A stretch of DNA of 64,000 nucleotides from positions 1 through 64,000 of the forward strand of contig JAZGTN010000316.1 of NCBI GenBank assembly GCA_037783415.1, written 5' to 3'. Source of the stretch: Leptasterias polaris. Taxonomy: Eukaryota; Echinodermata; Asteroidea; Forcipulatida; Asteriidae. Shown in pieces: positions 1-64,000 of the stretch. Made by a program: the position numbers and the translations under genes. The first letter of the stretch is position 1. Every line of letters begins with the position of its first letter. The notes below the pieces were generated by a model. That model did no database searches, was not told the origin of the DNA, and saw only the letters and a list, made by a program, of their open reading frames with translations.

Positions 1-1
1 A

Positions 2-1218
<1,217 letters not shown>

Positions 1219-1221
1219 TGT

Positions 1222-1240
1222 GGTGGCTCTGAAAAGAGCC
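1222..1240 (-). promoter_or_regulatory. Histone 3' stem-loop of the H4 remnant
   Basis: The minus strand reads GGCTCTTTTCAGAGCCACCA, a perfect histone stem-loop. About 15 bases further downstream is AAAAAGAGAGA, a purine-rich histone downstream element for U7 snRNP. The loop lies only about 8 bases after the H4 remnant's stop codon. Confidence 0.9.
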
Positions 1241-1247
1241 GTTGTTT

Positions 1248-1322
1248 TCAATAGTGGAATTTGCGATGGCGCTTGGCACCCCATTTTCCTAGCCCCTTTC
1301 CACCTTTTCCGCGTCCAGACAT
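1248..1322 (-). pseudogene. Histone H4 tail-only remnant (24 codons)
   Basis: The minus-strand frame begins MSGRGKGGKGLGK and continues WGAKRHRK, the H4 tail with one change (Gly to Trp after GLGK). After RHRK it runs into FHY and a stop, so the entire histone fold is missing. The next sequence is a perfect histone stem-loop, so a large internal deletion joined the tail to the 3' end. A TATA-like CTTAAATAAG lies about 90 bases upstream (near 1408-1418). It is most simply a pseudogene, but promoter, start, short frame and 3' processing signal all survive. Confidence 0.8.
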
Positions 1323-2600
1323 AGTTGTGAAGAGTAGAGAGTAGCAACACGGAGTAATTGTTTTACTAGCTGACGAGATCGAATGATTTGATACCAGCCA
1401 AACCCAACTTATTTAAGGCAGCCTTTGCGGACGTGAGCGTCGAAACCACCCTTGAATTGTTGACGAACAAACAAATTCGAATACCCACTCAGTGAAACCA
1501 AAGTTGAAAACGAACCTGACTTTTGTTATTTTTTTATCCCCCGGAGGGGAGTGTGGGCCATCCCGGCAGTTGTGCAAAACCGGGCGTACCTCTTCACCCT
1601 ATCACCCAAAATCAGATTAATATAATTGCTGCTCAATGAACAGCATTTCAGATATTATTCTGAAAAGAACAGATTGCTTAGTATATCGCACGATGGTCTT
1701 AGCCAAAAGGCCGAGAAGCGATACCTACAAGATGTCCATCAAGAATAATGCAGCCCCCAGCATGATACGAATCACACAAGATGCCATGGTGTCACAAGAG
1801 GGCGCTGTTACTTTGTTGACAACTCGCTACACACGGGAAACATTCAGAGTGCAAAATATACTTCAATCCTGACCGATCGCAAAACATGCGCTTACACGAA
1901 AACTGAAATACAACCAAGTGATAACGTATGCTGCACAAGTACATGTGTACTATAAGTTTATGTTGACATTGTACAGTGTTGTCTGGGTGGAGAGTGTTCA
2001 TCGCGCGTATGCATACTAATTATTGTTGCGCGTTAAGACAATAGACAATGCATACGCGCAAAACACAACAATTCTCGCGGCGGGCAGGCCAATTCATAGA
2101 AACAGCATGTGTGTAGACCCTGTGTGTGCATACTACGTATAAATACACACCCACACACGCGCGCACTACAGACAGTGTTGGCGAATTTTTGAGAAGGGCT
2201 ATAATTATTATAGGGGAGGCGCGGAAACAAAGATTAATAGAAATATAAATAGAAAAAGAGAAGACAAAAGAGAAGACAGCATCTGTCTGGGTTGTATTGT
2301 TCTCCTTATTGGGACGTGGATTGTGCCTAGCAATTTCGTTAGTATTTTGCAGACCTCATTTTCGCCTTGGTTTATCTTGAATCATTTTAAAGGTTTTTCA
2401 ACTAGTATGCATCACCTAGGCAACGAAACTTCATTGTCGATTGTTTTCGTTGAGACTTTTATTACTAAGGGATACACCCATTGGTTATGTTTTGCAAGAA
2501 AACCATGAAGCAAAAGGAAGTCATATTGTTTAAACAAAGACAAAATACATAAAACTTTGGGCCTTACAAACGCAGTCATGTTTGGAATCTCTCTTTGGAT
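1323..2600. other. Spacer between histone remnants
   Basis: No convincing gene is visible. A short inverted repeat (GCGCGTATGCAT near 2004 and ATGCATACGCGC near 2049) and CA-rich sequence around 2120-2165 are the only structure noted. Confidence 0.4.
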
Positions 2601-2602
2601 AT

Positions 2603-2735
2603 TGTGGTGGCTCCGTAAGAGCCGTTTGGTTTAGCAGTCTAGCGAGATCTAGATCTAAGAGCTGGACTTGACAGTCTTCTTGGGCAGCAGGAGAGCTTGA
2701 ATGTTGGGAAGAACACCACCCTGAGTCAGAGGCGA
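2603..2735 (-). pseudogene. Histone H2A C-terminal fragment with stem-loop
   Basis: The minus strand reads [22 protein letters not shown] and a TAG at 2655-2657, the H2A C-terminal tail. The stem-loop GGCTCTTACGGAGCC follows at about 2605-2619, its loop changed from the usual TTTC, and then CAAAGAGAGA as downstream element. Upstream of QGG the H2A homology stops and joins H3 leader sequence, so this is a truncated end fused to another histone copy's promoter side. Confidence 0.8.
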
Positions 2736-2759
2736 TCCTTCAACGGACATCCAAATCAT

Positions 2760-2962
2760 ATGGCTCGTACCAAGCAGACAGCACGCAAGAGTACTGGGGG
2801 AAAGCCCCTCGAAAGCAGTTGGCAACCAAGGCTTCTCGAAAGAGTGCCCCGGCTACAGGCGGCGTGAAGAAACCCCACCGTTACAGACCCGGAACTGTGG
2901 CCCTGCGGGATATTCGCCGTTACCAGAAAAGTACAGAGCTGCTTATCCGAAAGCTTCCATAT
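2760..2962 (+). pseudogene. Second histone H3 pseudogene, truncated by a foldback element
   Basis: The frame opens [14 protein letters not shown], then has the same 1-base loss after GGK as the H3 copy at 51-459 (AAGCCCCTCG). After the shift it continues [17 protein letters not shown] and then through [14 protein letters not shown]. Homology ends near 2960, where unrelated sequence and a repeat-built element begin. The upstream side is rearranged: only about 35 bases of H3 leader remain before the H2A tail. Differences from the first copy (Ser in KASRKS, Asp in LRDIRR) show the two have diverged since duplication. Confidence 0.85.
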
Positions 2963-2984
2963 GCAAAGTATGTTGTTCCATATA

Positions 2985-3595
2985 TGCCACTCCTTTGGAA
3001 AAACCCAATTCCGTCGCCTTTTCATTTTGTTCGTCGCGTTTTCATTTTTTTTCCGTCGCGTTTTCATTTTGTCCGTCGCGTTTTCATTTTTTCCGTCGCC
3101 TTTTCATTTTTTCCGTCGCCTTTTCATTTTTCAGGTGCATTTTTTTTTCTGAATCGGCTATTGCAGTTGGCGTGTGAAAAATTTGATACCTCAACCATAC
3201 TGTCTATGTACAGGCTTTGCTTAGTAAATCAAGAATGGAACTGAAAATGGATATTATCGTAGTTATCTGGTCTCGACTGTGGATGAAGCAACGTATACAT
3301 TTTGGCAACTGCGGTATGCCTCCCAAAGGTCGAATTTCCTTCGGAGTCATGTGATAGTCACCTGGTAGTCACGTGGACCCACGATGGAACAAACAAAAAG
3401 GCGACGGAACAAATAAAAAGGCAACGGAAAAAATGAAACGCGACGGACAAAATGAAAACGCGACGGAAAAAATGAAAACGTGACGGGAAAAAATGAAAAG
3501 GCGACGGAAAAAAATGAAAACGCGACGGGAAAAAATGAAAACGCGACGGAAAAAATGAAAAGGCGACGGAATTGGGTTTTTTCAAAGGAGTGGCA
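2985..3595. mobile_element. Foldback (TU-like) element with tandem-repeat arms
   Basis: The two ends are inverted copies of TGCCACTCCTTTG followed by AAAAACCCAATTCCGTCGCC. Each arm then carries tandem units of about 19-20 bases built on CCGTCGCGTTTTCATTTT: about six in the left arm (to about 3140) and about nine in the right arm (from about 3403). The middle is unrelated unique sequence. Long inverted arms made of short tandem units define foldback transposons such as Drosophila FB and sea urchin TU. No coding capacity is seen. A possible target duplication CCATA flanks it imperfectly. Confidence 0.75.
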
Positions 3596-4291
3596 CCATA
3601 GCAAAGGCAAATAGAAGCGTGGTAATGGTGTGCCGATTCGAAAATACATAGGTTTGTCCTGTGTAGAAAAAAAAAGAATGTAAAACGAGGATCTTTGGAA
3701 AACAAGCGTTTTAAGGCTTGGGGAAGGGGGGTGGGGGTGCTGGTAGCTTTATAAATGCAGTGTGCCGTTTCGATAGAACTTGTAGAGAACTTGTTTCATA
3801 GATTCCACACACCGTACATGTTCAATGTATATGTTTCAATCTGTAAAACTCGTCTCTGGCTCCTTTGTTGAACGATTTCAATAATTGACGAGTTGGCCGA
3901 AACGAAAGTTCCATTTGGTTGTTTGTCCCTCTACTGCTAATAAAATTAGACGCCGTGAGTTGAGAGTAGATGTCTGATTGATTACATTTCCTTTCGCTTT
4001 TAGCTTATGTGAACACTAATGCGATTCACTTCAGTAGAGTGTTTTACGTTGGACGGTTGTGGATCGTTGTGCAGAGTGTGAAGCTTGTTGTTTTTAATGG
4101 TAAGTCCGCTTAAAACTCTACCATAGAACTATCTGAGAGATTGTAATTTCTTTGATCAGAGTCTCTTTCTTTCGCTTCGTCAACGAATTTTCGAAGTACA
4201 CGCTTGAATTTGAATTAGGTGACAATGGAAGGCGGTATTAATGCTTGGTAATGCCTGGGTTGGTGGCGTGCGGCCTCTGATGGGAGCGGAA
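3596..4291. other. Intergenic stretch, nothing recognised
   Basis: AT-rich sequence with a short G-rich run near 3721-3737. No gene, repeat family or RNA could be supported. Confidence 0.35.
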
Positions 4292-4299
4292 GGCGAGGT

Positions 4300-4313
4300 C
4301 AGTGGCGGCGCTA

Positions 4314-4348
<35 letters not shown>

Positions 4349-5414
4349 GGGGGGGGGGGGGGGGGCAAGGGGGGGGGGCATATTCCCCCAGTTATTTATT
4401 TTTGCCCCCCCCCCCCCAGTCCCCCCCCCCAGTTTTTCCCCATGGCGGAAATTGAGTTTAATCCCAAACCATTGCACCCAATTTGTTGCAATGTTGTTTG
4501 CGCTGTAAATAACAAACTCAATTTCATCCATCATAATTAGCTGGCACCATCGAAAGCCCAATACACTTTCCATCTCCGGCAATGTTAATAACATGTGGAT
4601 TTATTTATCTGTACAAGCTTGGAAACTTGCTACACATAGAAATGCATTGTCTGCCCAAAACCGCAAGCAGCCATTGTACGCACAACACGTCAAATTCACA
4701 CAGTGCAAAATCATATTTCTGGAGTGAATTGTAGGCTTATAAAAACAGTACACACGACATAAACTTGATGTTCACGTGGATTGAGGAGTGTTGTATTATG
4801 CCTACTGCTTGTTGTTGCGCTTAAACACGTTGGTAAAACAGTTAGTTAAAATGGATAATATAATTGTTTTGCAAGAAATCCAAACAACCTCCATCCCATG
4901 ATGATAGGCACATATCTGATTCTGAATCTAGCGATGAGAATCCTGAACCGAAACACAAACGCCCCAGGATTGAAGTTAATAATTATTGACGTAAATGTCC
5001 CAGATGATCAATTTGAGGATTCGAGTGTCGATGATCAACAATATGACACAACATCAGTATGTAATTTATTGGGCGAACCAGCTACCGTTAAGAGCAATCC
5101 TTACCCAACAGTAGTGTGAGTAGTACCGGGACACCAACAAGAAGTAGGTCTTCTGCTAAAGTTTGTGGCCATTCTGACATATCCCAATCACCAGCTGCAG
5201 ATAATGGACCAGTTCATCTTGGTGTTAATCAGCCTATCCACTTTCCAAAGACACATGGACGACAATTTAACACTGATTGGTATAAAGCATACCCATTGCT
5301 TTTCTGCAGTACAAAATTACATTATAGATTTGTGTTTGCCCCCCCCCCCCTAATTTTAAGTTTTACCCCCTCTTGCCCCCCCCCCCCAGATTAACAGGTC
5401 TGGTGCCGCCACTG
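4300..5414 (+). mobile_element. Deleted hAT transposon with exact 8-bp target duplication
   Basis: The ends are CAGTGGCGGCGC and, inverted, CAGTGGCGGCAC. The flanks carry the same 8 bases, GGCGAGGT, at 4292-4299 and 5415-5422, the signature of hAT insertion. Inside are long poly-G/poly-C runs next to each end. The interior keeps part of a transposase N-terminus on the plus strand: an acidic/basic stretch (SDSESSDENPEPKHKRPR, about 4917-4970) and, in shifted frames near 5215-5310, HFPKTHGRQFNTDWYKAYP, which resembles the TTF-type zinc finger opening of hAT transposases. The catalytic region is absent, so it could only move in trans. Confidence 0.85.
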
Positions 5415-5598
5415 GGCGAGGTCCATTAACAGTGTCCAGCCACCAACCCAGTCATTACCACGATGTAAAGACTGACTCATCACCCTGTTATTTTCATTAA
5501 AGACCTTAAAGCCTACATGGTATAAATATTATCACGGTGGGAAACTCCATTTGAAATATTTTTGCTTGAAAAACTATTATTTATACTAGACCCTAATA

Positions 5599-5859
5599 TA
5601 GGTTTTCTCGGTCAATTTCGGCAAATGAGCAGCCAATTTAACCACCACGCTATTCTATTTCGCGCGAAATCGAATGCTACTAAAAAGGGTCATTCGATTG
5701 AACACAGTGCAAAATGAATTTGAATGCCTCAATACGAAATTGAATGCCCGAATTCTGAATTTGAAACGCAGTAACAACTGGAGAGGCAAAATAGCTTTAA
5801 TTCGAACGCACGAAAATGAAATCGGCTGCTCATTTGCCGAAATTGACCGAGAAAACCTA
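5599..5859. mobile_element. MITE with 36-bp inverted ends and TA duplication
   Basis: The ends are inverted copies of TAGGTTTTCTCGGTCAATTT, continuing to GGCAAATGAGCAGCC, flanked by TA on both sides. The interior repeats GAATTTGAATGC-like words and has no gene. TA duplication fits Tc1/mariner-type mobilisation. Confidence 0.75.
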
Positions 5860-5928
5860 TAGTAAATGCATTTAAGGTTTTCCCCACTTGTTTTCTTGTG
5901 ATTCCGATCACCGATTGAGCACACCCAG

Positions 5929-6107
5929 CTAGCACACCCGCATTGGCCCAGACTTGGGCCAGGCCTGGCATTATATGGCATGGACTGGCCCAGCTGATGC
6001 CACCTCTGGACCGCATTGATGTGGCCCAGTGGTGGCATCAGTCGTACTCCAATGCTAGTCCATGCCAAATAATGCTGGAGCTGGCCCGAGTGTGGGCCAG
6101 GCCAGGC
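5929..6107. repeat. TGGGCCAG-type repeat block, copy 1
   Basis: It begins CCCAGCTAGCACACCCGCAT and continues with degenerate units of GGCCCAGNNNTGGGCCAGGCCTGGCAT. The same block occurs inverted at 10257-10512. Function unknown; probably an end of a mobile repeat. Confidence 0.6.
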
Positions 6108-6822
6108 AAAACTATTTAAACTATTAAACTTGAATTAAATTCTGAAGTTAAAATTGTTTAAATTAATTTATAAATTGATAAATCGTTCTTTTTAAAAACA
6201 AAAGTTTTGTTTTTTATTTCACAATACTATAAAGAACGTCTCAATATTTTTTACATTCTTTTGTAAAATGCCCGAGCCTCCATTAAAATGGCTAGCCAAT
6301 CAGAAAAGCCGTACGTCCAGTTAGTCCGTGCCGACCAATAAGAAGCGCTCTACTATCAATATCAGGATAGCACAAAATGGCCGACTCTTCTGCAGACGAA
6401 GTGTTATCGAGCGACGAAGAAATTTTTCAGATAAGTTGTTAATGTGTATTTTCCCGGCCAGAAAATCCACTGTAGTTAAATGTAACAGCAAGACATGGGC
6501 TCGTTTTGTAGAGTGTGCTCTACAGTGGCAGAATTTGGAGGGCAATCAGGCCGAAATCGCGAAAGGTTTCACCCCAAAACATGCTGCAGAATTCGACAGA
6601 CATGGATGATGGGGACAGCGTAAGCGTTGTATCGACGATGCCAATTCCGAGCGATGCCGGATTTCACGGCATTTGTTACTCCCGATTCACAGACAAGCAG
6701 CATATTTTTGCGAGTAAGCCAACGGATAGCAAAGAGCAAAGAAATGCTTGCCAGTAGCTCCGCTAGTACAGGTATGTGCAATTTTAGTTATTATGCCCCG
6801 TTTGAGCCAATGTTTTTTACTA

Positions 6823-7828
6823 CAGTCGTTTGACCAGTTCTGGATCACTTTTTGAATTCACGTTGTTTTTTGCTGCAATCTCTTTGACATCTTAAACAAC
6901 AAAGTTGATAAGTTTACCTAAACATGTCATAAAACTCACCAAGTATCCACTGACAAAAAAAGATTAGTACTTTTCAAGAGGCTTTGAGAAAAGTATCGTC
7001 ACCTGTTTGACCAGTTCAGGATCAGTTGAATCTATTCTGGATCAGTAGCGTGCCCTTTATTTCAAACTCATACTCCCATTCATAAAACTGTCTCTCACAG
7101 ACACGAAACTTCAGAAGTGTGTTGGCATGGACTTGGACTACCTTTCTTTAGTAAATGTCATGCAAGTGTCTTCAACAGCAGTGCAAAAACCCAGCGACAA
7201 AAACACAAAACAACAGCAAAGGAGAATGTAAAAGTGAAGCGCATCTAAAACTATTATTGACCCCTCCAAGTTTCATTTTCAAAAAAAAAAATCTAAAATC
7301 TACAAGAATTTGTTGAAGTAATGTATCTCAAAAGGAATATATAAACTTTCTACTGCAGCAGTATGATTTTACCTCACTTAGTAAGTTAGTGCGGCACCAT
7401 TTGACGCAATGAGATGTTGAGTGATCCCGAACTGGTCAAGGGTACGATGCCCCCCCAAAGACGATTTGGGTAATTTTGTCTTCTCAAAAAAAAATACGAC
7501 TGCTCAGTATTTACAGGAAATATTTTTTATACATTCTTAGCATTTTACATAAATGTTTTTTGCCCGGGCGTTCCAATTCTGATGGTGAGAAGTTTTAACG
7601 GGGTTTTTCAACCAACATTTTAAAACAAAATATTGATCAATATCGCAGACAAACTTCAGGAAAACTGCCATAATTTATTTGCCGATGATGTTTGGCACCT
7701 TATTTTGGGTTTGTTGGTTTAATGGATGTTATTCTTCACATGTATCAACATAAATTGGTAATGTGAGAAGTAATGTAATTATTTGGTTATTGCAAAGTTG
7801 AAGTGATCCCGAACTGGTCAAATGACTG
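6823..7828. mobile_element. Non-autonomous mariner-like element (TA duplication), copy A
   Basis: The ends are inverted copies of CAGTCGTTTGACCAGTTC (right end ATTTGACC) extending into GGATCACTT, with TA on both sides. Internal copies of TGACCAGTTCNGGATCA lie near each end. It sits in the intron of the pseudogene at 6375-9108. A related copy is at 20212-22591. No transposase frame is visible. Confidence 0.8.
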
Positions 7829-8665
7829 TAATAACTAATTTTAGTTCACACAAATTTGAAATCATCATCATGGTGTTGACCTTTCTGTCGTAAAGTTTGA
7901 AGTTTGATCTGTTTGCGGTATCCAATCATCACCTTTTTTCTTCAAAAATAGTGGCCTACATGGCCTACATATTTGAAGGATTCTAAATTATAAACCAAAC
8001 CCAAACCCATATAATTATAAATCATGTTAATCTTACCTTTTCGGGAAAAATATTTTTGCCAGGTTGCAACTTTACACTAGAGAAAAAGTGGCAGTGGATA
8101 CATTATTATTATTTTGCATCCTTTCTAAATCCAGTATCTGGAACACTGAACTCCTCTTGAAATGTTGACAGGAGTCTGCTCCCAAGTACACTACACCCTC
8201 ATGACCATCACCTATGATCATGATGATGTACATATTGTACAATGTAGCTCCTGATTTGATTACGTAGTCCTTGGATAATTGCTAGTACATTTTGATATAA
8301 ATCAGTCCAAGTAATTTTTTCAATGAGCACTTTCTCACCCATTATTTTGAATTTTCTGTAGAAAAATTTCTCATTGACAAATTTCAGTGGACATGGTGGA
8401 TGGATTTAAGTTACATTATTTCTACACGTACCTTAACATCATGGCCGCTAAAGGTTCACAATCACAACCGTGATTTATTTATATTCGTGTTAATTGTGTT
8501 TAAAACATGCTTCACTTCTAAAGGTCACTGAGCTAAATAACTGAATCTTTTGCTTGGATTTAACTTGCTATAATTTTGTTAAATGCTTTGCAAGCTTAGG
8601 GTCGATTTGATAGCCTTCCCCGCAAGTTATTTATTTTGTTACTTTTTTGTTTCTTTGTGTATTAG
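7829..8665 (+). other. Rest of the pseudogene intron
   Basis: AT-rich sequence with no recognised gene or repeat end; it closes with a good acceptor (TTTGTGTATTAG). Confidence 0.4.
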
Positions 8666-9108
8666 AAGAAAGACCGATCAAGAAGAAACGTGTTCTACGT
8701 TCTAGTATGGAGACGAGAGGGAAATCCAGATCTGAGCATGTATTACCAGAGATATGTGTGATATGTCAGAGGGAGCAATATTTTGTAGAGGCTCATACAC
8801 GCAAGAGGAAAACAGAAAGGCTTGCCACATGCTCAACCATCGATGGGAAGCACCTACAGCAAGCAGCAATAGACAGCACCAACACTGCTCTTCTCCTTCA
8901 AATTAACAGCCAGGATTGTGTGGCAAACTGTCCCCCTGGGAGTTGCAAGATGAACAAATGCAGCGACTCCAACACGTGTACATGTTTGCAGAATAACGTT
9001 CCATGTACAGATCTCTGTAAGTGCGCCAGGGAGAACTGTAACAATATAACTGGGCATGCTCACGTCGATGATGAAGATGATGAGTTATCTGATCCTGAAG
9101 AAGATTAG

Positions 9109-9821
9109 AACAATTCTTCCAGTGTCCATGATCACAGTAGAGAGACCAGGGCCATTTTATTGATAGCCAAGTATTTTGTTATCTTTGAAGCACTTGTATG
9201 GTCTTATTTTTCATGTCCGCAGTATTACTAATTTGCGCAGATTGACTTGAAAAGCTGCCTTTCAAAAGTACGTGTGTATAAAGATATGCATCAATAAGCT
9301 ACATTGCTGCCTCAAGGAAACAAAATATACTTCAGAACTTGTTTATTTCATGGGATCTTATAGGCGCATCGAGTTATGACGCCTTGAAAATGGCACGAGG
9401 GCGCTGTTCGTCAAAGGTTCAGGTCAGCATAACATGACGTGCCAACGAGATCCCAACATTTTATTTTTACTTATGTTATGTGCCAACTGGAGGTTTAAAC
9501 AAATGTTTTACTTTGGTTGGGACGAGCTTGGCGCACGTTTTTTCGTTTACTGGGAATGTACTATTCGTTTTACGAGGGTTTTTTGGCTCAAACTTTGATA
9601 ATTTATTACGCCCAAACCGAAACAGTCAGCAAGTTTGGTATGATGTTGTATCACTCTGATTTTTTTAGAAGAAGATCTGAGAACCCCCCTAATTTGGTAC
9701 ATTCTTACAGGCAGTGACTCTTAAGACATTTGAAAAAGGCGGCCGACAAATCTGAAATGTTTAATGTCCATTTTAGGGGAGCAGGTACAAAAAGAAACTT
9801 TGTAGCCTTGTGAAAATATGT
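9109..9821. other. Downstream spacer, nothing recognised
   Basis: No convincing gene. The 66-codon open frame at 9517 has no recognisable features. Confidence 0.3.
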
Positions 9822-10024
9822 GCACACGTTTATGTGCTTTCAGATTCCTGAATTTCAGATTCAAATATTTTAGTGAGAAATTACCTCTTTATCAAAAACT
9901 ACGTTATTTCAGAGGGAGTGGTTTCTCACAATGTTTATACTTTCAACACCGTTGCTCGTTACCAAGTAAGTTTTTATGCTATAATTGAGTAATTGCCAAA
10001 CGTGTCCATCAGTGCCTTTTAAGA
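9822..10024. repeat. Half copy of the TTAA-MITE family
   Basis: The stretch from GTGCTTTCAGATTCC to CCAAACGTGTCCATCAGTGC is homologous to the right half of the complete element at 56686-57072. The left end is missing. Confidence 0.7.
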
Positions 10025-10256
10025 ATTGATACACAGTTTACTGATTGTAATATACTTGTGATATGCAAGCTCCCAGTTTACCTGAACAATAAAAACTATC
10101 AGGTTTTAATTTGTAGATCCATGGTGTTTTTGTCTATTTTAACAACGTGTTACAGGGCAATATACTGCGAAAGCTAAATTTTGAGTTTCGACATGAGGAA
10201 TACCATTGTACAGATTTTTTAATTATTATATATATCTATTTTTTTTTTTGGGGGGC

Positions 10257-10512
10257 AGCTCTTTTGTCTAATGCCAGATCTGGGCCGGGGCGGGTGAACT
10301 CTTGGACCAGGTCTGGCACAGTGATGGCGCCATGGCTTGGGCCAGCTCTGGCGCAGTGATCACGCCATGGCTTGGGCCAGGTCTGGCATGAACTGGCCCA
10401 CATGATGCCAGTCCTGGGCCAGCTCTGGCTGCCATCCCTGGGCCGGCTCTATTGCCTGCTGATGCCAGGCCCGGCCCAAGTCTGGGCCAATGCGGGTGTG
10501 CTAGCTGGGCAG
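10257..10512. repeat. TGGGCCAG-type repeat block, copy 2 (inverted)
   Basis: Degenerate units of TGGGCCAGNTCTGGCNNAGTGA end in GCGGGTGTGCTAGCTGGG, the reverse complement of the start of the block at 5929. The two copies therefore face each other across about 4.1 kb. Confidence 0.6.
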
Positions 10513-10789
10513 GTTTTGTTATTTAATGTAGCCTATATCATATATGTTGGGTCACATGATTACGGGTGGAGACTGGACTTAGACAATAACCAATGTGACA
10601 TGTACTTTAAAGAAAACAAACGGTAACAATTCATCAGAGTTTGTTATTTTTCTTTCGCCTATATATTATTTGTCTATATATTTCATGGTCCAATTTAACG
10701 TAGAACCTGATCTCTAATACATGATTGGCTATAACTAGACTTAAATTGTTGTTGCATTACAAAAACGAGGTGTTCGGCATGATATTAAT

Positions 10790-13440
10790 AGGTTGGTCGT
10801 AATACATCCCAGCTTGAATTCATGCAAGCTTGGTTTCAGCTTGACCAAGCATTTATTTCCCTGCATAAAGATCTTGTAAAACTGCACATTGAAGGTGAAG
10901 TCATGTTACACCTTATGATGTCATCGTGATGTGAACTAAATTTGTGGATTAAACACATCCCGACTTGAATACGTGCAAAGTTTCACCTTGATCAACAAAG
11001 TTGTTTTTTTACATGTAGATAGTTTTTCTTTACATTTTGATCTCGTAAAAAAACTACCTTTATGGTAATGTATAAACGTGACAAATGATGACGTCGTGAA
11101 GACGTCACACAGTGGGCCAGTTCAAGGTCAAACTGCGCCAAAATAGGCAAATAATGATTGTTTCAAAAATCAATACTCCTATTTTTTTAATGTTCCCAGT
11201 TGTCCAGAGGCATATTATATTAAAGAATTAATGACAAAATCACTTTAAAATACGGGTTAAACCATTGTATAGTCACAAAATTGTAAAACATGTGATTATT
11301 GAGTATTTTAACTTGATGCTCTGAGCATTTCATAAAAGATAACGCCATGAAAACCGTGTCGATAGTTGTTTACAGTCTATATTGTATGAAAATTAAATTT
11401 ATAATCAGTTTGATTTATGTTTACTGTTTGAAAAAGCCTGAAACACCACATAAAATGCCTTTTTAAAGTAATTTTTGTTCTTAAGAGGCAAAGACAAAAT
11501 ATAGTTCCGCCGATTGCCCCTTAATTCTCACTTTTTCTAGAAGCCTGAACCTTCAGCAACAGTTTAAAATCAAAATTGGCTGCGACTTTTTGCGACTTTG
11601 GAAGATAATTCATTTTGAAGTGGTAGGCCCCTATACGCAAAACGACTGTTTTTACTCAACCACCATGACCACCCACGACTCGCGCGTATGTCAGGTTGTA
11701 ATACTTCAGCATCAAAGAAAGATAAGACTCTCTCTGTAAAGACTTGACCATCATTTACTTCGAGTTGTTTTACAGTGGAAAGAAAACCATATACATGTCA
11801 ACAGCACAACTTAAAGGACTGGTCTTGTTGGACTTTGTTTAATATCTGTTCAAAATCAAACAGCCCCTAATGACTTGAGAGCCTGACAGATTGTATTCCC
11901 ATGAGATTTGTACCTCAGCAGAAAAGCTATTAAGCACAATCCGTCATCCTTTACTTAAGAGTTGTTTTAAGGTGGAATGTCTGTTCAAAATCAAACACAT
12001 CAACTGTCAGTGACTGTTGATGTGGAGTGGTCCAGAGATGAGATAAATACGTTTGTTTTTGTATTAACCTTATATAATCCGAACCTCGAAAAAGCTTGGT
12101 TAGTTCTCAGTGGTCATCAGTTGAGTTTACGTAATATCGAGACCAGTTTTACTTTCATCATTATTAGTTCAGTACAATGGCATCTTTATAGAAAGCTGTT
12201 GATCGAAGCTGTCAGGTCTTCGGAATATCTTTCAAATGCTGAAGTTTCACTTGAAATTTGCATGGATTTTATATCAACACATCACGATACAAAACGATCA
12301 GAAATTCCAAAGGAAATTCAAGAGAAGATGAAAGCAACCCTGTGCTAATTTCTTTACAAACTTAAGAGAAAATGGAAAGCTTGCAGCCGCAACAAATTAA
12401 ATAAAGCCATTACTACGAAGGAGAGATTGGGTCATTGAATAAGTTTCATCACAATAAAACAGATAATTGAAGCTGTTTATACATTCTTCTTGCCACAAAC
12501 ACTGTTTAAAAGATGCGTATTATTTCAAATCACTGGCTCCGAACATCGAGCCAATCAAAATTCAGCATTTTGGTGACGTCACATCATTTTGAAATAATGT
12601 TCCATTGTCTTTCTCGGGCCATAAAACCCCTTAATGCTCACTGGCAATTCAATTTATTGCATACAACAATTTTGGCGCAGTTTGACCTCGAGCTGGCCCA
12701 CTGTGCGTCAGTCCATATTTTAACCATAAATTACCTTCTAAGCCTTATGCAAAACAAAATTTGATTGCAGCTTGTTTTGTTACAAATATATGCAACAAGT
12801 GGTAACAAATAAAAAAAAAAAAAAAATAAAATAATAACATGATGGTGTCATCATTACGTGACTTCAGGATTCAGCTGTCAATGTCATCGTCTAACAATAC
12901 TTGCAGTTTTGTAGACACACGGCTTCAAAAAGTGCACCTTTAAGGCTTTATCAAGTGACACACGATGATGTCATCAATCTACAACTCCACACATTAAGTT
13001 GTCTGCATGAAGATCAATAAGTATACGAATTATATAACGATTATCATAATTTTGCAACAGATATCTAGTTAAAGTATATTTTGAACTGTTTCTAACCTGC
13101 CGCTAGAGCGCGCTCTTGGTATTTATGACGTCACTGGTCCTATTTGTATTATTTAAAAACGAACCCTTGCTGGACTAAAACACCGTTGAAAACAACTCCC
13201 GAATTTTTTACATTTTTACATTACAATGCACTTCCGGTTTCTCCCGGAAGTAGAGGTCAAGTAATGTCACGCACACATTGAGAATACTAGACATAAAATA
13301 CCTTGGTATAATCTTTCAAAAATCAACCGACGGTCTCATGTCTTTGATTTGATATGGATTTTCAAAGATTTAAAAAAAAAATAATAAAAAAAACGGAACA
13401 AAAACAAGAGGTGTTCCGGGCGGAGTGCCCGAACACCTAA
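10790..13440. repeat. Composite old repeat region ending in a hairpin
   Basis: Two 38-base inverted copies of CACAGTGGGCCAG...GTCAAACTGCGCCAAAAT lie at 11107-11144 and 12669-12710. Many TGATGACGTCA-like words recur. The right part (about 12960-13400) is related to 49540-49900, including the shared block GCACTTCCGGTTTC...GGAAGTAGAGGTCA. It ends with ACAAGAGGTGTTC and a strong hairpin (13409-13438). I read it as one or two decayed mobile elements of unknown class. Confidence 0.5.
11977..12348 (+). CDS. Unrecognised 123-codon open frame
   Basis: An uninterrupted ATG-started frame, longer than its neighbours in this AT-rich region. It has no signal peptide, cysteine pattern or motif I recognise. 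It is moderately hydrophobic in the middle and ends in a lysine/glutamate-rich stretch (KRSEIPKEIQEKMKATLC). It lies between the inverted repeats at 11107 and 12669, so it could be a remnant of that element. It could also be chance. Confidence 0.2.
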   Translation: MSVQNQTHQLSVTVDVEWSRDEINTFVFVLTLYNPNLEKAWLVLSGHQLSLRNIETSFTFIIISSVQWHLYRKLLIEAVRSSEYLSNAEVSLEICMDFISTHHDTKRSEIPKEIQEKMKATLC

Positions 13441-14120
13441 TTATGGACATTTTTCAAGAACCTTAATATGAGCTATGAACATTAACAGCACCGCTAAATT
13501 TTGTTCGGTCTTCGGCTTTATTTATTCCCATCCTTGCCGATAGACCATAACATTGGGCTACATTAGTTCCCAGTTTGATAAAACATTAAATGTGCAGTGA
13601 CTTAGTGTTACCATCGCTCACTTAAAGTAAGTATAACAAAACATTATTGATTAATTTCAGTCTGAACCTAATTAACTGATTATGAAGTTCAAACTAAATA
13701 TTTTTAATTTTGTTCAATTTTTCTGTGAAATATTTCCCTCTGAAATGAAGTCGTAATCGAAAACCTTTAAAAAGCGGGAAAGGAATAGGCCTATGGCTCA
13801 TTTTGATTATTGCTACAACAATTATAGGATATAATGTGTTTACATGTTGAGAATTGGGTATGGTATTTCACTATGTTCCCCTAACTCAAACAATGGATTA
13901 TGCCAAATTGTTACAGATTAGTTATTTTATATGTATTTGATCACACAAATCGTGAACAATGTCTGCGACTGTTTTTTCAATTCTACCATTCAATCCTGTA
14001 TATAACATTTACCAGTCTAGCAAATAATGGTGCATCTCCTCAAACAATGTTAAGTGCATATCGATGCTGTCTCTTGTCCTGGTCAGGATGGATAATATAT
14101 TTTCAATCAAACTAATGTCA
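13441..14120. other. AT-rich spacer, nothing recognised
   Basis: No gene or repeat boundary could be supported. Confidence 0.3.
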
Positions 14121-14124
14121 ATAA

Positions 14125-15060
14125 TAGATTGATTTTGGAGTCAGACAGAGCTATGTTTGACATAAATTTGAGCATCATTACTTTGGCTGTTTGTCAGCTA
14201 GCAAGGTTAAACTGCCGACAGTTGGCAGCAAAGTACCGATTAATGTGCACCCTTTGTTTGTTTGTTATCTTTCCGTGGTCTGTGCTCAATCTAACTAAAA
14301 GGATGTGGACCATATTTCATTTTGGAGTCAGAGATGGAGCGATGTTTAAAATAAATTTGAGTTCCATTAATTAGCCTACTTTTGTTGTTGGTCTGCTAGA
14401 AGTGTTTTACATAGGGAAGTTAAAAGTTTGGTTATCACTCTTAAAATTAATGGCAATACAAACTTATTGGTAGAAGCCTACAGCAGCTTTCGATAGTATA
14501 GAAAAAACATTTTGAGATTAATTTCACTTCGAAGTAATGTGGTTATGCATAAAGATAACAGTCTTTATGCCACAAAATTTGAATTTGAGTAATGTATCTG
14601 TCAGAAACGCTTTTCAGATTGTGTATGCTATTAGGGATTTGTCTTCATGGGTGAACATAATTCGCTCCGGATTTTCGGCGATATCTAAAAAACGCGACCA
14701 CCTTCCGAATAAAAATTTTCACAGGTGAATGTTATTGTCTACGTCTACATTTATATACGGATTAAAACAATTCAACAGTTACAAAAACCAATGGTATACT
14801 TTGCCTTTAACAGACGACAGTTGACAGCAACCGATTGATTTGCATGCTCCCCTCCTTTGTTTGTTTTTTGCCATGTCAGTATTAGAGATGGTAATTATGA
14901 TTAACAAAATAAAGTTGGCCACTGATTTGATTTTGGAGTAAATGTGCGTTCCATTACTTTGGTTGTTTGTCATCTGTCAAAAACTCAATTAAAAGCAGAC
15001 AATTTACAGCACAGCACGGTACTGATTGATTCGCATGGACTTTGTTTATTAATGGAAATA
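14125..15060. repeat. Degenerate dispersed/tandem repeat of roughly 150-200 bases
   Basis: Blocks with TGATTTTGGAGTCAGA, AAATTTGAGCATCATTACTT, GCTGTTTGTCAGCTAG and ACAGTTGGCAGCAAAGTACC recur in the same order near 14128, 14320, 14810 and 14928, with varying loss. No coding potential is evident. Confidence 0.5.
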
Positions 15061-15317
15061 ATGACGAAATGCAGACAGGTTATCTTGTCATGAACGCTTG
15101 GGGATCGTTTTGCACTGAAATTGCCAAACACTTTTCATTCTTCATTGGTGAGTGTGATTTAAATCTACACAAAACCTTTTGTAAATTATATTTGTATCGG
15201 TCTTTTTATATTCTGTTAACCTATTGTTGAGGTCGGTGTTTTTAAAGACAAAATAAAGCAAATGATTGTTAAGCAAAATCGCTTTAATCAGAAACCTAAA
15301 TAATTATAAAAACTGAT

Positions 15318-16015
15318 ATTCATGCTGCTGCTACTCCTGCTATTGCTATGCATGCTAATGCTGATGATACTGCTATAGCTACTGCCGTTACTGCCGCTGC
15401 TGCAACGGCTGCTGCAGCTGTAGCTACTGATACTCCTATACTGCGGGCTGCCTCTGCTAATAATAATACAGCTACTGCTGCTGCGACTGCTACTGTTGCC
15501 GATGTTACTGCTGCTGCGGCTGCCTATACTATGATACTACTGCTGCTTTTGCTGATATTGCTACAGCTACTGCTGCTGCTACTGCTACTGTTACCTGCTT
15601 CTGCTGTAAAATTACTACTAATAGTCTGCTACTAGGGCCAACTGCTATTGGTGCTGCTGCATTTACTGCTGCTGCTGTTTCTGCTGTTACTGCTATCTGC
15701 TGCTGATACTGCTGCAGCTTCTGCACTGCTACTGCTGCTACTGTTACTATGCTTCTGCTGCCACTGCCACTGCTGCTGCTGCTGCTTATTGTTACTGCGA
15801 CTGCTGATAATTATACTCCTATCACTGCTGCTGCTACATGCTACTGCCTCTGCTGCTGTTATTGCGTAGCTGCTGCTGCTACTGTTACCAGTACTGCTAT
15901 TTTTACTGCTGCTGTTGCTGCTTCTGCTGTTACTCGCTATTGCTGCTGTTGCTGCTTCTGTTGTTACCGGTGTACTGCTATTTTTGTTGCAGCTTTTGCT
16001 GCTACTTCTTCTGCT
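15318..16015. repeat. CTG/CTA-rich trinucleotide tract, about 700 bases
   Basis: Imperfect CTG, CTA and CTT triplets (GCTGCTGCTACT and similar) fill the region without any long pure run. Open frames here (poly-Ala, poly-Leu, poly-Cys) only reflect the repeat. It ends about 180 bases upstream of the start codon of the large receptor gene. Confidence 0.9.
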
Positions 16016-16193
16016 GAGTATACGTTTATTTTGGGAGTGTATCCATCCCCTCTCGCCTCACCTTGTTTTAAAACCAGTCTAAGGGACCCCGAACACTCAC
16101 CCGATTCATGCTGTTTATGTCTAGGAGATCGACTGTTCTACGTTACAGCAGCGTACCTTTTAAACAACTTATCACTGAGTGACGCTGAACAAC

Positions 16194-16263
16194 ATGGACA
16201 AAGCGACATTTTTGATTTGCACTCTTCTAGCGTGGGGTGCCTTTTCCCATCTGGCTAACTCAC
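16194..16263 (+). CDS. Receptor exon 1: start and signal peptide
   Basis: MDKATFLICTLLAWGAFSHL is a short basic start followed by a hydrophobic core, a typical secretory signal. The donor is GTAAGT and the exon ends in phase 1, like every following extracellular exon. No TATA box is obvious in the 180 bases between the CTG tract and this ATG. Confidence 0.8.
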
Positions 16264-19200
16264 GTAAGTTATTGTTTCGAACTTAAACTTGAAAAGAAAG
16301 CGGTGAACAATGAAACAAACAAAGAACAGAGCAGGGGATGGGATGGGAGGACGAGGGGGAGGAGGAGGAAGGGGAGCAAAAGGTGGGTGTTATTTTCTAA
16401 TGTAGGACTAGTTCAAGTCTAATGCTGTTGGGGGTGACGTCCCGTAGTTTGCGTGGGTGACGTTACGTAGATCGCGTGGGCGCTGCCATCTTTGGCTCGA
16501 GTATTGCCATGACTTGCTTGGTACGGCAGTTTAGCCCAGAAATATAACCAAAATTACGTTCACTAAATCTCTCTATAGCGTACTTTTCTTTACTAGTAAT
16601 ATTAATACTATATTACAGTGGGGAAGGGGAAGAACACGAATACAAGAAAGAAGGACGAGGAGGGGGAACACTGCAAAATTATAAGTATAAGACTGTAACA
16701 AGACAAATGTAAACAAAATGGGAAAAGAACTGGACAAGTAATTGGAAATAGTACTTGAACTTTAATTAGTGACGAAGGAGGAAATGTGGTTAACTAGTGA
16801 ATGAGGCAAACTAAAAAAGGGAATTATGTGGGGAAAAGAAGTTAAGTATAGCAAGGTATTAGTAATTGCCTTCCTGTTAATGTATATTTTATAACTATAA
16901 CCCTAACTGTTTTACCCAGTAGAATCTCAAAACACTCCACCGTGGTGCAGCGAGCTGTTTATTCCCGAAGTGAACGTAACATTCGAACCAGCAATGGCAA
17001 TCGAGTCTATTCCTGGATATCACTGCTGGACCGCGCAAACTCTCGATGACCTACAACTACAAGTGACATGTCATTATAACGCCAGTAAGGCACTGGCAAC
17101 GACGTTTATGAAATTCGTAGTCGCAGACGGATTTGCAATTAATTATCGTCGTCAACAGTTCTACGATGGTTTGCTCAGCGACCCCTGCCGGCCGGAGCTT
17201 TTCTTCTCACCTACTAACGCCACCTTTGTTGAATATCGATCTGATGCGTTGTCATGTGAAGTCAAAGCAGTGGCAAGTGTGTCAGGTAATCAATTGACAT
17301 TTACAGACCACTTTATATTTGTTTACTAAAATAGTGACCTTGTAAACTATGTTGCATTTCCTGTCTTGCAAGTTACTACACAGGCCATGTGGAAAAATTG
17401 AGATTTGGCGTCATAATTTTCTCATAAGTCAAGAGTTACAAAAGCAACAGCTGAACAGCTTTTTAGATGCCCCCTGTTATACTTCATTTCAAAAGTTGAG
17501 AAAAATCAGACTGTGGAATCTCCATCAACGAACAAATTATTGTATTCTTCCATTGAGCTGCGTACAAACTGTGCCTGCAGGAAGTCCAGGCTCTGTGGCT
17601 ATTTTGTAAACATGTGACATCACAGGTCACATGGTGTATAGCTGGAAGTATCATGTGTAGTGTATTTTCAAAACCCTGATGACACTACAATAAAAATAAT
17701 TGCTCGCTTACGCCATGGTACTGTCTTCAACAGTACCCCTTTTTGTAGGGCCCCTTAAAGTTTTCTTGTATAATGAGACCCACCAAAATGTGTATAAATC
17801 ATGTGTTTTCGACATGAAATCATTATAATTAGTATTCCATCAACTAAAACTTCTCTATGTTCATTTTTACGAACACTCAATGTCAGTTTTCGTTGCTGTT
17901 GTTCTTTCAGAAACGTTGTGCGGCTCGCAGTATATCAACGTAACCAATGAAATCATGGTAGAATTAATTAATTTAAGGTCTGGGTCACACATATTCACAT
18001 GTGTATGGTTGATTACCAGCAGTCCTGGGCTTATAACAACGGTCAACTTGACTCGCGTGAGTTTGGAATTGGGCCAACAGATCTCAGTTGGCAAGGGACA
18101 TAACAGTTCCGATTCATTGTCATTGGTAGTTGAAGCTAAGCACCATCATCAGGTGACGTTAGTTTTCGTTAAGGCAAATGAACTTTGGATTCAATTCTCA
18201 TCCCAGTTGTTTCATGGGTGTTCTGATAACGACACCATAACTTTGCTTGCGCAAAACTACACCGGATGGAAAGGTAAATTGCGATGTGATATTATTTTGT
18301 TGATTGATTTTCTTAGATGAATTACATTAACTCAAACGTGTCCTCATATCAATTGAAGACAACGATTACAACGACTAAAACATATAAAATACAAAATAAA
18401 CCCCCCAAAAAACAACAAGCAAACAAACACCCCAACGAACAACCCTACAGACAAACAGACAAACAAACAAACAAACAAACCCAACAACCCCCAAAACAAA
18501 CAAAAAACAGCCCAACAACCCCCAAACAAACAAACAATCAAACAACCCGCCCAACATTCATACATACACAAACAAGCAAACAAACAACCCTAACAACCCA
18601 ACAACAAAAAAAAAACAAAAAAACAAGTACCTTTTGAAATAAAAATGTGTACACCTTGTTATGGTTACATTTTAAATGACACTCAATAAAGATTTTTTCT
18701 TGAGACAGATTCATGTGCCATAAGGTAGGCCTACGGAGTTTTACATCAGGTAGGCGTGTCCTCTATACAGCAATCCTTCACCGATCTTGAACTCTTGGTG
18801 GCAGCAGATATGCCTCCATTACTGCGGTGTACATGGGTGGTACTGCGCTGCCTAGCGACTGGTATAAGGTTTGGGCTACACGGCGATCATTTGATCAGTC
18901 GCGGGTTATTTGACTTTCACTTTGCAAATCGCTTAAACCCGTCGCTAGGCAGCGCAGTACCACCCAGGTACCACCGCAATAATGACGGTATCTGCTGCCA
19001 CCAAGAGTTCAAGATCGGTGAAGGATTGCTGTATACCATAGCCGAAGTGGGATGGATTCGAAAACAGGGTTAAGATGATATATCCCCAAACCGTCCCTTT
19101 TTGACAAGAAAAATACTAATCATAAAAGAGAGAAAACCGTGACACGATATTTTTCAATTACTTTACCAATTAAACTTTTACGTTTATTTGTTTCAGCGGA

Positions 19201-22200
19201 ATGTGACGGCAATCAGATATTGTGTGTTCCTGATATGAAGTGCTTGTCACCCAATGCTGTTTGCAATGGCATATTTGAATGCTCAAATTACTTCGACGAA
19301 ATTGGTTGCGGTAAGTTACCAATAGTTTCAGATGGCTCAATACTAAAAGATCAAAGCTGTTAATAAATCTGACACTTAAGTCACAGAATGGTTTTTAAGT
19401 ATTCAAATGGTGCTGGGTCCACCAATTTCATAGAGCTGCTTAATCAGATAGTTCTGGTAAGCAAAATGTTGTTGTGCTTAGCTACTTTGTGCTTAAGCAG
19501 CTCTTTATCATCAATATTTGTCTCTTTTAATTTCAGACGTATGTGGAAATCAGAGCCTTTTCTTGAGTCCGAACGAGTCAAAGACACTTTTGGTCAAGAC
19601 AGACTCATCTGGAAAGTTTGTTGCCGTCTACCCCGGAACCTCAGGATCATTTCCGAATTCCACAACACTGCACAATATGGTGGATCCGAACACAGGATTA
19701 GCCCGCAGTAACTGCATATGGGCATTCCATGCTGCTAACGGGACAAAAATTAAACTCGAAGTGTTTGACATCCTTGGAGAAGGCATGCTCCTGAGCGTTT
19801 TTGACGGGAATGATCCGGCCAACGGAGCTCCATTCTTGGTCAAATGGTTTAATTCATATTTTTCTGAAGTTCCAGTGTCTGTGCTCTCTCATGAGTCCCA
19901 AATGACGATTGTGCTGAGACAAATGGTGGAATATGCAAACTTAGTTGGCATAAGAATTGTTCTGACGTCCTACGAAATAATAGGTAAGATACGAATTGAT
20001 TTGGGGTTAATAAACAAAGGCAAATTGACTATAACGAAAGACCATGAAAAAGGGCTAGATTGCTCAGTTGGTAGAGCGCCAGCACATAAGTCCGGAGGTC
20101 GTTGGTTCAAATCCTGCTCTAGTCAATGTTTCTTTGTTCAACTCCAAATCATGTTAAAGTGTGTTTATAGCGTCAATATGAAGTGAGAAAGAAGTATTAC
20201 TATAATTATTACAGTCGTTTGACCAGTTCCGGATCACTTTTTGAATTCACGATGTTTTTGTTGCATTCTCTTTAACATTTAAACAAACAAAAGTCGATCA
20301 GTTTACCTACACATGTCATAACATTCACCAAGTATCCATTGGCAAAAAACAAGTAATACTTTTGAAGTGGCTTCGAGAAAAGTATCGTCACCCGTTTGAC
20401 CAGTTCCGGATCGGTTGAATCTATTCCGAATCAGTAGCGCGCCCTCTATTGCAAACCAATACTCCCAATCCCATTCATAAAACTGAAAATACATGCAACG
20501 TTATCGACGGATGTTGGATGAAGTACATGTAGTTTTACATTCCTTGAAATATAAAAATGCACGCTTCCAGTGCAACTTAAATGACAAACTTTCTACAACA
20601 GCCGTATGATTTGAACTAACTGAGTGCGCCACCATTTAACATACCAACATATTGAGTGATCCGGAACCAGTGTTGTATGACTCGAGTCCAGGACTCGGAC
20701 TCGAGTCCGTCTCGAGTCACAATTTCGGTGACTCGGACTTGACTCGAGTCACGTCTGCAAAAGACTCGGACTCGGACTCGGACTCGACTATCATGACTCG
20801 GACTTGTCCCCGAGGACTCGTGACTCGAGTCACGTATTTTCACAAACAATACCTTTTTTAAATATTAAAAACAATTCCGATGATCCGATCGTCATTCCCG
20901 GAGTGCACATGGAGTTAACGTCTAGCACAATAAATAAGTACACTGTCGTATGGTGTTACAAGTAATACTCACTAATAGTGTTCGTGATTATTGTGTAAAT
21001 GGCCATCTACGTACAGCGCGTGTATGTTCGATTCGTATGTTCAATACGCATAACACTGGGATGCACGACACCAGTATTATGCTGGTATTCTGTCAACGTT
21101 AACACCATAGCCACTGCTTGTGCTTGATGCATATTACCAGGGAAATGCCATGTCTGGTACCTGTAAAACACAGCCTGCATATTGCACTGGAGTGATGGCT
21201 GTGTGTTGTTTGCACCAGTTTCTACACATGGTCGACACACACACACGACGTCAAACTTGGTCACGTCACTAGTAAAAAGTAGTACAACATTTTTGTAATC
21301 ATGGCATCTGCCGTTCCGCCCCGTATTGTTTCTTTTGGTTATACCAACTTTAACAAAAACTTTAACAGAACTTTGTTTAAAATAAATGTGTTTTATTTTG
21401 TCATTTCCAATTCTTATTTTACGACATTTGGTTTGCAATCATATATGGGTGCGTTCGATTAGCTTCCCCGGGTCGACCTCGGTCTGCTCATCCGGGTGAG
21501 CCCCTAACCATGCGCTAATCGAACGCCAACTTCCCCCAGCATTCACACCGATGCATCTTGGGACAGCCGACCGGAACAACTTCCATTTTGTGCCGTATGT
21601 CCAATACTTTCCGTGGATTCACGAAAACATCGTAAAATAATTATTCTCAAGGTAAAACTGCAACATTAAACAATTTGTACAACTCCACAGTGATACAAAG
21701 GTACCCGGCTTCGAATACAAAATACTTATTGCTCACAAAAACGCTGTTGTAATGGCGAAAATGTGTGTCAAACTTCCTAAAATGTCCCGCTGAATTACAA
21801 ACAAAATGGTGGCCATTGAAAAAGTTTTTCGCCGTGACGTCATGAACCAGTGGCAGCCCCAAGTGACCCGCTCCACAAGCAGGGCACTTGGGGCTGACCC
21901 GGGTGAGCCCCGCGAATGACGTCAAAGCATTCGAACGCACCGGGGGAAGACCTGGGTCGATCCGGGGAAGCTAATCGAACGCACCCATTATATTTAAACA
22001 AGTGACTCGTGACTCGGACTCGGACTCGGACCAAGTGACTCGTGACTCGGACTCGGACTCGGACCAAGTGACTCGGGACTCGGACTCCCCCTCGACCCAA
22101 GTGACTTGAGACTCGGACTCGGACTCGACACAGGTGACTCGACTACAACACTGTCCGGAACTGGGCAAAGGTACGATGCCTCCCAACAAACGATTTCGGT

Positions 22201-25200
22201 AATTTTATCTCATAAAAAATCCAAAACGTCTGCTCAGTATTTATGGGAAATATGTTTTACACATTCTTACCATTTTGCATAAAATAATGCTATTCGCCCT
22301 GGCATTCAAATTTGAAAGGTAAGAAGTTTTAACAGCGTTTTTCAACCAACATTTTTTTTTTTTGGGGGGGGTAAATAATGATCATTATCGCCGACAAACT
22401 TAAGAAAAATTACCATAATTTATTTGTCGATGATGTTTGTCACCTTATCTTGGGTTTGTTGGTTTATTGGATGTTATTCTTCACATGTATCAACAGGAAT
22501 TGGTAATGTGAGAAGTAATTTAATTATGTGGTTGTTGCAAAGTTTAAGTGATCCGGAACTGGTCAATGATCCGGAACTGGTCAAACGACTGTATACAACA
22601 AGTTCTACTGATTCTACATAAAATACTACCTTAAAAGTTATCTGTTTGTTTTACACCATAAAAGAACTGACGAACCCAGCATTATTTTAACTCGCCCCGA
22701 GCCATTACGAAAACGTACACATTATGATAATGATATGCGCATGACCCCGAAAACGTCACAAGCAGGACAACAACGAAATCACGTGACGCGGAAGTAACTT
22801 AGCTATGCTGTCTGACTCAGGGTGGGGGGCGGAAGGGGTAGCGCCACCAGCGCGCCACCTACGTTGAAAATAATCTCATTCGACCATCGCGACGTGGACT
22901 GGTCGAAGCTCCCCACGTACAAACGGATGTGTGTATATGCACAGTACACACTATTTGAATTTAAGGTTGCTCTCCGAATTTAAGGTTGCTATTCACAAAA
23001 TCTTTACACCAGAAAACATTTGTAAATTGTTTTGTTTTGCCTTGCCAACTGCTTCAGTAAATTAACTATTTAATAAACAACATATATTTAACCTAAACGA
23101 CATGTATAACATATCTGTTTAAGATGTGTATGTTGCCTCAGAATTACAATTACCTGCGGCAAATGTTCCCGTCCGTCAACAGAGATCGTTTGAACGCAAA
23201 CTAAGTATTGGCGGGATCCATTCTCTCCAAAATAATCGTCAAATATCTAGAGGATGTACCGAGGGATTTTGATTAAACTTTCAGGAATGAAAGATCTATT
23301 CCTAAAAATTACGTTAATGAAAAAAAATCAGAGGATGAACGATAATTTTTTTCACATTATGTCGATATTTGTAGCCATTTTAGGGGAGACCATTTGTAAC
23401 GAAATTCATACACGTTAGCCGCTGCAATAAACCAACGGAAAATTTTCGATAATATTTTTACGCACTTTATTTAAAATTAAGCATCTCAACAATTTAAAAT
23501 ACTCTTACTATATATACTGTTATGTTTTCAGTGCTGATAAAGTGAGAATTTTAACGGTATACATGGATTTATTTTTGTTTTGTAATGGTCATTACCTATT
23601 TTTAAAATGGAGTGTACCCAGACAGCGATCGCAAATGATTGCGCAACACCCCTTCCGCCCTCCCCCCGCCCCCCTGGTCTGACTGTACTGTTTCGGAGTT
23701 TACTCGACACACACCGCACTCGATTCGTATCATTCCTCCTTGTTTTAATGTTCGATTTGAGTTTTTATATTGTAAGATTTGGCGATCAAAATTAAGTGTT
23801 GATGGTACAAAATGCCAGTATCGTGTGTCGTGGGTGGATGTACTCACAATAAGGCGAAGAACCCCAAAGTATTTTGGTTGACTTTTACCAAAGATGTTGC
23901 GACACAGCGAGCATAGATTATGTTTGCAAACAACAGATGATCGTACATGGACCAGGAAGGACGTCAACATGTTATCGCCATCCATTATCCATGCAGACAT
24001 CCTTGGTTGAAGGGTTCAATTCGGTCATCCACCAATATGCACCAAAGATGTTTTCAAATTCATGAGGCATGTTATTCAGGTGAGCAAATTAGCTGACATA
24101 ACATTTTTCCATTTGGTCTGTGGGACCGGTCTGACTCTGTGTACCACTGACATCACTACATGCACAGTAATCTGATCTGAAGTGAGTTGTTTGTACGAAG
24201 TGGTGGACTGGTGGATGCACTCACCCAGTGCAGTGTAGACTGTTGTACCGTGCCTTTCATTGAACACCAATGTTGACTGTGACAAAGTGAGGAATTTACC
24301 GCAAAAATATACAACCCACGCTAATCCGCAATAGCTGATTGGATAAAGGTAACACTTACAGCATCGTCCGATCAATAACAATTATTTGCAATGAAAATAT
24401 TAATGCAACACATAATGCGCAGACCTTTACCCAGAAACACACTTCTGAAGTCCCCAGTAAACCGTTACACAGTGCGCGTGCGCACCAACAATGTAAAAAC
24501 ATACATGTACATTTATACACAAAAAGCCATATGTCGGACGGCGTTAAAATGATACATGTTCACTGAGTATAAGGCATTTTATCATTTATTGATGATAAAC
24601 TGGATTATTTTAGAATACATGTATCGTCTATTTCATAATTTTGGGCTGCGCTGCATTTCAATGAAAACACTGACATGGAGCGGGCCTTGGACAGGGATGG
24701 CAATCCAGCTTTCAGCATTTCTTTTCCGAAAGCAAAGCAGACCACAGAGGGTTACACTGTCAAAAGGGTGATGATAAAGGCCTCTCACAGTAAGTACAAC
24801 AATATGCCACAACATAATTTTGATAAGTCATTTTGGGGACTGTAGTACAATTTCAAGTGTCAATTACTGTAGAATGAATGATCGATGTTCAAACATGGGG
24901 GTAGTACACAACTTGATTGGGACAATACACCTCCACAACTTTTCTTTGGGCTGTTTGTCTTGGGGTCAAATAATGGGGTTATTTATTTATTTACTTATTT
25001 TATTTCTTTTATTAATTTCTTATTTATTGTTATTATTTTATGATGTTTATGTTTGTCAGGGGGGAGGGAGAGTGAGTGGTTATTTACCTAATATTTCAAT
25101 ATCATCCACAACCGTCCCGTTGACATGGATACATGCTGCTGCATTCCAGTCTCCCTTTAGAGTTATTGTCAATTGAAATTTATTGTCAATGACAATTGGA

Positions 25201-28200
25201 AGGGCATTTTAAATCATCAAAGTTTACCAATTGTTGAAGCAATTTCTCTTGTGAGGTAATTGAGCACAATGGATATCTTGTCCTTACGGTACATGTATTT
25301 ATTTTATTTTATTCTAGATTTCAACAAGAAAATCCTTGACAAGGTGCTGGCACTCTGTGAAGCTTGGGCATAGCTGGTAGATACCAGAGCAAACTACCAA
25401 GAACTGGCAAACCCTGGTTATCTAACAGCCAAGGTAACTCGGCCTGATAAAGCAGAGGCAGTGAAATCATTTGTTTCACGGTTTGGGAAAGCTATAGACC
25501 TGTGGGAAGGCCAGAAGGCACTGAAGGTGTTGTTACGCTGGCAAGAGTCAAAGAGCAGAAGAAGAAGAGCAGCGGTCAAAGAAAAGGCATGCTGAAAGCC
25601 ATCAAAAGGGAGAAACTTCCTCTAGCAGTAAGCACAAGAAGTAAACTTCAACAAACTCTCACACCAAATTTGAGAATTTCAATTATCTTGTGTTTATTTA
25701 TTTTGTTCATAATGTTCCATTTTCCTTAGCCAATATTATTTTTTTTGTTAACTTTGGCTGCGCACAAAATAACCTTTCCATTTTGGTAGCAATATTTGCA
25801 CAGTCTGGTTCAATTAAACAAGCAAAATACCAATATTAGTGGCCATGCCCACCCAGGTCTCTGCACCTTGATCATGATGCCACATCCACTTTCTGCATAA
25901 TATGACAAAAAATATAATTTACCAGAGGTCTAGCTCTTAACAGTGTACATGTATTTGCTATTAAAGTGGTACGTGACCTGTTTTATCTTAAATACCAATA
26001 ATAGTTGTAATGGCAACGGATTAATAGATCGCCTTTTGCAAGCGTGAAATTGCATAGTATCAACAATTATGCAAAAAAGGAGCGTAGACAGAAATTATTT
26101 GTCTAACCCCAAATCATTTGAAAAAAATACACGTTCAGTTTATAACTTGATGTTAATTATGTGTAAGCATTTACTTATGTTCATTTCAGTAATTGCTGGA
26201 GTAATAAATCACGGGAGTCAGTGACACAATGGTCGAAATATTATTTTTCTGAAACATTTTAGTAATGTCAATGTTTAGCATGTTTATTCATCACTGATAC
26301 CTTTCATTTGGCCTGAAATTATTAGGACTGGCTTTTCCAAAGTGACGGTTTCATCTAAGTGTGGGTGTGTGACCCCATGTCACACAATGAACTGTTTACG
26401 TGTGAGATTTCTAGAAGTGACAGAATGAATCACACCATAGGAGAGTAACGTTACACGAAGTACACATTTCCCTTTACTTATACACAGGGAATAAATTACT
26501 TTGAGAAAACTTGAAAACGGTGTATAATAATAATAAACATGTTAATAGTAATCATGGATTATTACGTCACCTTTTGTAAGAAAGCCTTAAAGTGTTTAAA
26601 GGAATTTATGGCTTGTTTAGTTTCAATTTGTTGACAATTTGACTATTAGTATATTACACTTTGAGGGGTATAGCAAACAATTTTAGAAAAGAAACAAAGG
26701 CATGTAATATTATTGCCTTTAGCTCACGTACGTTCTGCTCCCTGACCCTGCAATGTTAAGTTTTTGAATTGTGCACCAGCGCGCTGGTACCCGTCACAAT
26801 TTCACGGTCCCGCAGTACAGCAATATTCCCTGACAACAGCAGGCGGCCTTGACTAAACTTTGCCACAGAACGCACATGAGCTACAAGCCATTTATTTTGT
26901 GAGTTTACATTTCATCGAGTTCTGGGTATCTGAACCCTTCATAGTTGCCGTCTGCATCTGGGAATGTTGACCGTGTTTTATGCATGATGCATGATGAGAC
27001 GGGTACTCAGTTATGTGGGTACTCTGTTGTGTCTGCCGAGGTATCGATATGTCCATCTTATGACCTGCCGATATGAAACATGCCCGTACTTCCTGTGATC
27101 AAAAATAAATAATAATGCATTTGATTATCAACAAACTGTACACTTGTTCAATAATTTTTTTTACAACTTGCCAGTGTAAATGGTAGGAGGGAATGGGCTT
27201 ACACAATGAATAACAGCTATATTATAAAGAAAGTCTAATTCCATTTAAGTTTGAATGATTTTGGGTTGAACAAGGAAAAATTTACTAGAGCGGGATTTGA
27301 ACCAACGACCTCCGGATTGACGTGCCGACGCTCTACCATGATGGCGGTCTCCCTATTTTGTCAATATCATTGTTCGGTGGGTGCCAGTCAGAAGCCATTC
27401 AACCGTAAACTGCCATGTAGCCAATGATCACACCCAAGTACGATACAACCTGGGAAGGGGCAGCCAGGGGATCACCATAAGGGGATGTGACTTTTTATAT
27501 CAGATATCAAATAATAAACCACAAGGGAAACTGACTGGGTAAATTTTAAATGATTTTGGGTTGAACAAAGAAATTTAATTTTGTAACAAAAATATGCATA
27601 AGGGGTGGGGGACATTAGGTTTTGATTTAGTTTCCTCGCATGGCCAACAACTATGCAAGTTACAACAATTTCTCCAATCTTACCTTGAAAGGTCACCCTT
27701 AATGGCCCTAGCACCGTACTGTTGCTTGTAAGCGAAGCAAGGGTTGAGCCAGGTAGCGTCATACCAGGGATGGTCAGTGAAGCAATTAAAATCTGGATTG
27801 ACTTCAGTGTGCCAGATTTTTTCCTGTATTGTCTCAACCTTCAATACAACACAAGCAGTTGTGGACGAACTCTCAGTGACCACACTTTTGCCACAGGAAC
27901 ACCTTCAAAGCAAGAAAACAACATGCGTTGGAATTTATTAAGAATATGTAAATGTGTTTGAATTCTAAAAACTTGAGACCAAAAAAGGTTGACACAAAAA
28001 GCAATACCTCAGAACTTTGAGTACACCTTTTATTTCATATGGATGAAAAGTGGCAATCGGATGTGGAAATGTTGCAATTTACTTTGCAAGTTTAAGGAAA
28101 CCAGTCACAACCATGAGAAAAACAAAATATCAAAATAATGTTTTCAATTAATAATTATTATTTTTGTTTTTACTAATTTAAAAATTTTAAATAAAAGTAC

Positions 28201-31200
28201 CCTTAGTACTATAGTAGGCTTAGCAATTCATGGGTAAAATACACAGGACAGGACATGTACTATACACTATACCACATCAGTAGTCAGTATGTATGTAGTA
28301 AGTGTACAATGTGCCCTCGGTTTCTGTGTCAAAAGACAATATGGCCATGGCTGGCAGAGAGATCTACGACCACGTAGGCTCATATATTTTTTTTTCTTCA
28401 CATTTTTGTGAAAATATTGCCGAAACCTAAACAGGTTATGTAAATTCAGCGTAAAAAAAATATATGTAGTTATACATATATAATGATTAAGAAACTAAAA
28501 ATTACCAGTCAGTTATTTTCAAGCGGTCATTGGCAGCTGGTGGTTTATTTGCGTCACCTTCGTTGTCTTCGACAGCAGCCTCGTCGTCTTGCTGCACGTT
28601 GTCTTGCCAATGGCTCGAACGTACGGCTCAGCTCCGCGAATAACTACTACCCCATTCGTGTCATTTTCGCTATCAAACTGAGGCCCTCAAAACTGTCACT
28701 GTCTACGGATGAACTCCCAGATATGTCACTAAACGCATCATAATCTACGCTGATTTCCTCCAAATATTTTTCACCGGAGTTTTCCGAGTCAAAATGCTTG
28801 CTTCTTGTGAACTATCGAAAGAACTATCACCATCAGCGAGTGATCGTGAATGCGTACAATTGTGCTAGCGTGGTGTGCTTGATGAGTCTGGGTATTAGAC
28901 ATAGTCAGTCGTTGTTTTCCTGCTTATGACGTCACGTAGCAACAATCGTGACCTCGGCCTTTTCAGATTCGCGACGAGCGGGCTTTTCAAAAAAGTGTTT
29001 TTTGTGGGTTTTTTGAATTCTTAAAATCAACAGTGAGTACTTGCATGTTATCTTTGATATATCAGTTACTATATTTCGAAAGCGGATTAAAATGGGAATC
29101 GGCGCTATAAACGTACTTTAAAATTACCCAGTCAGTTTCCCCTGTGGTTGCCATCACATGATAAAAAAAAAAATACAAATAACAAATTTTATCGTTTACG
29201 TACACAATACGTTTTGTTGAGAGTTATTTTTTCATTCATGTGGCGGCACTACGCTTCCGTAGACTCGAAACATTGATATCATAAGAATTAAGTTTAGTTG
29301 ACTAAGGAGTATTTGAAAACTCAATATACCACCAAAATAGGGCTCTGATTAGCTCAGTTGGTAGAGCGCCAGCACATTAGTCCGGAGGTCGTTGGTTCAA
29401 ATCCTGCTCTAGTCGATTCTTCTGTGTTCCACTTCAAATCATGTTAACAATTCAGTTTCCCTTGTGGTTTATCAACTGATATAAGATAAGAATCGAAACA
29501 TTAACATTATCATAATTAAGTTGAGTAGACTAAAGAGTGTTTTTACATATAATTTTGTATTTCATATTCTCCTCCAGATTGTAAAGAAGAGGAGTACACA
29601 TGTTTGTTTGGTATAGAGTGCCTCGAGAACAACTCTCAAGTATGTGATGGAGTGAGAGATTGCACTTTCAGTGAAGACGAGTTAGGATGTGGTATGTAAC
29701 TACAACGAACAGGGTGTGCATATATTGTTTGATCACCTGGGCTCGTTATAATTGATAACTATTTTTTATAAAACATTTGATACCCACTCCATGACATCAA
29801 CAAAAAGCACACGGTCACACCATGTTGATGGCCTCACGTTTCGACTCTAGCAGAATCTTTCAGAAAGGGAACTTTTTTTATCTAATATGTTTAACATTTT
29901 GTTTTGTGTGGATAGATGGATGTGATTCGATGAACATAAGCTGCTCTTCTGGAGAATGTATACACCCAAGCCAAATATGTGACGGTCATTTCGACTGTGC
30001 CGATTATACAGATGAGATGATGTGCGGTAAGGTTTATTGGAGTAAACTGTCTGGATGTCAATGTTAACATCGTAAACAAATTGACATAAAACTTTCTCAG
30101 CAATTTCAGATTTACCTTTTAGAAGTGTCTATCCGAGTCAGATTGACCAGTAATCCCGGTCAGTATCGTGATTGAGACTCCACGCTTTTGGGTAATTTTG
30201 AGCCAACACACGAGTGATTCTAACACAGAGAGTATGGTCTTCCCTGTGTGACCAAAACGCACATACATTGCTAATACTGTTAGTTTCTTTGATCTTTTGT
30301 CAGTGAAAATCATGACATTGATAAAATGAAAGAGGCAATTTAGTTTCTTGCTTTAGAAATTGGGATACTAAGTCATCATACTACATCGCAAAAATGTCAT
30401 ATGTGGCCATGACCTTTACTTTGACCTCTTGACAATGATAGTAACATTCATATTGCTTTTACATTTATCGCAATCTTTGACGACATTGCCTCTAACTAAC
30501 GTTACAGATACTTGTGGCACTACGGAGATTAGGTTGACTACAGATGTACCAACCACCATACATGTCTATCGGCAGATCGGTGGACATCGTCATACATTTG
30601 GAGTTGTTCCGGGAGATTGGAACAATCGGATAGATGATGTTCCCACCGGCAGCATCTTTACCGTTTACGAAAGACCCGTCAAAGGTTTGAGCTGCATATG
30701 GATGTTCAAAGGATCACAAGGAACACGATTTAGTTTTTCTCTGAAGGCAGTTGACGCATATGAAGGCATGAGACTAATAATGATAAATGGACTTGATCTT
30801 GTCAATGCAACTCCAGGTGTACTTGCAGATTCAGACTCTCTTCATTTCAGGGAGGCATATTTTTTCTCTACGGACTCAATGATGACAATTGCTGCAAGAG
30901 GTAAAACAGCCAGTTCTTACTTAAGAGAGTTGAGAGCTGTTATCACCTCAAATAACATTATCGGTAAGACTGATTCAGTTTAAAAAAATGTTAACTTCGC
31001 ATCGTGGTTAAAGGCCCTGTACACTATCGGTAAGATCGAAAAACACAAATGTTCACAGATTCACACATAACTTACATGATTTAAAGTATAATTAAAGTAA
31101 TGGTAGAAATGGTTCGTTTAAATATTTCTGCCTAAAATGCTATCGTTTTTGATAAATGAGTTTAACAATAGTTTTTATCACGCGTGATGAAAATTCGATG

Positions 31201-34200
31201 TTTGAAAAAAACATAAAACACATAAGGTCTCTTTTCACTGTTTTCTCGTGACCTCGATGTTAAATTGAGCTCAACCTTTCATGGGTTCGTTTGTTCATGC
31301 ATATAATGTTGAATCACACAAAATGTGGACACTGATGCAGTTACCAACAGTGTACAATACCTTTAAAGGTTTGTTCTACCTGTACACCGATGTGTGCCGA
31401 GGAAGCGTCATGCTGCATGCTGTATACGGGTTTGTTGGTGTTTGTTGTTTAGGTGGATTTCATTGCGCTTTTTATTTTCGTGTTGGCGTTTCTTTTTGGT
31501 GTGCTGGTTTCTAATGTTTTGGCCGTTGCCGTTGTCGTTGCCATAACATTTGGTGTTGTTGTTGGTGTAAGTGCTGATGTTGGTATTGTCGTAGTTGTTG
31601 GTGTTATTATTGTTGTTGTTTTGTGTGTGTTGGTGTTCGTGTAGGGTGTTGGTATTGGTATTGGTGTTGGTATTGGTTTAGGTGTTGACCTGGTTATTAA
31701 TTGCTTTGGTTTAGGTGTTTGTTGTATGTGGTGGTGGTTTTGGTGCTTGTGCAGGTGTATTTGTTGGTGTTGGTTTTATTGATAGTGTTGGTGTCGTTGT
31801 AATTATTGTAGTTGTCGTTGTTGTTGTTTGATTTTCATGTTCATTTATACTGGTGATATTCCTGATTGTTTTGTTTCCAATTGACCATAACAGAATGCAG
31901 TCAGGGTGAGTACGAATGCGCATCTGGTCTAAAATGTCTTGAGAGTCACACAGTGGTTTGCAATGTGGTTAAGGATTGTCCGTACGGGGAAGATGAACAG
32001 AATTGCGGTAAGTTGTTAAAATTTAGAGCAACCTCTCTCCACCGAAACGTGTACCTGGAAATTTGCTTGAAAATGTCAGTAAACGAGATCTTCAGCTCAA
32101 AAAAAGCTTGAGAAGGTGCCACAACAATGTCCCATGCAGTGTTGTTGTCGTGACCTGGAATTCCAAGACCGAGACCAAGACCGAGACATTGATATGCGAC
32201 GGGGAGACCAGCCCTTCCGAGGGGGAGACTTTTGCAGTCCGAGACCGAGACGAGACCCGAGACACCAAAAAGGTCTCAAGACAGAGACCAGGGCACGACT
32301 TCACAAAGTCTGTCATTAGTGCAAATCTGTTGTAGTTTCTTAGGAAATAGTGATGTCACAATACAAATCACTATGGTAATAGTGACAACTCATCTTGAGA
32401 TGAATTTTAGTGCTTTGTGAAATCGACCCCTGGTCCCCCACCTACAACACTGGTCCCCCACCTACAACACTGGTCCCATGCGTGCATGTGGTAGAGGTGT
32501 GTCAGGTGATAATCTTCAGTGCATTATGTGAAATCAAAAATATGTCAACCATTTTCAGCGGCCATCTTTGATTTTGTGTTTTAAGCATTTTGGGGATTCA
32601 AACTATTCATCTTTTTTTTTAATCATTGCAACAGTAATAATCTGGTTTTTTTTTCTACTTTTATGGCCAGGAATTACTATGAACTAAACGTTTTCCTTAC
32701 CTCTAAGCATGTTTTTGTTTTAAGGAGTATTGCCTACCTTTTTGAATATCCTATCACAAATAAAAAAACACATTTAAAGTTCTAATCAGCTACAAGTTAA
32801 ATTATTGTGCTGTAAAAAGTGTATCGATAATAATCATGAAACAATTGATAATACCATATGTTCCTTCAATTGAAATGCCAACCCATTGTGAGCATTACAC
32901 GGCTCCTTCTCAAAGTACGTCGGGTGGCCGTCATTCAACTCAATATCAAAGGCACTGGCAGTACACATTGTAAACTTAGACCCACACTTCAGGCATCATG
33001 ATTTCAAACTCTTCTCTTACAGATTATTGTGGTTCATCAAACATTTCAGTCGGAACAACTCCAGTCAGTCTGGCGTCACCAGGCTACCCAACAAAGTATC
33101 CTCCGAGGATGGATTGCCGTTGGGAGATCAGGGCTCCAGACTTGGTGTATGTGGTGGTGTCCATACAAGATTTGAATTTAGAAAATGAATATGACTATGT
33201 TTACTTTGATGGTACCCTTAGTGATGGTCACACCGCGTCATTTAAACTCACTGGAACCACACGACTGGAGCCCATAACATTTAACGCATCGAGGACACTT
33301 TATGTCCGTTTCACAAGTGATTTTACGTTGGAACGCACTGGGTTTCTTCTACAACTTCAGGGCTCCTATGGTAATGCTACCGGTTGTAATTAGTACTCAT
33401 TTAAGTTCATCTATGGAAATATATTTTAATGTTTGTGAAGTACATAAGTACAATTGTTTGATATCATCAACACTATGTTTAGCTACAAGAAACAACTTAA
33501 TATGCCTTCAAAAGTGTCTTACTAACGAGTCATCAACGCCCACTCCAACCCATAGGAAGCGAATCTTGCTTATAATACTTATCACAACTTTATATTGGGA
33601 AGAAGTTACCACAACCTGTTATTCAGTGACTTATGATCCCTAATGAACGTGCAAGGGAAAACAATCCAAGCCTGTAGTAATATAAGAAAACCTACTAAAG
33701 GCTTGATCACGTTAGGATGTATTATCCCGTTAATAGGGTTATACTGGTGTTTTTCCACCGTACAAGGCTAAGTAGCCATGAATAAACCAAACACTGCAAA
33801 TCTAGTGATTTACCGGACTGATTTTGGTATATCAGATGTACAAACACATACTTACATATTTCTGAGCTTGTTTATTCGACGGATTTTGTCATCTCGTGAA
33901 AATGGTGACGACATTTCTGTCTCTTTGATATATATACAGCTTACTGCCCCTCCGAGAGTGACTTTGACTGCAGAAACGGGATTTGTGTTACCGCAGAGGC
34001 AAGGTGTGATGGCTATCGGGACTGCCAAACCAGTCCAGAAGATCCATCTGCTGATGAAGAGGATTGTGGTCACGGCCGTTCCGCAGTATTAAAATGTGCA
34101 CGCCCTCAGTGTTCACGCTGCGTCCAGTTCATTCTGACAAGTTACGCGCGCGCGACATTTGCAAGTTTATGTTTACACCTGAAAAAGGTCACGTTTTGTG

Positions 34201-37200
34201 ATTTGCATATCACCATTTCCTTAAATTTCATTGGTCGCAGGAATGTTTTGAATAAAAATAGTGATAATTCTCATGAATATTCATCTGATTAATCCTTACT
34301 TGGATCTCCGAGGTCAATTCAGCCATGTGAGCTGCAATCCAGGGGCCACTGCGTACGGGGTGTCATGGTGTCGTCGTTTTACTATTTTGGCGTGCGAATG
34401 ACGTGCAAAAGAGTGTTATTTTATGGAAATAAGAGTTTTCATCAACAAAATCTGACCACAGATGTTTAAAAGAAGCATACTCCAAGCCAATCAGGATAAA
34501 AGAAGGTAAAAGACAGCGGGATGATTTGTGATATTAGAGATTTTGTTTGGTTATTTTCCAACGTGTGAAAAATGATCTTTCGTTTATTATGTACATTCAA
34601 TACACTATAATATACAGAGGCTACGTAGAGTTTGCATACGTTCATTTTGTACATCGTTGTGTCAGTGTCGGGATATTTTCATGACTGATTTCAAACTAGC
34701 CTAGGCCCTATGATTTAAGTTGTTAGGCCTACTGCATCTGTGTTTTCAAAACAATTTTTTACTAGGGTATATATTATAGGCCTACTTTTTTGAATGAAAA
34801 CTGGAAAAAATTTCATTCTACATGTACATACAATCCTCCGATCCATCATGCCAACCCAAATGCAAATAATAATATACTAAATCGTGATTTGATTCTGGTC
34901 CCTGGGTGTCTGGAATAACACGTTTCTTGAAGTGAACTGTTACGTCCTGTGGTGGTATGGCTTAATTAATGGACATTATGTTTTTTTATTGGGATTGCTG
35001 ATAATTAAACATTTTCTTATTTTCTCGAAATTACACAGCCACTGTCGAACTCGAACCCTGCCAGTGCCAGCTTACCAAAGCAGAGAGGACTATAAGTAGG
35101 CCTACATGTGAAGGTGAGTGACTATTCCAAGTAAAATTGTAACGCTACACTAGTCCGACTTGTATTTTCATTTTGAAGCCTTTAAACTCAGCTGTGCTAT
35201 TCATAATTTTGGAAATTAAAAGTCTTGCTGTGCATGTACCCCCCCCCCTTTGGCAAATTTGCATGCATATTATTTACACTATCTTGTCATCATGTATCAT
35301 TCAGCTGTTGAAAACAATTGTTTAAGTTTGATGTGATCATGATATGATGTATTTGCACACAAAATATTATAGCGTAGTAAATTAATACCCAACTTGAACC
35401 TTGCTTAAAAACAATATTTGTGTTATTCTTCTATTTTTGCTTTTTTTCTACATGTGATGACTTTGGCTTGTACTTCTGGAGTGGTTGACAAGTGGTGACG
35501 TCGCATTGTTGTCATGAGACGCTGTACAACACGACCTGTCCTGTTGAACTCGGTGTGTATGAGCTCGCCTCCTTGCTCATTGAGGAGGCCAAACCCAACA
35601 CCAAACCTGGACAGCTGTTCAACGGCGTGGTTCTCCAATAAGTGCATCTTTGGTGTGATGCTGGATTCAGGGAAACTCTCTCGGTAAGATGCCATGAAGA
35701 CCTTGATACACATATCTGCAACAACAAAAAAAACATCATTACTCTGGACTGGTATTAACATTGGTACTTCACAACAAAAATTAAATGGAGTTGAGTAATT
35801 ACCAATGCGGTTCAAGTCATCTGGTGATAATGCCCTCCTATGGTTTATCGCAAAGTGTGCATCGGCAAATTTTAGGAAAATATCCTCGAAAGTAGACCCC
35901 AATTTAGCTGCTTCTCTGATGAGTTCTTGCTGATGTTTCAGTGGAATGTCATCGTTGGATACACTTTGAAGGATTCTGGGGGGTCCGCTTTTGGTGGATT
36001 TTCGAGGAGATTTGATTGAGCTGTGAGCAATTTTCTGCACAAACAATGGTTGTAAAGATGAGATGTAAAAAATGGATTGTCATAATTTGTGTTAGTATAA
36101 AACAGCATCATTGAATACAAAATGTACTATTTGTAAATTTGTAAATTTTGACTTAGTAATGTTTAAATGTGTTTACGTTTGGGTGTTTGTGTTGGCATTA
36201 AGCAGAAATTATGTGTTTGATGTTCTATTTCAGAAGCTAAATCCTAACCATCAATATTTTTATTATTATGAAAATGTTTATTAAGTACATAATTTATTGA
36301 TGGCTGTGGTATGCGAATGATGTAAATTTGACTTGTACACTTGTAAAAAGTATTTAAAGAAAATAATAATTAATAACAATGCAAGTTGTTTTACAATACA
36401 TACCCGGCCTGGTGTTTTCAAGCGCACATCGTTTCCCTTGTGTGCACTAAGCTTTAACCAAGTCCAGCGATCACTGACTTCTTCAATTTCTGCTGGGATA
36501 GGTGTGCCTCTGCTGTGTTCCACTGCAACTTGCTTGAGAAGGTTTGCAGCCTTTATAATCTCATCTCTGTGTATTTTAACTGTGCTTGTCTCGGGATATG
36601 TTTGGATGGGGTTTGCTGATTTTGAACACAAGTCACAGTTACATGATGGTGTTTTATCCTTTTCTGGACAAACATGGTCAGCCATTTTGGACAGTTTACC
36701 TATTGTTCCGCATACTGTGCAAACTGTTGTCAATGTGCTAAGCTGAAGCCTCAAAATTCGGGGTGATGATGTGACGTTGTCATGATTCACACTAACTTGA
36801 CATACAGGGCAGGGAACGGTGTGACTGCCTCGAAAAACGAACCACTGCTCTAAACATGAAGAACAGTAGTTGTGTTCGCATTGAGTTTGCACAGAAGGGG
36901 AGCTCAGGATACACTGGCATATTGCACATATGAAAATTGTCTCCACTGCCTTCTCTGTGCCAAGAATGTCGAGATTTGGGGGAACTGTGTACGCAGAATC
37001 ATTAGTCGCAAAGTTAAACAGATAACTTTTCTCACAGTCCTGTTTGTTGAGGCTCGGTGGATTAATGTTCGGAAGACCTTTTCCAGTACGATTTCTCTTA
37101 ACAGGGCGACCCCCCTTAAGTACTTTTCTGTACTGCTCACATGTGGTGCATGTTCCAGATCTTGAGTGAGTCGGCCATTCGTCAGTAGTTTTTTGTGTAG

Positions 37201-40200
37201 CAGATGAATATTCAAATTCCCTAGTTTGTTGTTTACAATGTGTCAAATTACGCACACACCTCCAGCATAATTTATTCGGATGCCTTGTTGAATCATCGAG
37301 CCAGATATTTATACTGTACAGTATTTCTAATTCCTTTCTGTATTGTGCACAATCCACTGCCACATATGAATTATTTGTATTTAATTTTGTGCACACACGA
37401 CACAACTTATCAAGTGCTAATTGATGAAACTGCAATGTATTCATATCTGGAAAACTTCCTGTAAAGATGTCATCGTTGCAATAAAGTGTTTACCTTGAAA
37501 CAGTGAATCACAGTAGTATTGCAGTCTGTTTGTTCAACACATCTTTATTTGAGAGTCTGTGTTTGACGATCGCGATACGAACGTAAACAACATACTGAGT
37601 AGTAGTCATAGAGCTATGGTAGTAGTACATAGATCTTTTTACTACACTATAATCTACGTTTTGCATCCCGCGCGCTATTGACGTGTTGGCTGTGGAGGTG
37701 CGCGGTGCACGTCTGCGACTGTGTGTACATTTTAATAGGAGTTTTACGTGATTTTTTGTTCATCTCCGTGAAAAACACACTCTTAAAAATCTATTTCTTG
37801 TAAATATGCCCGCTGTCTTGTTTTATTCGTTTGGGCTTTAGGGAAAACAAGTATATTTTTTTCAAGAAATTGGCTCCACTTTATCGGGAAAACCCAGAAT
37901 TTTTATTTTGGGACATTTTAGAATCAACAGTTTCTCACTATCTTCGGGAATTCACGTCCAGACCAGGGTGGAAAAACCCTCATATTTTATATTTTTCCTC
38001 ACACATTATTACTCTCAATAAATAAAAGTGATCGATTGAAAGTGTTTATGATAAATTATGAACAAATAACTCGAAAATCAATTGGTTATGTATGGACAAT
38101 TCAATGTAATTATCGTTTTTTTATTCAACGTTAACGTTGAGCCTCCGCCATTTTGGAAACGGATTGTTGTTTCATTACTGGAGGAAACGTTTGTTCGTTG
38201 CGAAATCTTTTAATGCGCTGTGTTAATGGGCTTGATACGGCCGTGCTGCCTGCTTTCCATAGGGAAATTGGCTTTTGACAGAAAAACCCACAATTACAGT
38301 TCAGTTCTTTGTATTGGCTTTGTTTCTCCTTCTTTTCGCCTTTTTTCCTAATTTCACCTGAAATTGTTCGGCTGGTGGTGAATGTTGTCTCTTTGTTGAC
38401 ACGTTTGAAACAGTGGAGCCCCCAGAGTCCGAGTCCGAGTCCGAGTCCGAGGGTTCACTCTCTCCTCCCTCGTCCCTTGCCTTCTTGCATGTCTCCCAAT
38501 GACCATTTTTCCGCAGAAAAGGCTCCCATTGTGCAGGGGAGACTAATTCCCATTTCTTAAGCCAGGTGCCTCCATACAGCTTGCCTATACACCTTTTCAT
38601 TCGCTCGTTGATCACCACTGACCCCTCTGACGCCTTGTCCACTGGCTCTTCCACCTGCGGGAGTGTAGAGGGTTCCTCCGGCACCGGTTTCTTTAGGGTA
38701 GTTTGGGTTTGGGTTTTCTTTCTTCCTTCTTTTTTGTTCCGGGATTGCTTCGTGGGTTTAGGTTTTTCTGCTGGTTTGGGGGGTTCAGGTTGTGGTTCTG
38801 GCGTGGGGTCCGCTATATCCTCCTCTTCCTCCTTTGGGGCTGGCTCTTCGTCGGTTGTGGGGTCCTGATCCTCAATGTTGCTCTCCTCGGATGAGGATTC
38901 AGTCTCCTCGGATGAAGATTCAGACAGTCTTTGAACTCTAACCCTGTTAGCATATGATAGAGGACATGCTCGTGCAATATGGCCTTCACCTCCGCAATTT
39001 TTACATGAGATAGGTTTAGGACACTGTGCGGCCCTGTGTCCATTTTCTCCACAGTTGAAACATGTCATGGTGGGACATTCGGCGACTTTGTGGCCTGGCT
39101 GGTTACATCTACGGCAAGTTTCTACCTGCCCGTTGTACTTGACGATCAGCCGGAAGCTTCCAATCTGGATGTAGCTAGGGATTGGTTCATTGACTTCCAT
39201 CTTGACGTGTCTATTCCCATTCTCCCAGTCGGGGTACTGCTGCCAATGACCTCTTCTTACCCCGTGCACCTTGCCGTACTTGGTGAGGACCGTAGTGGTA
39301 CAGTTGCATTATTTCGGGTGGTTCAAAAGCTTTGCTGCTCTTTTTATTTGGGGGAAGATGGTCTACAGCAGCAGTTTTGTTCATCAACATATTTAGTGCT
39401 TGACATTTAAATCGAGCGCTAACAAGAGTTTGCCCAAATATGCAACTTTTAAATAATACTGTCTACGCCAGGCTTAGACTGATTCCATGTGCTTAGTCCG
39501 TCAGGCCCAATGATTTCATTTGATAAACACGCATTGACGTAAGCTTTCCAAATCTGTGTTGATGTGTCCGAGGTGATGTAATTTGTCAGCTCGCTATTGC
39601 GCTTTGATCGTCTGCTGCGTGTGTTATATATGTGTGTGCAGTTTCCCCCCCCCCCCCCCCCCCCCCACTTTGTGATGAATTTGTACAAATCGCGTATTGA
39701 CAAAGAATCTTCGTGTGACGTCACACTTTGTGGTTCGTGAATAACAGCAGATACCGGCCTTGCGCGCCTGGCAGGATCCTGCCAGATGTACTTTCGACCT
39801 TTATACACATGTATAATTATGTTTGGTAGCAGTGTCAATCTGGTGGTATGAATCATTGCATGCACGTCTGTCCAATGAAACCATTAGGTTTGTAAGACCA
39901 GTGCCTGTCCAGGCTCTACACAGACAATAATATGTCCTCATTATCATCTTCCTGCTATTTCTTTCAGGTGCTTGTGGTGGCACTAACATTCTCGTTGGAA
40001 GTGAACCAATTAACTTCACATTGCCAGGATACCCAACTAGCTACCCACCGTCTCTCGACTGCGATTGGGTGATCGTTGCTCCGTATTTTATGTCAACAGT
40101 ACACGTAGGAATAAGTGATTTTTCGACAGAAGACAGTAAAGACATAGCTACCCTTCACGGCACCAATCTCTATGGAGACATGGTGTTATTTGAGCTGACT

Positions 40201-43200
40201 GGATCCATCGATAAATTGATATCTACAACTTTCAGTTCATCGCAGGAAGTGTTCTTTATGTTTAGAAGTGATTCATCTATTAGTGGACGAGGGTTTTTAC
40301 TGGAACTTTACAGCAGCAATAGTAAGTTCTCTTGAGAATTTCTAATCTTACGACTACTGATGAATAATTGGTTTATTGGTGTTCAAATTCAAGTATACAC
40401 TATAAAGTGCCTTGGCCCTCGTGCTTAAAAAGACTTGAGAATACAGTATGACAATGATTTCAAAGGACCAGGGTTACCACTAGAGGACACAAATTCGCAT
40501 ATAACAGGTTATGTTTTTAGCTCAAAGGTGGCACAAATGGATACGTGTAAATTCCTGCTGCTCATCAACATTAAATATTATATTTGGAAATTTACGCCAT
40601 TGGCGTTTGTGAAACCCAACTAAACAACTTGTAAATATTTATTTGTTTTAACAAAACTAATTTCAATTATATAAGTCTTACACGTTTTTTTTTAATGTAC
40701 TGGTAACGCATCTTGCCCTGACCCCGATGTCTTTGATTGTGGAGACGGCTCTTGTTTGAAGCTAAGCGGAAGATGTGATGGGTTTAGAGATTGCCAAAGA
40801 AGTGGAGCAGATGAAGATGATTGTGGTAAGAACGTTTGCATTGTCCTCATTCGAGGCTACACTGGCGCAAATTCAAATCAACATCATTTCAAGGGAAAGG
40901 TCAACATTTGGTACCGCAAGGTGGCAGCAGACTAATTTATGCGGATAACGATACCAAATATACACTATCATTTGCGACGTATAAAGCAAGTTGAGTTGTT
41001 AAACTTCGGTCAATTTTCCGTTAAATCACGCCTGCCTGGTTTGTGTTTCACTCGAACGCGTTTAGTCGATTGATTCGGCAAGTATAGCGACCGACATGGC
41101 GACGACGTAGAGATAACAAAATGTATTGTTCCGAAACTCCATCTTGACAAAGTGACGTAACTTTTAGTAATAGTTGACTAAAGAAACAGTGCTCTAGAGC
41201 TTGGTTGAACTCCCGCCAAGAGAACATGCTTGTAGATTTTGCTGACAGTCAAAAGAAAACGCACTGTTTGCACTAATTACAAAAATCGTTTTCTTTTTTC
41301 ATCTCTCTGTAAATGTTGTTGTTGTTCTTGGAAGCTTGCATAAGCACAAAATCAAGACACAAAATAATGCTCTTTCTTATCGTGTTCATTCCTAGACGAA
41401 ATTACCTGCCCAGGATCTTTTCTTTGTCGGGATTCATTAGAATGTATTCGCGTGTCCTCAGTCTGTGATGGCAGAATAGATTGTCCGTATGGAGATGACG
41501 AATCACCACAAGCTTGCGGTATGTTTTTATTTATATTCAAATACGTTTTCAATTATTTACAACTACCTTTTTTCGAAAGTAGTAGTCCCGGCTGATTTCC
41601 TACCTCATGCCCAAGTAGTAGTTAATAAGCGGACAGCTCCTTTCAGAATTTAAATATAACCCGAAGTCTCCCGAATTCCGAATAATTTGCTCCGCAGCAG
41701 TAGAATAAATAGCAAGACAAGTTCTCAAAGAACAAAATATATCTAGCAGGTAGATAGTTATACACATGGTGTTACTGCAAACATACATTCAACGCCTCAA
41801 ATCCCATATGGGGGGTCTACTTTCTTTTGCTTCTTATTATTTTATTATTTGTGTTTATGCTCATTTATCAGCATCCACATGTATTTAAATGTATTTAGTT
41901 AGTAACTAATTGTTTATTTAGTTAGTTACTTATTACTTGTTTAATACTTATTTACTTACTTTTTCCCCTTTTTTGTCTTGCTCTTGCTTTGAAGCTATAC
42001 AGCTTCATTTATTCAACAACAACAACAAACACACAAACAATTATACATCATTTGCACATAATTAAGGTCCACATATAAATTATGGCAAACACAACAATTT
42101 AATAAAATAAAAACATAAACAAGCATAGGCCTATACAATTTAGCGTGACATAATCACGTGATACGAAAAACTCAAGAAAAAGATTTTAATTTCACCCAAA
42201 AAGACCAAAACTACATGAAATAGATTTAGAAATGAAAAACTACACATATTCCTAGTTCCCGTTCATACATGAAAAGGCAACTGTTTTACTTATTTATTTA
42301 TGACTTTGTTTTAGTATTATATCGTCTGTTCAGAACAAGGTCATTCATTTGTTTGCATTTTATATGGGTTCATAATGGGAGACGAAGTTCCATGACGGAA
42401 TTATTGAGTAACAGTTTTTAATTAAAAAGTCAGTACTCCGCAACTTTTTGTTTAATAAAAACAAATCCATATTCCCCAACTACAACTAGCAAAACTGTTT
42501 TATTACCCTCGGGGTTGTTTTTCACTGAAAGAAATTCCACCAAGGACCAGCTCTCCAGGTTTCCCCTAGGAATCGTAAAGCAATTACTTAGCCTTTGCCC
42601 TCATTACCACTAATAGGTGAAATGAATCATTTTGAATGTATAAACTATGAATATAGTTGAATATTGGGAAATTTCAACAGTTATTTTGCTACAATTTATT
42701 TTATTTAGTCACAAGGGTCTACATCTAATGGTTTGGGGCGATTTAAAAGTGAATACGTTCTCCCCCAAAATGTATTACACACATTAATATCAAACTGTCA
42801 CTTAAAAATGGCGTTAGTGTAACCGTGTGATTTTTTGTTAATGATGTCACGGAGTGAAGAATTGATCATTGCGAATATGAAATTGAATTTAATGACCTTA
42901 AAGTTCCGAGCAGACGATTTTTTTATCTCCTCTTCTTTCTCCCCTTCTTTCTCTTGACTGAAGTAACAGAGAACCATTGGAAGCACATATAACCCTATCA
43001 GTACCACGGGCGACAAATGGCACATATTTGGGGTCATTCTTCCCGACCAGGGCTCCATATGGCACCTTGTCAAATGTATTGTTTAACAACCAGTGGCGCT
43101 TATTGGTCCCCACCCATAATGCTTATTGAGAAAGTAACAAGGGCGCCCTCTATTGGCGAATTCGTTAATCCCATTGTTATTTATAGCGTCCCCCCGGCCG

Positions 43201-46200
43201 CGGACCTGTTGGCGCGCATTCATTCAAACGAACAAGTGGCTGCAACATTATGGACGGCGATAGAAATGCAGAAATTTTGGCCGAGATATTTGCAGACAGC
43301 GACTCGGAAGGAGGGGAGATCGACTCGGAAGGAGGGGAGATCGACTCGGAAGGGGAGATCGACTCGGAAGGGGAGATCGACACGCAGGATGGTGGTGAAT
43401 CAACCTCCAGCGAATCGGCGAGCGAGGTGGAGCAGGTAAGCACGATGTTTTTAGGGAGTAGGTCATGACCGTGCATGCAGTTAGAGGGCAGGAATAACTT
43501 GGGCATAAATTTGTCCAAAAGTACCCCTTTTTACATTGGCTTTTAATTTGATTTAGGACAATGGCTCTTAAAGGTACATAGAACAATAAAATGGCGTTTC
43601 TGCGGGCGTTCTGAATTATTAAGTTTGTCACTTAAAGTTATGATGTGTAGACTCGGGCAACAATGAATACAAAAAGACCATCAACGATGGGCCACCATTG
43701 GCGGCCATGTTGGATGTAAAGAATTATCCCATAATGGTTTGCGGAAGGGCGCCCTCTGTTGGTGCAACGCAATGAATTAACCCTCGGTTAAGATACCAGC
43801 GCTATCTAAGTGTTATTATTATTATTGGCGATAAGGACTATTACACTAAAAAGCACAAAAACAATGGGAAAGTTAATTACCACAATTTGACATGGCAACT
43901 GCATGCACACCCCTCCCCCACTTCTTTCCCCTTCCCCCACCCCTTTCCCTTCTCACCCCTTCCCCCACCCCTTTCCCTTCTCACCCCTTCCCCACCCCCT
44001 TGCCCTATATTTGTGGAACGAGAAGGTTACATAATAAAATTTTCATCAATCTGGGTCCTCAAATAACTCTGCATATAGCACACTTTACGTAAAGTGATAG
44101 ATCTACAGCGCCCTGATGCATATTGCCTCTTCCCTCTTTCCTACTGCAGGAAAACGCTAAATCTACACGGAAGAAACCAGACTTCAGATCGGGTTGGAAA
44201 GAGATCGGTCGTCTCAACAGGAAGCCGATGCAATTCACCGGAGATGCCGGCCCCACCAGTGATTTTACAGGACTTTCTGCAACACAGGTATTCCAGTTGT
44301 TCTTTTGCAGTACGGTTTGGGATATGCTTGTAGACGAAACAAACCGCTACGCAGAACAAAGTGCTTCACAAACGTCCTGGACCCCCACTCACTTAAATGA
44401 AATGATGGCATTTGTCGCACTCCTGCTTGCTATGGGTATCAACAAGTCACCTCAGTACAGCATGTACTGGTCAACATCTGAAGTTCTACTCACGCCATTG
44501 TATCCATCCATTATGTCCAGAAATAGATTTAGTTCCATTATGAGATTTTTTCACCTGTCTGACAACCAGTTGCCTCAACCAGCCTCTGGATGTGACAAGC
44601 TTAAGAAAGTTAGGCCTTTGCTGGATGTCATCCTCCCCAAATTTCGCAACCTGTATTACCCTGGACAGAACTTATCTCCTGATGAGAGTATGATCAAATT
44701 TAAGGGAAGAATCGGGTTTCTACAGTACATGCCCAGAAAACCGGTCAAATGGGGAATGAAGGCATTCTCTTTGAATGAGTCGGAGACTGGTTACACGTGC
44801 TCTTGGGTATTGTACACAGGAGCTGCTCCCAAGGAGACGAAGACTTCACAAAGGCCACCTGTAAATACCGAATCATCCCCAGCAAAATGCCATCCCTCTG
44901 ACCTAACCATCCCAGGAGAAGTCGTCCTTGAACTTGTAAATGGATTTGAACATAAAGGACATGTAATTTATTGTGATAATTACTTTAACAGGCCAGCTCT
45001 GGTATCAAAAATGGACAACCTAGGATTTGGATGTAGTGGGCCTGTGCGTTATACGGCACTGGGCATACCTCGTGCAGCACACCCAAAGACAAATGGAATG
45101 AAAAAGGGAGATGACCCCAAATTTTATGAGAAGGCTGGTCAGTTATGCATTGTTTGGCGTGATAACAAAAATGTTGTATTCCTAACAAATGTAGGCGATT
45201 GCCAAGTAATAATGAAAAAAATTCGGTGTAAGAAAAGCGAAAGTGGATTGCGTGAAATTGCTAAGCCAAAATCTATAGATTACTACAACAAATTCATGGG
45301 AGGAACAGATCTCGCTAATCAAATTTGTCAGTACTACACGCATACACACAGAAGTTTGAAATGGTGGAAACGGGTGTTTTTTTGTTTGTTGAACATATGT
45401 ATGCTCAATGCTACGGTAATTTTCAACAGCATACCAACAAATAAGCATGTCAGTAATCTTGACTTCCGTATTCAAGTTATAGACGGCTTGCTCACGGGTT
45501 GGGAGCGTTCTACAATGCTGCGTTGTAGACGATCCAATGCGAATAACCTTCCTGTTGGGATGATAGAGAAAATGCATTATCCTGGAAAAAACCCTTCCGG
45601 AAGAAAACGTGACTGCATCGTTTGTAGTAACCGTCGATTACACAAGAGAAAACAAACGAGGATGATTTGCAAACAATGTACATATCCAATGTGCGTCGTT
45701 CCTTGCTTTGAGAATTACCATACATTGCACTTGGTTTAAATTTATGGCATAAATAAATATGTAGCTCCATATTTGTAGGCATTTTTAACAATAGCCCCCA
45801 GCCCCCCCCCCCCCTGCCCCCCCTATTCAATGTTGCCGCCAAAAATGTGTTCGTGTGTCCGCAATCCAAGGCAACTTTGAAAGAGGGGGGGAGGGGGAGG
45901 GGGAGGGGGGAAGGGGGTGGTCGTTTGTCAACACTTTTTTGTGGTTCATTTGTATTTAATGTCCTTCAATAAATAGTTCAGTGACATAAAATTATGTACA
46001 TTTGGTCGTTTGTCAACACTTTTTTGTGGTTCATTTGTATTTAATGTCCTTCAATAAATAGTTCTGTGACATAAAATGATTTAGATTTGGTGGTATGCTA
46101 TAATGCTATTTGATTTACTGACACCATGGAGGATTAGACTGTATGCCTGTACAGTGCATACAATACACATGAAAAATCACTCACTGCACATTGGGGGCGC

Positions 46201-49200
46201 TCTTCATTAAAATCCACACAAATTCGTTGGTGCAGAAGCATTGTGAGGGGTAACACACTGCTGGTATGCAAGGTCCTACTGTGAAATATTTGCTGGTAAT
46301 GATAGGGTTAACTGTCTTCAAACATCATGTGAACAAAACCAAATGAACGAAAAGGGATATCATTTATCATTAACAATTGATGTAATGATATATCAATACT
46401 CCAATTAATTAGTTTATTCATTTATCTATTCACTTGCACACAAATTTGTAACTGTAAAATGTAAAGGAACTTTAGATTTATTGAATTTTTTATTTCTTTA
46501 AAAACTTGTCGAAAATTTGTTGTTAGAACACTTAAGGTGAATTAATTAGGGTAGGTTTGATTCCGTTTAATTCCGAATAATTTTCATTTTTGTTTTCAAT
46601 TTATTATGAAAAAGCCGACCGATGTCCGGCAATGTGTTCATGTAAGGTCTCTGATGATGATGCCTATGTCGTTCAGTGTAACTTGGGCTGGAATCAGGAG
46701 ACCGTAGATCAAATTGTCGTCAAAACCACTGACCTGTAAGTACATTAACAAAGCTTTACGCTTTTTCCGTTTTTGTTATATCTGTCGTTGTTTGCGCAAA
46801 AACAATTCATCTTGCTGGTTTATCCAATGGTGGTGGTGGTGGTGTTGTTGATTTGGTTGTGTTTTTTTGTTTTTGTTGTTGCTGTTGTTGTTGTTCTTTT
46901 GTGTGTGTTTAAAGTTTTTCTGCATTAAAAGCCTCTTATACAGCCCTTTACTGGATTGTTTTTCCTGCAGCAAACTGACGAATGAAAATATAACCCGACT
47001 GAATACAGGAATCTTCAAACATTTCACATACTTGAAATCACTGTAAGTTGCTCGCTTGTTCCCTTCCCCCAAAGTCGACCAGTCCTTTGAGTCACAAGCC
47101 CAGAGAGGTATAGATGCAGGCGTATCCGACGACTGGTAGTTGAGGTATTATTATTGGTTCAAGACGCTCCTGTTGTTTATGTTCTTGAAAGCTCTCCACT
47201 AGAGGGCGCTGTCAACCACGAACCGCTATCACCCCGAGAACCGTTATTTTAGAGCAAGTTCGATCAACGACCATAGTTAACCATAGTTCGACTAACTCTG
47301 ATCGAACCCGCGCTAGTCAACGATAGTTGGACCAGTCTAGTCGACTATTTGCGACCATCCAATCGAGGCTGGTCGAGGTTGGTCGCATCGTTGGTTGCCA
47401 ATAGCAATTTGTCATATCGCAGTGTGCTGCAGTGCAGAGAAGACGAGTTATTCTTAAAATGGCTGAATCAACACAGAAGAAGTGAGTAATAAGCAAATAT
47501 CGTCTGTGTCACTATCGCCCATGTCATCCAAAAACGTAAACAAACAGGCCGTCGTGGCGGCCGCCATCTTTTTTACAGACGGTCACTAGACAACGACTAG
47601 AGTCGTTCGCACTTTTATTTCAGCGCGCATGCGTTCCGTACGTCACGAACTAACCACGAGTCGACGATTGTAACCTGATCGAACTTCTTCTTAGCGGTCT
47701 ATGGGGAGAGCGCGCCCTCTTGTGGCGATGTATTGTGGGAAGATAATAATAACAGTAGACTGTTGAACCAAGACTATGGCAGAAATTGAAGTACGGACTT
47801 AATTTATGACCATTTCAGTAATGTTTACGCTTGACGGCAAAGTATATGTGACGGTTGCGATGCAAACCCCCTAATTTATTACGTAATCATCAGTGTTGGA
47901 GGTCTCGGCCGAGGTCTCGGTCTCGGTCTCCCCCTCTCCCTCGGTCTCCCCCCGCAAGGTCTCGGTCTCGGTCTCGGTCTCGGACTTTGAGGTCTTGACT
48001 CCAACACTGGTAATCATTAATTTCTTTAAATATTTTGGCAAGCGCCCTCAGGCAGCTGCCCTCTCAAGATCATTCTGTTTCGGGCTGAAGACCAGTTAAG
48101 ACGTGTTTTGTTATCTTCACCCTACAGGAACCAATAAAACAGACTGAGTCATTTTAATGCAGTTTAGCCCGTTTCATTACGAGGGTCACATATACAATCG
48201 GTTTTTGGAGCCAAAGAAAAGAGACAGTCATCTCGTTGGATCATGGCCGACGTTTTCCCGCCTTGTGGCCGACGCTTTCCCGTCAGTGCGAACACACAAG
48301 AAAATATTTTATTTATTTCATATTATTTACAGTCCAATGTCTGGAGTGAGGGGGAGAGTGAGGGGGGGGGGGGGGGGGGGTGGTCGCAATGTCCATCATA
48401 ATTTGCATATTATATATTGGTTATACAGCTCGTTTCATTATTTTTGATCTGTCTGCTATACTATGTATGTGGATGTTTGTTCCCTATATCCTCACCTCAA
48501 TTTACTTCGATTTCCAGTGTAACATTTTGCTCCAATAATTTATATTCAGATGACGTTAACTTTGTTTTTATCCAACTAGAGTTCTGACAAGCAACAGCAT
48601 AAAATACTGGCCAGATGGAACATTTTCTGGACTCTATAACCTCATTTTCCTGTAAGTCATTTACACTAATGTTTTCCAACTGTCAAAATTGAAACCATTT
48701 TGAAATTCATCAAAGGTCCTAGCTAATTACAGAATAAGTTTAACAAATAGAAATGTTGCAAAAATCAACCTTTGTAATTTTGAGAGATATATATATATTT
48801 TTAAAAGCACATATTAAGTATCTTGAGATCTGGGGCCGTTTTCACAAAGAGCTGAGATTGATCTTAAGTTCACATCAATTTTAATTGCTAAGCAAAGTGT
48901 GATGTCATAATACAAACCTCTATGGTGATATTGACAACTCATCTTAAGACGAATCTTAGTGCTTTGTGAAATCGAGCAATGAAGTTATATATTCATAGAG
49001 TAATCTAAATTACAGTCTGGTACGATGAAGGGTTTAACTTAACCCTGCGACCCACATCATTCAAAGGCATTGAGAAGAGTATTCACAGCTGACAGGCTGG
49101 ACGAAGTTTCGGATACATTAAAACAGTTAGTTTGTATTTGAGCTTTTTGTTTTGCATGGACATTTGGATAGACTATAATAAATATACAACTATAGCTTAA

Positions 49201-52200
49201 TTGCATTTGTGCACAAATGCAGAGCTGTTTCGCTAATAATAGTTTCAAATTACTCAAGTGAATATGAAAGTCTTTTTGTATTCGAAGCAGTTATGATGTA
49301 TCAAGCCTGTTTAAAAAAGAATTTTGATTATAGCATGCTCCGTTAGCAATTTATGACTTAAAGAGGCAAAACATTAAAAAATCTTAACAAATCGTTTGAT
49401 GACGTCATCATGACGTCATTACAGGTTTAACAGGAACTTGTCATTATCTAACGACTTGCCAAGTTTCAACGTAATCAGACCTATACTTTTGGAGATATAC
49501 GACTTCAAATAGTGCCCCTTTAAAGTCACGTCACGTGACCCCTGATGACGTAATCAATCTATAACTTCATACATATGTTGGCTGCCTGACGTTTATAATG
49601 TGTATCCATTTTGAAGCGATTACAGAAAACTTTGCAACACACATCTTCTCAAAGCGCTCTTGTGTATCGTGACGTCATCGGTATTGTTTTTTAACTGCAC
49701 ACCCTTGCCGGACACTAACATCGTTGAAAGCATTTTCATAACATTTAGCACTTTTGAATTACAAGGCACTTCCGGTTTCGCGGAAGTAGAGGTCACGCAC
49801 ACTGAATAAAATGAAGACCTAATGTATCCCTACCCAATCCCACAAACATAAATCTACGGTCTCTTGTGGCTGATTTGATATAGATTTTCAAATATTTAAA
49901 ATATAAACCTTTAAGATGACGTCACGTGACAAGTCATCATGACGAATTTGTTTTAGGACCTTCCTTGCACCAATGCCTTTCATCACTGAAAGTTTCATTG
50001 CAATTGCTCTTTAGGAACTATGCAAAAGGTGGCTTAGACCGAATTGTGCGTTATTTCAATGACTTTCGGAAGTCTGAAGAATAAAAATAAAAACATCAAC
50101 AACAACTTTAACAAAAACAAGAGCTGTTTCGCTGCAAAGCGAAACATCTAAAAATATCAATATTGTGTAAACATTTGAACAGTGGAGCTGTCGACCTCCC
50201 TAAAAGGGGGTAGATCGAGGATGTTTTACAGAAAACTAAATGACTGCATTCCTTTGAATAACTTACAGAAAACACGTTTCCTGATTATTGATTGCCGTAC
50301 CTTGTCCTAAAATGTATTAACAGTGCAAACAAGACTTTTATTCAGTTGTACCTAATATCTTACTCTCCTCTAGAGAACTTATCAATTTAGTTTAACCAAA
50401 ATGAAGATCGTTCTTTATTTGTATATGCATCCAGAGACATCTCAAGGAATCCCATTTCGGGCTTTTCCCGTGATTTCTTTGAAGATCTTGTCAACTTGAA
50501 GACATTGTAAGCATTTTCTTCCCTTTTACGAACCGACGATTGTATCAAAAACATATGACACTTTTGGGGGGTCGCAAATTTCTGATATAAACGTTGCTGC
50601 AAAACTTAGTTAGTTGCACGACGTTTCGACCCTAAAGCAGTCTCACTCAAACAATAGCATGACCGACGAATCTCTAAATTTGCCATTTTGCGTTTTCACG
50701 AAGTGTCGGATCAAGATTCGTCACTTTAATTATCCGTTGCATGGGGGACTTTTGGACGCTAGGTGGCAGCAGACTTATCGGATAAATCCATTGTTCCCGA
50801 TAGTGTGCGCATGCTCAGAACTATGTAATCAATCGAAGTTTACCTGGTAAGTCTGCCGCCACCCAGCCTTCCAAATTATCTAATTACAAAACGCTGGCAC
50901 GGTGCAAAGCGCACGTGGTATGACTTTTGTGTTTTCACGATGAACAAGCGAATCATTGGCCTACGTTTTCGAGAACCGGTGAATCTCACAGCACGTTTCA
51001 TTAGCTCGTCTCCAAGAATTCAGTTTGTTTTCGGTAATTTTTAAATTTCAAGTAGGAATCATTCAACGAAACAGCAGATTGAAGATTGATCCAATTTTAA
51101 ACGCTATTTTGTCAAAGTGTGTGGGTTTTTTTTTTTTTTGGGGGGGGGGGTGGGGGTAGGCTGTGGAAAGATTTGTTCCACTTCGTTTAAGCGGAGACAA
51201 TAATTGCTTGTTTTAACTTTCATCACCATTAATGTCGTTAATGATGCTTTTTTGGGTGTCACAAAACAATATTTCTTTCTCTTTGATTGAGGCCGCCTTG
51301 AAGATCTTTCAAAAGTTGAACCAATAATCCGAAGTCCAAGATAGTCTAGCACATCATAAGAAGGAGTAAAAAGGTTCGAATAAATCAGAACGATTTATAG
51401 ATTGTTTTTGTTTATCTCTTCAGGTTGGTTATTGATGTTCCTTTGCTTTCCATACAAAACGGAGCTTTCAACTCATTGAGTAATTTAACGGACCTGTAAG
51501 TAATTGCATATAGGCCTACTTTGTTCTAAATGTCCAAATGATAGAGGGATAACCTAAAGAGAAAAGTTTAGACCAATCAAATACGAGTAGCCAGTTAGAA
51601 ACAAAGAGCTCTTTTGTTTTACAAATTATATTAAATTATTTGCTTTCACTTAAGGTTTTGCCCGGAAATCTGCTAATGATAATTGGTAGTTAATTAAAAA
51701 CTACAAATTATTGCCGGGACCAATACATTAATTCACATCCATCAGCCAAAATTATTGGTATATATACCAATAATTTTGCACGATACGTGGATTGTGTTCA
51801 TTGTCTTTGGTGTAATACGGGGGTGTCTGTCTGTCTGTTTTTCGTCTGTCTGTCGGGCTGCCCACGTCCCTGCCTGCCTGACTGCCTGCATGCCTTAATA
51901 TCTGTTCGTCCGTCCGTCTGTCTGTGTCTGGCTGTCGGGCTGTCTGTCTATTTCTCTGTCGGCGGGCTGTCGGGCTGTCGGGCTGTCGGGCTGACGGGCT
52001 GACATGCCATCGTGCTTTTTGTTTGTTTGTTTATTGGGTTGTTGGGTTGTTTGTTTGTTTGTTTGTTTTTTGTTTGATCGTTTGTATTTTTGTTTTGTTT
52101 TTTTAAACAAAATTGTCTACCAATAGTTCCGAGGGGTCTTTTTATTCCCCTGTTAAAAACGTTGTTTAACACTGGTAGGCTACATGTTTTTATTGGGCCT

Positions 52201-54021
52201 TTCAGTTTACGCTTTGCTCTGAGTCATCTTGTAAATAAAATCAACAACTTACATTATCTTTCAGTTTTTTAATCAGAGGTGGAACCACCAACGAAGGGTT
52301 TATCAATGAGGGTGCATTGAAGATCAATAATGGAGCTCTTGAAAATCTGCACAGCTTGGAAAAATTGTAAGTCTTCAGGCTGCTATACGCCGGTCTTATA
52401 CCTTTCACTCTAAACGTATCCGGTTCAAAATTTACCCTGACCCGGGCCTTGTTCGGCCTATTAAACCCATCTCTGAGTCAGTATGAACTTGAATCTATAT
52501 CAAATTGACAATGAAAAAAGAGTCAAAGTGATGCAGAATCTCAAATAAAATCCCACTTTTCAACAGCCTGACCTGAAAAGGGGTCATGCAGGCCCCCCTG
52601 GGATCCAAGTTTTAGTTTTGGTAATAAGCAAACAAAAAGAGCACGTCCTCGGATTTTCCCACTAGCTTTGCAAAACTATTTAGCAAACTCCTGGCCCGCC
52701 ATTGTATAAATTGATTTTACTTTAGCAAGAGTCCTAGCTGAGTCCCTTGAAAGGTTTTAGCCTTTGAGAAAGACTCTATAGGCTCGAAAAGTTAGGCCAT
52801 TAGCTTTGTTTTGCATTTATACCACGAAGGGTCTTTTGATTAGTAAGCAGTTTGCAACAACTTATTATATTTTCTCAATTTCATTTTAGATACGTCGACG
52901 ACTATCGTTTGTGTTGTTTATTTGATTTAAATGTACCATCTGAAGCGTTTGATTACTCTAAATGTACAACGACTGAGTTGCAACCACCACTAAACTTATG
53001 CGGCAGTCTGATGCGCAATGATGCACTACGAGCGTCCATGTGGATTCTTGGGTTGAGCGCCCTCATCGGCAACTTGATGGTAATCATCTGGAGATGGAGA
53101 CGGGGCAAAGAATTACGTGAGAATGAGACGCATTCATTCTTGGTTCTTAATTTAGCTATATCTGACTTGATGATGGGGGTGTACATGTTGATTATTGCTA
53201 TTGCTGATATCATGTTGGGTGAGAATTATTCCAGTATGGCGAAGGAATGGCGGTCTAGTTGGGTTTGCAAGATTGCCGGGGCAGTATCAGTGATGTCAAG
53301 TGAAGCATCGGTATTTTTTGTCACCGTCATCAGTCTGGACTGCTTTTTAAGTATTGTTTTCCCCTTCAGCCGGGTTAACATCAGAGGAAAGCTAACCAAA
53401 GTTATTGTGTCTGTCATGTGGTTAGTGGCTGCATGTATTAGTATCATCCCGACCATCTTCACTGGTGATACTGAATCCAATGTGTACGGGTTGTCTGATG
53501 TGTGCATTGGTCTCCCCCTGACAACTAAGGTGTCTAGTTATAAAACTGTTGAGAACTCCATCAGCAGCGCTTTTAGTGGAGGTACTATCAACATACCGGT
53601 ACCTGAGACAAGAGAACCGGCTTGGATCTACTCCATCGTTTTGTTTCTTGGCGTCAACTTGTTGTGTTTTATCGTTGTATTGAGCTGCTACATAGCAATC
53701 TTTGTGAAGGTAAAACGATCGTCTAGGCTGGTCAAGGTTACGGCTCACCGACAGAGGGAAATTAAGATGGCGGTGAAAATGGCTCTGATAGTCGGTACTG
53801 ACTTTGCATGTTGGATGCCTGTGATCATTATGGGGATTCTATCCCAGGCTGAGATTGTGGAAATTGGTCCTGATATGTATGCCTGGACTGTTGTGTTCAT
53901 CCTCCCAATAAACTCCTCCCTAAACCCATATCTCTACACATTCTACTCTAAAATAACAGCAAACAGCAGTTCAAAGAAGCCTGAACCGAAGATCGAAATG
54001 AGAAAGCAACGAGACACTTGA
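16194..54021 (+). CDS. GRL101-like CUB/LDLa/LRR G protein-coupled receptor, 21 exons, 1622 codons
   Basis: Exons inferred by me, with introns removed, sum to 4869 bases, an exact multiple of three with a final TGA. Domain order: signal peptide (residues 1-23); two CUB-like exons (to about 266); LDLa; CUB; LDLa; LDLa; CUB; LDLa; CUB; LDLa; CUB; LDLa; LDLa (to about 1075); LRR N-cap and five LRR exons (to about 1245); cysteine-bearing hinge and seven-helix domain (to 1622). This architecture belongs to LGR type C receptors, which include relaxin receptors and snail GRL101. The ligand is unknown. It should sit in the plasma membrane with the long N-terminus outside. Two LDLa exons have defective splice sites and the DRY arginine is replaced. 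Single exon entries follow. Confidence 0.85.
16264..16919 (+). other. Receptor intron 1
   Basis: It contains a purine-rich block (GGATGGGAGGACGAGGGGGAG near 16338-16380) and otherwise AT-rich sequence. No further gene is seen. Confidence 0.5.
16920..17285 (+). CDS. Receptor exon 2: divergent CUB-like module
   Basis: 122 codons in phase 1-1, acceptor TTTTACCCAG and donor GTAATC. Cysteines lie in WCSEL, HCWTA, VTCHY, DPCRP and LSCEV, with alternating hydrophobic strands. The length and neighbours fit a CUB fold, but sequence similarity is weak, so this is by analogy. Confidence 0.65.
17911..18273 (+). CDS. Receptor exon 3: CUB-like module
   Basis: 121 codons, phase 1-1. It opens with ETLCGSQYINV, the typical first-cysteine position of CUB domains, and has further cysteines in FTCVW and HGCSD. 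N-glycosylation sites include NVT, NLT and NSS. Confidence 0.7.
18380..18630 (+). repeat. (ACAA/CAAA) simple repeat in intron 3
   Basis: Imperfect CAAACAAACAAAC and CAACAACCC units. The open frames on both strands (Gln/Thr/Lys-rich or Cys/Leu/Phe-rich) are products of the repeat. Confidence 0.85.
18764..19035. mobile_element. Palindromic MITE with about 100-bp arms
   Basis: The left arm starts TACAGCAATCCTTCACCGAT and continues through GAACTCTTGGTGGCAGCAGATA to GCGCTGCCTAGCGAC. The right arm is its near-complete reverse complement, ending at 19035, with TA on both outer sides. The short loop contains TGATCAGTCG. No coding sequence. Confidence 0.8.
19197..19310 (+). CDS. Receptor exon 4: LDLa module
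   Basis: 38 codons, phase 1-1, TTTGTTTCAG acceptor, GTAAGT donor. Six cysteines and the calcium-type end (NYFDEIGCG) identify an LDL receptor class A repeat. Confidence 0.85.
19537..19983 (+). CDS. Receptor exon 5: CUB module
   Basis: 149 codons, phase 1-1. It begins DVCGNQSLFL; a second cysteine in NCIWAFHA and GTKIKLEVFDILGE follow the CUB pattern. Longer than a standard CUB domain of about 110 residues. Confidence 0.8.
20053..20155 (+). repeat. tRNA-derived SINE, copy 1
   Basis: The head folds like a tRNA: GGCTAGA pairs with TCTAGTC, and a D arm carries GCTC/GAGC. The B box is GGTTCAAATCC. The anticodon stem is poor, so this is a tRNA-derived element rather than a working tRNA. The tail is TTTGTTCAACTCCAAATCAT, shared with two other copies in the window. 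It lies in intron 5. Confidence 0.75.
20668..22153. mobile_element. hAT MITE with GACTCG repeat arrays, 8-bp duplication
   Basis: The ends are CAGTGTTGTA and, inverted, the same word. TCCGGAAC flanks both sides (20660-20667 and 22154-22161). Just inside both ends are arrays of GACTCGGACTCGAGTC-like units. It inserted into mariner-like copy B and was itself invaded by the element at 21447-21986. Confidence 0.85.
21447..21986. mobile_element. MITE with 32-bp ends starting GGGTGCGTTCGATTAG
   Basis: The ends are inverted copies of GGGTGCGTTCGATTAGCTTC continuing to CCGGGTCGACC, with one mismatch, flanked by AT on both sides. A two-base AT duplication would fit ISL2EU-type elements, but that assignment is tentative. 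It is nested in the hAT MITE. Confidence 0.75.
22594..23811. other. Intron 5 stretch without recognised gene
   Basis: AT-rich sequence. A C-rich run near 23651-23675 is the only compositional feature noted. Confidence 0.35.
23812..25595 (+). pseudogene. THAP-type gene or transposon debris in three pieces
   Basis: Piece one (23812-23916) opens MPVSCVVGGCTHNKAKNPKV, the start of a THAP C2CH DNA-binding finger, and hits a stop after 34 codons. Piece two (24639-24789) reads WAALHFNENTDMERALDRDG and FSISFPKAKQTTEGYTVKRV, ending at a good donor. Piece three (from 25318, after a CTAG acceptor) reads DFNKKILDKVLALCEAWA, then a stop, then open frame to 25595. Pieces two and three resemble a protein family repeated in marine invertebrate genomes. 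I could not link them to one intact gene. Confidence 0.45.
25596..27246. other. Intron 5 stretch, nothing recognised
   Basis: AT-rich with scattered short repeats. No coding or RNA feature supported. Confidence 0.35.
27247..27352 (-). repeat. tRNA-derived SINE, copy 2 (minus)
   Basis: The minus strand carries GGAGGTCGTTGGTTCAAATC and the tail GTTCAACCCAAAATCATT. The D-arm region is degraded. A tail-only remnant of the same family follows at about 27541-27575. Confidence 0.65.
28506..28905 (-). pseudogene. Fragment resembling the P2X7 cytoplasmic tail family, frameshifted
   Basis: On the minus strand, an acidic serine-rich stretch (GEKYLEEISVDYDAFSDISG) is followed by NGVVVIRGAEPY, then after a 1-base shift FEPLARQRAARRR, and after another shift DNEGDANKPPAANDRLKITDW. 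PYxFEP followed by RLxxTDW is the pattern of the zinc-binding P2X7-tail-like domains that are common in invertebrate repeats. The sequence ends at a possible donor (GTAATT at 28505). Two or more frameshifts make it a pseudogene. Confidence 0.5.
29341..29450 (+). repeat. tRNA-derived SINE, copy 3
   Basis: It matches copy 1 closely: GCTCAGTTGGTAGAGCGCCA, GGTTCAAATCC, and tail CACTTCAAATCATGTTA. It ends about 130 bases before receptor exon 6. Confidence 0.75.
29578..29691 (+). CDS. Receptor exon 6: LDLa module
   Basis: 38 codons, phase 1-1, donor GTATGT. CKEEEYTCLFGIEC, VCDGVRDC and FSEDELGCG give six cysteines and the acidic calcium site of an LDLa repeat. Confidence 0.85.
29916..30026 (+). 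CDS. Receptor exon 7: LDLa module
   Basis: 37 codons, phase 1-1, acceptor GTGTGGATAG, donor GTAAGG. The exon has CDSMNISCSSGECIH, ICDGHFDC and YTDEMMCG. Confidence 0.85.
30508..30963 (+). CDS. Receptor exon 8: CUB-like module
   Basis: 152 codons, phase 1-1. It opens DTCGTTEIRL and has SCIWMFKGSQG, the two cysteines expected early in a CUB domain. Only these two cysteines are present, so the second CUB disulphide is missing. Confidence 0.75.
31008..31366. mobile_element. TTAA MITE, 359 bases
   Basis: The ends are TTAAAGGCCCTGTACACTAT and, inverted, TTAAAGGTATTGTACACTGT, continuing GGTAA, with TTAA at both edges. TTAA duplication points to piggyBac-like or Kolobok-like mobilisation. It lies in receptor intron 8. 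Confidence 0.8.
31430..31830 (+). repeat. GTT/GGT-rich simple repeat
   Basis: Irregular TTGGTGTTGGTATTGGT units. Open frames over it are valine-rich artefacts. Confidence 0.8.
31894..32007 (+). CDS. Receptor exon 9: LDLa module
   Basis: 38 codons, phase 1-1, acceptor CCATAACAG, donor GTAAGT. CSQGEYECASGLKC, VCNVVKDC and YGEDEQNCG follow the LDLa pattern. Confidence 0.85.
32137..32472. mobile_element. hAT MITE with GACCGAGAC repeats, 8-bp duplication
   Basis: The ends are CAGTGTTGTTGT and, inverted, CAGTGTTGTAGGT. GTCCCATG flanks both sides (32129-32136 and 32473-32480). The left part is an array of ACCGAGACC units. The right part holds another, nested palindromic MITE (about 32289-32431) and a doubled CACTGGTCCCCCACCTACAA. 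Confidence 0.85.
32289..32431. mobile_element. Nested palindromic MITE (TTCACAAAG type)
   Basis: It begins ACGACTTCACAAAGTCTGTC and ends TTTAGTGCTTTGTGAAATCG, with GATGTCACAATACAAATCAC inside. The same family is at 48832-48976. It is wholly inside the hAT MITE. Confidence 0.6.
32481..33022 (+). other. End of receptor intron 9
   Basis: AT-rich; no feature other than the acceptor before exon 10. Confidence 0.4.
33023..33370 (+). CDS. Receptor exon 10: CUB module
   Basis: 116 codons, phase 1-1. DYCGSSNISV, SPGYPTKYPPRMDCRWEI and EYDYVYFDG are classic CUB features (first cysteine, SPGYP, tyrosine-aspartate-valine strand). This is the clearest CUB domain in the protein. Confidence 0.9.
33940..34068 (+). 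CDS. Receptor exon 11: LDLa module with abnormal donor
   Basis: 43 codons in phase 1-1, with YCPSESDFDCRNGIC, RCDGYRDC and SADEEDCG. The acceptor is good (ATATATACAG), but the expected donor reads GTCACG instead of GTAAGT-like. Read-through instead would meet a stop in the intron. The exon is dispensable for frame, so it may be skipped. Confidence 0.75.
34069..35422 (+). other. Receptor intron 11, left part
   Basis: No gene or element with clear ends is seen. A poly-C run is at 35239-35248. Confidence 0.35.
35423..37444 (-). CDS. Three-exon gene with RAG1-like N-terminal zinc domains, core transposase missing
   Basis: Minus-strand exons 37444-36404, 36034-35803 and 35715-35423 join through GT/AG sites in phases 0 and 1 to an uninterrupted 521-codon frame. 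Residues 15-63 hold a CxxC...CxxC pair (LCRVC, LCWRC), like a ZAD-type finger. Residues 173-215 are a C3HC4 RING (C173, C176, C189, H191, C194, C197, C212, C215), and further CxxC pairs follow to about 273, ending the exon at RLKTPGR. The last exon has SSITPKMHLLENHAVEQLSR and NEQGGELIHTEFNR. The order of zinc domains matches the RAG1 N-terminus and the N-RAG-TP mobile elements of marine invertebrates, as I remember them. The long central catalytic part expected in those elements is absent. It lies antisense in receptor intron 11. Either a deleted element or a captured gene. Confidence 0.65.
38084..38300. other. Spacer before the ORF1-like frame
   Basis: No reverse transcriptase is visible downstream of the ORF1-like frame on the minus strand. 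Confidence 0.35.
38301..39269 (-). pseudogene. Zinc-knuckle ORF1/Gag-like protein, 5' truncated
   Basis: A 322-codon open frame has three CCHC knuckles in a row: CRRCNQPGHKVAEC, CFNCGENGHRAAQC and CKNCGGEGHIARAC. A proline/glutamate-rich acidic linker follows, then WLKKWELVSPAQWEPFLRKN and a DSDSDSDS run before a basic C-terminus (KKAKRRRNK). Such proteins are the nucleic-acid-binding ORF1 of non-LTR retrotransposons. The frame has no good ATG: homologous-looking sequence (TVLTKYGKVHGVRRGHW) continues upstream to a stop at about 39318. No reverse transcriptase accompanies it. Confidence 0.65.
39270..39967 (+). other. Receptor intron 11, right part
   Basis: Contains a poly-C run (39643-39666). 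Otherwise nothing recognised up to the acceptor TTTCTTTCAG of exon 12. Confidence 0.4.
39968..40321 (+). CDS. Receptor exon 12: CUB module
   Basis: 118 codons, phase 1-1, donor GTAAGT. GACGGTNILV, LPGYPTSYPPSLDCDWVI and the RGFLLEL end show a standard CUB domain, close in style to exon 10. Confidence 0.9.
40709..40825 (+). CDS. Receptor exon 13: LDLa module lacking an AG acceptor
   Basis: 39 codons reading SCPDPDVFDCGDGSC, RCDGFRDC and GADEDDCG, with donor GTAAGA. Where the acceptor should be, the sequence reads TTTTTTTAATGTACTGGTAACG, and no AG occurs near the start. A single A lost or changed before the final G would explain it. The exon is phase 1-1 and could be skipped without a frameshift. 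Confidence 0.65.
41396..41518 (+). CDS. Receptor exon 14: LDLa module
   Basis: 41 codons, phase 1-1, acceptor TTCATTCCTAG, donor GTATGT. CPGSFLCRDSLEC, VCDGRIDC and GDDESPQACG fit LDLa, with three extra residues near the calcium site. Confidence 0.85.
41519..42988 (+). other. Receptor intron 14, left part
   Basis: AT-rich. A stretch of TTAGTTAGTAACTAATTG-like words near 41895-41940 is the only local pattern. Confidence 0.35.
43250..45739 (+). CDS. piggyBac-like transposase, two exons, 591 residues
   Basis: Exon 1 (43250-43435) encodes MDGDRNAEILAEIFADSDSE and an acidic array of DSEGGEI/DSEGEI repeats. A GTAAGC donor joins in phase 0 to exon 2 (44150-45739) after CTACTGCAG. The three catalytic aspartates fall in LSPDESMIKFKGR (D240), VIYCDNYF (D338) and MGGTDLANQ (D449), spaced as in known piggyBac enzymes, which cut and paste DNA at TTAA. 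The C-terminus ends in a cysteine-rich zinc finger (CIVCSNRR, CKQCTYPMCVVPC). No frameshift or stop is present, so it may be recently active. Confidence 0.9.
45919..46088 (+). repeat. 85-bp tandem duplication with AATAAA in each unit
   Basis: TCGTTTGTCAACACTTTTTT to GACATAAAATNATNTANATT occurs twice with a period of 85 bases, just after the transposase stop. Each unit has TTCAATAAATAG, so the 3' end signal is doubled. It is preceded by C-rich and G-rich runs (45800-45915). Confidence 0.85.
46312..46614 (+). other. Receptor intron 14, right part
   Basis: AT-rich, ending at a weak acceptor (ATTATGAAAAAG) before exon 15. Confidence 0.4.
46615..46735 (+). CDS. Receptor exon 15: LRR N-terminal cap
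   Basis: ADRCPAMCSCK with a later cysteine (VVQCNL) is an LRRNT cap, ending KTTDL at a GTAAGT donor. The exon switches phase from 1 to 2, marking the border between the cassette region and the LRR region. Confidence 0.85.
46971..47042 (+). CDS. Receptor exon 16: LRR
   Basis: 72 bases, one 24-residue leucine-rich repeat (KLTNENITRLNTGIFKHFTY), phase 2-2, acceptor TTTCCTGCAG, donor GTAAGT. Confidence 0.85.
47252..47690. mobile_element. PIF/Harbinger-type MITE with TTA duplication
   Basis: The ends GAGCAAGTTCGATCA and, inverted, GAAGAAGTTCGATCA are flanked by TTA on both sides (47249-47251, 47691-47693). Inside, MAESTQKK ends at a GTGAGT donor (about 47459-47487), which may be a leftover first exon of a parent element. 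It lies in receptor intron 16. Confidence 0.75.
47891..48009. mobile_element. Small hAT MITE with GGTCTC repeats, 8-bp duplication
   Basis: 119 bases from CAGTGTTGGAGGTCTC to GACTCCAACACTG, flanked by GTAATCAT on both sides (47883-47890, 48010-48017). Almost the entire body is GGTCTC units. Confidence 0.85.
48580..48651 (+). CDS. Receptor exon 17: LRR
   Basis: 72 bases, phase 2-2, acceptor TCCAACTAG, donor GTAAGT; VLTSNSIKYWPDGTFSGLYN is a regular LRR. Confidence 0.85.
48832..48976. mobile_element. Palindromic MITE (TTCACAAAG type)
   Basis: The ends GGGGCCGTTTTCACAAAGAG and GTGCTTTGTGAAATCGAGC are imperfect inverted copies. The inner arms GATCTTAAGT and TCTTAAGACGAATC also pair. It lies in receptor intron 17 and is related to 32289-32431. 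Confidence 0.65.
49380..50150. repeat. Old repeat ending in a hairpin, second copy
   Basis: It shares GCACTTCCGGTTTC...GGAAGTAGAGGTCACGCACA and GATTTGATATRGATTTTCAA with 12960-13400. It ends with ACAAGAGCTGTTTCGCTGCA and the hairpin partner AGCGAAACATCT (50121-50149). Class unknown. Confidence 0.6.
50435..50506 (+). CDS. Receptor exon 18: LRR
   Basis: 72 bases, phase 2-2, donor GTAAGC; RDISRNPISGFSRDFFEDLV is a regular LRR. Confidence 0.85.
51424..51495 (+). CDS. Receptor exon 19: LRR
   Basis: 72 bases, phase 2-2, acceptor TCTCTTCAG, donor GTAAGT; VIDVPLLSIQNGAFNSLSNL is a regular LRR. Confidence 0.85.
51815..52110. repeat. TGTC and TTTG simple repeats in intron 19
   Basis: GTCTGTCTGTCGGGCTGTCG units pass into TTTGTTTGTTTG. 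Open frames over it are artefacts. It resembles a reversed version of the simple repeat at 18380-18630. Confidence 0.8.
52265..52366 (+). CDS. Receptor exon 20: extended LRR
   Basis: 102 bases, phase 2-2. It reads FLIRGGTTNEGFINEGALKI and then NNGALENLHSLEKL, ten residues longer than the other LRR exons. The extra residues precede the NNGALENL block, so this last repeat is irregular. Confidence 0.8.
52890..54021 (+). CDS. Receptor exon 21: hinge and seven-helix domain
   Basis: YVDDYRLCCLFDLN, CTTTELQ and NLCGSLMRNDALRASMWILG form the cysteine hinge seen in LGR receptors just before helix 1. Rhodopsin-class marks follow: IGNLMV (helix 1), NLAISD (helix 2), a cysteine in WVCKI (helix 3), FACWMPV (helix 6) and SLNPYLYTFYS (helix 7). 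At the end of helix 3 the sequence is ISLDCFLSIVFPF, so the usual DRY arginine is cysteine. The C-tail is short and basic. The whole seven-helix domain is a single exon, as in many LGR genes. Confidence 0.9.
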
Positions 54022-55300
54022 AAACCACCTTTCTGAGAGCAATCAGTCCTTGAAATGAATCAAAATTTGCAAGAAAACAAATACTTTCAATGATCAGGAA
54101 TACAACTAGGAATGCCCCTTTAATCAAACGAATTATTTGTTTTCACATAGTCATTCAGTTTGAGTGGCCGTATTGCTGTATATTACTACAACCAAATCTC
54201 GGCAAATCAGAATAATTTTTAACCACTGGTGCAAAACATATTAACTTTTGTGAGAAACCAATCAGGCATCGAATGGACCCCTTTGCAATGCCATGAGTGC
54301 ATTCACTATACCATAAGAAGAGTTATCATATACTGGGTCCCCTGAGTAAAAAGACACGCACTGGTCTTACAAACCCAATGGTTTCCGTGGACAGACATAC
54401 ATGCAATGACGCTGCGTTACCAGACTGATAATACACGCATTCTCACGCACCCCTGTGTTGCATACAGACTGTGGACATTCCCTACTATGTGCACTTCAGA
54501 AAGAACATATTTGTCAACACCTCAAAAACACTTTGTGGACATGTGTAAGTCCTCACAGTGTTTTAAGTCTCTGCATTTTGTGGACCTCTTTTGCTCTCGG
54601 GTCCGTTGCAGTCACTCTGCAGACATTCCTTTGTTCTGTTCACTTAAAATATATTTATACATATTCTTCAACGATGTAAAAATAATAATAATAATAATGT
54701 GTGGAAGTGTGAAGTCCACATAGTGTTTTAAGTCCCTGCATCGTGTAGACCTCTTTTTCAGGTTTGCCTTTAGTAATGAGTTTTGCATCGATAGTGTTGC
54801 GTTGATGAGACAACAAGGAGATAATGGCTTAATCAGGAATTATGTACAAATGGGGGATTTGGTTTTGTGATTTTCACGTTTATTTATCCAACCATCTGAT
54901 AATAAAAAATTATTATCCGCGATAATATAGATAAAGATTTAAAAAAAATATATATAATAATAATAATAATAAGTATCCTTTTTAAGAAGAATTTTAATCT
55001 ATATTTACGGCACAATATTTAAATATCAATTGTTTGTTAAACTTTTTGGTCAGCACTTTGCTAGTAGAGTAAACTACATTTTGTTTGTGCTTTTAATGCG
55101 TTTTCAGAGATTTGTAGTCATGGGAAATAAAGTGTGCACTTTAGGCACAAATTTCCTTAGTAGAAAGTGGACACTTAGACTCGATCCAACAAAGCACTTT
55201 TATCGTGATATTGTGTCTATACTTTTTAGCCTCTATATTCTATCAAAGTTGATGTAAAGTATATAAACAGCTTCTATTATAATGGACTTATTGTTTAACG
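54022..55300 (+). other. Receptor 3' region
   Basis: AT-rich. The first clear AATAAA after the stop is at 54901-54906, giving a possible 3' UTR of about 0.9 kb. ATA/TAA-rich runs occur near 54676-54700 and 54945-54972. Confidence 0.45.
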
Positions 55301-55309
55301 TGGTATAAT

Positions 55310-56475
55310 GTGGTAGATGTTAGAGGTAGGAGACATTATGAAGTTCTTGAGACTGAAGTTCTTGTTGTTGGCACGACTACGAACCTGAAGAAAGTTTCTG
55401 CTGTAGACATTGATATTGGAGGTCACTGCATTACATCCTCCAAACAGTTGAACATTCATGGGGTCATCTTTGATTGTAAGTTAAAAATGTCAAGTCATAT
55501 TCGTGAGGTATCTCGCAATGCATATTACCATCTGTATAATATCAGTAAGATCATAAAATACTTGAATTTTTCTGTCACTGAGCAGGTTATCACAATACAA
55601 TGCTAGTCATGTATAAGATTGATTATTGCAATGCCTTGTTCGCAGGTTTACCCCAGTCCACACTGGCACCATTACAACGAGTACATAATTGTGCTGCCAG
55701 GATTCTCACATGAACCAGACAATTTGAGCATATAACCCCTGTACTTATGAAGCTCCATTGGCTTCCGGTGAATTATAGAATCATGTATAAAATTTGTCAG
55801 TTAGTTCATAAATGTTTAAATGGTCTAGCCCCTGTTTATCTCAGTGAATTACTGCATACTACTAGTTCCAGTTCACGTAGAAACACACGGTTGTCATGTG
55901 ATAAAACCAGACTACAGCACTGTAACACCAGATTATGCAGATTTGGGGATAGAGCTTTTTCTGCCATTGCCCCTAAATTATGGAACCAGCTGAAAAGTGT
56001 GCCTAAGGGAAACAGAGAGTATTGATGTTTTTAAATCCGGGCAGAAAACTTATTTCTTCCGAAAGGCATTTTTATGATTTAGACACATGTTTGTGTTATT
56101 GTTGTGGTTTTGATTATCCCTAAAGGTCTCTTTTTAGCACTTATTTTCCATTCTTTAATTTTTCTTCTGGATATAATTGTTGTTGTATTTATTTTGTTTT
56201 TTACATTTATTTTATTAATGGTTACAGCTGGTCTGTTTTTACATTTACTTACCTTTGCATTTTAAAATATTGCTTATTTATTTTTTATTTTTTTCACTTG
56301 TACTTTTTTGCTGATTTTAAACTTATTGTTATACCTTGTTGTTAATTATGTTAATGACTTTTTGTTTATCTATAGGGTTTTTGTTTTTAAATGTTACTCT
56401 GTAAGCGCCATGGAGCATTGTTTTCGATGGATTTGGCGCCATATAAATGTTTAATATTATTATTATTATTTTTAT
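55310..56475 (+). mobile_element. LINE 3' end (CR1/L2-like), decayed, plus strand
   Basis: Pieces of the ORF2 C-terminus are visible across stops: HGVIFDCKLKMSSHIREVSR, YCNALFAGLPQSTLAPLQRV, then HWLPVNYRIMYKICQLVHKC and LNGLAPVYLSELLHT, and finally FGDRAFSAIAPKLWNQL. These blocks follow the reverse transcriptase in CR1/L2/Jockey-type elements. The element ends with GGCGCCATATAAATG and an ATT repeat (56452-56475). Confidence 0.75.
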
Positions 56476-56685
56476 TGATATCGAAAGAGCATCATTCGTA
56501 ACCTCAAGTGCAAACCATTGATTCTTAAGAAAAAAATATAACTGGTAAACTTGCAAGTAAAACCATGAAATCTTTTTGGGGAAGTGTTGGGTCTGAGAAG
56601 AGCCGGTAAGGTCTCGACGTTTCGAGCAGTATACCTTCAGGACAATGCCGAAGATTTCAAATTCTAGAAACATTTAAAACTTGTT

Positions 56686-57072
56686 TTAAAGCCACTGGAC
56701 ACGTTTGATAATTGTCAAAGACCAGTTTTTTCACTAAGTGTGTTTCCAACATATGCATACAAAAACAAACCTGTGAAAATTTGGGCTCAATTGGTCATCG
56801 AAGTTGCAATAAAATAATGACAGAAAAAACACCCTTGTTGCACAAATGTGTGTGCTTTCAGATGCCTAAAAAAGTCTTCAGGCCTGAAGTCTTTTTCAGT
56901 TTCAAATATTTTATTGAGAAATTACCTCTTTCTCAAAAACTACGTTACTTCAGAGGGAGTCGTTTCTCACAATGTTTTATACTATCAACAGCTCTGCGTT
57001 GCTCGCTACCAAGTAAGTTTTGATGCTAATTATATATTTTGAGTAATTACCAAACGTGTCCAGTGCCTTTAA
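56686..57072. mobile_element. TTAA MITE, 387 bases, complete
   Basis: The ends are TTAAAGCCACTGGACACGTT and, inverted, TTAAAGGCACTGGACACGTT, with TTAA at both edges. Its right half also occurs alone at 9822-10024. No coding sequence. Confidence 0.8.
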
Positions 57073-58080
57073 ACAACCTGTGAAATAGAGGTGTTCACAT
57101 TTTTGAGAAAACTCAACATAATTGTTGTAAGGAATGTTTTGTACATTAAATGCAATATTTTTCTTTCAAATTTGGCCAATCGTGACACAAGTTCCCATGC
57201 ATACTAATGTTTCAGGCGAAATCGTCTCTAAACGGGCAACTAGTCCTGATATTATATTCATTCTAAGTTAGCTTTGAGATTGACATTGAAGTATTTTTCA
57301 GGATTAATACAATCATGCATTAGACATGCAGATTTAAAAACCGTGACTTTTTCTATTATCTAGAAAATGCCACTCCAACCTCAGAAAAAGGTAACCTCTT
57401 TTGTGATTCGAATCATTGAAACGAACTGATCAAGTAATCATAATAATTGTAAGTTCTTTGTAATTGTTTTGTTTAATAAATGTATTGAGTTATATCTACA
57501 ATTCCACCGTGTGAGTTTTCTTCTGTCATCACTCTGGGTAGGCAAACAGCCCGCTAATTTTATTGTTGCTGCGCTTTTTAGGACGCTTTGTGACACTGTC
57601 TTTCTCTGTGTTGTTGTTTTAAAACGGAGTAGGTCTATAACCAGGACAAGGTCGCGTTATTGAAACATCACGTGAAGGTTACGTACGTTCCCACGATCGA
57701 GTTAATTCACAATGTCAAAACAAACATTATAATTATAAAATAAACCATTACAATCCCACCTGATACGAAGCCCTCTTTCATAACTGTTCATCGTAAATGC
57801 AATCTTCTTACTTTGCGGTCTTCTGGGAGGGCCCCCTCTGCACCCAGGCAGTGGTAGCCCCCGCGGCCCTGGACCCAGGCAGACCCTCGCCGGCCTTGCA
57901 TGCTCGGTCTTTCCGTTACTCTCCATGTGGCATCCATACGTTTGTCTTTGTTAAATTTGGTAATTTCTCCAAAAATTAAGAACCATAAAAACCTTGGTTA
58001 AAGAGCACCAGAAATCTGTTGATATTATAGAACATAGTTAGAAACAATACCTTTTAAGAATACGTATAGTTTTAGAGAAA
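57073..58080. other. Spacer, nothing recognised
   Basis: A GC-rich patch (57830-57905) stands out from the AT-rich surroundings. No gene is supported. Confidence 0.35.
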
Positions 58081-58082
58081 GA

Positions 58083-58930
58083 GCTAATTCAATTCAATTC
58101 AATTCAATTCAATTTTTATTTGTCCCACCATGTAGGAAACTCTGTTTGAATACATGCAATACAGAAAGAAAAATAAATAAATAACACACAATCATAAATA
58201 AAACTACTGGAAATATTAATTTATCAGAAAACTACATTACTAATAAACCACAATTAAATTATACTGAAAACTACATCTAAGCAGAAAGTAAACAAAGTAG
58301 TTAAACACGGTTTAGGAGACGGACGGAGTATGGGATGAAGGAGTTGAGGTACCTGTTTGTTTTGCACCTAAGTGACTGCCATCTCCTACCACTTCTAAGT
58401 TTGATGAAGAATTTGTTTAAAGGATGGTTGGTGTTACATACAACTGCCTCTGCTTTGGATAGAACCTTATCTCTGCAAGTTTCATCAAGATCGATGTTTA
58501 TCCCTAGGATTTTTGATGCTTGTTTCACAACCCGTTTCATTTTACCAGTATCTTGTTTTCTTGCTCCATTGTACCAAACCACACAATCATGAGTAATAGC
58601 ACTTTCAATAACAGATGAGTAAAACAGAAACATAATTTCCTTGTCGACATGAAAATAATTCAATTTACGTAAAAAATACATCAACCGTTTATGTATTGGT
58701 GGTTCATCCCCTTTCAAGGGGACCCAGTCTGGCAGATTGGTAGGTTTAATCTTCGAGAGAGACTCATCGGCAAGATGTAGTAGGTCATGGCGGCCATATT
58801 GAATCAGTCTATGCGATAGGTCTGGCAATCCATAGCAAACAGCATTTAATCCTGGAGCTGCCAGGAAGCTACAAACTACTCCAATCCAGATCCAGAGGGT
58901 TGTCAAGTTGTAAAGGAACATACTGACCAA
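58083..58930 (-). mobile_element. LINE 3' end, minus strand, with GAATT tail
   Basis: A minus-strand frame (58930-58301) contains KRLMYFLRKLNYFHVDKEIM, FLFYSSVIESAITHDCVVWY, VKQASKILGI, then HPLNKFFIKLRSGRRWQSLR and TNRYLNSFIPYSVRLLN, the C-terminus of an L2/CR1-like ORF2. The first 90 residues of the frame do not look like reverse transcriptase, so the 5' side is truncated. The 3' end is a GAATT microsatellite (58083-58116). Confidence 0.7.
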
Positions 58931-59262
58931 AAAAGTTTCTCCCTTTGTTCACACACAAAGGCTCAGGCATAGAGTTTTTCTCAAGCATCATAAAGCAAGC
59001 TATCTTTCTACGCGTGCACCGTTGGGTGCATTAGATAACAAAGAAACAATGTCCCTGGATATGGACGGGTAATAGCGTCGGGGTCCATCAGGGATGGAAA
59101 TAAGGATTACGTCATAGACGTCAACTCTCTCTCAGTTCCTTTGGCTGGAGTTGAGATGGGAAACCCCCTGAAGGACGGCATGATTTTAAAGTGCCTGATC
59201 CAATGTAAAGCATAATCCGATGAAAAAGTACATGTAAGAAAAACTATAGTTTGACCTGATGC

Positions 59263-59395
59263 TACGACCTGGTGTGCTGGAACAACTTGGTACATCATAG
59301 GAGAAAGATGAAGTGGATCTCACTGGTGTGCTGGAACAACTTGGTACATCATGAGAAAAAGATGTAGTGGATCTCACTGATGTGTCTGAACAACA
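59263..59395 (-). repeat. 57-bp tandem repeat in a serine-rich frame
   Basis: On the minus strand the frame reads SFSHDVPSCSSTPVRSTSSF and SYDVPSCSSTPGRS, two copies of one unit, after a good acceptor (CTTTGAACAG). It may be a serine-rich exon from the same transposon family as the transposase upstream, but I could not prove it. Confidence 0.5.
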
Positions 59396-59865
59396 AGATG
59401 TTTGAAGATTGTCATTGTCACTCTGTTCAAAGGAAAACAAAATGGTTCATTAATACAAAATTGCAAATCATATTTAAATTAGTACTAGTTCAACACAGAT
59501 AATTCAATTTAGTGTGTTTTCCAGCCTTCCAAAGTGCCTGCTCAAGTCCTCATAATATTTATAAAAAAATAATTAAACATTTTCTTTTTGTTGCGTCTGA
59601 GAATATTCAGGCTGTAAATTGAGCCCCATGAGGTATGCATTTTCTAGAGGAAATGACCACTATTACAATGTATTCAGGTAAACATACCAACTCTATACCG
59701 AAGACCGACGTAATACTGATCATCTTGCTGATTGTAAGACTTGATGGCATGTAAAAGGTAGAAATCTACCAGATCCTCCGCTCTTGATACATCACTAGCT
59801 CCTGCCTGGTCGGGTTGTACCTTATAAGCATGAAAGTGCCTGCTATATCCATTTGTCAGCCACTT

Positions 59866-62297
59866 CTAGAAAACTAGAGTTACTGTCAAAGCCATGATAA
59901 TCACATGTAACACCTTCCCAAACACTACATCCCCATCATCCGTCTTGGACACAGCTACCATGATATTTGGTTGGTACTGAATTCCATAGACTCTGCACCA
60001 TCGTGCTATATAGACCTCATTGTACAAGCCGAAATCAAGGGTTTGAGAAATGAAATTTGCTTCCTCTAGTGTTGCTACAATAACTGAAGACCCAGGGCCT
60101 ACTTCTATGTATTGTCCTTTTCCAAGTTTTCCTGACATCAAGTTGTAGCATAGATATAGCTGGCTTCTGAATGATAGTGTCTTGGCAATATTTTGGAAAT
60201 TGCATATTTTGTGAAAGCCTCTTTGAACATTTTTGTTTTACTTCAAAACGCATAGCCCAGTACCGCTTAATGGGACCAAGTGCTACAATAGCTGCTGGAT
60301 AATGGGTCATGAAGTGGTGTTTAGGTTTTAAGTGATTCCTAATCAGCTGTTTCAGGTAGATAGTTTCCTCTTTGCTGATGACTGGGGAAACGATGAAGTC
60401 CATACAATCTAAAAGCATTAGAAGTACATCCCAGTACTTGTTACCTTCTGCGACCAAGTCCCCTAGCATCAGTGCATTGTGTCGCATGAGACACCACATT
60501 TGCCCAGCTTTTGCCCAGCTGCACCATCTGGGTAAGAAAGTGCGTGTTGTGTGAAGAGGCATGGTTTGTTTTTGCTGTCTGGAGCTCCATAGTTGAAGCT
60601 GGCTATACGGGAGTTAAGTGTACTTTGACTAAAGTATCCTCCTTGAATTAGTTGATGAAGAATTAATTTCAATTCCAGGGGACATACTCCTTCCAGTAGA
60701 TCATGCATTATGTCAGGTGCCACGTTTTTAATAACATGAAAGTTTACAACTCTGCTTAGAGGACAACTTGCCTTGATCCCTGTCTCTTGAAGGTTATGCC
60801 TATCCAAATCTTCCTGGTAGTTATCTCTTGTACGTAAAGATACTTCCACAGTGGAAAATCTTAACTCATCTCTGTGCATCTTACACCACCTACAAGAGTA
60901 ATTTGCAGTAAATCCTTCTGCAAATCCTAGCAATGAATGTAGGCCAAGATTGTCTGCAACAACTTGTGCAATCCCGACCTTTACATTACCTTCAAAGTCT
61001 GGTGTTGATATATTCATGCCGCCTCTTGCAAGTGAGTTGAGGTCATTTATTAGGGGTTCCAATATTGTACTGTATCATTGGAATTGTACATTGCAACGAG
61101 ATGTGTATTTAAAAGCGACGACCTAAACGTGGGATGTTCATTTGCCAGTGTGAAGTATATACCTCCTAATTTGTGTGTTCCAGCTTTGGGGCTCAATGGG
61201 TTCGTGACCTCAAAATCGTAAATATACAAAATCAGCTTAATGACATTTTGTTGCGACTTTAGGGCATCTTGCTTCGAAAAGGAACCATCATGGAAGTCCT
61301 CCATCAGTTCATCTCTTCTCGGATTATGTTGCATCATTCGATAGTAAGTGTCACCACTTTCCAAAATTACTTGTAGTAGACGTTTCAGTGGAACATATTG
61401 AAATGACACCGTACGCATCACTTGGATAGTGTTTCCTGTTGTTGAGTTCATTCGAGGATAATATCCAATAGCAATGTGCGGAAGTATTTTTTGCGCTTGA
61501 AACCAGACATGAGATGTTTAAATGGATTGCTACATTCATTACATTTGACCATGAGATCTCTGTAATCCTCGCAGTCTTGTACCCTTTGAGCCTCGGCAAA
61601 CTTCTTAGTTTTGTAACTCAGGAAAGAAACAATTTCTTCGACTATATCACTAGTGTGGGATACTACAGTGTCAACAGTGGATTGTACAACACTACTCGAT
61701 AACAGTAGTTTTGACACAAGCATTGCACATTTTTATTATAATTCTGCATCAGTAAATGTATCCCACAACTGAGCATTATCTTCAACAATTTCTCCAAGCT
61801 GTTGGTTCTCAAGATGGTCATTATCACCATCACGATCGTCATCACCATCCTCCACATCAAACTCCTGAATTGGTTGTGGCTCACGATTAAGATTAATGGG
61901 ATGACATTTTACAAGATGTTGCTTGAACCTTCGAGTGTGAGTGCGAAATGTTTGGACACATCCATCCTGACCTCAATATACCGGTGATGTAAAAAGCCCC
62001 ACATCAACAATACCATGAAAATTCCTGAAATGCCACACTAAATTGTCTTGATTTCCCTGTATAAGATGTCCACATCTATTGCAAACAAATCCCATGCTGA
62101 CAACATTAATTGAAAGAAAAACGGGCGTGTACCTTCTCCCTTTCCGTGATGAGCAACCTCATTTTGTTTAGGAATTTCATCCGAGGACCAACATGTGGGA
62201 TAAGTTCTTTAAAAGAATCTGCACACGTGTGTAGAAGTAGGAAACTCTCTTGGTCAACAAAATTCTCTGCAATTAACAAAACAAACAAATAAATCAT
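59866..62297 (-). pseudogene. CACTA/KDZ-like transposase with zinc fingers, frameshifted
   Basis: Reading the minus strand: a SAM-like exon (DQESFLLLHTCADSFKELIP, about 62270-62130); two C2H2-like fingers (CNRCGHLIQGNQDNLVWHFR, and HTRRFKQHLVKCH) with an in-frame TGA between; an acidic linker (EDGDDDRDGDNDHLE); then FQYVPLKRLLQVILES, YDFEVTNPLSPKAGTHKLGG, VADNLGLHSLLGF, CRWCKMHRDELRF, APDIMHDLLEGVCPLELKLI, then WCLMRHNALMLGDLV, PKHHFMTHYPAAIV and, near the end, YGIQYQPNIMVAV. The central block resembles Tnp2-type (CACTA) transposases repeated in fish and marine invertebrates. Frameshifts near 61055, 60500 and 60100 and stops show it is dead. Confidence 0.65.
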
Positions 62298-62605
62298 GCA
62301 CCATAATTATAATATTATAGCTCTACTCCAAAAATGTAAACATTTGTGTATCCACAGTGTATTGACCAGTACACTGTTGACCCATGATGGAGGAAGGATG
62401 GTTGACCTAGTAAAAGGCTGACCAATAAATCATGTATCATGTTGACTTCCCCTCATTACACAGTAATCTATTCAAGTGTGTTCATACCAAGGACACCTTG
62501 AAAACTGGGTGAATTCTCCTTGAACAACACTACACTCTATTTCTACCTCCATGCACTCAGCCACTCAAGATAGCCTTGGGCTGTTTTAAGCAGTACTACA
62601 GCACA
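61765..62605. repeat. Left arm of a large near-perfect inverted duplication
   Basis: Every position x in this arm pairs with 125765-x in the right arm without any shift over about 840 bases; one C/T difference was noticed (near 62427). It covers the 5' part of the transposase pseudogene and its upstream flank. Confidence 0.9.
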
Positions 62606-63159
62606 GTGAAAACAAAACAACGTGAAACCACAGAGCTATAAAAAGGTGGAACACTGAAGCTCTGGCTAGTTATTAGAAATAACTCTGTGATAACATAGAG
62701 AAAAAACAAGGTAAAAAGGGAACATACGATTTCAATGAGAAAAGTCGATTTTCAATACGTTTTCAAGACGAAGATGTTCACAGTGTGGAGAGACTGTACA
62801 CATGTACGTGTATGGCTGGTTCCCACTTCATGCTTCGTGTTTGTAAGAGAACTCCAGAACCAGACTACACTAACACTGGCTTTGTATTTCAGAGTTCACC
62901 GAACTTTTCCTTCGACCAATCAAAATGTGCGTTATTATCGGCGGAAAGAAAAGTGTCCATACTAGTTAGTACGTTTATTATGAAGTGCGAGATGGACTGC
63001 CATTTTGGCCTTGTAATTTGAACGATGTTGGAAACAATTTGCCGTTCAATTTGAGCAAACTAGCCTATAGGATTATAATAGGAAACGCTGATTTTTGTAC
63101 ACAAGTAATATTCCAGTTTTAAAGGAAAATCATGATGTCTTCTATTTATATTACAGTAT
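62606..63159. other. Loop between the inverted arms
   Basis: About 554 bases of non-palindromic sequence containing TATAAAAAGG near 62637 and a GACCAATCAAAATG (CCAAT-like) near 62916. Open frames of 63-78 codons here are unrecognised. It may act as a divergent upstream region for the two arms, which is only an inference. Confidence 0.4.
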
Positions 63160-64000
63160 TGTGCTGTAGTACTGCTTAAAACAGCCCAAGGCTATCTTGA
63201 GTGGCTGAGTGCATGGAGGTAGAAATAGAGTGTAGTGTTGTTCAAGGAGAATTCACCCAGTTTTCAAGGTGTCCTTGGTATGAACACACTTGAATAGATT
63301 ACTGTGTAATGAGGGGAAGTCAACATGATACATGATTTATTGATCAGCCTTTTACTAGGTCAACCATCCTTCCTCCATCATGGGTCAACAGTGTACTGGT
63401 CAATACACTGTGGATACACAAATGTTTACATTTTTGGAGTAGAGCTATAATATTATAATTATGGTGCATGATTTATTTGTTTGTTTTGTTAATTGCAGAG
63501 AATTTTGTTGACCAAGAGAGTTTCCTACTTCTACACACGTGTGCAGATTCTTTTAAAGAACTTATCCCACATGTTGGTCCTCGGATGAAATTCCTAAACA
63601 AAATGAGGTTGCTCATCACGGAAAGGGAGAAGGTACACGCCCGTTTTTCTTTCAATTAATGTTGTCAGCATGGGATTTGTTTGCAATAGATGTGGACATC
63701 TTATACAGGGAAATCAAGACAATTTAGTGTGGCATTTCAGGAATTTTCATGGTATTGTTGATGTGGGGCTTTTTACATCACCGGTATATTGAGGTCAGGA
63801 TGGATGTGTCCAAACATTTCGCACTCACACTCGAAGGTTCAAGCAACATCTTGTAAAATGTCATCCCATTAATCTTAATCGTGAGCCACAACCAATTCAG
63901 GAGTTTGATGTGGAGGATGGTGATGACGATCGTGATGGTGATAATGACCATCTTGAGAACCAACAGCTTGGAGAAATTGTTGAAGATAATGCTCAGTTGT
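63160..64000. repeat. Right arm of the inverted duplication, cut by the window edge
   Basis: Reverse complement of 61765-62605. It carries the same SAM-like exon (63485-63632, plus strand), the two zinc fingers and the same in-frame TGA. The true outer end lies beyond 64000. Confidence 0.9.

What the first reader, a model, noticed from the sequence alone, without database searches (positions are those of the whole stretch)
35423..37444. RAG1 N-terminus-like gene with an open spliced frame but no transposase core
Three minus-strand exons join in phase to 521 codons. The front has the paired-cysteine finger, C3HC4 RING and further zinc pairs in RAG1 order. The end has the NEQGGELIHTEFN block known to me from N-RAG-TP-like elements. 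The central catalytic part is absent, yet the frame and both splice joins are clean, which is more than expected for random decay. It could be a captured zinc-binding/ubiquitin-ligase-like protein or an internally deleted element using a partner's enzyme. It bears on how RAG1 acquired its N-terminus.
Basis: partly seen in the sequence, partly recalled or inferred. Interest (0 to 1): 0.85.

Follow-up and report, generated by a model that had tools for sequence, protein, structure and literature searches.

The report
Shrunken jumping gene related to RAG1
The "RAG1 front end without a core" is not an independent gene but a shortened, very recently multiplied copy of a jumping gene whose complete form, a RAG1-like transposase, sits elsewhere in the same genome; this is an ordinary fate for such elements, though the complete form is a useful living relative of RAG1.

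Summary
The three-exon, 521-codon frame is real. Its front is RAG1-like: a profile of the first 123 residues finds RAG1 first (E 3.8e-7). But it belongs to a 4,175-bp transposon, window 34071-38245, with 9-bp CACGGCCGT inverted ends and 4-bp target duplications in 12 of 15 copies checked. Of 66 end-paired copies in the genome, 56 are this short form (4,155-4,183 bp) and 6 are 7.0 kb. The 7,028-bp copy L053 can be read as one 981-residue, 10-exon transposase with D, D, C(2)C, LH, H(4)H and E motifs. The window protein is identical to it, minus 453 and 7 residues. So the core was deleted, and the join happens to be in frame. A shared frameshift occurs in 32 of the 56 short copies, so the open frame is not needed for spread. 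The element has hallmarks of Chapaev transposons, some already known to carry the RAG1-like N-terminus plus RING (PMC4411706, passages). Verdict: a non-autonomous internal-deletion derivative; a KP-like repressor role is not excluded.

The parts
34071..38245 (-). whole transposon copy (4,175 bp), gene on minus strand
   Evidence: shared sequence with 12 copies fetched at 10 kb begins at 34071 (34067 in one) and ends at 38245
38237..38245 (-). 5' terminal inverted repeat CACGGCCGT
   Evidence: identical in window, L009-L020, L053, L054; 67 genome places for the 33-nt 5' end at up to 3 mismatches, 63 of them exact
34071..34079 (+). 3' terminal inverted repeat CACGGCCGT
   Evidence: 67 genome places for the 34-nt 3' end at up to 3 mismatches, 66 of them exact
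36404..37444 (-). exon 1: RAG1-like N-terminal cysteine region, RING, zinc finger (347 aa)
   Evidence: same exon in full-length L053
35803..36034 (-). exon 2: fusion of the front of full-length exon 2 with the back of full-length exon 9 (exon numbers of the L053 reading)
35423..35715 (-). exon 3: C-terminal end of the transposase, with H(4)H (HLLENH) and NEQGGE
35977..35984 (-). junction of the 2.81-kb internal deletion (8 bp ACCCC[C/G]CA nearly shared by both sides)
35521..35522 (-). site of a second, 21-bp in-frame deletion between short TACAG repeats
   Evidence: present in every fetched short-form locus that holds this exon (L001-L020, L051, L052, window), absent from L033-L040, L053, L054
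37128..37128 (-). site of a 1-bp insertion (frameshift at codon about 108) carried by 32 of 56 short copies but not by the window copy

Best explanation
The feature is a non-autonomous, internally deleted copy of a Chapaev-type DNA transposon of a sea-star-like genome. SHOWN: it has the same ends as 7.0-kb copies in the same genome. Two of those were read whole; L053 can be read as a 10-exon frame for a 981-residue transposase made of a RAG1-like N-terminal zinc region, RING and zinc finger, and a DDE-motif core. The window gene is that gene minus about 2.81 kb (453 residues, including both presumed catalytic aspartates and the C(2)C and LH motifs) and minus 21 bp. The join fell in frame inside two former exons, so a spliced 521-codon frame survives. 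The short form makes up 56 of 66 end-paired copies; more than half of those carry a frameshift in exon 1. INFERRED: the splicing of L053 (no transcripts seen); that transposase made by full-length copies recognises the shared ends and moves the short copies by cut-and-paste, leaving 4-bp duplications; that the open frame persists because the burst is recent, not because the product is needed in cis. Whether the 521-residue product is made, or interferes with the transposase, is unknown.
For: Element limits, ends and target duplications (4-bp duplication in 12 of 15 copies, 10 of 13 short and 2 of 2 full-length). End pairing (nearest fitting opposite end within 12 kb): 66 pairs, 56 of 4,155-4,183 bp and 6 of 7,015-7,038 bp, one end of each kind unpaired. 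Window element aligns to L053/L054 as two blocks at 98.6-99.4%. L053: 981-residue frame, nine GT-AG joins, all six motifs. Window protein identical to it at 521 of 521 residues. Frameshift string in 33 places: 32 of the 56 short copies and the 5,574-bp copy, none of the 6 full-length copies; intact string in the other 24 of the 56 and in 5 of the 6 (lists compared by eye). The genome search with exon 1 agrees: shifted copies match in two pieces with stops, the 24 others match uninterrupted. Other internal deletions with other breakpoints: C26 4,336 bp and C312 5,022 bp. Asterias amurensis P0090 (989 aa) is 47% identical over 968 aligned residues, so the fused form exists elsewhere. Diverged exon-1 copies in the same genome (37-56% identity, 16 places) include several with C-terminal exons downstream on the same strand.
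Against: No transposition assay and no transcripts. The window copy, L016 and L019 lack target duplications. L054 has a private 21-bp deletion of conserved residues and the C58:1768468-1775503 copy matches exon 1 only in two pieces, one with a stop, so not all 7-kb copies can be active. Copy counts may include assembly duplicates; for instance two C113 copies 6.8 kb apart share the same altered 5' end.
Confidence: 0.94

Rival explanations
1. The 521-residue product is a working trans-acting inhibitor of the full-length transposase, like the KP and 66-kDa products of the P element: it keeps the N-terminal zinc and RING part (a dimerisation domain in RAG1) and the C-terminal end but no catalytic aspartates, and could form dead heteromers or occupy transposon ends. 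This adds to the best explanation rather than replacing it.
For: 24 of 56 short copies carry the intact string, and 7 of the 13 short copies read in full encode the identical 521 residues. Truncated P-element products repress (PMC7776569 and PMC12393704, passages). The RING region of RAG1 is titled a dimerisation domain (1rmd).
Against: 32 of 56 short copies cannot make it; no expression data; it lacks the span that in RAG1 holds most of the DNA-contacting core (mapping recalled, not computed for this protein); copies are too young for selection to show.
Confidence: 0.12
2. A host gene: a captured zinc-binding or ubiquitin-ligase-like protein, or a domesticated RAG1 N-terminus, under selection in this lineage.
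For: Open spliced frame with clean joins; with the single protein, generic RING E3 ligases are the best PDB matches.
Against: Dozens of near-identical copies with transposon ends and target duplications; residue-by-residue identity with the transposase; frameshift in most short copies; none of 15 database hits covers more than 66% of it.
Confidence: 0.02
3. The short form is the ancestral state: a stand-alone N-RAG-TP-like element to which a transposase core was later added.
For: N-RAG-TP of Aplysia is described as composed entirely of RAG1 N-terminal-like sequence (PMC8355894, passage).
Against: The C-terminal transposase end is still present. The junction lies inside two exons of the full gene. 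The fetched short copies share a 21-bp deletion that the fetched full-length copies and relatives lack. Fused proteins occur in Asterias, Patiria, Hydra, a sponge and others.
Confidence: 0.02

Closest known systems
Chapaev DNA transposons with Chapa plus RING domains (Kapitonov and Koonin, PMC4411706, passages)
   Same: CAC...GTG ends, 4-bp target duplication, RAG1-like N-terminal zinc region followed by RING, transposase with C(2)C, LH and H(4)H (motif list from PMC4079192, passage)
   Different: window copy lacks most of the transposase; placement against Repbase Chapaev sequences could not be computed here
Asterias amurensis uncharacterised protein P0090 (989 aa)
   Same: same full-length architecture as L053, 47% identity over 968 aligned residues
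   Different: not truncated; its DNA and ends not seen
Internally deleted P elements (KP) and Chapaev non-autonomous families derived from Garfield and Conan (PMC7776569, PMC12393704, PMC4079192, passages)
   Same: internal deletion of an autonomous parent with ends kept; recent burst in GarfieldN1; KP keeps a short frame
   Different: P is another transposase family; repressor activity untested here; the window form is long and spliced
N-RAG-TP of Aplysia
   Same: RAG1 N-terminal-like sequence in a transposon (PMC8355894, passage)
   Different: original paper not held; no direct comparison made
RAG1/RAG2, ProtoRAG/RAGL and Transib
   Different: 4-bp not 5-bp duplications, no second long frame in L053, 14% identity to RAG1 in the core

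Membership tests
Chapaev superfamily | 5'-CAC...GTG-3' termini | tested here: met
   CACGGCCGT inverted ends in the window copy and the 14 other copies fetched whole; 4 of 67 genome 5' ends and 1 of 67 3' ends deviate
Chapaev superfamily | 3- to 4-bp target site duplication | tested here: met
   4 bp in 12 of 15 copies; the window copy itself has none
Chapaev superfamily | DDE transposase with C(2)C, LH and H(4)H motifs | tested here: met
   present in full-length L053: GGDKGG, FGDYELL, CCLYC, LHISLG, HLLENH, NEQGGE, with counterparts in relatives; assignment as catalytic is by resemblance. The window protein keeps only HLLENH and NEQGGE
Chapaev superfamily | Chapa domain followed by RING (two subgroups) | tested here: inconclusive
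   RAG1-type N-terminal region followed by RING; the published Chapa alignment was not seen
Chapaev superfamily | phylogenetic grouping with Repbase Chapaev transposases | not testable with these tools
   Repbase not held
Non-autonomous internal-deletion derivative | ends identical to a full-length parent, internal part missing | tested here: met
Non-autonomous internal-deletion derivative | moved in trans by the parent's transposase | not testable with these tools
   inferred from shared ends and from spread of frameshifted copies
RAG-like (RAGL/ProtoRAG) transposon | RAG1L and RAG2L gene pair | tested here: inconclusive
   in L053 the frames of 100 or more codons other than transposase exons are 101-138 codons long; short exons of a second gene are not excluded and no kelch profile was run
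RAG-like (RAGL/ProtoRAG) transposon | 5-bp target site duplication | tested here: not met
   4 bp; no copy of 15 matches at 5 bp
N-RAG-TP | element composed entirely of RAG1 N-terminal-like sequence | tested here: not met
   the transposase C-terminus is present
RAG1 N-terminal region | RAG1-type cysteine region, RING and zinc finger in that order | tested here: met
   profile positions 5-105; RING and following finger aligned to RAG1, though other RING proteins score as high; Pfam RAG1_imp_bd at E up to 0.1 in 7 of 11 aligned members but not in the window protein
KP-like repressor | truncated product represses transposition | not testable with these tools
   no assay or expression data

The most novel reading that the evidence does not exclude
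The short element is a selfish or host-tolerated brake: its spliced 521-residue product, a RAG1-type zinc/RING dimerisation module joined to the transposase tail, is expressed and poisons the full-length RAG1-like transposase. To my knowledge (recall) it would be the first repressor of this kind in the RAG1/Transib/Chapaev clan, and it would show what the RAG1-type N-terminus does in a living transposon.
Probability: 0.1. Interest if true: 0.6.

Novelty: new member of a known kind. Interest (0 to 1): 0.38.

Why it matters
It removes a tempting 'missing step' in RAG1 evolution: the core-less gene is a recent deletion product. In exchange it shows, in one genome, a very young family of transposons with a RAG1-type N-terminus plus RING and, in a modelled relative, a RAG1-fold core. 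The two full-length copies read whole are 99.2% identical, so what the RAG1 N-terminus does in transposition becomes a testable question.

Tried and rejected

Papers. Passages only: PMC8355894, PMC4411706, PMC7204232, PMC12730594, PMC4079192, PMC9435367, PMC12393704, PMC7776569. Other papers were seen only in search listings with the start of the abstract. The original N-RAG-TP paper was looked up by a DOI from recall and is not held. 'piggyBac' for the DDE_Tnp_1_7 frame and the mapping of RAG1 core domains are recalled.
Full report
OBSERVATION. On the minus strand, exon 1 (37444-36404), exon 2 (36034-35803) and exon 3 (35715-35423) join with GT-AG sites in phase to 521 codons. The only Pfam models above their curated cut-off are RING models at residues 173-215. 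Against the PDB, the single protein matches generic RING ligases best (RAD18, E 6.8e-6) and RAG1 weakly (1rmd, E 0.031). A profile of the N-terminal piece of the window protein and five relatives (123 positions) finds RAG1 as its top PDB match (21wb_A, E 3.8e-7 for the chain, 2.3e-5 for the best stretch; other RAG1 chains 1.5e-5; next unrelated chain 0.33). A profile of the whole exon 1 aligns the RING and following finger to RAG1 chains too, though generic RING ligases score as well or better there. Pfam RAG1_imp_bd is matched by 7 of 11 aligned members at E up to 0.1, not by the window protein itself.

IT IS PART OF A TRANSPOSON. The genome search with 1,001 bp of the gene gave 40 scored matches, all 100% identical (72 candidates in the first look, so a lower bound). 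Twelve copies fetched with 10 kb each agree with the window from 34071 (34067 in L016) to 38245; beyond that only one other match over 150 bp, elsewhere in the window, was listed (L019). At both limits stands CACGGCCGT in inverted orientation. Of 15 copies (window, L009-L020, and full-length L053, L054), 12 have exact 4-bp duplications at the ends and none a 5-bp one; the window copy, L016 and L019 have none. L009 and L018 lie in two members of one host repeat at different points, so that each shows the other's site without the element (read by eye).

THE COMPLETE FORM. The 33-nt 5' end and 34-nt 3' end each occur at 67 places at up to 3 mismatches. Joining each to the nearest fitting opposite end within 12 kb makes 66 pairs, with one end of each kind unpaired: 56 pairs span 4,155-4,183 bp, 6 span 7,015-7,038 bp, and one each spans 1,556, 4,336, 5,022 and 5,574 bp. 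The window element aligns to them as two blocks, element bases 1-2269 and 2262-4175 (98.6-99.4% identity), i.e. with about 2.81 kb missing. The junction lies at an imperfect 8-bp match, and a second 21-bp loss lies between short repeats in the last exon. L053 can be read as ten exons with nine GT-AG introns and 981 residues without a stop, carrying GGDKGG (489), FGDYELL (559), CCLYC (579), LHISLG (650), HLLENH (902) and NEQGGE (923) (joins chosen by frame, site score and the relatives, not from transcripts). L054 reads similarly (974 residues) but lacks seven conserved residues through a private 21-bp deletion; the other five long copies keep them. The window protein equals the L053 protein at all 521 residues; the 460 missing residues fall into gaps of 453 and 7. 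In L053 the frames of 100 or more codons other than transposase exons are 101-138 codons long, so there is no sign of a second gene, though no kelch profile was run.

THE FUSED FORM IS NORMAL. Asterias amurensis has a 989-residue protein, 47% identical over 968 aligned residues (P0090). A search with an Asterias core protein listed 79 proteins, the query included; those named are from sea stars, a brittle star, urchins, a sea cucumber, a crinoid, lancelet, hemichordate, Hydra and other cnidarians, a snail and sponge. Nine of the 79 carry a RING or RAG1_imp_bd model together with DUF1280 in one chain (P0028, P0046, P0048, P0051, P0059, P0064, P0070, P0072, P0087). In the same genome, exon 1 also occurs at 16 further places at 37-56% identity, several with C-terminal exons 3-5 kb downstream on the same strand (for example C58:2352795 with C58:2357740, and C116:1210862 with C116:1215119). 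By contrast, in none of the 15 relatives of the 521-residue protein does the best alignment cover both of its parts: ten cover 54-66% and five 28-31% of it.

WHY THE FRAME IS OPEN. The 13 short copies differ by 0.0004 substitutions per site on average, 0.0012 at most. Seven of these 13 encode the identical 521 residues; six share a 1-bp insertion that shifts the frame near codon 108. Genome-wide, the shifted string occurs at 33 places and the intact string at 33. Of the 56 short copies, 32 are shifted and 24 have the intact string; of the six long copies none is shifted and five have the intact string (the two lists compared by eye). The exon-1 search agrees. The insertion lies in a run of A, where sequencing errors occur, but in the 13 aligned copies every shifted copy also lacks a TA pair elsewhere (as do the unshifted L010 and L015), so it is a lineage, not noise. 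Shifted copies are at least as numerous as intact ones, so the product is not needed in cis. Internal deletions with other breakpoints in C26 and C312 show that such losses arise repeatedly.

MECHANISM. Inferred: full-length transposase acts on the shared ends, cutting and pasting short and long copies alike; short copies multiply faster or simply drifted up in a recent burst. This is the usual history of internally deleted elements (PMC4079192 and PMC12393704, passages). A repressor role like KP of the P element (PMC7776569, passage) is possible and untested.

KNOWN KIND. CAC/GTG ends, 3-4-bp duplications and the C(2)C, LH, H(4)H motifs are given as hallmarks of Chapaev (PMC4079192, passages), and two Chapaev subgroups carry the Chapa domain, a RAG1 N-terminal part, followed by RING (PMC4411706, passages). 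I therefore call it Chapaev-type. A tree against Repbase sequences was not possible. In the listings and passages seen I saw no description of this family, but most subscription papers and Repbase reports are not held.

HOST. Within the window the element lies opposite to, and between, CUB and LDL-receptor-type exons of what is probably one host gene.

Noticed in passing
window 32980-34070 and 39931-40335, +: CUB, LDL-receptor-a (E 7.5e-4, below Pfam's cut-off) and CUB stretches, probably exons of one host gene on the other strand; the element begins directly after ...GATTGTGGT at the end of the LDLa stretch, close to where a splice donor would be expected. A 7tm_1 frame lies further on at 52840-54021.
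   Followed up: partly
window 38301-39308, -: 335-aa frame with three CCHC zinc knuckles, ending 55 bp from the element; may be a retroelement remnant.
   Followed up: no
window 44117-45739, +: 540-aa open frame with DDE_Tnp_1_7 (E 3.7e-83) and a C-terminal zinc finger: a piggyBac-type transposase by recall.
   Followed up: no
window 2672-3244, +: open frame with a histone-fold fragment (PF00125, E 9.1e-9), followed in the same frame by repetitive sequence.
   Followed up: no
window 60035-61517, -: three overlapping frames (192, 201, 155 aa) without a Pfam match at E up to 0.01; may be one broken coding region, not tested.
   Followed up: no
G000 C58, C46, C116, C136, C201, C177, C153, C36: 16 further exon-1 copies of related transposons at 37-56% identity, several with downstream core exons.
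   Followed up: partly
L013 and L016: the left flank of the L013 copy is the reverse complement of the right flank of the L016 copy, and L016 lacks a target duplication; suggests recombination between copies (read by eye).
   Followed up: no
G000:C9:14712760-14718333: a frameshifted short-form copy with a span of 5,574 bp, so by its length with about 1.4 kb of later insertion.
   Followed up: no
G000:C102:3868219-3869774: a 1,556-bp copy with both ends, a possible miniature derivative; its inside was not seen.
   Followed up: no
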